Translations under genes and position numbers: made by a program | The notes under the pieces: model-generated | Database searches by the model: none | Seen by the model: only the letters and a program-made list of their open reading frames with translations | Told to the model about the DNA's origin: nothing | In this document: piece after piece, positions 1 to 64,000 of the stretch | Layout: each line of letters opens with the position of its first letter | Position numbering within the stretch: the first letter of the stretch is position 1 | Assembly (NCBI GenBank): GCA_037043015.1 | Contig: CM073324.1 | Coordinates: 12,545,013 to 12,609,012 of the forward strand | From: Bryum argenteum | Lineage: Eukaryota > Streptophyta > Bryopsida > Bryales > Bryaceae | Length of the DNA stretch: 64,000 nt | Direction of reading: 5' to 3'

Positions 1-1994
1 CGAGTACTACACATATTTGCCCAAAAGCACCAACTATCATAAGATTGAAGCAATCACAAAGTATCTTGTGCATGTAGCAAGTACAAATCTTAACTTCTAC
101 TTGTAAATATGATAATGTATACAATTCATCATTGTCACATAGCTATATTGCTTATAATGGTTTGTACGGCGAGGCACTTCAACATATGCTTTATGCAAGC
201 AAATTTTAAGTAGCATATTTGGCTATTTTTAGGTAAATTTTGAGAATATATGAACATATACTACAATTCGAGAAGATTTCAGCATGCTCTGATTGCAATT
301 TTTAACTTTAAGAATCTTCTATATCTCCTAAAGTAGAAATAATTATGAACATAAATGGTCTTGTCGACGAAGGGCAGCCTAGAGAGGGCTTCAACGTTCC
401 TTGCAAATTTTTGCAGCTAAGTTGTCTAAGTTCCCCTTCCTTCCTTCTTCCGCATCTCGTTTCCTCCTTTTGATTTTCATTTACTCCCTTTGCTTCTCGT
501 TTCTTGCTCCTTTCCGTTCCCTTTTTATGCTTTCTTAAATTGATGTATTTTCCTTGAATTTGTTTTTATAACCTTGTTGAAGTTTTAATTTCATATGTAT
601 GTAAATCTAATATCTTTATTCTTATTAATGGGATTTATTCATGTGACAAATTTTTGCTAAGTCCGACACATTTTTGTCAAATTGATTTCACGTGTACATT
701 TGTTGTTGTTCACACGTTTGCGCCTCTACATGCTCGCTTTAATTTACTTATTGAAGTTTTTAATTCCATATTGTTGTGAATCTATTTTCATCCTTATTTA
801 TGAGATTTGATTTAAATAACAAATCTTTACTGAGTGGGACACAATTTTGTCAAACCAATTCTAGATACGTCTCTTTTTGTTATTGATAACATGTTCACTA
901 CTCCACATCTTGGCTTCATTTAGCTTTTAATTATTTTTCAGAAGTTGGTAAGTAAATTTTTTCGTACATACTTGCTTGTCTGTGTCAAGTGCTTAATTGT
1001 AAAGGTAATTGTCACTCAATGGGTGGTTGTTACTTAGTGGTCATTTTTCATCATAAACTTAAAGTCTATCTTTTCATTAAGATTTGTTGTACTTCATAGT
1101 TCCATATTTAATGAGATTGTTTCTTATTTGTAGGGTTTGATTTCTAACTAAGTGACAATGGTATTGGGGCACAAGTTTCCATATACAGTGTGTAAAAAAG
1201 GTACATGTAAATATGTAATTGGGATCAATGGAGAATCCAATCCTAAGTTGTTTGGTGCAAATGGAAAACCTATTACCTTAGTTTGTTTACAACTTCACTT
1301 ACGGATATATAAGTATAAATGAACCCTACATGTAGGGAACCCTACATGTAGGTTAAAATCTTATAATTAATTATCATTGTTGGGTATAATTACTTACAAG
1401 CTCACTTTAATAAAAAATAAAGTCTAGATAGGTACAACTTTATATTATCAGAATTCCCAACTAGGCCACTACTTTGGGTTGATCTACTGAATTTTTTTAA
1501 ATACCTAAAATCACTAATATCTTAACAAAAATAAAATTAAATATGAATGAAAGTAATTTTGCTGATGGTCTAATTCATTGAACTTATGCTACCCTCCCTC
1601 CCACCAACGTAGCGGCCTAGCAGGCCCAGTGCCTAGTTGGAAGATATCAATGGTAAAACTTCACGACAAGCAAGTGATTATAACTTCACATCTGCTAAAA
1701 ATAGAGCCCATGACAACCTGCCTAAAGTCATATTGGCCTGATTTGGGCCTCCCGCAACTTTACTTAGGTTTTAACATGATACAACAAAGTTTCATTTGCA
1801 GGAATGATACATTGCTTCAATATAGTAACAATATGGTTGTCAAATTTTACCTCGCTATGGTTATCCGTAGATCGTACTCATATCAGCTCCCTCTGATACG
1901 CTTTGTAAGTTCTGTTATGGACAGGACATTCTTTGGGGACATACTGTGCTGTATTGTGTTGATACTTTACGTACCACGAAAAGGGCTTTGAATG
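1..1994. other. AT-rich intergenic DNA
   Basis: No convincing gene is visible. The stretch around 235-300 resembles the dispersed AT-rich repeat seen again near 7.5 kb and 18.6 kb (shared wording around an aaattttgagaat motif). Two adjacent copies of the 14-bp palindrome CCCTACATGTAGGG occur at 1324-1353 (the second ends in T). The open frame at 1578-1991 has no homology I recognise and no duplicate in the window, so I do not call it a gene. Confidence 0.6.
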
Positions 1995-2236
1995 TTAACC
2001 CTTAAACGTCATATGCTTTCCTGATACCACACCCAAAATCTCTTTTAAAATCCATTTTTAGCATTATTCTATTTTTAATTTGCTTGAGCTCTATTCTAAG
2101 AAAGTATAGATCTCTTTAAGGTGCTCAGTTTGGAATTCTAAAAATTCCATTTGGTATAATGGAGTGTAAGTTATGAGCAAGATTCTCTCAAAAAAAAACC
2201 CAACCCCTCGGGCTGGGTCTGACGTTTAAGGGTTAA
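1995..2236. mobile_element. MITE with TTAA ends (piggyBac-like)
   Basis: The element is bounded by a perfect 17-bp inverted repeat, TTAACCCTTAAACGTCA at the left and its reverse complement at 2220-2236. Reading TTAA as the target duplication leaves termini starting CCC, which is the piggyBac signature. A GC-rich hairpin sits just inside the right end (about 2198-2217). There is no coding capacity. Assignment to piggyBac rests only on TTAA plus CCC; a 3-bp TAA/TTA (Harbinger) reading is possible. Confidence 0.6.
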
Positions 2237-3618
2237 GTCAAATCATCCTCGTCAAGAGGTCTACCGACTAATTCGATTCTTTCTCTACCAGATAGATAGA
2301 TAGAAACTCCGGTCCTTTCTAAGGGGCCGGCGTGAATGAAGTGTTCGTTCGTAATGCTAATATCCCCATGGCCACCGGACAAGGAGAAATTAGAACTTTC
2401 TTTCTCTACCACTACTATCAATTACATTGGATCCTAGCAAACTCTGATACTGAACCTCGTTCAGTTGGCCTTCATTGAACCAAAGAGCCCAAATCAAGCC
2501 TAGTAACCATAACACGTAATTCATTATAATGGGAATATTCAGATTATCAAATTGAGCTTGAGTTGAGCCAAATGTACTGTGTGGGTACATTTAGCTAGAC
2601 TCCACCTAAACCCACATTTCTCAAAATCATTGCATAATACCATTATAACGAATTACGTGTTCCATGGTCAACCCCTAAACTATCAAGGCCTCCGATTAGG
2701 AGATTTGCGATTTTGGGCAACCTAAGTAAAGATGTTAAAAGTAATATTTTTGCCTAAGATTTTTACTGGATGAACATTCCCTATACTACAAGGTGTATAC
2801 GGGAAAATTTGCAAAGTCAAACTCTAGCTTTGGAGTTTGTAAACGCAAATTTTAGATTTTAGCCTTGGGGTGGGAAAAAAAAAACTTTTCATTTTTACCT
2901 TTTATTTAATTAGAAAAAGAAAAAATCTTTTCATGATCGATTTTGTATTTAGGTTTCCAAGTAACCAAGTTGAAACTTTTATCAATCCTACAACTTGGGC
3001 ACCCATCAAAAATTACAAGAGCTAGATTTAAAGTTTCATGTGATATATTACAATTTTTTCTTTCAAAATTTGCCAAAATTTGGGATTTTGGAATGTTTTG
3101 AATTTCTTTTGACTTGAAATTAAAAAACTCAAGAAGGTATATACTCAAACAAACTCCCAAACCATATACAAGTAACGTGGTGCATGTTTTACCAAATCCT
3201 TGATTTCTACCTTCTAGTAAATGAATTGTGCCATGAAGGTTCAAAAAGCAAAAAGAGTGTCTAAAATTTTGCATGGGCATGCTAAACTTAGTTAATACAT
3301 GGAAAAAAATATAAGCTAGATGTTTAAGGTAAGAAGCATCACGTTTTCCTTTGCACAAAGAGGACAATGTTTGTTGAAAAAAGATTGCATCAACTTTGAA
3401 TGTTATGATCTTACAAATGGTAAAGATCCGACGGTTGAAATTTCAGTCACTACCTCTGATGGTATACTCTAAAGTTTACAAGGTGATATGAAACTACAAT
3501 TTTGGAGTTTGGAGCTCACAAAACACCATGGTAGTTTATGGGTTAAACAATCAGCTAAGATCGGGCTTAATGAGCCAATCGGCCACGCTACGATGTGGAA
3601 TCACTTACACCGCCCAAG
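2237..3618. other. Intergenic DNA with dispersed repeat
   Basis: No supportable gene. About 2780-3480 is an AT-rich dispersed repeat in the opposite orientation to the copies near 7.0-7.4 kb and 63.5-63.9 kb. Phrases such as the measure-like run around tttgcaaagtcaaa and the poly-A tracts recur there. The open frames here are shadows or chance. Confidence 0.45.
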
Positions 3619-5675
3619 CTATACTGGACTACTGCCGTGTGAGTCGTTCGAATAAACAGGGCTGCCTCCCTTTGGCAATTGTATCCCTGTGGTCCAGGCT
3701 GCTCTGTAAGATGTTTGGGACGTGCCAGCCTTGCGAGCCTTGAAAAGATTCCGATACACCTTAACTAGAATCCATGGAAATGTGTGAACTATGATTTTGG
3801 AAGCGTACAAGCCACTCCATGGAGCCGCAGCACTCACGATGATCCCGAACACTGCTCCCGTTGTCGCATCATCGGAATAATATGTCAGAAAGCCCCAGAG
3901 ACAGAACAGAATCCCCGCTTGGGCGCCGATGGGTTGCCATTCCCAGTCCTTCCCCAAACCCATTTCGTCCTTCAGTTCCACCGACTCAGATGTCTGCCGA
4001 GATATGTTTGCCCAACCGGAAGCTGCCTCCCTGGATTGAGAGAGACTGGCTTCGCTGTAAGAAAACTCTATCTCAGCTATGTAAATGGATATCTGATGCA
4101 GAACTGATGAATACCACACGAGGATCGAGAGACCTAGATAAAGTCGCCCATAGTTGTAAAACGCCTTAGACTGTGCTCCCACTGAGAATTGGCGACCCAC
4201 AGCCTCGATAAGACCATTCCCTATGATGGCCAGTAGGCACAAGTGTGTCCAATCCTTGAAGACCGTCTTGCGGACAGCCAGTTGCCAGGCGTTGGTCGCC
4301 TCCCGCATTAATTTCTTGGATCCATCAATATATCGTCGTCGGAAGAACCAGTAGACGGCGACGAATGCTATGACAGCAAACTCAGCTAACAATATAGACG
4401 GGATTGCGGATTGCAGAAGATCACGTCTAAGCAGAGTGTCATAAAAAAACCTTCTCTTGTAGAGTCTCCTGAGGTCAGTAAACTCGCAAGCAATGGTAAA
4501 AAGATCATGTTTCATCATTTGCTGAAATAAGTTCAAGCACCTCCAATAAGGCAAGCACTTGTCAATCAAACCGAGGTCATGATACTCCAGGAAGTATAAT
4601 GGTGGTCCGGTAAGCCCGTACGTAAAGCTCTCATAAATATGCTTGCTCGCTGTAGTGTTTTCGTCGTCGAAGGTGGTGCAGCAGTAGTCGAATTTAGGAT
4701 CGTCTTCGGGCCAATAGAAAAAATAGGATGCCGTATCGTTATTATGAAAATCCGCACACTTTCTTTCTGTTTTGTATAATGTCTTGTTCCATGGATCATA
4801 CGTGTCCCTGTGATACCCAGCACTGGTATATGCTAATACTGTAGTCTCGTTCCGCTCAGAGGTAACCCACCGAATGTGGAGTGTGAAAATGAAGACCATC
4901 AGCGCACCCTGAAATTTCACAAACTGAAGACCTGTAAGTTTATCAAACCTTTATTCTCCGTAGGATGCTAGGAGCCCAGTGACTGGCCTAACGGGGTTAC
5001 TTACAAAAATTCAATTCGGGGTACTGCTCCCATGTGATTTTTTTGTAACTGTCAACCCGACAGGTTTTTTCACACAACGCTCCAAAAGACCAAAACTCTA
5101 TTAACGACCTAAGATAGCTCAAAATATCAGGTAAAACACGATTTCTCAATGCAGTGTAATCGGTTTATGACTTCAGATCCTTTGAAATAGTGGCCGGTGG
5201 AATATATCAGTCTCATTATAGATTCCCTACCTTCGTATCTAAAACTCTATGCGACCGTCTTTTGATCTTCTGGACACGGATGATCATTTGCAGAGTTGCA
5301 AGTTGAGCTGAATGATACAAGTTAAGTACCAGATGGTCTTTAGTGAGAGGTAATAAACACACAAGTTGACTTTCACAAGAAATATCCCATTGAAACCAAG
5401 AATAGCCAGTACGCGAAGGACCTGGGTCGAATTATGGCCTTACAACGCACTAGATGCTTTTGAATGTGCACAGAGCTTGTCGATTCTACCGACGACCGGT
5501 CTATTACACGAAATGGCTAGTGAGTAGCATGTAGTTTGGTTCAGAAGCATAACGATGTGAAATATCTGAGTGAAATGCAGAGATCAAGTGATAATGTTAC
5601 CTTGAGAATGGGGGATTGAGTGCTAAGAGATCGCGGGAGACGACAGCTTCCTCGGCCTCCTGGACCACTCTCCAT
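3619..5675 (-). CDS. Five-TM Cys-rich membrane protein, family copy A
   Basis: Two exons: 5601-5675 (25 codons, starting MESGPGGRGS) and 3619-4908, phase 0, intron 4909-5600 with GTAAC donor and TTTCAG acceptor. Predicted product 454 aa. The exon junction falls in the signal peptide: a basic N-terminus is followed by the hydrophobic core GALMVFIFTLHI from exon 2. An outer domain follows with several N-glycosylation sites (NET, NKT, NDT) and spaced cysteines (DYCC, KCLPYWRC, ACEF). After it come a membrane segment ending in FFRRRY and then about four more (around DWTHLCLLAIIGNG, YLGLSILVWYSS, GAQAGILFCLWGFL, GAVFGIIVSAAAPWSG). An apparent start MKFQ is a splice-acceptor artefact (GTG AAA TTT CAG). 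Paralogous to B, C, D and E. I do not recognise the family; a receptor or channel role would be a guess. Confidence 0.82.
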
Positions 5676-8600
5676 GGTTTGATTGCTTGCTTCAGGATGT
5701 AGTTATGATGAATGAAGCTGCTGCGAGGCCAATGTTGACCAACAGACCTCGAACTGATCTACGAAGGCAGGTACCTCTAACTTACTTCCCGCCTTGCTGG
5801 ACTCGAACAATCTTCGACTATAACTCTAGCTAGCAAGTCGAAGAGGAAGTGCACAGATTGATGCTGGTAATGATCATGACAATCCAGATGCTTTTTCGTG
5901 AAGTATTAAACACGAGAAAGCATTCTGATGTGTGTGGCTCAGGAGAGCGACGACAGTTTATGTACTGAATGTAAGCTTCGTAGTCTAGTTCGTATGCAAG
6001 TGGAAGATGCTACCGCCGTTCGTCGGCGGTCTGTGTGGTGGTGGTAAGTCCCAGTCCGGGGTATCGGGAGTGGTCTGTGTTTACTTCAAGCATGGAAAAA
6101 ATCCCGGCTTCATGGCTTTCGACATTCTTTATCAGTTAGTTTCTGACACAAATCAAGAGATTCCATCACTGTATCAGAATAAAAGTACGAAGTTTTAACT
6201 CCACCATGCGGAAATGCGGAATAGTGGTCTTATTCTGTTCGTATACTGTAGGTACCACTATGCGATTTAGCATTTACGCAATTCTTCAGTAAAACCATTT
6301 TGAAAGCTTGTAAAGATATATGCAGTGTCGTTCACGTACTGGTATCTAATGCCATCGAAGTCAAAGCATTGCTTGCTGCAAGATCGACGTCTAAAGTAGC
6401 CGCTGGATTGTGATCGTTCTCTCCCTACGAGCTTTTTGTATGAGCTATTCCTGAATGTAAAAGGCCGCCCTCTAGTTTTCAATGTTCGAGGTTTTCATCC
6501 AAGGTATATGCTCTCAAAGTAAATTGAGGCTACATGTTCCGTTTCTCAATTCAAAACCGTCAAAAGTGTCCCAGGGATTATCAAAATAAAAATGCGAGAA
6601 CTAATTATCAACTTCTATGGCCTTCACTAGTTCACTACCCAATGCTCGCTACACAACCTAATGCACGCTACACAAGAATTGTTGATTAGTGTTACCTTGA
6701 GATTAATGTAATGGGTAATTTTTGGTTAAGAATACTATTTTTCAGCTCTCTTGAGATTAGTGTTCACTTTGGGCCACTACTGCAATCGATGTCGGTTGTC
6801 TTTTCTTCAAGTCACCAATTGCACCATTTCCAATGGATTCTTCCATTTGCAAGAAAGTTAGCATGCTTTAATGTTGTAACACTATGGTGATGTGTGACAT
6901 TTAGTTCTACGGTTCCCAATTAACATTTGTGATACTAATTATTAACAACTCTTGTGTTAGAAGTGCAAACTTGGTTCGTGTCAAGGGCAAAACCCTCAAA
7001 ATTGCCCTCTTTTATTGCAAGATGGAAATATTTGAATTTTGACAAGGTTTGGAGTATGTAATCGGTGGAATCTAGTACCTAAGTTGTACATGAACATGTA
7101 CACCAGATCTTAGGTTTAAATTCTTCACCATTTGTGAGATCATAAAGTCCAAAATTGGAAAAAAAAGTTTTTTTCAATGTAAGTTGTAGTCTTTTAGAAT
7201 GGTAAAACAAAGTTTTGAGCCAAAAAAACCATTTTTGAAAAGAAATTCAACATGAGGCTCTTCAAACTCTTTTTCCGAGGTGAGTAAGGAATATGTCTAT
7301 GTAATTTATACCCGAGGTCATAGGATCTATAAAACTTGAAAAAATGCTCGATCTATCACATGGAGGTATGCTGAAACTCAAATTCAAAGGTCCAATTTCA
7401 ACAAGTGTAAAGGCATGTAAAAAATTATTGGATTGAATATCCAAATAGTGAGATCATGCCTCACTACCTTTTCTACACGTGTAAAAATTAAAACTTGGAA
7501 AAAAGTAAAATCAATTTTGGGCAAATTTTGAGAATAAATGAGCATATATACCACAGTTTGGGCAATTTTGAGCAGATTCAAATAGTGTTTCCAAACTTTG
7601 ACCGTAAATATCTCGTAAAGTATGAGGAATTCTAGAGCATGAGATGACACTTTGGAAAGCTATGGAGAAACTCTACAACCTCCAACACATTTCAACTTTG
7701 TGCGAGCTAGAAATAGTAAGTTAGAAACTATCCAAAGTCCAACAATGTGATTTGGGCCTCACTCACCTTTAGGGGTTAAATAATTTTATCAAGCCACTCT
7801 TGATGTTTTTTGCTAGATTTACAAGTAGGTCATTTTTGTAATTTTTGGTAATTTGGGGGCCAAAATCAATTGCAGATTCGATATCTTGGGATCCGTCAAC
7901 CCCTTTTGCAATTCAATTTTATTCCACAACCCTACAAAAAAAACCCGTTTCCAACGACACCTCATGCAGTCATGCGGCAATATTCAGCCGGTGGTGTCCA
8001 AAATTCATAATATCATATTCAAAACAAAACAAAATATGTGCCTTAAATATTAGATATACGGGTGATGGTCTGGTTGGGGTACCCAAAAAGGTTGTCCCAT
8101 GAACAATTGCACTCTATGCTGGTGTGACAAACATATCCATTTTTAAACTGTAATACAATAAGACTTCATTAGATGTGGTTTTAGTTGTCTATACTTATAA
8201 TGTATCAAGAAAAAAAATTAAAAATTAAAAAAAATATTTTGAAGTAATTTTATTTGATTTTTTAGTTGAAAAAGTAAGTCATGTCCCAATAACCTAAAAT
8301 CCATAGAATCAAGCAAATGGAATATCAACCATTTTTATTTTAATATAATTTTTGAATATGACCTACATCTTCTTGTATAGAATACAAAATAATTTATTTA
8401 ATAATAAAAAAATTAATTCATTGTGCACTATAATGCCTGCAAATCCCCAAATTCAACACTTTTTCCCTCATCTATGAATGGATCCAAAAAAAATAAAAAA
8501 TCTAAAAGAAAATCTATAGGCATATATACTTTGATTTCAGTGAGGTGCATGATATTTTATTTTCTATTTTAGGGTCTTTTTACTTGATTAAAATGACTAA

Positions 8601-8751
8601 ATTAGACAAATTTTGGAGGCTTTCAATAAAAATAACCTAATTAGTGTGTCCAAAAAGTGATACCCCAAGCTTACCATTGCCCATACACTGCACATTGTGC
8701 ACAAGAGTTGTTAATTGGTGTTAAGTGGAGAATAGTGCATCCTAAGCTATG
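5676..8751. other. Upstream flank of copy A and repeats
   Basis: About 5180-6220, partly intron and partly upstream, is homologous to the matching parts of copies B (10.14-11.26 kb) and C (17.5-18.4 kb), so the promoter was duplicated with the gene. From about 6950 to 7779 there is a dispersed AT-rich repeat that ends TTTAGGGGTTAA at 7768-7779, as in the repeats near 18.85 and 61.73 kb. About 8100-8640 is very AT-rich. No additional gene supported. Confidence 0.5.
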
Positions 8752-10825
8752 CTAAACTGGTGGATCATTCCGATCGGCAATCTCGTGTAGAGAGTCCGCG
8801 TCCCTCAGTTGAACACGGCTGCCTTCACGTTGCAGTTCAACTGCTCTGCTCCAGAGTTCTCTGCGCGATTGTCCGGGCGCCTCAGCTTCGTCAGCCCTGG
8901 TGAAAATATTCTGATACACCTTAACTAGAATATATGGAAATGCATGAACTATGATCTTGCAAGCGTACAAGCCACTCCATGGACACGCCGCACTCACGAT
9001 GATCCCGAACACTGCTCCCGTTGTCGAATCGTCGGGAGTGAACGTCACATATCCCCACAGACAGAACAGAATGCCCGCTTGGGCACCGATGGGTTGCCAT
9101 TTCCAGTCAGCCTCCAAACCAATTTCGTCCTCCAGCATCACCGACTCAGATAACTGCCGATGCTGCCGACCTATGTTTGCCCAACCGGAGTCTGCTCTCC
9201 TGGCTGCATCATACGCGAACTCTATCTCAGCTATGAATATGGATATCTGGTGCAGTATCGACGAGTACCACACGAGGGTCGAGAGAACTAGGTAAAGTCG
9301 GCCATAGTTGAAAAACATTTTGGACTGTGGTCCCGCCGCTGGTGCTTGGCGACCTATAGCCTCAATGAGACCATTCCCTACGAAGGCCAGAAGGCACAAG
9401 TGCGTCCAGTCCTTGACGACCGTCTTGCGAACAGCCCGCTGCCACGCGTTAGTCGCTTCTCGCAATACATTCACATCCATACGCGCACGTCGTCGTCGCA
9501 GAATCCAGTAGACAGCGATGAAGACTAGGACGGAAAACTCCGCCACCAGTATAAATGGTATCGCGGATTGCAGAAGACCACGTTTAAGCACGGTGTCGTA
9601 CAAAAACCTTCTTTTGTAGAATCTCGTGAGGTCAGTAAACTCGCAATAAACCTCGTATAGGTCATATTTTATCATCTCGTCAAACAAATGCATGCAATTC
9701 CAATAAGGCATGCAGCTGTCGATCAATCCGACGTCAATATACGTCATCAATATCAATTTTGGTCCGGAACTACCATATGTATAGTTCTCGTACTTAGCAG
9801 TGTTTGTGGTACAGCAGAACTCAAATGCTGGATCAGCTTCGGGCCAATTCAAGAAATATTTTGACGCATTCTGAGGGCGGAATTTCGTACAGTTCCCCTC
9901 TGTTTTGTATAATGTCTTGTTCCATGCCACAGCGGACTCATCCCTCGATAACGTTGTCACACTCTTGTCTCGTTGGGAAACACCCGGCTGAACGTGGTTT
10001 GTAAAAATGAAGAATGCCAACAGAGCACCCTGAAATTTCACGAAGGTTTTATCAGAATTGCACGAACACTCTTCTGTAGGAGCCTTGAATCTGACCTAAC
10101 GAAGTCACTCATGTAAAGATTAATTCTGAGTACTTAATTCCTCTGATTGTTTGTGTAACTGTCATACCGACAGAGTCAGGATTTTTATCGAAACAACGCT
10201 GTGGAGCCCTAGACAATTACGTAACCGCTCTAGCCTCATAATCACGTCAGATAACGATGGACTCTCAAATGAACATAATCGGCTAGATCAATTAGGCCTT
10301 TTGAAGTATTGGCTGATGATAGGAATTACCCTAGTTATAAACCCGCTATCTGTTCATGTACTACCGTCTGACACTCTGACCCGAATGAGCATTTGCAAAG
10401 TTTTGGTTGAATTAGATAGCACATGCTAGATAACAACTATTGAAAGTTAGTGAGCTGGTTGACACACTAGTCAATCGACAGAGGTTAATGAGAGTTGCTT
10501 CTCATTAAAAATAACCCACTTGAACTAATGAGAAGCAACTTTGTTGAGTTGCTTTGAACAACTTGTTTACAGAGGACTTTAATTGCCTAATAGCACACAT
10601 TGATAGTACGAAGTGTTTACCGAGCAGGAGAGCCCTCTTGATCTATCAATGGCTTGGCAGAAATAAGTACTAACGATGGTCAGTGAGACTTATGGAGTTG
10701 GTTTGAAGTTAAGAATTGAGCGAAGTACAGAAACGGACTGATAATGTCACCTGGAGATTGCAGTATTGCCTGCCAAGAGTACGCAAGTGACGACATCCTC
10801 CTCGGCTTCCTCGACCACTCTCCAT
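8752..10825 (-). CDS. Five-TM Cys-rich membrane protein, family copy B
   Basis: Two exons: 10751-10825 (25 codons, MESGRGSRGGCRHLRT...) and 8752-10029, phase 0, intron 10030-10750 with GTGAC donor and TTTCAG acceptor. Predicted product 450 aa. The layout matches copy A: signal peptide across the junction, outer domain with WNKTLYKTEGNC, EFCC and SCMPYWNC, basic stop-transfer ILRRRRARM, then four further membrane segments. The C-terminal tail, with ELQREGSRVQLRDAD, differs from A and C. The outer domain is closest to copy E. The gene looks intact. Function unknown. Confidence 0.82.
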
Positions 10826-12282
10826 GACTCAAATGCGTGCTCAAAATGTCCTTAATATCAATGAGCCGGAAGGAGACCGATATACCCCGATCTAATACAC
10901 ACAGACAGGTGGTTCTACCGAACTTCCTCACTTGCTGAACTCGAGCAATCTTTGACTAAGAACCGAGCTACCAAGGCGAACAGGAAGTGCGAAAACGGTT
11001 GCAAGTGGTGATCATGACCTCCCGATGCTTTCTGGTGAAGTCGAACAATCGAGGAGATATTCCGACATTACTGTGTGTAGCTCTGAAGAGCGAGGACAGT
11101 TTATGTACTGAATTTACGCTTCGTATTCTAGTTCGGAAGCAAGCGGGAGATGCTACCGCCGAACGCGGTCCGAGCGTGGAAAATAACTCCCGGCTTCAAA
11201 GCTTTCGGCATTTTTTATCAGTTTATTTACCACTTCGAATCTTCGATGGACATATTTAATTTTTTTCTGACACAAATTGTGGGATTCCCTTACCCTTGCC
11301 GACTTTCTCATTATCAACACTTGGTCTGCCAAGTGTTGCCAATCAGAAATACTCTGATTGGTCTGCCACTTAGATATTAGGTTGCAGGAGGATTTTTCAG
11401 TAATAAAAGCACTGTAAAGACAAGGTACTCCCTTGCCAAGTAGTTATGCTACTTAGGTTCATGAGTGTATTTCTCTCAATTTATTAACACATTGATTGGT
11501 TAATTCCTAAAGTCAATATTGTCCACATTGTCGTCGTCAATTTGCTTATCCACCGAAGTCGGAAGCCCCCAAAATTGCCAAAACTCCTCAAAATCACCCT
11601 TTTTCAATGCTAGATGATTTTTTTAAACTTTTGACGCAATCTCAAGTTTGTAACCCTAAGATCTTATACCTACCTTGTCCATGTATGTGTGTACCGAAAC
11701 TTAGTTTCAAATTCCTTACCAATTGTGAGATCGTAACAGTTAAAGTTGAAAAAAAGATTTTTTTCCTTGTTGCAAAATGAGTTTGAAGTTTTTTGTGAGC
11801 CCAAAACACTAGATTCAAGAGAAAATTTGGGCTCTTATCGACACTAGGGGTTAAACAAATTTATTGTTTTTATAGAAATAGAAACTTTGAGTGGATATAT
11901 CTCAAGATCTGTATGGTGAAATTTGATAAAATTTGGTGGCGTGACTAATGAGACGATTATAAATGAAAATCTACGGTTGGATTTTCCAAGATTGAATTCA
12001 AACAAACACATTGAATCTATTCAAAAATCTGAAGGGTGAATGTCTGTCTACTCTACTGTCTTATCTGTGTATGACATTTGATAGTGTCGCAGAAGACAAC
12101 CCTGCCGACTACCAGAGTAATGCGGGCATTCATCAACAAAGATTTCTGCACTTATGATCGATGGTGGAGGCGTTGTCAGTCACAACCACAAAGAAGCCCA
12201 AGGTTATGGGAAATAACGAGTCTTCAGAATGATGAGTCTCCAGATGGGAGTGCGCCACCTGCGCATTGCTCACGCGAACTGC
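10826..12282. other. Upstream flank of copy B and AT-rich repeat
   Basis: About 10830-11260 is shared with the upstream regions of copies A and C. About 11560-11855 is another copy of the dispersed AT-rich repeat that ends in a GGGGTTAA motif. No gene supported. Confidence 0.45.
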
Positions 12283-12578
12283 GGTTATGGTAGGTAGTCC
12301 TAAAAGCGCCACAGGACCCAAAAGCGATCTGTCCTCATTTGTAGATTGTGAAGATACAGATGTACCTCATTTGTATATAACGCATTTGGGTCAAATCTTA
12401 CTTAGCACTTTGGAATTTTGTATAAAATTCACAAATGCGAATTACATATTGCAAATTTTTGCAATCCTCCCAAAAACCTATTTCGAATGTGGTTATAATT
12501 TTATTTTGAATTTACTAGTGCTAAAAATAGGTCAGATCGCTTAAGGTGGCGCTTTTAGGACACTCTACCTTACGTACC
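12283..12578. mobile_element. MITE with ~30-bp inverted ends
   Basis: The left end reads GGTTATGGTAGGTAGTCCTA and continues AAAGCGCCAC. The right end, reverse complemented, reads GGTACGTAAGGTAGAGTGTC and continues CTAAAAGCGCCACC, so the ends are imperfect inverted repeats with a shared CCTAAAAGCGCCAC block. There is no coding capacity. Termini resemble the element at 62357-62684. Target duplication not identified. Confidence 0.5.
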
Positions 12579-12589
12579 TCATTTTCATG

Positions 12590-13537
12590 TTCGTAACACG
12601 TCTTCACTCCTCCGGCAAAGACTGCTACTGTAGCCCATTTGGATCGAACGCTTATCATGGACGACAACGGAAGATGCTCTTGGCCGTACGCCTGTCCGTG
12701 TTTACCAATTCAGATCATGGAAAAACAAGTCTCCGCTAGTCTCCGCTTTGAGAGGTTTTGGAAATATTCATCTGTATTCTTAATTCAATAATGCAAGTTT
12801 TATTCAACAATACCAAGATTATAATTATACCACAACATTGAATATTTTCTATTAGATCTTGGTTATAGATGTTGGTAATCCCTAAAGCCAACTGGTCTCA
12901 AAATTCTTTGTAAATTCCTCTTATTCAATGATCAAAGTCATGTAAAATAGAGCTCTTGTAATTGTCACTCAAATATACATAATAATTTCCCCATGCAATA
13001 ATATCATGTACTCACTACAAACATTATAGGGTGTCACTTTAGGGCACCATCTTAAAAACACCTATATTTTCAAATTCAACAATTCATAACTCATTGTTGA
13101 AGAATCTAAAAATGATGATCCCACTTACTTGAGCTTTCTACCAATTTTCTGCCCGCACGAAAATTACATGCACTGGTAACATCCCTGTAGATTTTGCAGG
13201 CTGAAAATTGTGCCACCTTAGAGGCTGTCAGTACAGACACTGTATTACCACGGGATTTACTGCTGACTTTCTTGTTAACAACACCTGAATTCAATTATGA
13301 GATGATCCACATATCGAAACCGCCATGGCGGCACTATGATCGAAGTCATGCAAAACTTTAAGGTTTTACCATTTTATCTGGAACTTCTGAAAGCATTCAG
13401 GCACCATCAATTGAAGAAGTCGAGGTCACCAGAATGGTTTCTGTAACATGCAATGGCCATAGAATCATACTAGGAGCTGCTCAATTGATTACTACATTTA
13501 TTGGTTCAAGAACAAGAGAAACAAACATAATCAATAA
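12590..13537. repeat. Segmental duplication block, copy 1 (left part)
   Basis: 12590-12740 matches 18475-18635 upstream of pseudogene C. About 13100-13537 matches about 20200-20730, including the marker GGCACTATGATCGAAG. A short open stretch around 13415-13530 (EEVEV... with GHRII) is matched by EEVEVRGITVPVT... near 20600. The two copies could carry an exon of an unrecognised gene, but the frames are not conserved along the block. A MITE fragment (about 13020-13225) related to 62357-62684 lies in it. Confidence 0.5.
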
Positions 13538-14122
13538 GGTAGGAGTGGTGAAAACCGTCCCGCCCCAAAAACCGCACAGTAGGTTTATGGGTAGGGTCTG
13601 TAGAACCGTCCGACGTGATTTGTAAAAAACCAAAGTTAAAAAAATTCATGGTAAATTGGCCAGTTTTGGGAACATTTGAGGTCGGTTCACGCCATGAACT
13701 TGGTGGATTAATTGACTCTTCGTCAGTGGAAATGGCGGTTTCGTGTCACCATGCATGATTGTGTCAACACATGTGATTTTTGTCACCATCCACTATTTTC
13801 AGGTCAACCATGCATACTGAACGGTTTAAGACAACTCCTATGTCAGGTAGTGAATCTTTTTTAATTTGTTTTGGGACATTCAATCCACAGTTTCCGGAAC
13901 ACAACCTTGCAATAAAGGCACCACTCTATGTTCGGGTAGTGGGAGTCCTAAGACTCCAGATTCAAAAATTCATAGGAAATTATAGGATTACTCAATTTTT
14001 TTTTTTTCTTTCCCCGGATGGATTTACACTAGCTTTGCGGACCATCGAAAAATAATTAAAATTTTACACCACTATTCCAAGTATGCAAAGCTGAAATTCA
14101 GACACTTTTCAACTCTCCTACC
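13538..14122. mobile_element. GGTAGGAGTGG-type MITE, long form (585 bp)
   Basis: Starts GGTAGGAGTGGTGAAAACCG and ends in the inverse of a similar sequence (CTCTCCTACC). The right half matches the reverse complement of the 222-bp element at 59913-60134. The paralogous position near 20735 lacks the insertion, so the duplicate is an empty site. Confidence 0.6.
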
Positions 14123-16134
14123 TGAGATATACAAAGAACTTCAAAGAGCGGAATTACGAATTCCCAGGAGCATTGTGAAGTTATATGAAACGCAGGCAAC
14201 TGTATAATTATCGATGGTGGGAGGCACCTGGAAGATCACCAGCCAGAGGTTTCAACTTCTACGCGTTTCATGCATGTGGGTCGGTACGGAGTGTACAGAA
14301 AGATCAGCGTCTCCACCCATACTCGCTGAAGGTGATCATCTAAGCTGATCATCTGTATTTGAAGAGCCTTGAAATCACACTCCTCCACCCTCAAGCACCA
14401 AAAGTGCATGTGATATCTAGTCAATGCACCAATCACAAGTAGAATGGCAGATTTAGTCAACTAATTAAACTTAGATTTGAAGGGCCATTTCTTGAAGCGC
14501 CAAAGTAGAGTGCCAAGGGGCATTTTTGAAGAGCCCTTAGCATTTCTCATCCACTTATTGTGGGATCATCGTATTTTAGTGCTACTAGCATTTTTCGGAG
14601 TCCAGAGAGGGGATGGGTAAAGAGCCCTCTCATTTTTTGATGTAGAGGTTTTGAATGCCAAGGAATAGGTCCCCATGGGTAATTTGGGGTCGCAAGCCTC
14701 AAATTTGAATTAAAAATGACCAAAACGTCCGCCGGAGGGTCCAAATGGAAAACTCTAGGGATTTGAAAAAAAATCTCATTCGCTGATGGGGGCTCCGAGA
14801 AACGCTTGTAGCAGTGAAATACGGGCGCCCCTTGTTGTGTGTGTCAAACACTTGGCGAGTATGGGTGCAGATGCTCTAATGCTACTACATTCTGGTGGAC
14901 TTCAAACCTGTGAACGTATATCTATCTTCCTGTAAAAAAGACATCGTTATGCGTTTTCTACGAAGAAGTGCAGAGATTTTCTCTTGATGCGTGGATGCGT
15001 GGTACTTGAATCTACATAATTTGTTGAATTATTCAGTTACCTATACCGGTCGGTATGTAAAGTTTATGAGTGAGCTGCATCAATAAATTACATCTTTACA
15101 GAGTTAATTCGTGACATGGTCTGATTGATTACTCTTACATTTGTTATGATGTTGGTGAGTTTTGGTAATTATTCCTAGGTAGGGGGGACGAAGGCTCCGC
15201 TCAGGGTTTGATCGGGTTCATCACTAAGAGTGCTTCTAATTAACTTCTCCACAGAATGCACTGGTACCACCTCCGTCGTGAAATTGTCGCAAGATTCCTT
15301 CCAATCTGTAAGAGCTATTCGGGGAAAAGACGAAGCTCAAGTTCTTCTTTCTAAAAACGAGAGTCATCCTTTTCGTGCTAGCGAGCATTGCCAAATGGTT
15401 CCTAACGGATTGAAGCACAGGGGCTTCAATGTCGGTATCTCAGTTCCGTAAGAGCATTTAATTTGTTTAAATTGCTAGGTATGCTGATTCTCCTTTCATT
15501 TTATCCTTCAAGTTGCTGTCGATCAGATGCGATCATGAACCACTTTCAGAAAGTACACCTTTTCACTAGAATCTTTCACAAAGCATTCATACGTTTCAAG
15601 TTGTCCGCGATCAAAAAGCATCTGGGCCCTCATCGATATTTTTGCAATCGAATCATTCGTAAGCAATCACGTCAATGCAGTGTCGTGTTCAAATGGAGCA
15701 GGCACCATCATTCTGGAATAATGTCGGAGGGAAATGTCTGACAAGGAAATTTTTATAGAAAATCCTTGATAGTCAGGGATAAATTACTTAATATATTTCC
15801 AACAATGAATACAAGTTCGTTCTCTTTTATACTTTTGTAGGAGGGAAATTTCGAAGAATTTCTAAAATTGACACAGGGAATCCCAAAAATCTCCTTGTGA
15901 ATGGTATCAAGTTCACATGCTAAAAATAGAGTCAATGAGAGTCTGCCTGAAATTAAATTGACCCAATGTGGGCCTTTTAGAGGTTGACACGATATATTAC
16001 AGAGTTCAAGTTGCATTAATGCCTAATTCTAGTAACTATATACTACTGTTAAATTCTACCTATTCTACCAGCTAAGATCGGGCGAATGCGGCAATGGGCC
16101 TTGCTACAATGTGGAATCAATTACACCGCCCGAG
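14123..16134. repeat. Segmental duplication block, copy 1 (right part)
   Basis: About 14140-14275 matches 20760-20875, and about 15170-15740 matches about 21350-21905 at high identity with indels. Reading frames are not kept between the copies, so I see no gene here. 14470-14890 is unique to this copy and contains no supportable gene. The stretch from 15750 to the 3' end of pseudogene C is AT-rich. Confidence 0.5.
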
Positions 16135-18149
16135 CTATACAGGACTATTGTCGTGTGAATCGATCGGATAAACAGGGCTGCCTCCCTTCGGCAACTGTAT
16201 CCCTGAAGTCCAGGCTGCTCTGTACGATTCTTGGGACGCCTCAGCTTTGCGAGCTTTGTAAAGATTCTGATACACCTTAACCAGAATCCACGGAAACGTA
16301 TGAACAATGACTTTTGAAGCATACAAGCCACTCCATGGAGCCGCAGCACTCACGATGAATCCGAACACTGCTCCCGTTGTCGCATCACATTGAGCGTCTG
16401 TTAGAAAGCCCCAGAGACAGAATAAGATTCCTGCTTGGGCGCCGATGGGTTGCTATTCCCAGTCCTTCCCTAATCCAATATCGTCTTCAAGTTCCACCGA
16501 CTCAGATGTCTGCCGAGATATTTTTGCCCAACCGGGATCTGCCTCCCTGGATTGAGAGAGATTGGCTTCTCTGTAAGAAAACTCTATCTCAGCTATATAA
16601 ATGGATATCTGATGCAGAACTGATGAGTACCAAACGAAGACCGAGAGACCTAGATAAAGTCGGCCATAGTTGTAAAACGCCTTAGACTGTGCACCCACCA
16701 GAAATTGGCGACCCACAGCCTCGATGAGACCATTCCCTATGATGGCCAGTAGGCACAAGTGTGTCCAGTCCTTGAAGACCGTCTTGTGAACAGCTCTCTG
16801 CCAGGCATTGGTCGCCTTTCGCAATAATTTTGTAGACCCATCCATACACCTTCGTCGTAAGAAGCAGTAGACGCCGACAAATGCTGTGACAGCAAACTCA
16901 GCTAACAATATGAACGGGATTGCGGATTGCAGAAGACCACGTTTAAGCACAGTGTCATAAAGAAACCTTCTCTTGTAGAGTCCCCTGAGGTCATTAAACT
17001 CGCAATGGATCGAGAAAAGATCATATTTCATCATTTGCTGAAATAAGTTCAAGCACCTCCAATAAGGCAAGCACTTGTCAATCAAACCGAGGTCATGATA
17101 CTCCAGGAAGGATAATGGTGGTCCGGTGATGCCATACGTGTAGGTATGATAGGAATGACTACTATTAGTATTATCGACGGTAAAGTTGGTACAGCAGTAG
17201 TCGAATCTCGGATCGTCTTCGGGCCAATTGAAAAAATAGGATGCAGTGTCAATATCATGAAAATCCGCGCACTTCTTCTCTGTTTTCTATAATTTCTTGT
17301 TCCATGGAACATTGGTCCCTTCCCTGTTATACCCTTTACTGGTATATGCTAATATCGTAGTCTCGTTTCGCGCAGAGGCAACCCACTGAATGTGAATGGT
17401 GAAGATGAAGACCATTAGGGCACCCTGAAATTACACCAACTGAAGTTTTATCAGGATTCATCCACACTTCTCTGCAGTAGCTGACCTAACTAAGTTACTT
17501 ACAATGAACTGATTCTAGAAACTGCAATTATGTGCATTCCTTGTAGCCGCCATCCCGAGAGGATATCAAAACAACGTTTCAACAGATAAACTCGCAATGT
17601 AATCAGTTCATGACGCTGAAGCCCTCTGAAATATTAGCCAGTGAAAGATAGCAACCTCATTATGGATTCGCTATCTTCTTATCTAGTTTATAGTCTGGAG
17701 TACTCTGTGACAATCTTTCGATCTTCTTGACACTGACCATTAACTGCAAAGATGCGAGTCGAGCTGAATGATACGAAATAACTACCAGATGAACTATAGT
17801 GAGACTGTGAGAGTTGATGGACACACAAGTTAATTGACAGGGTTGGTTGGAGTTGACTCTTAATCATAAGAAATACTGAAACCAAGAATAGTACACGAAG
17901 GACCTGAGTCGAACTATGGCCTTATGACACACAAGATGCACAGTGGGCACCGAGCATGTCAACTCTACCGACGTCGGGTCAAATATGAGAAATGGTTAAT
18001 GAGCAGCATGTAGTTGGATCGATTCAGAAGCACAACGATGTGAAAAATCGAAGTGAAATGTAGAGATCTACAGAAAATGTTACCTTGAGACCGCAGGATT
18101 GCGTGCTAAGAGATCGCGAGAGACGACAGCTTCCACGGTCACTCTCCAT
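16135..18149 (-). pseudogene. Family copy C, inactivated by two stop codons
   Basis: Same two-exon layout as A and B: exon 1 at 18084-18149 (22 codons, MESDRGSCRL...), intron 17425-18083 with GTAAC donor and TTTCAG acceptor, exon 2 at 16135-17424. Exon 2 stays in one frame but carries two nonsense codons. A Tyr codon of the conserved LYKTE motif is TAG at 17287-17289, and the second Trp of the conserved DWEWQPIGAQ motif is TAG at 16453-16455. All other family motifs are present, including KCLPYWRC, the basic stop-transfer and the last membrane segments. Closest to copy A. The rest of the frame is open, so inactivation is recent, or stop-codon alleles are segregating. Confidence 0.82.
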
Positions 18150-21100
18150 GATTTGCTTGCTTGCTTCAGGATGTAATTACGATGAATGGACCAAGGGCAG
18201 CCAGGCCAAGGTTTACCGACAAATCGACCTCGATCTGCTCTACGAAGGCGGTTACCTCTATCTCACTTCCTGACGTTCTGAACTCGATCGATCTTCGACT
18301 AAGACTCGAGCTAGCAAGTGGAAGAGGAAGTGCAAACTTGATGCTGACAGTGGTCGTGACACTCCAGATGCTTTGGGGGTGAATCGAGGTATCGAACACG
18401 AAGAAACATTCCGACGGTTGTAGCTCTGAAGGAGAGCGGCAGTTTATGTACTGAATGTACTCCTTGTGTTCTTGTTCGTAACACGTCTTCATGCACTCCT
18501 GCGGCAAAGACTGATACTGTATCTCATTTGTCTCATTTGGATCGAATGAACTGGCGTCCGCTATCCACGGAAGAATACGAACGATGCTCTTGGCCGAACG
18601 CCGGTCCGTGTTTACCGATTCAGATCATGGAATACCGCAGTTTGGGCAGTTTTGTGCAGATTTCAAATACTGTATTTTCAAACTTTCAAGTAAATATTTC
18701 CTAAAGTACGAGGAAGTTTGAAAAGTATGGAATGACTTTTCAGAAAGATGAGAAAAAACTCTACAACTTCATGTGAGTTGAATATAGTAAATTAGAGGAT
18801 GTCCAAACCCCAACTCACGCAAATCGGGCCCCAATATGCTTTAGGGGTTAAATACTTAAACTTGGGGTACAGGTATGAAAGGAATTACTCCTTTTTGTCT
18901 TTGCTAACGTCAATACCAAACCTAGCAAGACTAGAATCATTAGATGGCATAATTCAAATTTGTAATAAACACTCACTCAGATGTTTGTACGGTCATGAGT
19001 CCAAATCCACATGCTTCATACTTACTAGCCTTGAAGGCTATCACAATCACACACATTGGCAGTCAAGCTCTACTTGTTTCGGTCCTCCATTTCAAATTTT
19101 CAACTAGAGTGAAGTAGACTTTGAAAAGGATATGTGTTGTTGCCAATACGGACATCTCATTTCTCACAAAATAATATTTTGGCCTTTGTTTTTAGTAGTG
19201 TATTCCTAGTGTCGTTTTTACATACCAAAGTTTGTATCACTAATAAGTAATAATATCACCACTGTATCTTGTCATATCACCTTAGTTTGAAGATGACAAG
19301 GGTCTCACTCCCTCACCCACTTTTTTCCCAAATTGGCTTGGTTCATATATTTCTAGCCACTTTTATGCAAAACTCCGACCAACCTTTAACCGTATATGTC
19401 CTTGCCGTCTTTTTGGTTCATTTTTGATGAAGGGCAGAAACTTTTAAGAGCCTTAACTTCTTCATCCAAACTCTGTTTTGGACAAAATCACTTGCATTGG
19501 CTCCAAAATCAAGTCTATTTTGTGTGGTGAAATCTGCACACCCAAATAATCAAGTTTGAATAAAGAACGTGCATTTTGGTGAAGGCAGCTCAGTCTTCTT
19601 TTGAGTATTCAAACATATGGCATTGCAACTTTGCAAGCCAAATTTGTGAAATCAAAAATAGTTTTTCATGAATTTTTTTTACATAAGTATGACCTTAAGA
19701 TGAATCCTAACAACTTTCTAGTTGGAAATTTTTTTATCCAAATAAGTTTAGTATTGGATTAGCCATGATGTTTCTACGATGAAAAGAGTATAAAAATAGA
19801 TGAAGTTTGAGGAGCTTTATCTCCTTCATCCACACTTAAGATTTTGACTTTATTTTTTGAGATGGATCCCAATTTGATTTTTGTTTTTAGAGGTAGAAAT
19901 CTTGACTTGTTTGAAGGTGTTTCTGAGAACAAGGCGTGGCTTTAAGTGCAAGAGGTGTTTTGAACTACTTTTCCTTTGTCTTATTTTTGGCAATTTTCAC
20001 CATCGCAAAGCTACTATAGGAGCCAATGATTTTTTTGGATGAATTTTTCTGGTATAGGTGTGTTATTTAGATGAAGGCAAACACCCTTAACCATGAAGAG
20101 CCCTCCTAAACCAGCCATTAAAATAAAAAATATCTCACATAATAAAAACGTAATGTATATTTTATTCCACCCTAGCATGATTCTACCCATTCGCCCACCT
20201 TCAAAAATTCATAGTAAATTGTAAAAGAGTCGATAAATGATGAATCCACTTTGACTGTCTTTTGACTGTCTTTGCACTTTTGAATCCATGCACGAAAATT
20301 GCGTGCACTGCATACTTTACAACATATTTCCTAAAGAATCTGATAATTGAGCCTTTATTGAGCACTCTCTCTTAAAATTTTGATACCACTGCCAGTGTCT
20401 TACACATATACTTGTCAATCACAGAAACTGTGATACCACGGGATTCAATGCTGACTCTCTTGTTATCAGCACCTGAATTATTAATATCATCGAAACCGCT
20501 ATTGCGGCACTATGATCGAAGCCATACAGGATTTTAAAGTTTTACCATATTCCCATCTAGAACTTCTGGAAGCAATTCAGAAGTGCCGTTCAGGCACCAT
20601 TGATGGAAGAAGTCGAAGTCAGAGGAATCACGGTTCCTGTAACACGCCAAGGCCATGGAATCATACGAAGAGTTGCTCAATCGATAATAAAATTATTGGT
20701 TCAAGAACAAGGGGAATAAAAGGTAATTCTACAAGAAGTTTCGTGAAGTGGAATGGCAAATCCCGAGGAGCGTTTTAAGTTTACATTGTTCGCAAGCAAC
20801 TGTATACTTACCGATTTCGATGGTGGGAGGCACCTGGAAGGATCACCAACCAGATGTTTCAACTTCTACGCGGTCGATATATATATGAGTAAGCTGCATT
20901 AACTAATCTGGTTGTACAAATTAAATTAATCATTCATGTTTACAGTATGTTGCTTTATTCGAGACATAATCTGACGTTGGTGAGTCATATGCATCATCAT
21001 CATTCAACAATATACTTTTAATTAAATTCAGGTCTCCCAACCTGCTTACATTACAGGAACGGCAGGTTGCTCAAATTTCCATTGTTTTCACCAGTGCTGA

Positions 21101-22926
21101 TCTTGTCTGGCTCCAGTGTCAGTAATCTAGATCCTGGTCACCTTGTAGCTATCATCATTTTCCGGATGTGGAGTTTGCGGTGAAGTTGAGGTACAGCATG
21201 CACCTTGGTCCACGCATCGCTTCAATACTGAAGATCGATAAGTAGCATCCGCGCGATGATTAATTTCTCATCGTCACACCACCTTCAGCTGAGGCGGTTA
21301 CCCCACGGAAAAATCTTTTCAAGGCATCTACGTACTCAGCTTCCAGTAATTATCCTTGGGTGGGCCGGAAGGAGGCTCCGATTCGAGGGATTGATCAGGT
21401 TCGTCATTCAGAGTGATCCTAATTTCTCCACAGAGAATGCTCTCGTATAACCGACGTCTTGAAAGTGTCGCAAGATTCCTTCCAATCTGTAAGGGCTAAT
21501 TGTTCGGGGAAACGACGAAGCTCAACTTCTTACTAGAAAAAGAGAGTCATCCTTTTTTGGGCTAGCAAGCCTTGCCAAATGGTTCTTACCAGATTGAAGC
21601 ACGAGCGGACTTGTTGTCGGTATCTCAGTTCCGGAAGTTAGAGCCTTTAATTTGTTTACTAACAGCACTATGCTTCTGCCTGCTGATTCTCCTTTCAGCT
21701 TATCCTTCAAGTTGCTGTCGATCAGATGCGATCATGAACCACTTTCAGAAAGTACACTTTTCCACTAGAACTTTTCACAAAGCACACATACGTTCAAGTA
21801 GGCCGCGATCAAAAAGCATCTACGCCCTCATCGATATTTTGCAATCGAATCATTCGGGATCATTCTTCACGGCAGTGTCGTGTTCAAATGGAGAAATGTA
21901 GCAGGCACCATCTGGAACTGGTTTATTCTCTCCTTCACTTTCTAATCCGTACTTGTTAAAGCAATCAAAATGACAATGCCCGTACAATGCCCGTTAACCC
22001 CCAAAGTCGTCGACTTGGGCCAGTTGGTTAGGGTTTGGTCAGCCTCTCACTCTCTGAATGCAGCTCGCATGAAGTTGAAACCTCTATCAAATAGTTAGAA
22101 AGGTTTTCGTACCTTACTGGAGAGTCCTTTTGAAATCTGGTCAAAATTGCCCAAACTGTAATATATGCTCGTTTATTCTCTAAATCTGCCCAAAATCATG
22201 TAAATTGCAGTAACTTTTAAAATTCATAAAAAATTTAAGAATTTGTAAACTTCTTTTTTTTATTTTTTTTTTTATTTGTAAATAAGGTTTCAAGGCATGA
22301 TCTTATCGTTAAGGTCTTCAATCCAATTATTCCTCACTTTCCATTTTTATTGTCGAAGATTGGCCTTACATTGTAGTTGAATTTCATTATACCTCAATGT
22401 GAAAAATCAAACATTTGTTTAGGTTTTATAAATCATATGAGGGTAAAAATATTGTCTTTGATTATTTCAAAACATGATAACACAATAGTCTAATAATAAA
22501 AGTTAAAGATTTTACCTTACAAACCAAAAGTAAATCTTTTGTGTTTAGATAAGCGAATCTAAATGAATCTATATTTAGGGACGTTTTCCACAAGGAGGCA
22601 AGCCAATAATGGAGCGATTCAAGGCATTCTGCCAGATGGACCAATCACAATATAAGAGGAATCTTTTGCCACATTGAGAGCACCGTAATCAGCTCAACTC
22701 CTTATAAACTTCATTTAGAAGTTTTTCATGCCAAAAGTCTAGCAAAAGATGGCACAATACAATCGGTAGGAAAGTGATTAACAATTTGCACCTGCTGACT
22801 ATAACTATATGGTAAGTGCACATGGTGGCAAATTTCAACGACAATATCACTATTATATGAATCTTATATTAAAAGAATCATAAGTAAATACATCACACTA
22901 CTGCCTTTGACTTTGATTCCGGTTCC
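18150..22926. repeat. Segmental duplication block, copy 2, plus repeats
   Basis: 18150-18640 is the upstream flank shared with the other minus-strand copies. 18640-18851 is a dispersed repeat ending TTTAGGGGTTAA. 18.9-20.1 kb is AT-rich with nothing recognisable. About 20200-20880 and 21340-21905 are the second copy of the block at 13.1-15.7 kb. 22.0-22.2 kb is an inverted copy of the TTAACCCC-ended repeat. After removing the nested Copia insertion, the last few hundred bases would be the distal upstream region of gene D. Confidence 0.5.
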
Positions 22927-23183
22927 TGTTAGTGAAAAGCCCATGTGGCAAGACTGCTGACTGGATGATCCTTTTCTCAGACAAACGCCCCACGGCCACG
23001 TATCCGTAACAACCAGAATCATGAGGATTAGTGGAACTCAGTTAGCTGTGTGGGACCGTTAGTAACAAGCAGTCAGGCAGAGTAGTGGACCTTACTGCCA
23101 GTGATTGTATAAATAGCTATGAACAGTATCAGTAAAGCATCTGGAATATTTCCTACTACTCTGTGTGTCACCGATCCTGTTCA
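22927..23183 (+). repeat. 5' LTR of Copia 1
   Basis: 257 bp, TGTTAG...TTCA. A TATAAATA box is near 23107. One mismatch against the 3' LTR (A near 23154 versus G in the other copy). Confidence 0.95.
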
Positions 23184-23350
23184 TGGTATCAGAGCAAGTT
23201 TTTGCAGTGACCAATAGCTGGTAGTCCTTGCTTAGGAACTCTCGAAGCTGTCGTTTAGTCCAATACTCGAAGTTGTCGTTAGCATCCTGAAAGGAACCGA
23301 GCTGTAGAGTGAGCAGGCAATTAGTTGGCAGATCAGGAGTGAGTGTCAGC

Positions 23351-25639
23351 ATGACGTCGAAAGGCTCACTAATGGCGGATGCCTCGAAGCTCGAAGGCAA
23401 TCCCAACTACTCAGTCTGGAGCTTTAAGATGAAGAATCTCATGACTCAGAACGATGTGTGGAGGATAATCGATCCGCCTCCAGGGACAATGGCTCCCACC
23501 ACTCCCGCTGATATTGCAGCATTGCAGGTCCTCAAGAACCGTGCTCTTACGATGATTGTGTTGTCTGTCAAGGACAATGTGATCCCGTATATCGCGAATA
23601 TCAGTGAGCCAGATCAATGCTGGCAAGTTCTCAAGAATCTCTACGCAAGTGGAACCAACTCCAGGAAGATGATGTTGAGGCGGCGTCTTGCAAACTTGAA
23701 GATGGAGGAGGGCACTTCAATGCCAGAATTCTTGCAACTTGTCAAAGAGCTGTTAAATGAATTTGCCTGCATTGGCGAGATGATTGGCGATCCTGAGATA
23801 GTAGAGCATGCATTGATGGCTCTACCAGAGAGCTACGAAGGGCTTGTAAATACCTTGATGTACAGACCCTCTTTACCCTCTTTTTCTGAACTCACCGTGA
23901 TCTTGCTTTAGGACGACCTTCGCAGAGAAATCAAAGGCAATCGTCGAAGCGGCCACGAAGCTCTTCTTGTCCGGAGCGTCGGCAAGAAGCAGTCAGGGGG
24001 CCGCAAGACAAATTCTGGAGGCGAGAGCAGTCGACCCAAGAACAAGAAGGGCGAGCCAGGAGAGTGCCACTTCTGTGGCTCGAAGGAGCATTGTATGCGA
24101 AACTGCCCTACGTTAGCTTCCGAAATCAAGAATCGCAAGGCAAACTGCCAAGAAAAGACTTCAGTCAATCTTGTGGACAGCTTCAACAGCGATGACGATG
24201 ACTTCGTCGAAGCAGAAACTGATTTAGCGGTAAACTTTACGGAACTTAAGCTAGTGAACAGTAGCGAAGGGAGTCAGAAGGGGGATTGGTTCGTCGATAG
24301 TGGTGCCTCCAAGCACGTAACCGGTCTCAAGAATCTGCTTAGCGAGCTAGAAGAAGGATGCAGATCTAAAATCAGTACAGCCGGGGGAGAAACTTTGAAT
24401 GTAGCTGGACAAGGAACAGTGGAATTTCCCACTTCCTCGGGATCATTAAAAATCGACCACGTTCTGTATGTGCCGGGTGTGACGAAGAATTTGTTGTCTG
24501 TCGGATCTATAGCTGATGGGAAAGGGAAGCCTAAAATTCTGTTCGACTCAGAGAATTTCTGGATTCTTAAAGACTTTCCGCTTCCCCAAGCGCATCAGAT
24601 CGTGAGCACTGGCAAGAGAGATCGGAGGAATGGTTTGTACAGATTCAGACCGCCCAAACTCGTGGCAAACCTTGCTGAAAGTACACCCAGGGAATCGATG
24701 ACTCTCTTATGGCATGGCCGTTTTGGTCATCCAAGTTACAAAGTACTAGCATACATGCAAGCAAACTCGAAGGTCATTGGCCTACCTGTCGTTGCTTCAA
24801 CGGCTCCACTGTGCACTGCTTGTTGCGAAGGGAAACAAGCTCGCACACCAAAGCCTCGAAGATCCATTCGAACGCAAGCACCAAACTGCAGCACTCCTAG
24901 TGGTTCTTGCACTCTACCGGCAACGCAACGCACCAAAGAGCCGCTACAACTCCTTCACTCGGATATCTGCGGGCCGATGTCAACAAGATCTCTCTCAGGC
25001 TCCAGGTACGTGCTCACAATCACAGATGATTTCAGCAGATACACTTGGATATACTTTCTTAAGCACAAATCAGAAACGTTGGAGAGATTCAAGGAGTTCA
25101 AGTCCATGATTGAACTGCAAAGCAGTTATCGAATAAAGGCAATCAGATCATATAACGGGGGAGAATATGTTTCTCGCGACTTCATTAAGTTCTGTGAGCT
25201 CTCCGGAATCCTTCGACAGCTCACGCAGACATACACCCCGCACCAGAACGGCATCTCAGAGAGGAAGAATCGGACTTTGCTCGATAAAGCTCGTTGTATG
25301 GCTTTCGCAAGTCAAACACCTCCTCACCTGTGGACTGAGGCCGTTGCTACAGCAAATTATTTAGTGAATCGCACATCGACCACAGCAAACAATCATGGCA
25401 CTACGCCATATGAGCAACTCTCGGGTCGAGTTCCATCTGTCACTCACCTTCGAACTTTTGGCTGCAGGAGCTATGTTCTAAACACTTCTCCCACCCGGCA
25501 AAAGTGGGCTCCTCGAGCAATAGAATATATATTCTTGGGGTATGACAAAACATCAAGAGGCTACCGAAACTATCATCGATCTTCCCGTAAGATCATAATC
25601 TCAAAGGACGCGAAATTTGATGAGTCCATCTTTCCGTGC
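23351..25639 (+). pseudogene. Copia 1 Gag-protease-integrase (5' part of gag-pol)
   Basis: First ATG at 23351 (MTSKGSLMADASKLEG). Gag is followed in the same frame by a TAG at 23909-23911, probably from CAG, and the frame then continues to the insertion point. Motifs: CCHC knuckle CHFCGSKEHCMRNC, protease DSGAS in WFVDSGASKHVTG, the integrase HHCC region, and the core with HSDICGP and QNGISERKNR. The second catalytic Asp, normally in RSDNGGEY, is Tyr here (RSYNGGEY), which should kill integrase. The frame runs a further 21 codons into the inserted element. The copy is therefore defective although its LTRs are almost identical; it may have been moved in trans by an intact relative. Confidence 0.9.
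25636..25639. repeat. 4-bp target-site duplication GTGC (left)
   Basis: GTGC directly precedes the AACCCC terminus and is repeated at 49799-49802 directly after the right terminus. Confidence 0.9.
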
Positions 25640-25664
25640 AACCCCGTATTCGTTATATTTGGAA
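25640..25664 (+). repeat. Left terminal inverted repeat of the 24-kb element
   Basis: Begins AACCCCGTATTCGTTATATT. It matches the reverse complement of 49774-49798 at 23 of 25 positions. A partial echo (TTTCCCCGTATGCATATG) lies about 80 bp further in, at 25726-25743. Confidence 0.9.
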
Positions 25665-26085
25665 CATTTTTATCTCCCAAATTAAAACAAGACAACGGAT
25701 GAAGCAAAAACCAACAGTTAGAGGGGTTTCCCCGTATGCATATGTACTCGAAATTTACTAATTTCCATTATATTTGGAGATGATATGAGACCTCTTGCAT
25801 CTTAGAAAATATGTTTATCTTAAAAAACGTTTCCAACTAACACATATTTGATACGGTACATGTCAAGATTAACATACCAACAAAAAATAATTTTTTATCA
25901 ATTGATAATAATGATGGAGTGAACTTAAACAATCTTCTTATACAAAATAAGTATATTGAATATGGATAGTAAATAGTACAAAAATATAATACTCTATATA
26001 CTAAATATCAATGTAATATATATGTCAATACCAAGTTTAAGTACTAACACACCTACTTCCACAATAAATACTATATACTAGATGA
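25665..26085. other. AT-rich subterminal region
   Basis: Lies between the left terminus and the 3' end of the transposase frame. No gene seen; the sequence is AT-rich and probably includes the transposase 3' UTR. Confidence 0.5.
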
Positions 26086-28161
26086 CTACTCTTGAGAAGA
26101 TGAAGCAAGCTCCCGTAAAGAAGCCTTGATGATTTCAACCTGCTTCTTGGGTATCGTAATAATTGGGTCTATACCTTCACTGCTTTCTTCGTCAGAATGT
26201 GTAATTCTTGATTTCCAAGCAGTGAAAATAGCATCTGTAGGCTGTGAACACACATCTACACCTTTCTCAACAGTCCAACGAAGCTTTCTATTTGTATCCC
26301 AATCTGTGTAATGCTTCAGAATTTCTTTGGAGCGTGACATTGGACGGAAGAACTGAATGTCAACCGTATTGGGTAGCTCTGGGTTTGAATTTGGATCAGA
26401 CATTGCTCGCCCGAGCCAGAAAGGTCGACCATCGGTGCCGCATGGACGTAGTGCAACAAAATAGCCCTTATAAAGGTCACGTCCAACTCGAAATGACGGT
26501 GCAGGACGATCACGTCTCGGGCGAACAAAATGATCATCGTCGTCGTACTCTTTGCGTACATTCCCTTCTAAAGTAAACTCATCTTCCATAGCATGTGCAA
26601 GTCGAGTTGACGGCCAAAAACCATGTTGTAACGGTAATGGTTCCTCCAAACTTGACGGAATCCCATATTGCGACGATGCAAGTACATCCATGGGTATAGA
26701 AAGAGCATCTTTAACGCCGCTCCAGTAATATGAGAGAGGCTCGTACAATCTCCGTGATTCAATTGACTCACGTGATAATCGTTCCCAATGATCAACAAAG
26801 CCTGAAATCCCTTTCACCACTTCAGGCAAATGGCGCATCTCGTTTGGACGCATTGCATCCGGTTCACCACGTGGCCATAAGGATCTGCCTTGGGAATCCT
26901 CCTTCCACAATTTAATTCCAGCATGATCACCTCTAGGCAGCCATTCCTCGTCGTGACAAAAAATCTTGTACTTCATTACGGGGCATCCACTTGGATCCAT
27001 GTAAAACTTGAATTGATGCGCCTTCGTATGCCCAACCAATGCTTCATCGCCGTCTAACATCCACTCTTCAATGAATTTCTTGAAGTTCGGAACCTCTTGA
27101 ACGAGGTGTGGAATAACTGGAAGTTTCTCAATCCTCATAAAAGATTTCATGAGAAGAGGGATGGTAGGATAATCCTCCTTTCGCAACGCCATGCTCCAAC
27201 GCCCAAATAACGCATCAATGTCATCATGAGTGTGACCAACGAGCATAAAATTCACATAAATCTCTCGGAATACTCGTTTTGCTACCAAAAGAGACCAGAA
27301 ACTGAAGACAAATCTATTCTTGTTATCACTCACGGCATTATCCATTTGGACGTTCAAAATCGGAGGCAAAGGCTTTGCTGGAACTAGGATGTCAGGAATA
27401 GGGCCTAACGGATCCATACACACATCTGAACCTCTTAAAAGAGCAGTATACAATGGATGCGATGGAGGCTCTATGAAGAGTAGTCTAGATGAGGACTTAG
27501 GTGCAGCTTCCAGATCCCGCAGTAGTTTTGCAAATGAGCCGACCGTATAATTGGCATCATGTGAGTAAACATCTAGTCCATAATGAGCGTATAGCTGGTC
27601 TACATGACCATGAGCAAGAATTCCCGTAACTGCAAGAGGTAACTTCATGAGTCCGTCTAAGTTCTTCACCTTATGAGACAAGGCAGGTGACGCTGTTTTT
27701 GAGTGGTCCATCTTGTCATGCATAATGGTCAAAACATCTTGAGGGGACTCCTTAGACCTGAAGCGGTTGAGGTAGTACAAGTCTCTGTGCGCATATGCAG
27801 AATCTAAGTGCACATTCAACTTCCTCGACCATATAAGAGATGATTGTGTCCCAGGAAGAGTGAGCTTCATCAGTGATTGTAACTCATCGCACTTGGAGCA
27901 ACGCGCAAAATTGTCCCCCGATCTTTTGGCATAGTACTCTGGATAGCTGAGGCGGCGAATCTTACTAAGGTTTGAAGTTGACACCGGCGGAAGTCCACAC
28001 TCTTCAAGGTGATGATCAAGAAGAGGAATTTGGTCCTTCCACTTAAAACTTGAAGGAAGTCCCTTGGCAACAACCTTCTCCCCTGATGGAAGGCTCCGGG
28101 ACTTGTGAGGCATGTGATCGGCATGTCTATCAAGTATTGCCCTAAAACGGCGAAGCAACAA
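26086..28161 (-). CDS. DUF7869-type predicted transposase (core)
   Basis: An uninterrupted frame of about 690 codons. It shows the DUF7869 pattern expected for an RNase H-fold enzyme: a first acidic motif HDKMDHSKTASP, a second QMDNAVSDNKN, and GHTHDDIDALFGRW. The conserved Asp, Asn and His residues are all present. The C-terminal part has a DDDDHFVRPRRDRP linker and an FWLGRAM chromo/SH3-like strand pattern. I infer a DDE-like transposase from these motifs and from its position in a TIR element. The true start lies upstream, where the frame is broken. The gene is transcribed toward the left terminus. Nine palindromes lie upstream of its probable start. Confidence 0.7.
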   Translation of the reverse strand: MLLRRFRAILDRHADHMPHKSRSLPSGEKVVAKGLPSSFKWKDQIPLLDHHLEECGLPPVSTSNLSKIRRLSYPEYYAKRSGDNFARCSKCDELQSLMKLTLPGTQSSLIWSRKLNVHLDSAYAHRDLYYLNRFRSKESPQDVLTIMHDKMDHSKTASPALSHKVKNLDGLMKLPLAVTGILAHGHVDQLYAHYGLDVYSHDANYTVGSFAKLLRDLEAAPKSSSRLLFIEPPSHPLYTALLRGSDVCMDPLGPIPDILVPAKPLPPILNVQMDNAVSDNKNRFVFSFWSLLVAKRVFREIYVNFMLVGHTHDDIDALFGRWSMALRKEDYPTIPLLMKSFMRIEKLPVIPHLVQEVPNFKKFIEEWMLDGDEALVGHTKAHQFKFYMDPSGCPVMKYKIFCHDEEWLPRGDHAGIKLWKEDSQGRSLWPRGEPDAMRPNEMRHLPEVVKGISGFVDHWERLSRESIESRRLYEPLSYYWSGVKDALSIPMDVLASSQYGIPSSLEEPLPLQHGFWPSTRLAHAMEDEFTLEGNVRKEYDDDDHFVRPRRDRPAPSFRVGRDLYKGYFVALRPCGTDGRPFWLGRAMSDPNSNPELPNTVDIQFFRPMSRSKEILKHYTDWDTNRKLRWTVEKGVDVCSQPTDAIFTAWKSRITHSDEESSEGIDPIITIPKKQVEIIKASLRELASSSQE

Positions 28162-28985
28162 TCGTATGCCTCCTAGGCTTTCGCAAGCCCGTGTTCCGTG
28201 AATCGGGCCTCATGACCATCTCTGCTGCATTAAGGGCGTTGCGATAAACGTCACCTTGCTCACGCCCATAATTTTCATCCACGCAATTTGACAAACATCA
28301 ATACCCTCTAGAGTGACCACATTTCGCCTTTCGGCGTTTCTATGGAACCGCCACTTTGTGGACATCGAGTTTGACGTGATTCTTGAATCGCATGAGATGT
28401 CTTGTCGTACATGCGACATCTGAGAACCTTAATCTTCTCCCTTGGGTATAGCTGAACACAATTGTGCCTACAGCAGGTGTTACATGCGACCGCATTGATT
28501 GACTCGGCTGTCATCAGGAACTGTGCTTTGCGCGAAACTGGAGTAGACTCATTCCTTGAAGAATTATCATAGGATCGAGTTCGAGATGATCCCTGTCGCC
28601 GACTACGTTCCCGGACCCATCTGTTGTAAACATCTTGCTGACTATGGTCAAAAAGACTAACACCGTTAAGGAGAACTTGCTGGATGGGCCAGGACTTGAA
28701 GGAGTATATCCAGTCGTCTGGATCCTCGACCGCAACAAACAATGTTGAAACTTGCACCACAACTAGAGAATCACCAAGTAAGCCATTACAATCAGGTACA
28801 GCGCCAGATCGTAGATTTCTAAGTAAACCCTCAGCGATTCTCAGTCCTTCGGAATCAAGCATTGACACAGTCCTCCCTGTCCAGAGTCGTGGAGGGACAA
28901 CTTGAGCAGCAAGTAAACCAGGATTCATAGGAGCATCGACGAAAGCGTCATCGTCTGTAGAAACATCCATCCTGAAAGATGTCAT
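28162..28985 (-). pseudogene. N-terminal part of the transposase, frameshifted
   Basis: Likely start at 28985 (MTSFRMDVSTDDDAF). The first frame runs to a Cys cluster (CNTCCRHNC) and RCRMYDKTSH. Family-like sequence then moves through other frames: MRFKNHVKLDVHK, then NVVTLEGIDVCQIAWMKIMG, then YRNALNAAEMVMRPD...LRKPRRH, then the core frame. No GT-AG introns explain these jumps, so I count at least four frameshifts in about 300 bp. Errors in the assembly are the alternative. The CxxCC cluster suggests a zinc-binding N-terminal domain. Confidence 0.6.
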
Positions 28986-29055
28986 CGTAAGGTTAGAAAC
29001 TAATTAGACAAAAACATGGTCACAACTCCAAGACTGTATAAGAAACGAACAAGTG

Positions 29056-29517
29056 CAGTTTAGCTCGAGTCGAGCTAAACTGACTAAGAGAAATTCTTCT
29101 ACAGTTTAGCTCGAGTCGAGCTAAACCGCATCAAGTAAATTATAAATCAGTTTAGCTCGACTTGAGCTAAACTGTCTCAGGGACAGTGCCATGAAGAAGT
29201 GGAAGCATAGGTCTGCGCTTTGGATTCGCATAACACCATGTAAACAGAATCGCTATATACAAACTCCAGTTTAGCTCGACTCGAGCTAAACTGTTAGAAC
29301 GAACGCATAGAGCAGTTTAGCTCGAATCAAGCTAAACTGGACACATGCGTGATATACAGTTTAGCTCGAGTCGAGCTAAACTGCGTCAACATGCGGCATA
29401 CAGTTTAGCTCGAGTCGAGCTAAACTGCTCTATGCGTTCGTTCTGACAGTTTAGCTCGACTCAAGCTAAACTGCACACATGTGTGACATACAGTTTAGCT
29501 CGAGTCGAGCTAAACTG
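29056..29517. repeat. Left palindrome array (9 copies)
   Basis: Copies of the 27-bp palindrome start at 29056, 29102, 29148, 29267, 29313, 29357, 29401, 29447 and 29491. Arm CAGTTTAGCTCGA, one central base, inverted arm. Start-to-start distance is 44 or 46 bp except for one gap of 119. Four copies are perfect and two or more arms carry single transitions. The array begins 71 bp upstream of the probable transposase start, so it sits in the promoter or 5' UTR. Two spacers (29296-29312 and 29428-29444) are exact 17-bp inverted repeats of each other. Confidence 0.95.
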
Positions 29518-30036
29518 CATGACAAATTACAAGATTTGTTCCGGGTATTCCGGCGTATTTTACGGATTCAATTAGAACTCAAAGTGTCCGTTACTATCAG
29601 CGCCCTCCCATTCTATCGACACAAGCAGGAATCAAAATATACTCCTGTACCAACGTAATCGTCAAATCAAAAGAAAATGTCAACAATAATGACTCCGAAT
29701 GCATAAAGGTTAAGTACAAACCATTACAATACAACCACTGAAGAGAAATTATCAACTACTACTACTCAAGATAAGGATAAACGTATGAAGGATAATGAAA
29801 AAAACAATGCGAGAAGCTGTGCAAATCAAATTCAACGACACACAATCATGCAGAAATGAAAGCGCGAAACACGTACGCGAAGGTAGAGGTTGAGCTGAAG
29901 AAAGCGCGGAGAACTGAAATACGTCAACTGATATCAGCACACTCGGAGATTGAGAAGAAAAGAATCATTCTGTCCTGGATTTCGAAGGTCATTGCGTAGC
30001 GCAATGTCGTTTACGCGGTATTCCAGAAATAAGAAA

Positions 30037-30174
30037 TGGGAGGGAATCGACGTGTGGATAATTGAAAATTGGCGGGAACCGAAGTCTCGACAACTGAAAA
30101 TGGGCGCGAACTGAAGTGTCTACAGTTAAAAATGGGCGGGAATAAAAGGGTCGACATTTGAAAATTGGCGGGAT
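30037..30174. promoter_or_regulatory. 32-bp tandem repeat with E2F-like cores
   Basis: Four 32-bp units plus the start of a fifth begin at 30037, 30069, 30101, 30133 and 30165. Each opens with TKGGCGGGAA or a close variant (TGGGAGGGAA, TTGGCGGGAA, TGGGCGCGAA, TGGGCGGGAA, TTGGCGGGAT). Full units end in a TTGAAAA-like motif. TTGGCGGGAA matches the E2F/DP consensus. The position, about 1.1 kb upstream of the transposase start and directly next to telo-box sequence, suggests S-phase-linked regulation (inference). Confidence 0.7.
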
Positions 30175-30176
30175 TG

Positions 30177-30250
30177 GGGTTATAGGGTTTAGGGTTTAGG
30201 GTTCAGAGTTTAGGGTTTAGGGTTCAGGGTTTAGGGTTTAGGGTTTAGGA
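30177..30250 (+). repeat. Interstitial TTTAGGG repeat / telo-box cluster
   Basis: About ten degenerate units of the plant telomere repeat TTTAGGG, with two TTCAGGG/TTCAGAG variants. Single copies of its complement (AAACCCTA, the telo-box) act in promoters of plant proliferation genes. The repeat sits inside the element with AT-rich DNA to the right, so it is not a chromosome end. Confidence 0.85.
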
Positions 30251-33106
30251 TTTCTGATTACAGGAGGGTTATAATTGTTATTGGTCAAAAAGATGTTAAT
30301 CTTTATACACGTAGTTTGAGGTATACTATGTTAGCAAACACTCACTAACAAGATAAATGTTTACTTAAACTACTTAGAAGCAATACAATGGATTCGACTT
30401 CTAATTATTTTATCTTTCCGAATCGAATATCCTAAACCTCAGATCTTTATTTCTAAATAAAGTTTCTATACAATATATTCAATGCAATATTTACCTTAAG
30501 GTGAAGTCTTATTAAGTATTAAGCTATTATCTTATCTATAAGTTTAATAATACTACATTTTTTTTGTGTATGCTCTTGCTAACAATTCGTTATTGAATGT
30601 TAATTATTATACAGTTCAAATTATTTCTATCCTTTGCTATTTCTCGTTTAAAATTGCTGATTAAACATAATTTTTATTAAACTGTGTTTGCTTATTTGTA
30701 TATATTATAATTATAAATAATGTATTAAAATATACGATATTCATTGCATATTATATTATATACTATTTATCTATAAATGAAAAATTAATCTTTGAAATTG
30801 TAAGTTCATGCAATGTCAATGCAATCTTAGTATATTGTTTAGAGTATCAAATTGTTTGAGCTATAAAAAGTAGTGATAAAATCAAATATTCTTACTTTAA
30901 GTTTTAAGAGATATCTTTAAACTTATGTACGATTAAAAATTTATACAATTTGATAAGTAAATTTGTAAACCCTGTTAAATACACTTTGGATTATTTAATG
31001 AAATTTATTTGGATGTACATAAAAGTTTATATTTATGTTGAATGTCAATGTATACATGCTCAATGGTATATATCTAATTTAATATTTTTGTAACATAGAG
31101 CTTATCAAAATAAGATTAGTTCTGAATGTTTTAATTTGATTTGTAGATGTTTAACATTACAATTAAATTTCCTATTGAAATGTTCAATATCGATTAGAAA
31201 TATGCACATTTCGCGTTTCAAAAATGCATTTTTCAAATACAACCAATACAATCATTGATCTTTAATGTTGAAATTCTATTTTGCAAATTTTAGTCAATTC
31301 TAAATTACCTTTACCTATCGCCTCCCTACGCATTTCAATGTTTTTAAGCACAGTGTATAGTGTAAGAACTATTATAAACTTTGATCCTTCCAAAGCGATC
31401 GTTATCTAGTGATTTGCATTATATTTAAGTACAAAGCATTTTGTACGATGTCAAATATAATAGGTCATTGTACTGTATGCATAAGTCCCGAATGTTTTTT
31501 TTATCGAATGAAATGATTTTGTGTTTGAAATGAAAAGTTTTTTTGTAGATGTTGTCTTTATACACCGTCATATACATCTGTACAAGTGATTATAAACATT
31601 ACTAGCACAGTAAAGTCAGATGTTGGTATTGATTATACACATTTAATGTACATTAATTTTGCGTTTATTCAAAAAAATGAGCAGTGTGACTATTAGAAAA
31701 CAAAAAACAACAATATTTGTTGAGTCTTTTTACAAATTTCTCCTTTCAGCTCATATTTTACGTGATTCAAATTATCGAGATTCACAAATGTAAGTATTAA
31801 AATTATTATTACATGTGAACAATCTTTTTGAGTGATGAAATTTAATGTCGTATTTCTGTTTTAAAAGTGACTGTTCTTTAATAATTTATTCTAGTACCTT
31901 ATAAATATATTTAAACGCATACTAATGAACAAAAATGGTTTTAAATGAACATGCAATGAAAATAAATGTACAGAAATGATCGTTGTACAGTGCAGATAAC
32001 AATGTAAGCCAATCTGTAAACTAATAGATGCTTTTATATTTTTAAATTGTAATCATAGTCATTATATTATCAAAAATATTTCTTTTTTGATGTATGTAAA
32101 TTGTAAAATTCCATACAATAGGCAATATTTATAGCTTATAGTTTAAGAAATTTATTGAATCCTTCTATGCAATACCATGTCTTTCAATTACGCTTTTCAA
32201 AGATTTTAATATCATTAACTTATATTTGACATCAAATAAATCGAAATTTGCATTTGTGCGAACTTTCACTATTCTTCCTAGTCTTATTTATGAATCTCTT
32301 ATCCTTATCTATTTATAGAATTACTTATCGTTTTTTTTTTAATGTTGGTACTTTCCCTAATATAATTTTTGAATTAATAATTCAGTTATTAACTTTTGTT
32401 GCCAAATACTCTATTTATAGGATTATCAAAATTTGAAAAAATATCATATATCTCGAGAAAAAACTTTTAAGAGAAGAAGTTTATTGAGAACTGCTTCTGA
32501 ATATATGAGTTTCTCGATGACGTAAAAAAGGGAAATGATACATTGGGTTTAAGCTTGACGTTTTGGTGACACTAAAACAGCCATTCAGAGAATGACCAGA
32601 GATTGATTGATGGTATCACTAAGATCACTAGCCGAGAAACATGTATCTTGAGCATTTTTAACCCAATTTCTATTTTAATTGAAGGTGAAGACAAAGAGCT
32701 AACACTAGCCAACATTGAATCAATAGTGTATGAATTTGACTTTCAATACAGCAATAGTGATCATACAACACCGTCATCGTAACTGAATAAACCATCCCAT
32801 ATTACTACTTCAATCTGCTTATTCTTAAATAAGAAATGTATTTCATATGTATTAATAATTTATTCCTAACCTTCTCTCAAATAATCAATTATGAAATAGT
32901 AAATTTATTAATTTTAATACCTAAATAACATATCTATACAAAACTATATTTATTGGATTCCCTATTTATTAATTTTTTAGTGTAAATAATAATAATAATT
33001 TAAATTTCCAAATAATCTATTTATTGACGAATTAATTCCAAATTCTATATTCATAAGATCATGTATTTCTTGGCGGATCAGTTCTCTAAATTAGATATAT
33101 ATATAT
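30251..33106. other. AT-rich island, left part
   Basis: Strongly AT-rich, with no coding sequence or recognisable repeat. Composition changes sharply right after the telomere-like run. The island continues at 39146-40290 beyond Copia 2, giving about 4 kb before that insertion. Confidence 0.6.
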
Positions 33107-33348
33107 TGATAAATCATATTGAAGTAAATGAAATGCAGTCTGTCCCGAACCCATGCATTGGGCTGCCTACGTACCTTCAGCCCGAAGCTTTTAGGATCAG
33201 GGACTCACGTAGTTCTGTGCTACATGGGTGTGGGCAGTTACTGTAACTGCCACTAGCCTATTATTCAGTACCATAGTATAATACTGTACTCCACTACTCT
33301 TTCCAGATCTACTGTAGAACCGAGCCTATACAAGCCTACGGCTTGACA
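33107..33348 (-). repeat. 3' LTR of Copia 2
   Basis: 242 bp. Carries a hairpin with inner arms AGTTA/TAACT around 33236-33248. It matches the other LTR at every other position except one terminal base. Confidence 0.92.
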
Positions 33349-34220
33349 CTCCCCCTGCTCGGTGACATTATAAGTAGAGTGAACTTGAATAAGAGCAGCT
33401 GTCTAAGCGTCGATGAGGGCGCGGCATCAGTGGGTTACAAGTCGACACTACTTAGCTTTGCCGGGCGACTGCTGTCGGAAGTGGGATAAGGATCGGAGCT
33501 TCATGGTGCGGAGGTGTTTCCAATGCACTGAGGGCGGTAGCGTCTTTGTAAAAATATCGGCCAAATTTGCCGCAGATGTGATCTTCTCAATTGTGGTATT
33601 GCCTTGTTTGACTTGCTCCGCCGAATAGAAAATTTTAGGCGAGAGGTGTTTCGTATTCTCTGTCTTAATATAACCTGCGGACATTTGATGCCGTGCTGCG
33701 TCGTTATCTTCAAAAATCTTAATCGGCTCGTCGGCAATGGGTAACGCAATGGTGACGATATATCTTTTTTAACAAGTTTCGAAGCCAGATGGCCTCCTTC
33801 GTAGTGTCATAGAGTGCAATCAATTCAGCATGGTTTGAAGACGTGGCAACGGTCGGTTGCAACTTCGAGCTCCACGAAATCGGCGACCCCCCCAACGTGA
33901 AAACGTACCGGATTGAGAGCGACCTCGGTCAAAGCGCAGATAAATAGCCGTCGTCTGCGAAGCCCTCCAGAGCGGTGTCGTTCTTCTCAAAAAGAATCCC
34001 GAAATCTTTAGTGCCGTTTAAATATCGCGAGAAGGTGTTTAACGCCGCGCCAATGTCTCATAGTGGGCTCCTTGCTATGTCGTGAAAGGAGATGTGTAGC
34101 AAATTTTATATCCGTGCGACATTGAGTGCGAGCCATGAAACCGACATGACCGCTTTGACATAAGGAAATTCCACTGGTAATATTTCTTCATCTTCCCTCC
34201 TTGGCCCATATTCATCTCTG

Positions 34221-35823
34221 TCACGGGTCAGAATTGCGAACAATAAGTGGTGTGGGGAGAGGATGAGACGCTTCCATAGCAAATTTCTTGAGTAGTCGTT
34301 CTGTATAGGTTGTCATATGCATATGGACAGAACCGTTGCTCAAATGTTCAAGTTCAACACCCAAACAGCCCGGGGTCCTTCCATAATCTTTCACTTGAAA
34401 TTCCGTTTTCAAGAGTGTAACTGTAAGAGCAACAGCTTCGCGTGTACCAAAGATATTAATGTCATCAACATATATCGCTAACATGACCAAGTGATTCTTC
34501 TTTCGATCAACAAAAACACAAGGTGCGAATTTACTTACCTGAAAGCCGGAGTCAGTCAAATACTTTGTGAGATGGTCATACCATAAACGTCCACTTTGTT
34601 TGAGGCCATATATTGCCTTGTGGATTTTAACGACTTTATCTGTCAGGCGTTTTCGCTTGTTCTGCAGTAATGATTTGCCATTAACTGGCCGTGAGATAGG
34701 CGCAAACGACACACGTTGATGCGCAGTGCTCACGTTTATGTTCGCAGCCAACCCGGTGCCAGTTCGGGCAACGGCAGGCTGAGCCGGGGACACACCCTCG
34801 TCCAGTAATCCTTCAGGTATCTCCATATAGAGGTCTTTGTCGATCTTGCTATATAGGTAAGCAGTTACGACGTCCAGTAACCTGAAGGTGAGACTTTCTC
34901 TTACAGCTACGACAATAAGGAGTCTGAATGTTACAACATCCATAACTGGGCTGTAAGTGAAGTCGTAATCAGTACCATACTTTTGGGTGTAGCCTTTAGC
35001 TACAAGTCTCGCTTTATATCTTATGGTCTCTCCGTTGGAGTTCAATTTCCGTGCATAAACCCATTTCGAACGAATAGGTTTCATTTCAGGCGTCTTGTCC
35101 TGGGGTTTACCGAACACCATCCGTTCTTTCATTGAACCAAGCTCAGTCTGCATAGCTTTCTCCCATGCTGGCCATTCTTTTGATTGTCTAGCTTGAGTAA
35201 TTGTCTTTGGTATGTCATTTTGCGTTTGAATGTGCAGGACCGTATCTAGCATCAAGCTATGCTCCGGTGGTAAGTGCTCATGGTTCCATATGTGCCCCTG
35301 TGAATGCAATCATGTTGGCATTCTCGGCCTTTGGATGGTGTGGCTTTGTGCTCCCCACAGCCGGTTGCTCCCAGGGCGGCTGCTGCGCGTTAGTCGGCTT
35401 ATTTTTCGAACCGAGAGGTCGGCCTCTTTTTCGCCGCACCACTGAGATATTGGTTGGGGTTGGATCCGGTGCTATGCGTGCAGGCATATGTTGAAGTTGG
35501 AAGTATGGTGTTGTGGAGATCTCTGAGGTATTTGCAAACGAATCCGGCAATTTCCTCGCTAGCTCTCGTAGTCGTAAGATCCGTCGCACTTCGCTGTCAC
35601 TTCGTAAGTCTGGATAATCATCATGCTGGCGAGTATTCCAATCGATATCAAGTATGGTTTTGGAAATGCTCTGTTCCATGGCCAGCTTTGGGAATGATTG
35701 TTCGTCGAAGTGACAGTCTTGAAAGCGAGCTCTAAAGAGATCACCAGTTGTAGGCTCCAAATACTTAATCAAGGAGTTTCCGATGTTGCCAACGTATATC
35801 CCTTGCTTCCTCTGAGGACCCAT
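34221..35823 (-). pseudogene. Copia 2 reverse transcriptase region
   Basis: Two overlapping frames (35278-35823 and 34221-35309) cover the integrase C-terminus and reverse transcriptase. Motifs: KARLVAKGYTQK, AIYGLKQSGRLWYDHL and the catalytic YVDD (AIYVDDINIFG). Most of RNase H is lost or out of frame. A remnant of its end (ANLADIFTKTLP) lies at 33448-33684. Confidence 0.85.
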
Positions 35824-37540
35824 TTTCTGACGTTTCGTTGGGTCTAAAGGAACTTCAACTGCACAACCAAATTTACGGAGATGACTAATACGTGGTTTAT
35901 TGCTGGTTGCAAGTTGATAAGGGCTGATGTTGTTCTTGGGTGAGGGGCGGGGCGGATCAAATCAAGAAGATGCATCATCGCATGCATGCCCACGCTGTAA
36001 GTGACAAGTTGGATTTTAATAATAAAGGTCTTGCAATCCACTGCAAGCGTTTAATAAGATTTTCGGCAAGGCCGTTTTGGAAATGCACTTCTGGCAATGA
36101 AACTTCAAGATTTATACCAACGGCTGCACAGTATTCAGTAAAGGTTTTGGAGGTGAACTCCCCCGCTCCGTCCACCCGCAGGTTTTGCACATGATGATCT
36201 GGGAACTTAACTTGTATGCTGATCAACTGAATAAGCATCTTAGCAAATGCGTGATTTCTTGTGGATAGCACATTTACTTCTGTCCATCTTGAGGTAGCAT
36301 CAATCATAACCATAAAGTAACGAAAAGGGCCTGATGCAGGTGAAATGGGGCCGCAAATATCAACTTGGACTCGTGTAAGAAATTGGTATGTTTCTTTGTC
36401 TTTGAGTTCACGGGCCGGTTTGGTGATCAGCTTGCCCCGAGAGCATGCTATGCATGATTCTGGGATTTTGTTGCGTATTATAATTTCCTCTGCAGCAGAT
36501 CGTAATATTTTCTGTAACATCTTAAATGAAGGGTGGCCCAGGCGGTCATGCCAAAGGCATGCATCTTGAGATGTGGGATATAAAATAGCAATAAACTCAT
36601 CTGTCTTGATCTCAAAATCTATTAGTCCAAAGGCGGGTTTGTAGTAAAACTTCTCTACGACATTACCGTCGTGATCTGTGAATACTTTATATTTCCTGTC
36701 TTCGTTAAATATGTGTGTGTGGATTTCATATCCGCTATTAAAAACGTCATCCTCACATAGGACTTGTCTTCTTGCTGTGGGTATAAATAGTGCTCGTTCT
36801 GAATAAATACGTGTCCCACCAAGAAGAACAAAAGTTGCTGGTCCAGAACCGTTGACAATGAGGTCAATGCCACTCATAGTTGCAATATTGTAAATTACTG
36901 ATTGAAATTTGGTAAAATATTTTCGGTGTTTTAATACAGTTGAAGTGGCTCCTGAATCCAGGATCATGGTGGAGTTAGAATCTTTTATGTCCCGGTTTAT
37001 CATACCCAGGATCGAGTCGACAGCCTCCAACTCGTCCAGGTAATTGTATTCGTTGTCATCCATAGCTTTGGTCGGCTTCTTTGTTGCTGACTGATTCGGC
37101 TTGCGACCACCGCGCCATGGGGATAGGTTGGTGGTTTTCCTGTACTTCGCGACTACATTGTCCGGTGTGCGACAGTCCTTTGCGAAATGTCGTTTCTTAC
37201 CGCACCTAAAGCATCTGCTAGGGACTTGGTCGCGGAAACGTTTGTTGTGGGAAGATGATTCTTTCGGGTTGGAAGTAATAGCTTTGCGGGCGCCCTTATG
37301 CCGCTGCTTCCAGGGTGTCTTCCGTCGACCGGCAGGTTGACTCTGGTCGGCTTTCTGCTGCGGGTCTTTTACATAATTTAACTCAGGGATCGGTTTGGTG
37401 CCTGCAGGTCGCTGATTATTTATGTCCTTCGCCAGATTGTTATACTTCTCATTTTCAGTCAGGTATAACAGCAAATCTCGAGATTCTTTATATTTGATCA
37501 CCATCAGTGATTCTCTCAGCATCATTCGTTGTGGACCCAT
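35824..37540 (-). pseudogene. Copia 2 zinc knuckle, protease and integrase
   Basis: The main frame 35975-37540 has the knuckle CFRCGKKRHFAKDC (the usual Gly before His is Lys-Arg), protease LDSGATST, and integrase with QVDICGP, LRVDGAGEF and QNGLAENLIK, so all three D,D,E residues are present. It is out of frame with Gag upstream and the RT frames downstream. Confidence 0.85.
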
Positions 37541-37560
37541 TGTGTATAAAATTTTATAGA

Positions 37561-38064
37561 TTATCTGGTCCTCGATTCATGTTTCTCACAATATTGTAAT
37601 TTTGCGACAAGCGTAAATAAAGCTGTTTTAAATGCTTCAATCTTGTCGAAGTCCATATATCGCAGGTTTGACCATTCCGTCCAGACTTCAGGGAACAATA
37701 TTTCCTTCATTATTTCGAAGCGCCGCTTTATCTCTGCCCACAACTCGTAAGGCTGCTCGAATTGATACATTTGCAGAGCAAGCTCGTCTTTCAAGCGGAG
37801 GCGAATATATAAGTTTGCAGTTTTCAATTGCTTGGATGTAAATTTTCTCGCAGTGACTGGGATTATGTGGGTCGGATCCTCAGCTTGCTTCTTAGTATGT
37901 TCCTCAAATTGTGAGTTAGGCATTGGAGGAATGATCGTCTCATCTAAGTTCTTACTGGCAAGGTATTGTGACATGTTAAGTGTCCACATTATATAATTAG
38001 ATCCATCGGTTTCTAATGATTTGAAACCAGGATTTGAGGGAGTAGTTGTTGTATCAGTAGCCAT
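37561..38064 (-). pseudogene. Copia 2 Gag
   Basis: A 167-codon frame from ATG at 38064. It has the LETDGSNYIMWTLNMSQYL start and KRRFEIMKEILFPE region typical of Copia Gag (UBN2-like). It ends in a stop after CEKHESRTR. The downstream pol frame is in a different phase. Confidence 0.85.
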
Positions 38065-38704
38065 TTATGGATAGTAAGAATTGACAGAAATGTAGAATAT
38101 GTGAGAAATGAAATGTTTCTTTCTACTATTGAAAACGTATGTGAGTACTTATCTCATTTTCATCGTCATAGAATGTATGCTTTAAGATGAAGTAATATGA
38201 TGGTGTTGCAATACGATATCTCAATGATCAATCACATCAAGAGGCGAGCCAGGCCAGCAGGAATCTTCCAAAATCTTTGCCTGCGCTTCCTATTTATGGT
38301 GGAGTATGTGGGCTTTTTAGTTACATGGACGCCACCAGTATGGTTGATTTTTGATTGATTTTGGAGGATCAGGTAACTCTTTCCGGAATAAAATTGGGCG
38401 GCTCTCTTCTGAGTACTTTCTTATTTGGGGTGATTTGATCTATTTCATTTGTTCCCTACGGTTTGCAGCTCAAGTTCGTTCATGATGATTCCATCAACAT
38501 CGAGACGAAACTGATCGTCAAAACCCCATTACTTCTTCCGTGCTAACTTCAATTTCTCGAAAACCCCACTGAGTCAATTCATATTGCAGGTACTCCTTTC
38601 TGTACAATCCGCATGCAGAATGATATGTTCATCATATGATATTGAGGTATAATAATGCTTTTCTTTCCTCTGAGAATGGAAATACTGTAATTGAATGGGC
38701 TTCT

Positions 38705-38842
38705 GTGCCCTGACTTGTGCGCTTTCTCTAAATGCGGCTCAGCATTCTGTTCATTATTGACATAGTCCATTCAGTGCCCTGACTTGTGCGCTTTCTCTAA
38801 ATGCGGCTCAGCATTCTTTTCATTATTGACATAGTCCATTCA
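38705..38842. repeat. 69-bp tandem duplication in the Copia 2 leader
   Basis: Two units, 38705-38773 and 38774-38842, nearly identical (gttcatt versus tttcatt). They lie in the untranslated leader between the 5' LTR and Gag. Confidence 0.85.
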
Positions 38843-38901
38843 GTGGAGAGTGAACCTGGAGTTTTTTTTTTTTTTTTTTTTTTCAAGCAGTGCTGATAAC
38901 G

Positions 38902-39145
38902 TGATAAATCATATTGAAGTAAATGAAATGCAGTCTGTCCCGAACCCATGCATTGGGCTGCCTACGTACCTTCAGCCCGAAGCTTTTAGGATCAGGGACT
39001 CACGTAGTTCTGTGCTACATGGGTGTGGGCGATTCTTCAGAATCGCCACTAGCCTATTATTCAGTACCATAGTATAATACTGTACTCCACTACTCTTTCC
39101 AGATCTACTGTAGAACCGAGCCTATACAAGCCTACGGCTTGACCA
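38902..39145 (-). repeat. 5' LTR of Copia 2
   Basis: 244 bp. Its hairpin has inner arms GATTC/GAATC at 39031-39044 in place of AGTTA/TAACT in the other LTR. Confidence 0.92.
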
Positions 39146-39493
39146 TATATATATATATATATTTAGATGTATTAATATATTTAGTACATAGTCTAATCAA
39201 TAATCCTTGATTTCTATGTGTATTCAATAATTTTTTTAAGAACAATTATCTTTCAAAATATTGTATTTATAAGATACTTTATCTTCTGGTGACCAGTTTA
39301 TTATATGGAATTTGTTTTATTTAATTATTTACATTGACATATTTATGAAATGTCCATAAAATATCCCCAGATTCACAAATTTAATGTGTATTATATTATC
39401 TCTTCATTGAAATTTATATTTTCCAATAAAATATTCATTAAAAATATTGTTTATTAACGAAAAATACCAAAATAATTTATCTACCAATAATTT

Positions 39494-39537
<44 letters not shown>

Positions 39538-40290
39538 TGACATATAGAAGACTGTAGTGTTATGATAAATAGTGATCATTTTGATTTCTCATTTTTTTAA
39601 AAATCACATCAGTTTTCTATTTGCAACTCTTGCCTTTGAATAGGAATCCCATAGATCTTTTCATACTCTACCGCCATGTGACTACAGTACAAGAAAAATA
39701 TTCACGTTTTTGAATTCATAGCATATGAACTTACGGTTATATATATTTCTACTAACAAACTATTTTTTGTACTTGTAAATACTCATCATCTTAAGTTGTA
39801 CATACTTTAGAAGTACACAAATTAATATTTATAAGACAATATGTGGTATAAATATTTTTTTATTCGTTATACTGAAGATGATCAAAAAATACACAGTAGT
39901 TAGAAAGTCAACAACCTCATACATAGAATTTGTTTTACTCTAAATTGGTTTTTCATGGAGGTATTCAGCACGGGATAAAAATTAAACATTATAGATTTTT
40001 TTTTACAAAAGATAGGGAACAATGTACTCTCTACATATCGTGTTTAATCCTAAGAATTCGAAGTTCTTTACTGTACTAAATTTAGTCAAAATTTTGTTAA
40101 AAAACTTCCACTAAAATCCATGACATTTACTTAGTTAAAATTGGGACAAAACTTGGACATGAACATAGTCAAATCTAAGTCAAAATTTAGCCAAGAATTA
40201 GTAAAAAAAAATTTATTCAAAATAAGTTAAAATGTAACAAAATTGTAAACAATAAATAATTAATAACGAAAGTAATTAACAAAAGTAATT
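39146..40290. other. AT-rich island, right part
   Basis: Continues the island at 30251-33106. Includes an AT microsatellite (39145-39170) and a run of about 41 T at 39496-39536. No gene. Confidence 0.6.
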
Positions 40291-40295
40291 CTTTT

Positions 40296-40390
40296 GCCAT
40301 GCCCATGATCATGTGCATGGGCATGGTCATGTACATGGTCATGCATGTATGTATGTATGTCCATGTGCATGGCCATGCCCATGCACATCA
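40296..40390. repeat. CATGNN low-complexity repeat
   Basis: About 13 CATG tetramers in some 95 bp, mostly spaced by exactly six bases (CATGCC CATGAT CATGTG and so on), with a short ATGT microsatellite in the middle. Every CATG is itself a palindrome, so the segment can fold in many registers. Confidence 0.8.
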
Positions 40391-42142
40391 TCATACGTAT
40401 GAAAAAGTACTGGTGATGGGATTGGACGTCCCATCACCGCCGCCTTCTCCACGGAGTCCCATCCCACCCCCCACTTACTTGCTCAAGGGTCCCGTCCCCC
40501 CCCCCCCACTTACCTGCCATTACGAGCAGTCTTCCTGTTGTCTTCCTCGTTGCCCTGGCTCATGCGCTCCTGGTTTTTACTGAGGTTTTTCGTTTGCCCT
40601 GGCTAATGCGATCCTGCTTTTCCTCGTTTGCCTTGGCTCAGCTGCGCTCCTGCTTTTTTGCTGTTTGTCGTGCTTTTGTGAGTTTATTCTGCTTTTTCTG
40701 AGGTCTCATTCTCCAGGTTTTACTGCGCCTACTTTCTGGGAGTTAGCGCCAGTGTCTTGCACTTGTCGTCTTGCGCGAGCTGGTGTTTTGTCGTTTTCCT
40801 TGTATTCGACGAGGAGGTTCTTAGGTTTTTCGCGCCATTTCACGCTGGGCACTGCGTGAAAGAGTTCTTCGCCGGAAGGAGTTCGTGGAGCGGCAGTGCT
40901 GCTGCGAGTTCGCGGAGGTCGGCGGTGTTGCTGCGATTTCGCTCGGCGGCGCAGGTGCTGCTGCGAGTTCGATTGGCGGCGGTGTTGAGCTTGGCGTCGG
41001 TTTTCTGCTTCTGCTCTGCTACTGCATCATAAAGGTTAGTAATCTTTTGCGCGTAGTTAGGGTTTAGCGTAGTTTTTTTTGTTTGTAGGCCCGTCTGTGT
41101 CATTTACGAGCTCATAGTTTCATGTTCGGTCGGGGGGAGCGGTCCGCCCCTTCGTGGGTGTGCACTGGTCCCACGCGACCTTGGTTTTTGGTGCAATTCT
41201 GGTGCAATTTTGGTGCAATTTTGGTGTTTCTGGTGCAATTGCTGGATTTTTGAAAGACGAACTTCTGCGAAAGCATTCGCCGATGATGTATTCATTAATA
41301 AATAACAAAAGTAGGGGGCTCGAAGACTGTTAGATACCGTCCTGGTCTTAATAATAAGCGATGCCGACTAGGGTTTGGCGGGTGTTGATTTGATGACCCC
41401 GCCAGCACCTTATGAGAAATCAAAGTTTTTGGATTCCGGGGAGAGTATGGTCGCAAGTTTGAAATCTAAAGGAATTGACGGAAGGGCACTACCAGGAGTG
41501 AGATTGTAGGTAGATTCGAAATTTCTTTCAGTGACGAAATTTGTGAACTCTTACTTGTGAGAGTTAGGCCGGGAATAAAAATTGCGCACTTCAAGTTAGA
41601 ATTTGCAGTAACTTGTATTTGAATTGCTTGTAGTGAATCTTGCGGGAGATACAATCTTGTGGAACGTCGAGATAGTCGTATTTGGAGAAGAATATCGAGG
41701 TAAAGTGACAGAAACGCTTGTGTATGAGTCAGTCAAACTGGACTTGCTATGATTGTTTGTAATTTTCTATTCCCGCTTTCATTGTTCATTGTTCATTGTT
41801 GTGCATTGTTCTTAGCACTCATTTCAAGATTCAATGCTGATGCTTAGGATTGAAGCTCGTACATGTTTGAATTTCACGTAAGGTGCAGCATGTTATGCTG
41901 AATTGCTTAATTTTGTTAAAAGAATGCCTACGCTTCAGCTTCGATGAAAGTATCATTAACATCTGATTCCAATTCCATATGTATTCACAGAACTCTGAAT
42001 AATACACCACAAATACTTACAAGCAAACGTAGTTCCTCACACACCTCCCCAATCCATGACCAATCACATTCTTGTGCAGGTCAAGGCGTCAAGCCCAAGC
42101 GGAGTGCATCACAGAAGTCTACCCCAGAATATACAAACACAA
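40391..42142 (+). promoter_or_regulatory. Putative promoter and leader of the ParB-like gene
   Basis: A GC-richer block at 40430-41100 follows the AT island. It has a C10 run near 40498, three imperfect direct repeats (TTTGCCCTGGCTCATGCG and variants, 40549-40665) and a good donor (ATAAAG then GTTAGT) near 41035. Short tandem units TGGTGCAATT occur at about 41188-41245. An acceptor at about 42080 (TTCTTGTGCAG) could open an exon running to 42153. I infer a non-coding or mostly non-coding first exon; no transcript evidence is available. Confidence 0.4.
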
Positions 42143-45100
42143 TGGCAGACAGGTGATAATCATCATCAACAAAATCCACTAACTAGCATGCAAGTAGTTC
42201 GGTCCTCTCTAAAGTTTATAGTAATATGCCCCTACATGGAAGCGGCTACAGTTTAGCTCGAGTCGAGCTAAACTGTAGTGGACAACTGCCTCTACAGTTT
42301 AGCTCGACTCGAGCTAAACTGCAGAAACAACTGTTAACTACAGTTTAGCTCGAGTCGAGCTAAACTGTAAAGTACATGTTACTCTACAGTTTAGCTCGAG
42401 TCGAGCTAAACTGTAGTTGGCACGTTACTCTACAGTTTAGCTCGACTCGAGCTAAACTGTAGATGGCACCAGCCTCTACAGTTTAGCTCAAGTCGAGCTA
42501 AACTGCTGCAACTGTTATTAATTCATAGACTATTGATAACGCAGATAACGCATATATAAAGGAAATAAATATGTAAGAACACTAAAAAAAACAACAGACC
42601 AAAAGGAAACCAACATAGACGAACGTACATCCGTCAACAGTTTAGCTCGAGTCGAGCTAAACTGAATGTGGCACCAGCCTCTACAGTTTAGCTCGAGTCG
42701 AGCTAAACTGTATCTTGCACCAGCCTTTACAGTTTAGCTCGACTCGAGCTAAACTGTAGCTTGCACAAGCCTCTACAGTTTAGCTCGAGTCGAGCTAAAC
42801 TGTTGCGATTGTTAGTACTTCATAGTAACTTAATAACGCAGTAACAAGATCCCGGTACATAGTACGACTTACCAACACGTAACAACCGAATAACATAAGA
42901 CCACACACTTCCAAACAGCAGACAGACATCCATAGACAGTTTAGCTCGACTCGAGCTAAACTGCAAGTGGCATAAGCCTCTACAGTTTAGCTCGAGTCGA
43001 GCTAAACTGAATCTAGCTCTAGCCTCTACAGTTTAGCTCGACTCGAGCTAAACTGTTGCTGGCACGAGCCTCTACAGTTTAGCTCGAGTCAAGCTAAACT
43101 GTTGCAAGTATTCAGTCAAAGTTTTCCAGCTATATGGAAATGAAAACGAAAAGTTCAGTACAAGTACTAAAAAGAACTATAATCTATGCTTCATGGATAT
43201 GAGGCCACTATCAACTAACACAATGTCCATTTACAGGCAGGAGAAGGCACGAGTTCAGGAGGCGCTCCAACACTTCTTCAAGCTTAGGCCATCGGATATT
43301 GACGAGGACGATGGCGATGACACAAAGTAGTTGAACTGCTGGGAATTCAAGGACCCATCCAAAGTTGTGTCCTGGTCGGCCAGATGGATTCCGTATACAG
43401 CATTCCTTACACTCGTCGTGACCTATGAAGGAAATGTAGAAGACCCCATTTCCATCGACATGGATTCCAAGTTCACGGACTTCGATCACGAAACGGAGAA
43501 AGAAATCATTGCTACATTAACAACCTTCAAGGAGAAGGACAAGGAGCAAGCATACAACTACACCATTCTGATCGATATCAAGCAGACTGGTTTTGACCTA
43601 AGCCAGTTAGTAGAGAGTTTAGAGCCGTCCAGTTTCGACGAAATTAAAACCACACTGAAACAGGATATGCTTATGAAGGCATGGCACACCAAACAGGGGG
43701 GAGATCTGAAGGCCAAGCAGCTCGCCATCAAGCTGCGATCCGTAGTCTCTTCTCTCACACACGCTGACATTACGGCAAAGACTATACACCTGAAAGGGAA
43801 AGCGCCACTGGAGGGATCTGGGCTGACTGCAACCGGGAGCGGCGTACAGAGCAGAACCCCAACGCGCCCGCAGCGTGCAACTAGACCCACACCAACAACC
43901 ACCACGACTACAGACTCGTCTCTAATAAGGAGAGAAGCTCCCGTGAAAAAGTCGACCGAGGCGAAGAAGAAAAAGAACATGCTCATCCCCGAGGAGGATG
44001 CTCTAACGGCTTTGAACGATGCTATTAAATGCATTCCTAAGAACGTTAACACCGTTGAGGAGATCGACTTCGAGAACGTCAATCTCATCTATCAGATGTT
44101 CTTCACGGACTGTCAGGACTGTTTCGTATTTCCGAAACCTGACACAAAGATAGAGGTCGACTTGATGAGGATGATCGAGTCCCCTTCCGAATGGACCATT
44201 CGGGCTTTCAAGAAGAAGGGCAAAACAGACTTGATGAATTATCTCATCAATATGCCCGACAGGTCGCAGAAGCAAACGCTCTGCGTCATGCCGAAACTGG
44301 ATGTGAAGCCGAACGGCCTGGAAGATATGCAGGACTGCGAGTTTTGGATCATCAACGGCCAACACAGCGTTGCCGCCTCGAAGCAGATGCTTGAGTCCAA
44401 AGTCCCAGAAACGATTCGCAAAGACTTCCGGGTATGGTCAGCTTTCGTAGTTTGGACAAAGGATGAAGCCAAGCTCCGCAAGATATCGGCGTTTTATAAC
44501 AGAGTGAACCACTTCACTCCATTTAAGCCGACTTGGGCATCAAACATCCTTGCTGCCCGAACTGTGTGGGAGAACTACGGGCGCCCAGCGAACAGACATG
44601 CAGCAGCTGGGGTGGCGGATAAGCGCGTGCAAACAAAGCGAGTTGTGTCACAATTCGCAAATTTTGACGTAAGTGGTACCTCATGTCGCATCACACCTAT
44701 TTTCTATCATAGCAATTTGTTCCCCGTAACAGTTTAGCTCGGGTCGAGCTAAACTGTCGTTTCTGCTTAATAAACTGAAGATATTTACAGCTATTGAATT
44801 CTATATGCACACAACAGAAAAAGCTTCCGCTCTCTTCCACTCTGACATCTTGTGGCATTGCAGAAATTCGTGGACTCCATTCGACATAGGTTCGCCATGA
44901 TTGATGTTGCCAAGGCCCAAGGAGAGGTGAAGCACAAGGTCTTGTCCCTTACGAATGAGCTGAAGATTATCACCTTCCCTGAAGATCTCTGGAACCTGTG
45001 GGCAGAGTTGATTGGAAGTGTGGCCCAGGGGACCCTTATCGACCCCTACTCCTTGAGGCAGCTGTGTGACAAGCCAGGGTTCAAACCAGACAGCGATCAA

Positions 45101-47212
45101 ACCTTGTCGAGGGAATTTTTTAAGAACCTCGGTAACCTTTCGGAGTCAGACCATAGAAAACTCTGTTCACATATGTTGAATAGGTCAGGTCCGTCACGTA
45201 AACTGGAATACCCGAAGGTTACACTCAAACAACCGGTAACGCTTCTTGAAGATTGCTACTCCGTGAAGGAGTACGTTGAACGGTTGAAGCGTAAGGCGAC
45301 CGCCCAGCTTCAGATCCACAAGATCAGACCTGAACTGGGAATCTTCAAGAACAACGAGTTCGATGTGGAGGCGTGGAAGAAATTCAAGAAAGACTTTCAC
45401 GTCACGAAGGCCTCAAAGCGCGCACTCCTGGAATGGGGGATACCTGATAAGTACTACGCAGACCAAAGGCAAACCTAGCACAGGAATACCAACTGCGAAG
45501 ATCTCTCTCCCTACGCGAAGAGGTTCTTCGAGGTGTTTCTGGAGAAGCGCGAAAAGTTTACTGGCCCTGTTGGTACTCTTATATTCCGTTCCTTCGAGCG
45601 CAAAACACCACAGAGGCTGAAAGATTGGCCTGAGAACAAATGGCCAGAACCTGCACCCGAGATGAACGTCGGGATCATCGACTTCAGATTGGTTCCGGGT
45701 AGTTGTAGTACCTCAGCTGATTCCTCGCCTGACCACCCATTCTTCGAAATGTTCATGGCGATCCTATCGTCCCAGAACAAGCCAGCTCTGAAAGATGTTC
45801 CCTGCTGGTTATTTATTTGCGGAGGTGAGAGTGAATATGCGCAAGTTGAGGCGTTCGCGACTAATCCTTCATTCTTCCCAGGGAATTATAAGCTGATCCC
45901 GTCGATGTACTATCCATCCCCGAACGAACGGCTCGCTGGATACAACGCGAAAGCGAAGCAAGCCTCAGAGCCTGTGCGTCTTCTCTTCATGATCAGGGGA
46001 AACGTGAACCTCGCGCGTATGCCTCAGGCCGAGTATCGCGCTCCAAAGCACGCGCTTTACGAGAAGCCACGGAAATACAACGAGTCACGGTACCACATGT
46101 ACCCGATCGAGTTACAGATGGATTTCTATTTGCAGGTCATCCAGCTATTCTGTCAAGAGCAAGAAAACATCTTTCTTGTCTACGCCGGCGGGAAAGCAGT
46201 CTGCGCAAGCATGGTAAGCTTCGCTGCAGTAAAACTCGATAATTTCTCTCGCGTAGGAACCCCTACAGTTTAGCTTGACTCGAGCTAAACTGTATGACAG
46301 TTTAGCTCGATTCGAGCTAAACCGTCTAGCTTGTTTCCAAACCATTTCCGCTTCTTACAGAAGATTTCAGTTCTTGATGCTGCACTGTTTTCTTTGTAGA
46401 TGTTGTCTCTCGACGCCTACGCTATATTCGACGCCGAAGATAGAGAGGACATCGACCAGGCGTACGATGAAGGGCTTACTCTTGATCCTACAGACTTCTC
46501 CGTGAACGGGTATTTCGTCGACAAAGTCCAGTTCCCGGAGGTTGGCGCCATGCTCTTGAAAGGCAAGCGCAAAGCTGTTATGTCTTTGGATGACAAAGCC
46601 CTCGACGATGAGGCGGACGTCTCTGACCAGGAGGACTTTGGGTCAAGTGGAAGGCAACTTCACGGTGAAGGCAGCACTTACAGCCTTGGTTCCGGAGGGG
46701 ATGACGAAGAGCATTTCATGGAAATCGACACGACCCCTCGGACACCGCAGGAGTCGCGGACCGCTCCCAGGCGAGGAGGAGGCAGAGGGAGTGCAAAGCG
46801 GAAACGTAATCCCCTGTCGAGGGACTCACCCTCAAGTAGGTTCAAGGCCGAGGAGAGTGCTGAATTGGCAGCACTACAGCGCAAGGTTGAGGAGGAGATG
46901 GCACACCGGAAAGAGTTGGAAGAGCTCCTTAAACAGCAGAATATTGAGCAGCGAGAACGCGAAAAGAGGGAACAGGAACGCCATGGCAGGTTGATGGAGA
47001 TGATGGAGAGTTTAACTGCCGGCCACGCATTAGCTTTGGCGAAGACAAAGGCCACCACTGCTACCCGTGCTGATCCTGCATCCCTGCAACTACTCCCGTC
47101 TCTGCCGCCTCCAACTACCGAGCCTCCCGCAACTACGCCTTCCTCTCCTATGCCTGAAAGAGGACCAGTGGGTGACGAAGAAGAAGAATCTCCAGGTCCT
47201 CCTTCAACTTAG
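42143..47212 (+). CDS. ParB/DGQHR-like domain fused to methyltransferase-like domain
   Basis: Spliced model: 42143-42153 (ATG GCA GAC AG), 43237-44668, 44863-46213 and 46400-47212. All junctions are GT-AG and keep phase (DNA after AG reads MADR-QEKARVQ). Exon 2 encodes a domain with FWIINGQHSVAASKQ, like the GQHR loop of ParB/DGQHR proteins. The end of exon 3 resembles the motif-I half of N4/N6 DNA methyltransferases (YPIEL..., ENIFLVYAGGKAVCAS), but an obvious DPPY motif is missing (IIDFRLVPG instead), so the enzyme may be inactive. The last exon is basic then coiled-coil (about KAEESAEL to MESLTAG) with a Pro-rich acidic tail. In-frame TAG codons occur at 43328 and 45476. ParB-methyltransferase fusions are common in prophages. 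Introns 1-3 hold 14, 1 and 2 palindromes. Confidence 0.6.
42249..42505. repeat. Right palindrome array R1 (6 copies)
   Basis: Copies start at 42249, 42295, 42341, 42387, 42433 and 42479, exactly 46 bp apart. Central base order is G, C, G, G, C, G. Spacers are 19 bp and partly conserved, many ending CTCTA, so flanking TA often extends the palindrome. The last copy has a CpG-to-CpA change. Inside intron 1 of the ParB-like gene. Confidence 0.95.
42638..42802. repeat. Right palindrome array R2 (4 copies)
   Basis: Copies start at 42638, 42684, 42730 and 42776, exactly 46 bp apart, all perfect. Central bases G, G, C, G. Spacers have a GGCACCAGCCTCTA-like core. The sequence after the array resembles that after R1 (TTCATAG...GATAACGCAG-like), so R1 and R2 are higher-order repeats. 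Confidence 0.95.
42937..43101. repeat. Right palindrome array R3 (4 copies)
   Basis: Copies start at 42937, 42983, 43029 and 43075, exactly 46 bp apart. Central bases C, G, C, G. The last copy has a CpG-to-CpA change. The array ends 135 bp before the exon 2 acceptor. Confidence 0.95.
44730..44756. repeat. Single palindrome in intron 2 of the ParB-like gene
   Basis: One A-to-G change next to the centre (CTCGGGTCGAG). It lies in the intron 44669-44862. Confidence 0.95.
46266..46324. repeat. Two palindromes in intron 3 of the ParB-like gene
   Basis: Copies at 46266-46292 and 46298-46324, 32 bp apart. The first has a C-to-T change at a CpG. The second has a changed centre and a T-to-C at its end. 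The intron is 46214-46399. Confidence 0.95.
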
Positions 47213-47329
47213 ATTTTGGATCGAGTGTATAGTATTTAAGTCAGAATGCCGGAAAACACATATACATGTGAAATTTTGTATCAAACTCGACACATTTTTT
47301 GTAATTAATACAGGCCTTTACTATTCTCG

Positions 47330-47356
47330 CAGTTTAGCTCGACTCGAGCTAAACTG
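47330..47356. repeat. Intergenic palindrome copy
   Basis: A perfect copy with central C between the stop of the ParB-like gene and the next exon. It may lie in a promoter or intron of the downstream gene. Confidence 0.95.
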
Positions 47357-47428
47357 TTGCCCTTTTTCCTATCTGCTTCTTGATGGCTCCCTTATTCTAT
47401 ATCCTCCATCTTACAGTTTCCTGATTCC

Positions 47429-47676
47429 ATGAATTTGTATTGCTTGTCAGATGTTAATTTGGATGACGAAGCAATCGATGTTCCAGTCATGGATGATGTC
47501 ACGCTTGAATGTTATCACCATGAGCGGGTTCCATCGGTGGAGGACACACTCAAATTGCATGATGTCTCACATACACAGAATGTTGTTGCTGTCCGTGATG
47601 AGATAGATTGCACTGAGCAGTCACTCGGGTCAATGGGTGTCCAAGTTGACTTAGAGGAGAGCAATTATGATAATCA
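47429..47676 (+). CDS. First exon of an acidic orphan gene
   Basis: Frame from ATG at 47429 (MNLYCLSDVNLDDEAIDVP), rich in Asp and Glu, to a donor after GATAATCAG (GTATTT). The donor is phase 0. It joins in phase to the exon beginning near 48748 (GGT GAT TGT CGT), but no phase-0 acceptor fits the FCP1-like frame. The FCP1-like sequence may therefore lie inside this gene's intron or be alternatively spliced. No homology recognised. Confidence 0.4.
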
Positions 47677-47784
47677 GGTATTTTCTGTTCCACAAACACT
47701 GCTCTCACCCATGCCTTCGTTGCGATGTGTTTTATGTTTCTGACCTTGAATTCATCGCACCAAAGGACGAAAAGCTCCCGATAA

Positions 47785-48594
47785 TTTTGTCGTGGTGCGC
47801 CGTTTTCATTTCGCGTCAACGAAGCATCGGTCAATGATTTAATTTCTAGAGAAGACATAGGTCGGGTTCCAAGCAAATCCTCCGGTACTTGGTTAAATGT
47901 TGTTCTCGACCTCAATGGTATCCTCTGCAGTTGTTCCCCATTTTGGGAAGCTAAAGGATACAGAAATCGTGACTTCCGTATTCACTCAGCCACGTTGCCA
48001 ACCGAGGTGGGGAAGAAGCTTGTATGGGTGAGGCCCAACTGTAAGGACTTCCTCTCTCGGGTGGCATCGTTTGCTACCATCACGGTTTGGAGTTCGATGA
48101 TGAGAACAACCACAGAAGCCATTTGTGATTTTCTCTTCCGTCCTATAATCCCTATTAGACCACTACGAATTCTTGGTCAAGAAGACTGTGACATGATTCC
48201 ATTGAAATCTGGTGGGAGCAGACCATTGTTCATGAAGGAACCGGGAACTCAGAAGTCTATCTTCCTTAAGACATTGTCAGCTCATCTCTTCAATAGCTTT
48301 GATGGTTTTTATACAGAGGCTAATACGCTCATCATAGATGATAGTCCGGTAAAGCACGTGCTTAATGCGCGGGAAAATGTTATTTTACTACCATCCTGGT
48401 CTCACAAGGACAATAGGGCACACGAGGATTCTATTTTGTTAGATGAGGTTTTGCCGTATCTGTTAGAGCTCCATGAGTTTTACGGTTCCCTTAGCAAGTT
48501 TCGGTCATCGTTACCATTTGGACGTGCCATGATATATGATGATCGTGCATCATTAGATCTGTATAATGATATACAAAAGGCATTAATAGAATGA
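47785..48594 (+). CDS. FCP1/NIF-like HAD phosphatase domain
   Basis: An open frame from about 47785 to a TGA at 48594 with the HAD order of CTD-like small phosphatases: motif I VVLDLNGIL near 47898, WVRPNCKDFLSRV, motif II TVWSSM, LGQEDCD, FLKTLS, and TLIIDDSPVKHV with the DD pair. Motif I has Asn where active FCP1 proteins have the second Asp (DxDxT), so catalysis is doubtful; plant NIF-like proteins can show this. No in-frame ATG precedes motif I, so the start must be in another exon or the 5' end is lost. Element cargo, possibly captured from the host. Confidence 0.65.
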   Translation, partial: FCRGAPFSFRVNEASVNDLISREDIGRVPSKSSGTWLNVVLDLNGILCSCSPFWEAKGYRNRDFRIHSATLPTEVGKKLVWVRPNCKDFLSRVASFATITVWSSMMRTTTEAICDFLFRPIIPIRPLRILGQEDCDMIPLKSGGSRPLFMKEPGTQKSIFLKTLSAHLFNSFDGFYTEANTLIIDDSPVKHVLNARENVILLPSWSHKDNRAHEDSILLDEVLPYLLELHEFYGSLSKFRSSLPFGRAMIYDDRASLDLYNDIQKALIE

Positions 48595-48747
48595 AAAATT
48601 ATTTTTATTCTCTTGTCAAGTAATTTTCGACCCCTTGATTTTAATTTGAATTTGTATCCTAGGATGTAAACATCGCGTAGTAGCTTTGTAGGACTTTTCA
48701 TTGATTTCTGAATGGTCAATTTGGAAAATTGTTGAAATAGATTACGC

Positions 48748-49503
48748 AGGGTGATTGTCGTGCTTCTGTGGATTCTCTGATGAATGCTGCGGATTTCGGG
48801 CCTTCACTTCGGAGTAGAGGACGATTATTGCAGTCTGCTGAAACGGCTCAATCTACCATGGATTTTTCAACAATGGCAGTAGAAGATGGAGTAGTTAACA
48901 GCCCTGTCACTAAGTCAACACCTCCAAATGTGTTGCAATCGGCTTCCCCTGTGTCGCCTCCAACAATAAATCAGATTGGTTCTCCTCTTCAAATTACATG
49001 TACGCCTACGAAGCGTATGTTATACGACATTGATGCGGATATTTCTGATGAAGCTTTTGTAAAGGTTTGATCCACTGTGCATTTAGTGCTTTTGAGTTAA
49101 GTATTTGCAAGAACAAGTAACTATTTGTAGATCTACTGCTTTACACTCTTATACGTTACACAATTCTTAGACGTTGTACTCATATGCTACCTATTGCATG
49201 TATGTATCTATTCGCTCGTTCACTTATAAGAAATGCCATTGTTTCATTTTATTTTTTTAGGATCCTATTTTGGAGAGTCCAAATGCATGTCCTTTGAAGT
49301 CTACGGAACAACGAGCAATCAAGGCTTCGTCAGAAAACCGCCGTCACTCGCTACCTAAGTCAAGCATTGAGGACCGGCGTCGCGAAAGGCTGCAACGCCT
49401 TCTTGATAGTCCATTGATGCAAGACAATGATTCTAGCTGGACACGACGGCGTCAACGAGCATTCATCCAATCTCGTATTGTTGCTTATGGTGGAACTCCG
49501 TAG
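48748..49503 (+). CDS. Charged orphan gene, last two exons
   Basis: Exon about 48748-49065 (acceptor TTACGCAG, donor GTAAAG then GTTTGA) joins in phase 0 to 49261-49503 (acceptor TTTTTTTAG, GATCCTATTTTGGAG). The protein is Ser/Pro-rich (TKSTPPNVLQSASPVSPPTI) and ends in a basic, Arg-rich helix (RRRERLQRLLDSPLM, WTRRRQRAFIQSR), stopping about 300 bp before the right terminus. A nucleic-acid-binding tail is possible. Probably the same gene as the exon at 47429. No homology recognised. Confidence 0.45.
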
Positions 49504-49773
49504 TAGTTACATCTATTAACTACAGAAGTAATTTTGTATAGATTTGATAGTGATCACTCTTATATGGCATATTTTGTGAATCATGATTGATACTTACAAG
49601 CGAATAAATGGAATATTCTTTTATTCCCATCCATTTCTATCGATTGTTCAGAGCTATGTCTCTTTTTACATATATTTATATCATGTTTGATGCATCATCT
49701 AGTACTTTATGCTTAACATTCATAGATATTTCAGATGATTATCTACTCTTAAAACTCCCAAAGTCCTGCATAT

Positions 49774-49798
49774 TTCCCAATATAACGAATATGGGGTT
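49774..49798 (-). repeat. Right terminal inverted repeat of the 24-kb element
   Basis: Its reverse complement begins AACCCCATATTCGTTATATT. It is followed directly by GTGC (49799-49802). Confidence 0.9.
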
Positions 49799-49802
49799 GT
49801 GC

Positions 49803-51860
49803 GCTTCATCAAGCCGAGACGCTCCCGCTTCACCTCCCGCTCAGATTGACTGGCCAGTACTTGTTGAACCTGATGGACAAGCTTACTTTGACGGTACTTT
49901 ACCGCTGCCATCTCGACCAAGTTCACCGACTACTCACCGTCCAGGCACAGGTCCAAGTTATCGACCACCACCAGCACATCTTGAAGGAGCAGTCCTTCAA
50001 ACTCCAACTCAAGAATCGAGTCGTGGCGATAATCTCTCAATTTTACCTGATTCACCTTCTGATGCTCATTGTGGAGTTCCTGCTGAGCCTGTGTATTTCC
50101 CAGTTGACGATTTTTCCATTGATGTTCCTATAAGCCAGGACACATCTTACCGTGCCCAGCTTCCAATGCACACATATGAAAGGCGAAGGCACCCCCACTC
50201 ATCTTCACCAGGCGTGCAAACTTCCATCACTCGTAGTGGTCGAACCTCCAGGCTCCCGACTCGGCTTCAGGATTTTCACCTGCATATTGTTGAAGCTGCA
50301 CCAACCGTGAGTCTCCCCCTCTCTGTTGATGCTGCGTTACTTCACCCAGGTTGGAGGACCGCAATGGATGATGAGCTAGCATCCATATACAAAAATGACA
50401 CTTGGGACATAGTACCGCTTCCTTCTGATAGGAAAGCTATTGCTACCAAGTGGGTCTACAGAGTAAAGCAGAATGTGGATGGATCAACGGCAAAACTGAA
50501 GGCTCGTCTGGTCGCCAAGGGGTTTCAGCAGAAGGAGGGTGAGGATTATACAGAAACGTTTGCTCCGGTGGTTAAGTGGAATACCTTGAGGAGCATTGTG
50601 GCGCTGGCGGGTCACCAAGGATGGCAGATATTTCATCTGGACGTGAAAACGGCCTTCCTGAATGGCATTATCGAGGAAGAGATCTACGTAGCTCCACCAC
50701 CAGGTTTTACCACCTCCTTCCACACAAACTATGCGTGCAGATTAAAAAAAGCCCTTTACGGCTTGAAGCAAGCTCCCAGAGCGTGGTACAAGAAGGTTGA
50801 CAGTTACCTGCTAAGCAAAGGTCTTTTTAAATCGCACGCTGACTATAACTTGTACTACTTTGAAGACCAGGGTAAAATTACACTGCTTATTCTATACGTA
50901 GATGATATGTATCTGACAGGAGATAACACAGAGCACATAGCTCTCATCCGCTCAGAAATCCAAGAGCAGTTCGAAATGTCTGACTTGGGCTTGCTTTCGT
51001 ATTCTTTGGGGCTCGAATTTATATTTCAACCTGAAGGAATACTTGTGACTCAGAGGCAGTATATCAAGGAGATATTACGAGATTTCAGCATGGAAAATTG
51101 TAAGCCTGTCGCAACCCCGATGATTGAGAAGTTAAAACTCACTCCAGATATGGGAGCACCGCAAGCAGATGCGAATTGTTACCAGCGCATGGTTGGCAAA
51201 CTTATTTTTCTTACCCATACTCGGATCGACATCTCTTACGCTGTAAGCGTAGTAAGCCGGTTCATGCAAAGCCCGCAGGAGCCACACGCTCAAGCAGTCA
51301 AGCATATTTATCGATAACTGAAGGGTACCTCGGATCTCGGTCTGTTGTACCGAAGGGGGGAGAAAAATGAGCTCTACGGGTACACAGACGCGGATTGGGC
51401 GGCTGATGCTTACGACCGCAAGTCGACAACAGGTTTCGTGTTCTTTCTCGGAAAAACGCCCATGACTTGGAACAGTCGCAAGCAGCCCACTGTTGCTCTT
51501 TCATCTACAGAATCTGAGTATATGGCGGTCACAGAAGGAACAAAAGAAGCAGTGTGGCTGAGAAGGCTTCTTGGCGAAATTCGTGTTCAAAACCTAGAGG
51601 ACTCGACAAAAATTTATGGGGACAATCAAGGGAGCATCAATCTTTCTCACAACCCGGTGTATCACGGGCGCACGAAGCATATCGAGGTGAGACACCATTT
51701 CATTCGTGAAAAAATTGTGTCAGGAGAAGTCACCCTAGACTACGTACTACCAACAACAGAGCAGGTTGCCGACATACTGACAAAAGCCTTAGGAAGGACT
51801 GCTTTTGAGCGACTCAGAGATCAGTTAGGGCTAGTGAAGATAGAATCCAAGCAGAACTGA
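49803..51860 (+). pseudogene. Copia 1 reverse transcriptase and RNase H (3' part of pol)
   Basis: Continues the frame left at 25639. RT motifs: KARLVAKGFQQKEGEDY, HLDVKTAFLNG, ALYGLKQAPRAWY and the catalytic YVDD (LILYVDDMYLTG). A TAA at 51315-51317 interrupts the sequence at the RYLKGT position of Copia elements. The same frame then continues with RNase H: YTDADWAAD, LSSTESEYMA, IYGDNQGSI, TKHIEVRHHF and ADILTKALG. It ends at 51860, about 430 bp before the 3' LTR. Confidence 0.92.
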
Positions 51861-52292
51861 CAAAATTCACAGCCAAGTTTTTTATTCACAGAAAAGTGAC
51901 TCACAGATCGGAATGTAGAAGGGTCTAGTTTAAGTACGTTGTCTATCTGCTTCAGTAACTCACAGCTTCTTCTCTATTTCCTCCAAACTCTCATAAACTA
52001 AGCACCTGAATTTTGTGATCTGAAATCCTAATCGTTGCTGACGTGATCGATACTTTAGTCGATGTCTCAGAGTGTAGTTGTAGTACCCTGATGAGTCCAT
52101 TAACACAAAGTCAACGCATGCCACTCTATGGTATGACTGGTATCTTTCAGCAAAATGACTCAGCACTTCGCTCACACACCAACCGCTTCTCCACGAACGA
52201 GTCGAGAAGACTTCGTCCCAGCAAATCCGCAAAAGAACTTGCAAACGTGTGCAACAAGTAGAAAAAGCAGGAGTACCTGGGGCGAGGGAGGG

Positions 52293-52660
52293 TGTTAGTG
52301 AAAAGCCCATGTGGCAAGACTGCTGACTGGATGATCCTTTTCTCAGACAAACGCCCCACGGCCACGTATCCGTAACAACCAGAAGGGACACATGTAGTAT
52401 CGGCGACCTCACCTCAGCAAATGTACCCGCTTGCTACATTCTGCACGAAATAATACATGGAAGGTCGCCGATACTACATCTTAGCCCAACCAGAATCATG
52501 AGGATTAGTGGAACTCAGTTAGCTGTGTGGGACCGTTAGTAACAAGCAGTCAGGCAGAGTAGTGGACCTTACTGCCAGTGATTGTATAAATAGCTATGAA
52601 CAGTATCAGTAAAGCATCTGGAATATTTCCTGCTACTCTGTGTGTCACCGATCCTGTTCA
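52293..52660 (+). repeat. 3' LTR of Copia 1 with a MITE inside
   Basis: 368 bp. Identical to the 5' LTR except for one base and a 103-bp insertion at 52385-52487 with its duplicated flank. Confidence 0.95.
52385..52487. mobile_element. 103-bp MITE in the 3' LTR
   Basis: Inverted ends share ATGTAGTATCGGCGACC, with outer bases GGGACAC at the left and GGGCTAAG at the right (reverse complemented). Flanked by AACCAGAA (8 bp, or 9 with the preceding C) at 52377-52384 and 52488-52495. An 8-bp duplication suggests hAT and a 9-bp duplication suggests Mutator-like. Absent from the 5' LTR, so it inserted after Copia 1 integrated. Confidence 0.9.
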
Positions 52661-52665
52661 GTTCC

Positions 52666-53076
52666 GGTGCACACGTACAAATGGTACGGTACATCGATTA
52701 CTAAAATGATAAAAAAAATATCAAATTGTGCGTGCACTTTTGTACAATGTTCGATGGTACGAAGTTGTTCTTCCGCATGCATTGACCTTTACTACAGTTT
52801 CAAAAGTCGGCCGATTGATTTTCATTGCCTGGTGGATAGTGATGCTACCACAAAGCATCTGGAGTGTGGTGATCACGCAATTCTAATACCAATTTGAGCG
52901 TCGAGTGTCATTTGCCCTTCCTGTCCGAGCGACTTGCTAGCTCGAGTCCTCGTCGAAGATAGTTCGAATTCAACGAGTGAGAAAGTTAGTTAGAGCCACC
53001 TGCCTTCCAAGATTTGATGGAGGTCTATCGATCAACTTATTGATCCTAATCACATCTTGGAGCAAGTATTTAAGCC
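52666..53076 (+). promoter_or_regulatory. Proximal upstream region of gene D
   Basis: Closely similar to 56310-56694 upstream of gene E (shared GGTGCACACGTACAA and GGTACGGTACATCGATTACT), so the two genes were duplicated with their promoters. Copia 1 cut this region off from its former upstream DNA. Confidence 0.7.
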
Positions 53077-55006
53077 ATGGAGACTGGTGGAGGAAGCCGA
53101 AGAGCCCGTTGTCGTCACTCGCGTACTTTTGGCACGCAATCCTGCTATCTCCAGGTAACATCATCAGCCGATCACTGCCAGGATTATGATGTAGGTAGCA
53201 CCATTGTTCTGGTGTGACAAATTGTCTACAATTGTCTACAAATTTGCATATCCTGTAGTGTCGGTATTTTTTTCTAGCAACATCACTTTACTTCTCTACT
53301 ATCACCCTTAAAATCTTTGAAATTACTTTGTTTCAAGATAGCCGTGCGAAAAAATTTGCTCTCCAATTTTACAGAATACTGGAAATTCGAGTTGGTCTTA
53401 CAGGCTACTTTAAGTTGTTCTTCCAAGGGGCTCAGGAGCATTCCATTTTATGGTAACTCTAATATTGTTGGGGTGAAACTACAAGCGAAAGCAGAGGATA
53501 AACACTAGTAGAAAAGAGAGGGTTTTACAACTTTACAAAATTTGCTCACTTCCAGAAACGTTTTGGAACTTTCTTGAGCAAAGTTCTTAAGAAAATAAGC
53601 AAACCCCCTCAAATTGTAGTAGTGACAAGTACTCAGAAAAACTTTCGTGAGGTCAGCTAGTACGCTCCTGGAGTGTGTTACATGCACTTCTAACAAACCT
53701 TCATGTGGTTATATTGCAGGTAGTGATAATGTTCATCGCCTTCACAATCCACGTTCAGTGGGTTGCATCTGAGCTAAGACGGAACGAGACTGCGGTATCG
53801 GTCGACAGGATAGGCAAAAAGTATGTTCCATGGAACAAGACATTATACAAAACAGAGAAGAACTGTTCGGATTTTCATAGCACACTTTCGCCAGGATTAT
53901 ATTATTTCTGGCCCGAAGATAATTCTGGATTCGATTTCTGCTGTGCGCTAGATGGAGCTTCCTACGAGAAGTTCACATATGGCAATTCCGGACCACCATT
54001 GCAGTACATGAGATATTATGACCTCGGTCTAATCAACGAGTGCTTACCATACTGGAAGTGCTTGGACTTGTTTGAAACTATGAAGTATCATGCACTTTAT
54101 AAAATATACTGTGAGTTCACTGACCTACGGCGACTTTACCGAACAAGGTTTTTGAATGACACTGTGATCAAACGTGGTTTTCTGCAATCTGCAATCCCAT
54201 TTATATTGTTGGCGGAGATTGCTGTTATAACATTCGTTGCCGTCTACTGGTTTTTACGACGACGACGATGTTCGCCTCTGGATAGATCCCACAACATTAT
54301 GCTGGAGGCGACCAGAAAATGGCGGAAGGCTGTTCGCCCAGTACTTTTGATGGACTGGTCACACTTGTGCCTACTGGCCGTTGTAGGGAATGGACTCATT
54401 GAGGCTGTGGGTCGCCAATATGGGGCGGGAGCACAGTCCAAAGCGGTTTACAACTACAGCCGACTTTATATAATTTTGTCAATTCTCCTCTGGTGTTCAT
54501 CAGTTCTGCATCAGATAGCCATGTATATAGCCGAGATAGAGAATTCTTGTGATGAAGCTGTTCTCCCTCAATCCACGGACGAAGCTCCCGGCTTGGCAGA
54601 AGTAGCTCGCTCCGGGTCAGCGCAAGTGGAGGCGACAATCAATTTGGCGCCTGACTGGAGGTGGCAACCCATAGGTGCCCAAGCGGGTATTCTTTTCTGT
54701 CTCTGGGGATTTCTTACGTACTCTTCCGATGATGCGACAACAGGAGCAATGTTCGGGATCATTGTGAGTGCGGCCTGTCCATGGAGTGGCTTGTACGCTT
54801 CCAAAATCATACTTCATACATTTCCATGGATTCTAGCTAGAGTGTATCAGAAACTCATCAAGGCTGGCAACGCTTGCGCGTCCCACAGATCTTACAGATC
54901 ACTCTGGGCCAAAGCATTTCAGCTGCGAAGTGGAGTCGGCTATTTCCAACGAGTGAATTCGAGCCCACCTTCAACTTACATCCAACCTGAGGTTCTAGTG
55001 CTTTAA
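53077..55006 (+). CDS. Five-TM Cys-rich membrane protein, family copy D
   Basis: Two exons: 53077-53154 (26 codons, METGGGSRRARCRHSRT) and 53720-55006, phase 0, intron 53155-53719 with GTAACA donor and TTGCAG acceptor. Product 454 aa. The signal peptide core is VVIMFIAFTIHVQW. The outer domain has NKTLYKTEKNC, DFCC and ECLPYWKC, and the first membrane segment ends FLRRRRCS. Four more membrane segments follow, with GAQAGILFCLWGFLTY and SAACPWSGLYASK. The tail (SHRSYRSLWAKAFQLRSG) is nearly the same as in E but not A-C. Intact. Function unknown. Confidence 0.82.
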
Positions 55007-55551
55007 GCTTATTAAGCATGCGTGGTGTTTGAAAGGCTCTGTTTCTGTAAGAACAGCAATTTACCTACTGGAGACCAGGGTATCAGATATTGCAAGAATC
55101 AAAGTTGTAGTGGCTTGTAGTGGTAAAGAAGGAAGCGATGGATTTGGAGTATCACCACTAGTTTGCAAACCTTGTCAAGTGTGGATTGTAGAATAAGACA
55201 GACGTGTCGTTAAATTGTACAATACAGTGAAGCAACGCATGATCACAGATCGTAGTCTGGCAAGGCTGTAATGCACTAGGTTGTAACAGGAAATCTTTTC
55301 AGATCAAAAGTTGTATCAATGTATCATACAAATAGATCTACTATCTTGATTTGCAATTGCCATAATTTTTTGGTCGGTGCCTCATCTTCTCAACACCACC
55401 TGCTGTTATCGGGCCAGAGACTGGTTAAGACGTCAAGTAACTCCTCCAGCATAACCATGACTCATGAGAACTGAGATCAGTGTAACTTATAACCCACTTT
55501 ATGTTAAATGCATCTGAGTTCAAGCACTCAACTACAATATTACTATGGCAC
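55007..55551. repeat. 3' flank of gene D, shared with gene E
   Basis: Similar to 58677-59240 downstream of gene E over several hundred bases. No gene in it. Confidence 0.7.
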
Positions 55552-55555
55552 CAAA

Positions 55556-55812
55556 AACCCCACTTCCGTCAAAATGGCATTATTCCGGTAAAATGGCACA
55601 CCTCAACTTTATGAACTGTAGTTTAAAAACTATGTGATATAACAGAATTTTAAGGTGATATTAGGGAAAATGATTGACAATGTATTCAAAGAAGTGATAT
55701 TACCAAGAAAATTGTGATATTACATAATACACCATTTTGTATCAGCACAAATGTAAGATTTTGTGTGACAAAATGGCACATGGCATAGTGCCATTTTAAC
55801 GGAATTGGGGTT
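55556..55812. mobile_element. MITE with AACCCC termini and 4-bp duplication
   Basis: Left end AACCCCACTTCCGTCAAAAT. Right end, reverse complemented, AACCCCAATTCCGTTAAAAT. Flanked by CAAA at 55552-55555 and 55813-55816. 257 bp, no coding capacity. The terminal hexamer and the 4-bp duplication match the 24-kb element, and about 16 of the first 22 terminal bases agree, so this may be a non-autonomous partner (inference). Confidence 0.75.
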
Positions 55813-55816
55813 CAAA

Positions 55817-56694
55817 GTTCACTCCATGAGCACTGAGGTCTAGCAATATAAGGGAAGGGCGTGGTGATATAAATGAACAATATGATATATCCCATATGCT
55901 TAAAAGATGCGGGTCTAGCGATATTATGGAACAATATGATATGTCCCATATGGTTTAAAGATGTTGGTATAGAGATATTAGGGAAGGGACCTAATAATGT
56001 TAGATAACAATATGGTATAATTCATATGGTTTATACAGACAGGGGAGGTGAGGATGTGAGGTACTAGTAATGTAGTATATAGTGGGTGAATTTTGTTTTT
56101 GATTTACAAGTACCACGTAGCAAAGAAGTGAATCTGGATTGTTTTAACTTGTAATTGCTATGTGGCACGCCACAAGGGGTCCATATGGCACCCCACAAAG
56201 CGCTTCTTAATTAATCAATTACCTCCTATACAATGAGGTACCTCATCTGAGGTATCAATATTTCTACATATGTCAATCATAAGCCTATATAATACTGACT
56301 TTGAATCCGGTGCACACGTACAATTGGTACGGTACATCGATTACTAAAATGATAAAATATATCAAATTGTGCATGCACTTTTGTACAATGTTCGATGGTA
56401 CAAAGTTATTTCCGTATGCATTGACCGTTTTTCCAGTTTCAAAAGTCGGCCGAGTCATAATTTAATTTTCATTGCCTGGTAGATAGTAGAACACAGTGAT
56501 GTCTGGAGTCTGTGAACATCACTCAAGTCTGATACCGCATGAGCTTCGCGACTTGCTAGCTCGAGTCCTCGTCGAAGATAGTTCGAGTTTAGCAAGCGAG
56601 GCAGTTAGTCAGAGCCACCAGTCTTCCAAGATCAGATCGAGGTCTGTAGATCAACTTGGCCTTGTAAGGACACCCCGAAGCAAGCATTCAAGTC
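55817..56694. other. Intergenic DNA and promoter of gene E
   Basis: About 55840-56060 contains imperfect direct repeats around ATGATAT and CCCATATG. 56310-56694 is the promoter-proximal block shared with gene D. No other gene. Confidence 0.5.
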
Positions 56695-58676
56695 ATGGAA
56701 AGTGGTGGAGGAAGCCGAGGAGGATGTCGTCGCTCGCGAACTCTTAGCAAGCAATCCTGCTATCTCCAGGTAAAATTAATTATCAGTCCATCTCTGCACT
56801 TCACTCAAAGTTTTCACTTCGAAACAAATCCATATTTTTCACTGACCGTCGAAATTATTTCTGCCAAGCCGTTGATAGATCAAATCGTACTTTTCTGCTC
56901 TGTAAACACTACGTACCAACAATACATGTGTGCTATCAGGCATAATAGTCCATTGTTTACTAGTCGTATTTAGAGTGACCCAATTATAAGTGAAAGTCGA
57001 TTCTCACTAAACTCTGTCAATTGACTTGTGTGTCAACCAAAATCATTTATTATGTAATTCGTACTATCATTAAATTCAACCAAATCTTTGCAAATGCTCA
57101 TTCTTGTCAAGAACGTCACAAGGGTCACAAGGGCTCTAGTGTATGAACAGATAGAAAAACTATAACAAGTTGATTTCTTCTTTCAGCCATTACTTTGAAG
57201 GGCCTGATATCCTAAGCCGATGACGTTCGATTGAAAATTCATCTTTATCTGATATATGAGGCTAGATAGGTCGTTTTTTGGGAGCTCCAAATGGTTGTTG
57301 ATAGTAATCCTAGATCTGTCGGGATGACAATTACACGAATTATTAGAGACGAGTACGCAGGATAAATTTTCAGATAAGTGACTTCGTTAGGTCAGCTTCT
57401 AGGCTCCCGCAGAGGAGTGTACGTGCAAATTTGATAAACCTTCGTGAAATTTCAGGGTGCTCTGTTGGTGTTCTTCATCCTGACAATTCACGTTCAGCTG
57501 GGTGTCTCCGAGCGGGACAAGAGTGTGACATCGATTAAAAGGGATGGGTCTGCTGAGCCATGGAACAAGACATTATACAAAACGGAGGGGAACTGTACGA
57601 AATTCCGCCCTCAGAATGCGTCATTATGGTTCTTTTATTGGCCCGAAGCTGATCCTGCATTCGATTTCTGCTGTGCCCCGAATACAGATTACTTCAAGGA
57701 TTACACATATGGCAGTTACGGACCAAAATTGTACAACATGGAGTATATTGACGTCGGTTTGATCGACAGCTGCATGCCATATTGGAATTGCCTGCATTTG
57801 TTTGAAGATATGATAAAATATGAGCTTTACATGGCTTATTGCGAGTTTAATGACCTCACGAATTTCTACAGAAGAAGGTTCTTGTATGACACTATGCTTT
57901 ATCGTGGTCTTCTGCAATCCGCGATCCCATTTATACTGATGGCGGAGATTTCTGTCCTAGTATCCATCGCTGTCTACTGGTTTCTACGACGACGACGTGC
58001 ACCTATGGATGTGAAGGTTCTGCGAGTGGCGACTAAATCCTGGCAGCGGGCTGTTCGCAAGACGGTCGTCAAGGACTGGACACACTTGTGCCTCTTGGCC
58101 TTCGTAGGGAATGGTCTCATCGAGTCTATGGGTCGCCAAATACCAGCGGCTGCGTGTCCACAATCCAAAATGCTTTTCAACTATGCCCGACTTTATCTGG
58201 TGCTCTCGATCCTCGTATGGTACTCATCAGTTCTGCACCAGATATCCATTTATATCGCCGAGATAGAGGGCGCATATGATGCAGCCAGGAGCGCAGATTC
58301 TGGCATAAGTCGGCAGCCATCTGAGGCGGTGAAACTGGAGGACGAAATTGGTTTGGGGAAGGACTGGGAATGGCAACCCATCGGCGCCCAAGCGGGGATT
58401 TTGTTCTGCCTCTGGGGATATCTGACACAAACTCAAAGTGATGCGACAACGGGAGCAGTGTTCGGGATCATCGTGAGTGCGGCGTGTCCATGGAGTGGCT
58501 TGAACGCTTCCAAAGTCATAGTTCATACATTTCCATGGATTCTAGTTAGAGTGTATCAGAATCTTTTTCAGGGTCGCAACGCTGGCGCGTCCCACAGATC
58601 TTACAGATCACTCTGGGCCAAAGCATTTAAGCTGCGAAGTGGAGTCAGCTATTTCCAACTGGTGAACCCACCTTAA
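56695..58676 (+). CDS. Five-TM Cys-rich membrane protein, family copy E (mosaic)
   Basis: Two exons: 56695-56769 (25 codons, MESGGGSRGGCRRSRT) and 57456-58676, phase 0, intron 56770-57455 with GTAAAA donor and TTTCAG acceptor. Product 431 aa. The outer domain (TEGNCTKFRPQNAS, DSCMPYWNC) matches copy B, while the C-terminal tail (SHRSYRSLWAKAFKLRSG) and 3' flank match copy D, so the gene is a mosaic. It ends about 13 residues earlier than D. Membrane layout as in the other copies. Intact. Function unknown. Confidence 0.82.
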
Positions 58677-59912
58677 TCTTACATCCAAGCTGAGCCGCAG
58701 AGGTTCTAGTGCTATGAGCTTATCAATCCATGCTTGGTGATTGCAAGGCTCTGTTTCTGAAAGAACAGCTATTTGAGTAATTTCCCTACTACAGACTAAG
58801 GTATCAGATATCGCAAGAATCAAAGTTGTAGTGGCTTGTAGTGGTAAAGAAGGAACTGGTGGATTTGGAGTATCACCACTAGATTGCAAACCTTCTCAAG
58901 TGTAAATTGTAGAATAAGACAGACGTAGATACGTTAAAATGTCCAGTGAAGCAACGCATGATCACAAATTGTAGTCTGGCAATGCTGTAGTGCACTATGT
59001 TGTAACAGGAAATCTACAGCTTTTTAGATCAAAAATTGCAACAGTGTATCATACGATTATTTCACTATTTCTAGATTAGCATTTGCCATATATTTCTGTT
59101 GGTGCCTCACCTTCTCAACATCACCTGCTGTTATCAGCATACCGGACCAGAGCAGGTTAAGTCGTCAAGTAACTCCTCCAGCATAATCATGAGAACAGTA
59201 TAACTTGAAACCCACATTATGTAACATGCATCTGAGTCCAAGCACTCACCTGAGTGTGGTGCTCAACACAATGCAAAGTTTCGTCGTTTACGAACACGAA
59301 CTGATGCGATGAAAAAAATCGATCCATTTCGATCAAGAAGGTTATAATTATTTTCAAGTCTGGTGAAGAAAGTAGCAATCCGATGCCTCCTCGTAGTAGA
59401 ATTCTAGGCAGGGTATATAGAGAATTCAGGGTTTGTGTACGTGGAATATTTAAACTTAGAACAAATATACAGCTTCAGAGCTTCAGACATAAAGGGAAAT
59501 GATGAAGACCACCAAAATCAACTAAACCCATATTTGATCCTACCAACCATTTTCAGAAGCTCACACACTCAAACAAAAACTTGTTTCATTATACAAGTCT
59601 GCTGACGAAAAGCTTGCGACATCAAGGAGCATCTGAGCCCTCATTAATCTTGTCGCAACCAAAATGCACGTCAAACTTCCGTCATCATGGTGTCGGTGCC
59701 AAGCCACAAATCGAGAATGCGATTAGTACCATGAGGAACTTGGAACTTGGGAGTTCTGACAATGGAAACACCCATTTTCTGGAATATTCTGACACCTGAT
59801 CATCCTGCTTCCAAACCTGCATCTGAGATAATTCCCAATGACCCTCAAGAATGACCTGTCCAGAAAGGTTTAGGCAGGAGCAGGTCGCACACATGCCGCT
59901 TCTGGACGCTAA
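58677..59912. other. 3' flank of gene E and intergenic DNA
   Basis: 58677-59240 matches the 3' flank of D. A short stretch near 59620-59660 resembles the duplicated block at 15.6 kb. No gene supported. Confidence 0.5.
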
Positions 59913-60134
59913 GGTAGGAGTGGCTAAAACCGTCCAGCCCCAAAAACTGTCTGAATTTCAGCTTTGCATACTTGGAATAGTGGTGTAAAATTTTAATTAT
60001 TTTTCGAAAGTCTGCAAAGCTAGTGCAAATCCATCCCAAAAAAAAGACATTCTTGAGTAATCCTATAATTTCCTATGAATATTTGAACCCTGCTGTGCGG
60101 TTTTTGGGGTCGGACGGTTTTAGCCACTCCTACC
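59913..60134. mobile_element. GGTAGGAGTGG-type MITE, short form (222 bp)
   Basis: Inverted ends of about 35 bp, starting GGTAGGAGTGGCTAAAACCG. Flanked by TAA at 59910-59912 and 60135-60137, which fits PIF/Harbinger. Related to the 585-bp form at 13538-14122. Confidence 0.85.
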
Positions 60135-61080
60135 TAACAACGAGTCGTTGCTGGAATTTCGAAGGTACGGTGACTGACTGCCAGAAGTGAGTACAGACAC
60201 AACATATTGAAATTTAAGAAACAATGTAAAGAAATTGGATGCACCAGAAATTGCATAGGAGTACCATTCCAGCACTTCAACTCTATTCATCATGGAACCA
60301 CCACCAACTCCAATAATTGGTCGATTCTGTTTCACAAGAGAATATTACACAATCGCAATCACCATCAATCCAATCATGGCACTGATGTTTAGTATATTCT
60401 TATCACACAATCCCAATCATCATCAATCGAATGGCACTTATGTTTAATATATTCTAATCGATGCCTAATGTGACAAAGTGTAAGCTTTGGTTTCTTTTGC
60501 TTCACTTTACATTTCAAACTTGTTATTTGTAACACTCTCCTCACAGTATTGTTGCTCGTACTGACGTAAAGCTCTTCTCTCAAGTAATTTTCAACTTTGC
60601 GTGAGGTTTTTAGGCACCTACAATGAGAGCTCTTAGGCAAGCTTCACAATTAGTTGCATTGTGGCCAGCCACCAAAACTTTGATAGATATCACTGAATTC
60701 ACTCAAATATAGCTTGCGAGATTTTCACGACCCAACTTTGAGATACTAGTGAGTCTCTAGCAACATTTCTAGTAAATTTACCCCTTCTCAATTTCTCTGA
60801 GCAGCAGAGAGACCTCAATAGAACCATTTCTGCTCAATTTGCATACATGACGTGCAGTGTAGGAGGGGTTGTTATAAATGTGAAGGCCAAATACATGCTC
60901 ATCCAAAGACATAGAGAAAACCACTTGTACATGTCAAATTTGTAAAATGAATTGCTTAATCTAAGTATGAGCCTAACTTAGTTTTGGAGCTAATTTACTT
61001 CTCTAAAACTTTCTTGGATTATTTTCCATTCCTAGACTTGTCAATTGGTAGTCACATCATTTATGTGTATATAAACTTAA
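60135..61080. other. Intergenic DNA with a small tandem duplication
   Basis: A unit of about 54 bp is repeated at about 60350-60404 and 60405-60457 (CACAATCSCAATCAYCATCA). No gene. Confidence 0.5.
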
Positions 61081-61733
61081 CCCCTAAATTTCCTTGTGTA
61101 TTTTCGAGCTTGAAACCTCTAAAGTGCAATTTTTTACCTCTATGTACTCCTAAGAGTGTGAACCAAATTCTCTAACTCTTTTTAGACCTCCAACCGTAAG
61201 ATCTCATAAATAAACCACTAGACTAAAAATTGACAGTTGGATGATTATCATTTGCAAGACCATAACATCCAAAGTTTGTCTCTCGAGTATTTTTCGACAC
61301 TGTCAAGATTGTTGTTGACACTTTTGGAGGTTGCCCTTGTGGAATCGGTACTCTTTTTGACTTGGAGCCCTTTGGAACTTAAGTAGTGATTTGGTTATGG
61401 ACATTATTTTTTTTCTTTTTTTCTTTAATCACAAGAAAAGCTCAATCATAAGTGCCTCAAGTTGATTTGCAAACTACGAATTGTCGTAGAAGACTCAAAA
61501 ATTGAAATTTGGCTTTGCAAATTTTACCACTCTGCAGTATAGAGAGCACCCACTTAAAATAATAGACCATTTAAATAGGATGCCCGAAATAGCAAAACCC
61601 ACGAATGGTCCTCTTAGACCTTTACGGGTTAAGTCCTAGATCCTACGGTTACATACCTAAAAATATGTGAAAATTTGAAACTCTAACCTTGCATCAAAAG
61701 AGGGTAGTATTTGGGGCCAGACCACTTTAGGGG
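61081..61733. mobile_element. MITE with TTAACCCC ends (653 bp)
   Basis: CCCCTAAA at the left and TTTAGGGG at the right, each bounded by TTAA (61077-61080 and 61734-61737). This suits piggyBac-like insertion. An alternative reading with termini AACCCCTAAA and a 5-bp AACTT duplication also fits. Related truncated ends occur near 7.77, 18.84 and 22.01 kb. Confidence 0.55.
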
Positions 61734-61756
61734 TTAACTTAAGGTTTCCCTTCTTA

Positions 61757-61943
61757 GGGCCGCTTCACACTATGGCCGAAGGTCGAGAGGCCATCGATTT
61801 CAGCCAATCACATTGCAGGTAACCATAGTTTCGGCCTCTCGAGCCTTCACACTAGAAGCAAAAGTCCACCGGCCGTCGCTCTCCAAATGGCCTATGTGGC
61901 AACGCTTTTTGACCAAGGCGACGGCCATAGTGTGAAGCGACCC
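61757..61943. mobile_element. Harbinger-type MITE (187 bp)
   Basis: Inverted ends GGGYCGCTTCACACTATGGC flanked by TTA (61754-61756 and 61944-61946). No coding capacity. Fits PIF/Harbinger Tourist-like MITEs. Confidence 0.85.
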
Positions 61944-62356
61944 TTAGACCTTCTAGAAGGAACAATATCTCAAGAGGAATCTATTTGTCCTTGTTAGAAT
62001 CACCGAATTCCTGCAACTCTCATACACTTTTGTGGAGCTATACTTATCAATTACTCAAAACCAGAGTAGCATCTTCTCCAACTCGCAAAGTCACCTGCAC
62101 AATTGCTCAGCCTAGACACATCCAAGAGTACGAAAAGATAAGAAAATTCGGTACCTTCCATTTGCGTCAAAAGCAAAAATAAACTTAATATATACAAAAT
62201 CCAAGTCAAATCTGGAAAAACAAAACGTCAGTATAATGGGGCTGGCTGGTCAGTTTCAAAGTCATATGTGCCAACGATATTAAATATGCATCGATCGTGA
62301 CGATAAAAAAATAACTGATTTTGTGAAAACAAAATCGAAAACAAACTGTCGGTAAA

Positions 62357-62684
62357 GGTATGGTAAGGTGTCCTATAATGGCGCAATTTTCAGCACAGAA
62401 AATCTACAGGAATGTTGCCAGTGCAAGCAATTTTTGTGCATGGGGAAAATTAGTAGAAAACTAGAGCAAGTGGAATCATCATTTTTCGACTTTCTACAGG
62501 AAGTAATGAATTTTTAAAGATGGAAATATAGGTGTTCCTAAAATGGTGCCCTAAAGTGACGCCCTATAATCTTTGCAGTGTTTACATGGTACTGTTGTAT
62601 GGAGAAGCTATTATGTATGTGACAGTGAAGATTACTAGGGCTCCATTTTCGGCACTGCGCCATTTTTGGCTGCTCTACCATACC
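62357..62684. mobile_element. MITE with GGTATGGTA ends (328 bp)
   Basis: Left GGTATGGTAAGGTGTCC, right (reverse complemented) GGTATGGTAGAGCAGCC, with ATGGCGCA inside both ends. A related fragment lies at about 13020-13225, inverted. No clear target duplication. Confidence 0.6.
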
Positions 62685-64000
62685 CTCCAGTTAAGTAAAT
62701 AGGTTAGATTGTGTGTGGAGTAAACAATCATTTCGTTTATGAGCGTGCCATGTTCATTCATACCCACTGCCCAGTATCCCAACAGCAATATCCTTCATAT
62801 GTAAAGCATTCATATAAAGCATAAATATATATGTCGAAACGACTATCTGCAGTTACCGTACAGTTCTCCTTTTTCAAAGAATATTATCTGACTTCTGCAG
62901 TAAAGTAGTAATTAAGTAGGTGAATTACCTCTGATTGTTCAGTGTGAACCAACGATAGGGAAAAACCGACTGCTAGTGTATTATCAGCCGATGGATGTAG
63001 CTCACTGGCCAGTCCATTTTTGAAACCGATGAAAATTACAAATAAATTTCTATTCTCAGTATAAAATAAGAAAATTTCCGGAAGAAATTTGTGAAAAACC
63101 GATTAGGTGAGGGAAATGCCGGTTGTTAGCCAGTAAAAGTCAAAAAATTCCCCGAACCCTCGTGTGAAGTGACACGGGGAGTAGAGACCATAAAAGAGTT
63201 GAAATATATCAGCTTGAGTGGCTTGAAGTGGAGTATATTACAAGTGGATGTGTCATTTATGGAATGTGAGATCAAAGGTAGGGGAACTGCTTTATAAAGA
63301 AGAAAACTTGATGCTTTTCAAGTTGTCGGTAAATTTGTATCCTCGTGTCTTCGACCTTCTGACATCCAATTTACAAACTTTTTGAGACTCCCCATATAAA
63401 GTAGAAGCTCCTATCTTCAAGGAATTTATTATAATTGAAGGACTTGTGGTTGGCAATTGAAGTAAACGACATGGGGAGTTGAGACTACCCTCTTCACACA
63501 TGATGCAAGTTTTTGAATTTTGACAAGTTTTCAAGTATGTAAGCATAAGATCTAGTACTCAACTTGAACCTGAAGATTTATACCAAATCTTCGATCCGGA
63601 TCGTCACCATTTATGAGATAGTAAGTTTCAAAGTTGAAAAAAATAATTTTATTGATGTTGTGAAATGACAATGTAATTTTTGGGGGAAAATCAAACCATT
63701 TTTAGTAGAAGAACTAGTGTGAGGCTCTTCAAATTCTTGTTTCTTAGTGAGTTAGGAACAAGTCTTTGCAATATTTACCCTCATAGGACATATGAAACTT
63801 ATAGAAATGTTGGATTATTCACATTGAGGTATGTTGGAATTCAAATACAAAGGCCTATTATCAACAATTAAAAAAGTGTGTAAAGAAATATTGGATTGAA
63901 GATCCAAATGGTTAGATCATGCCTTACTTTGTTTTCTACATGTATACAAAACAAAACTTGAAAAATAATAAAATGTCAATTTTTGGTGACTTTTTGAAGT
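62685..64000. other. AT-rich intergenic DNA
   Basis: No gene supported. About 63490-64000 is another copy of the dispersed repeat seen at 7.0-7.5 kb. Confidence 0.5.

What the first reader, a model, noticed from the sequence alone, without database searches (positions are those of the whole stretch)
29056..47356. 27 copies of a 27-bp palindrome confined to the element
Arm CAGTTTAGCTCGA plus a central G or C plus the inverted arm occurs nine times upstream of the transposase, 17 times in introns of the ParB-like gene and once between genes. I saw none in the other 40 kb of the window. Such dense near-perfect palindromes imply selection as protein-binding sites. A ParB-like protein in the same element recalls parS sites.
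Basis: partly seen in the sequence, partly recalled or inferred. Interest (0 to 1): 0.95.

Follow-up and report, generated by a model that had tools for sequence, protein, structure and literature searches.

The report
Self-targeting site arrays in moss transposon
A 24-kb jumping element in what is probably a moss genome carries 27 near-identical mirror-image DNA sites in the control regions of its own genes, and distant relatives keep sites of the same design in matching places, which suggests that the element makes a protein that recognises and marks its own copies.

Summary
Confirmed: 27 copies of a 27-bp dyad (18 exact, 9 with one change; none elsewhere in the window at up to 3 mismatches). 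They sit in a 24,159-bp DNA transposon (25640-49798; 25-bp inverted ends; 4-bp duplication GTGC) inserted in a Copia element. The genome holds 4,063 sites. Of 23 clusters sampled, 22 are tied to this element family; the last lies 20.3 kb from an element end. All 30 transposase loci examined carry an upstream array. The ParB-like gene is real: its core models as a ParB N-terminal domain, and its later part as an N6/N4 methyltransferase fold without the usual catalytic motif. Three contigs from elsewhere encode relatives (24-33% identity) with palindromes in matching non-coding places; two share the core AGCTCGA-N-TCGAGCT, the third CTCGA-N-TCGAG with other outer arms, changed on both sides. Best reading: binding sites of the element's own ParB/pseudo-methyltransferase protein, used for self-recognition, most like the VANC anti-silencing systems of Arabidopsis. 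Binding is untested, the transposase remains possible, and bacterial-type partition is unlikely. Two arm variants that I predicted were absent from this genome.

The parts
25636..25639 (.). left target-site duplication GTGC
   Evidence: joined flanks give one open Copia frame
25640..25664 (+). left terminal inverted repeat
   Evidence: 122 forward + 116 reverse genome matches at up to 3 mismatches
26086..29003 (-). DUF7869 (putative transposase) gene; not one frame in this copy (ORFs 26086-28209 and 28308-29003), open for 980 aa in copy C8a
   Evidence: (PF25273 E 1.8e-43)
29056..29517 (.). array of 9 palindromes upstream of the DUF7869 gene, mostly 44-46 bp apart
   Evidence: 30 of 30 DUF7869 loci examined have 5-12 upstream sites at up to 4 mismatches
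33107..39143 (-). nested Copia element (LTRs 96.3% alike)
42142..42152 (+). coding exon 1 of the ParB-like gene (11 bp, inferred)
   Evidence: same start in copy C8a; no transcript data
42153..43236 (+). intron 1 with 14 palindromes (42249-42505: 6; 42638-42802: 4; 42937-43101: 4)
43237..44668 (+). exon 2: PH-like domain, linker, ParB-like domain; one in-frame TAG in this copy
44669..44863 (+). intron 2 with 1 palindrome (44730-44756)
   Evidence: read-through tails of homologues
44864..46213 (+). exon 3: helical region, then N6/N4 methyltransferase fold with degenerate motifs; one in-frame TAG in this copy
46214..46399 (+). intron 3 with 2 palindromes (46266-46292, 46298-46324)
46400..47212 (+). 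exon 4 (charged, low-complexity C-terminus)
47330..47356 (.). single palindrome between the ParB-like and phosphatase genes; one also lies there in copies C8a, C8b and C2
47785..48594 (+). NIF (CTD-phosphatase-like) gene, main exon; a similar ORF follows the ParB-like gene in L059
   Evidence: PF03031 E 2.1e-14; L059 by inspection, not scanned
49774..49798 (-). right terminal inverted repeat (2 mismatches to the left one)
49799..49802 (.). right target-site duplication GTGC

Best explanation
The 27-bp dyads are double-stranded binding sites for a two-fold symmetric protein encoded by the element, most likely the product of the ParB-like gene (PH-like domain, ParB-like domain, helical region, catalytically degenerate N6/N4 methyltransferase fold). 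The protein recognises arrays upstream of the transposase gene and in every intron of its own gene, and so marks its own element family. I infer that occupancy counteracts host silencing and/or tunes transcription of the two genes, as VANC proteins do for VANDAL transposons. Shown: the sites, their confinement to the family in the sample, conservation sharply limited to about 21-27 bp, a matching layout in diverged relatives, symmetric change of outer arms between families, and the predicted folds. Inferred: binding, which protein binds, and the effect.
Against: No binding data. The DUF7869 protein is equally linked to the sites in this genome and could be the binder. No HTH was identified. 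The GANTC centre fits CcrM-like recognition, but a given centre of this form has a 1 in 16 chance. Two variant arms inferred from protein tails were absent from this genome (0 and 0). L061-type sites (13 in the genome, in 10 places) lie within 10 kb of a listed L061-like ParB match at only 1 of 10 places (against the list, where 105 of 1012 candidates were scored). Not every copy in the relatives is perfect: some sites of L059, L060 and L061 depart from the inner core by one base.
Confidence: 0.58

Rival explanations
1. The DUF7869 transposase, or a complex of it with another factor, binds the sites as an internal transpososome enhancer or as autoregulatory operators.
For: Arrays lie upstream of the DUF7869 gene at 30 of 30 loci examined, and a 69%-identical DUF7869 elsewhere has the same motif.
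Against: In the window the sites are 2.4-3.4 kb from the ends, not subterminal, and unlike the TIR; 18 of 27 are in or beside the ParB-like gene.
Confidence: 0.2
2. parS-like loading sites: a ParB-type nucleotide-switch clamp loads at the dyads and slides or spreads over the element, for partition or for marking.
For: Predicted ParB N-domain fold; dense dyads beside the gene for the protein.
Against: The canonical ParB triphosphate motif (recalled) is replaced by a conserved NGQH motif; no HTH identified; chromosomal element; ParA not searched.
Confidence: 0.12
3. RNA-level hairpins (small-RNA precursors, splicing or export signals) in introns and leaders.
For: All intron sites could fold as hairpins (not folded here). 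In copy C2 wobble-compatible changes outnumber the others, 19 to 10.
Against: On the sense strand of 30 upstream regions wobble-compatible and wobble-breaking single changes are equal (69 and 69), and symmetric double changes are 9 against 7.0 expected; in ParB-region sites 3 against 7.
Confidence: 0.06
4. Passive tandem duplication or a self-spreading short repeat without a function.
For: Arrays are tandem with 44-46-bp periods and vary in number between copies (5-12 upstream of DUF7869; 25 at up to 7 mismatches in L057).
Against: Spacers diverge while the block does not; a common core persists beside relatives with 24-33% identical proteins.
Confidence: 0.04

Closest known systems
VANDAL21/VANC21 anti-silencing system, Arabidopsis (PMC5735166: abstract, outline and passages read; PMC10398659: abstract and outline)
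   Same: Transposon-encoded factor with motif arrays in introns and upstream regions of the element's own genes; arrays expand and contract; related families have different motifs.
   Different: The VANC21 motif is a 9-bp YAGTATTAY arrayed in one orientation, and binding and loss of methylation are shown by experiment; here a 21-27-bp dyad, a ParB/methyltransferase-fold protein, and no experiment.
Sola1-1_Ec32, giant Sola transposon of Ectocarpus with a ParB + DNA methyltransferase protein (PMC12477816: section 5 read)
   Same: 21.5-kb DNA transposon; accessory gene on the strand opposite the transposase; ParB-like plus N4/N6 methyltransferase domains; the authors suggest that such proteins bind and modify their own element.
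   Different: No target site is given in the section read; its methyltransferase is predicted to make N4-methylcytosine or N6-methyladenine, whereas the catalytic motif is missing here. Homology was not tested.
Bacterial ParB, Noc, KorB (solved structures; survey PMC12704722: passages read)
   Same: Predicted N-domain fold; the known partner sites are dyads (recalled).
   Different: No detectable sequence match, different motif, integrated eukaryotic element.
CcrM and other beta-class N6-adenine methyltransferases
   Same: Predicted fold; the palindrome is centred on GANTC, the CcrM site (recalled).
   Different: None of 35 homologues has [DNS]PP[YFW]; motif I is altered in those that reach it.

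Membership tests
Sola DNA transposon superfamily | 4-bp target-site duplication | tested here: met
   GTGC, CTTT, TTAA in 3 of 3 copies with both ends in hand; feature from PMC10741241 passages
Sola DNA transposon superfamily | terminal inverted repeats | tested here: met
   25 bp, 23 of 25 identical
Sola DNA transposon superfamily | DDD transposase homologous to Sola | not tested
   DUF7869 present; no Sola reference sequence was available
ParB protein family | ParB N-terminal (CTPase) fold | tested here: met
ParB protein family | curated ParB sequence-profile match | tested here: not met
   no ParB family among the Pfam rows shown (25 of 26 families shown); no PDB hit for the profile at E up to 5
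ParABS partition system | parA gene and segregation role | not tested
   no ParA search was made
N6/N4 DNA methyltransferase | fold | tested here: met
N6/N4 DNA methyltransferase | catalytic [DNS]PP[YFW] | tested here: not met
   none of 35 homologues; 28 of 35 show DF[RH] at the apparent place
VANC-type anti-silencing system | motif arrays in non-coding parts of own element | tested here: met
VANC-type anti-silencing system | protein binds the motif and causes loss of DNA methylation | not testable with these tools
   needs DAP-seq or ChIP-seq and bisulfite data
VANC-type anti-silencing system | homology to VANC protein | not tested
   no VANC sequence was compared

The most novel reading that the evidence does not exclude
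A bacterial-type ParB clamp fused to a dead DNA methyltransferase has become a plant transposon's self-recognition factor: it loads at GANTC-centred dyads and spreads over the element to keep it unsilenced, and each transposon family has its own outer-arm code, so several families in one genome act independently.
Probability: 0.25. Interest if true: 0.92.

Novelty: new variant of a known kind. Interest (0 to 1): 0.74.

Why it matters
ParB plus methyltransferase accessory proteins of algal transposons have been proposed to bind and modify their own element (PMC12477816, section 5), but I saw no target site described for them. These arrays supply a concrete, conserved candidate site that a gel shift can test at once. 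If true, sequence-specific self-targeting by transposons arose at least twice in plants from proteins that look unrelated, and a ParB-type DNA clamp may work in a eukaryotic nucleus.

Tried and rejected
RNA hairpin: wobble-compatible and wobble-breaking changes equal on the sense strand, no compensatory excess (one search took four of the 30 loci the wrong way round, which I corrected there). Chance or simple tandem repeat: rejected by shuffles and by conservation limited to the block. Subterminal transposase sites: the palindromes lie kilobases from the TIRs and are unlike them. Viral collection: 0 matches of the 25-bp motif in viral contigs; no relative of the ParB-like protein confirmed there.

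Predictions that failed: from tails of distant homologues I back-translated two variant arms; both gave 0 sites in this genome. They came from other species and back-translation is degenerate, so I do not use them. A looser sign, tails ending in V (GTT TAG), was not above shuffles for intron 2 (6 seen, mean 3.3, maximum 10) and somewhat above for intron 3 (11 seen, mean 4.6, maximum 10). Helical phasing: 44-46 bp is not a whole number of turns, so not pursued. Co-location of L061-type sites with L061-like ParB genes: 1 of 10 places within 10 kb, inconclusive. TTCAGCTCGA-type pattern in this genome: 167 at up to one mismatch but only 1 exact in the listing, so probably mostly neighbours of the main motif. 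The L060 ParB-like protein could not be searched in this genome. In the fold search of the ParB exon no HTH-domain match was noted; this does not exclude one.

Not done: the third protein-homologue search, Foldseek proper (searches found the machine busy), any methylation or expression data.

Full report
OBSERVATION. An odd palindrome with centre G is the same site as one with centre C read on the other strand. In 30 regions around DUF7869 genes the centre is G or C in 214 of 224 sites with at most 2 arm mismatches.

THE ELEMENT. Inverted ends at 25640-25664 and 49774-49798 are flanked by GTGC on both sides; joining 150 bases of each flank gives one open Copia frame. The element is 24,159 bp. 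Matched LTR pieces of the interrupted Copia (within 22927-23183 and 52293-52660) are 99.4-100% alike, while a Copia nested inside the element (33107-39143) has LTRs 96.3% alike. So the element moved recently and, by inference, carried the older nested Copia with it. Two other complete copies have duplications CTTT and TTAA. Four base pairs, inverted ends and large size fit Sola transposons as described in PMC10741241 (passages read), which says that Sola occurs in Physcomitrella. I could not test whether DUF7869 is a Sola transposase. In this copy the DUF7869 gene is not one open frame and the ParB-like gene has two in-frame TAG codons, so it was probably moved in trans.

HOST. G000 is 258.8 Mb in 25 contigs. 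The only homologues of the ParB-like protein listed with a eukaryote's name are from Physcomitrium patens, at 29-30% identity, and a GGGTTTA repeat lies at 30177-30253. A moss is my inference.

The motif occurs 4,063 times at up to 2 mismatches, reversed control 0. TIR matches number 122 forward and 116 reverse, DUF7869 matches 65 (63 of 2,245 candidates scored), ParB-like matches 91 (91 of 971 scored). I examined the 30 DUF7869 loci that were cut out: each has 5-12 sites at up to 4 mismatches upstream of the match, and 258 of the 260 such sites are upstream. The tool listed only the first 100 exact sites, all in C1:1-10.83 Mb: they form 23 clusters, 18 of them within 20 kb of a listed TIR, DUF7869 or ParB mark; 92 of 100 sites against 16.6% of random positions (the mark lists are capped too). 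I fetched four of the other five clusters and all four align with the element; the fifth is 20.3 kb from a TIR. In this sample the motif is essentially a property of the family.

CONSERVATION. Aligned on the centre, the 27 bp hold 1.4-2.0 bits per position (centre 0.8) in 258 sites around DUF7869 genes and 69 ParB-region sites; flanking positions hold 0-0.9. Sites were chosen at up to 4 mismatches, which inflates the block, but the edges are abrupt. Copies differ in site number (27, 44, 27 at up to 6 mismatches) and spacing. In copy C2, whose aligned coding DNA is about 70-75% identical, 57 sites (to 8 mismatches) occupy the same places with other spacing, and TTTAGCTCGA-N-TCGAGCTAAA is the conserved part.

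OTHER SPECIES. Scanning bacterial and archaeal genomes with the protein alignment found three contigs in a cyanobacterial MAG (AVDCRST_MAG81), which I take for plant contamination. L059 and L060 (33% identity) have 8 palindromes each, consensus ATTCAGCTCGA-N-TCGAGCTGAAT; L061 (24%) has 5, consensus TTTATCCTCGA-N-TCGAGGATAAA. By ORF positions those of L060 lie before exon 2, after exons 2 and 3, and after exon 4, as in the window; exon edges there were not modelled. The inner CTCGA-N-TCGAG is common to all consensus sequences, though some single sites depart from it by one base. Outer arms differ between families, and both arms differ together. In the same MAG a DUF7869 69% identical to ours has an upstream exact 27-mer plus two near copies; 18 of the 20 CTCGANTCGAG sites of the MAG are in the four element contigs (20 against 7 for the reversed control). 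Independently, proteins predicted from other sequence sets run on into the introns and spell the palindrome: 16 of 50 readable intron-2 tails and 4 of 17 intron-3 tails hold LARxEL, SSxRA or a terminal L[ED]SS; shuffles give about 0. 33 of 83 and 18 of 35 proteins had no tail readable by my rule. These tails are degenerate evidence, and the DNA contigs carry the argument.

MECHANISM. A dyad conserved on both half-sites and insensitive to orientation, without RNA-type compensation (9 symmetric double changes, 7.0 expected) or wobble bias (69 against 69), is best read as a double-stranded binding site of a dimer. ParB-region sites give 3 against 7, and copy C2 goes the other way, 19 against 10. 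The arrays lie where they could control the transposase gene and the ParB-like gene itself. This is the layout of VANDAL21, where VANC21 binds short motifs in introns and upstream regions and removes silencing (PMC5735166, passages; PMC10398659, abstract). I therefore propose self-targeting, with anti-silencing or autoregulation as the effect. The transposase as binder cannot be excluded.

NOVELTY. Giant Sola elements with ParB-methyltransferase genes are known (PMC12477816, section 5). Full-text searches for DUF7869, for combinations of giant transposon, moss, ParB, Sola or methyltransferase and for the motif letters (17 papers, 8 listed, none on transposons by title) showed no description of these arrays in the listings; subscription papers are mostly not held.

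Noticed in passing
G000 contig C1 (44.1 Mb, 17% of the genome): C1 holds 73 of 91 ParB-like and 50 of 65 DUF7869 matches. Matches off C1 are more often free of stops (DUF7869 10 of 15 against 10 of 50, p 0.001; ParB 10 of 18 against 18 of 73, p 0.02; match lists are capped and include fragments). C1 may be a low-recombining chromosome such as a U or V sex chromosome.
   Followed up: partly
G000: The L061 ParB-like protein has 111 matches in this genome (105 of 1012 candidates scored), most of them at places outside the list, so several sister families probably coexist; 13 L061-type palindromes occur.
   Followed up: partly
L059-L061, L066 (AVDCRST_MAG81 contigs): A cyanobacterial MAG in GTDB holds contigs that look like plant transposons, probably contamination.
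   Followed up: partly
window 3619-4950, 8752-10095, 16453-17286, 53651-55006, 57438-58676: Five related ORFs of 277-451 aa flank the element on both sides; they look like membrane proteins to me, unidentified.
   Followed up: no
window 30177-30253: About eleven GGGTTTA units, plant-type telomere-like, inside the element beside a 32-bp tandem repeat (30034-30173).
   Followed up: no
window 47785-48594; L059 5170-6021: A CTD-phosphatase-like (NIF) gene follows the ParB-like gene in the window, and a similar ORF does in L059; it may be part of the element's machinery.
   Followed up: partly
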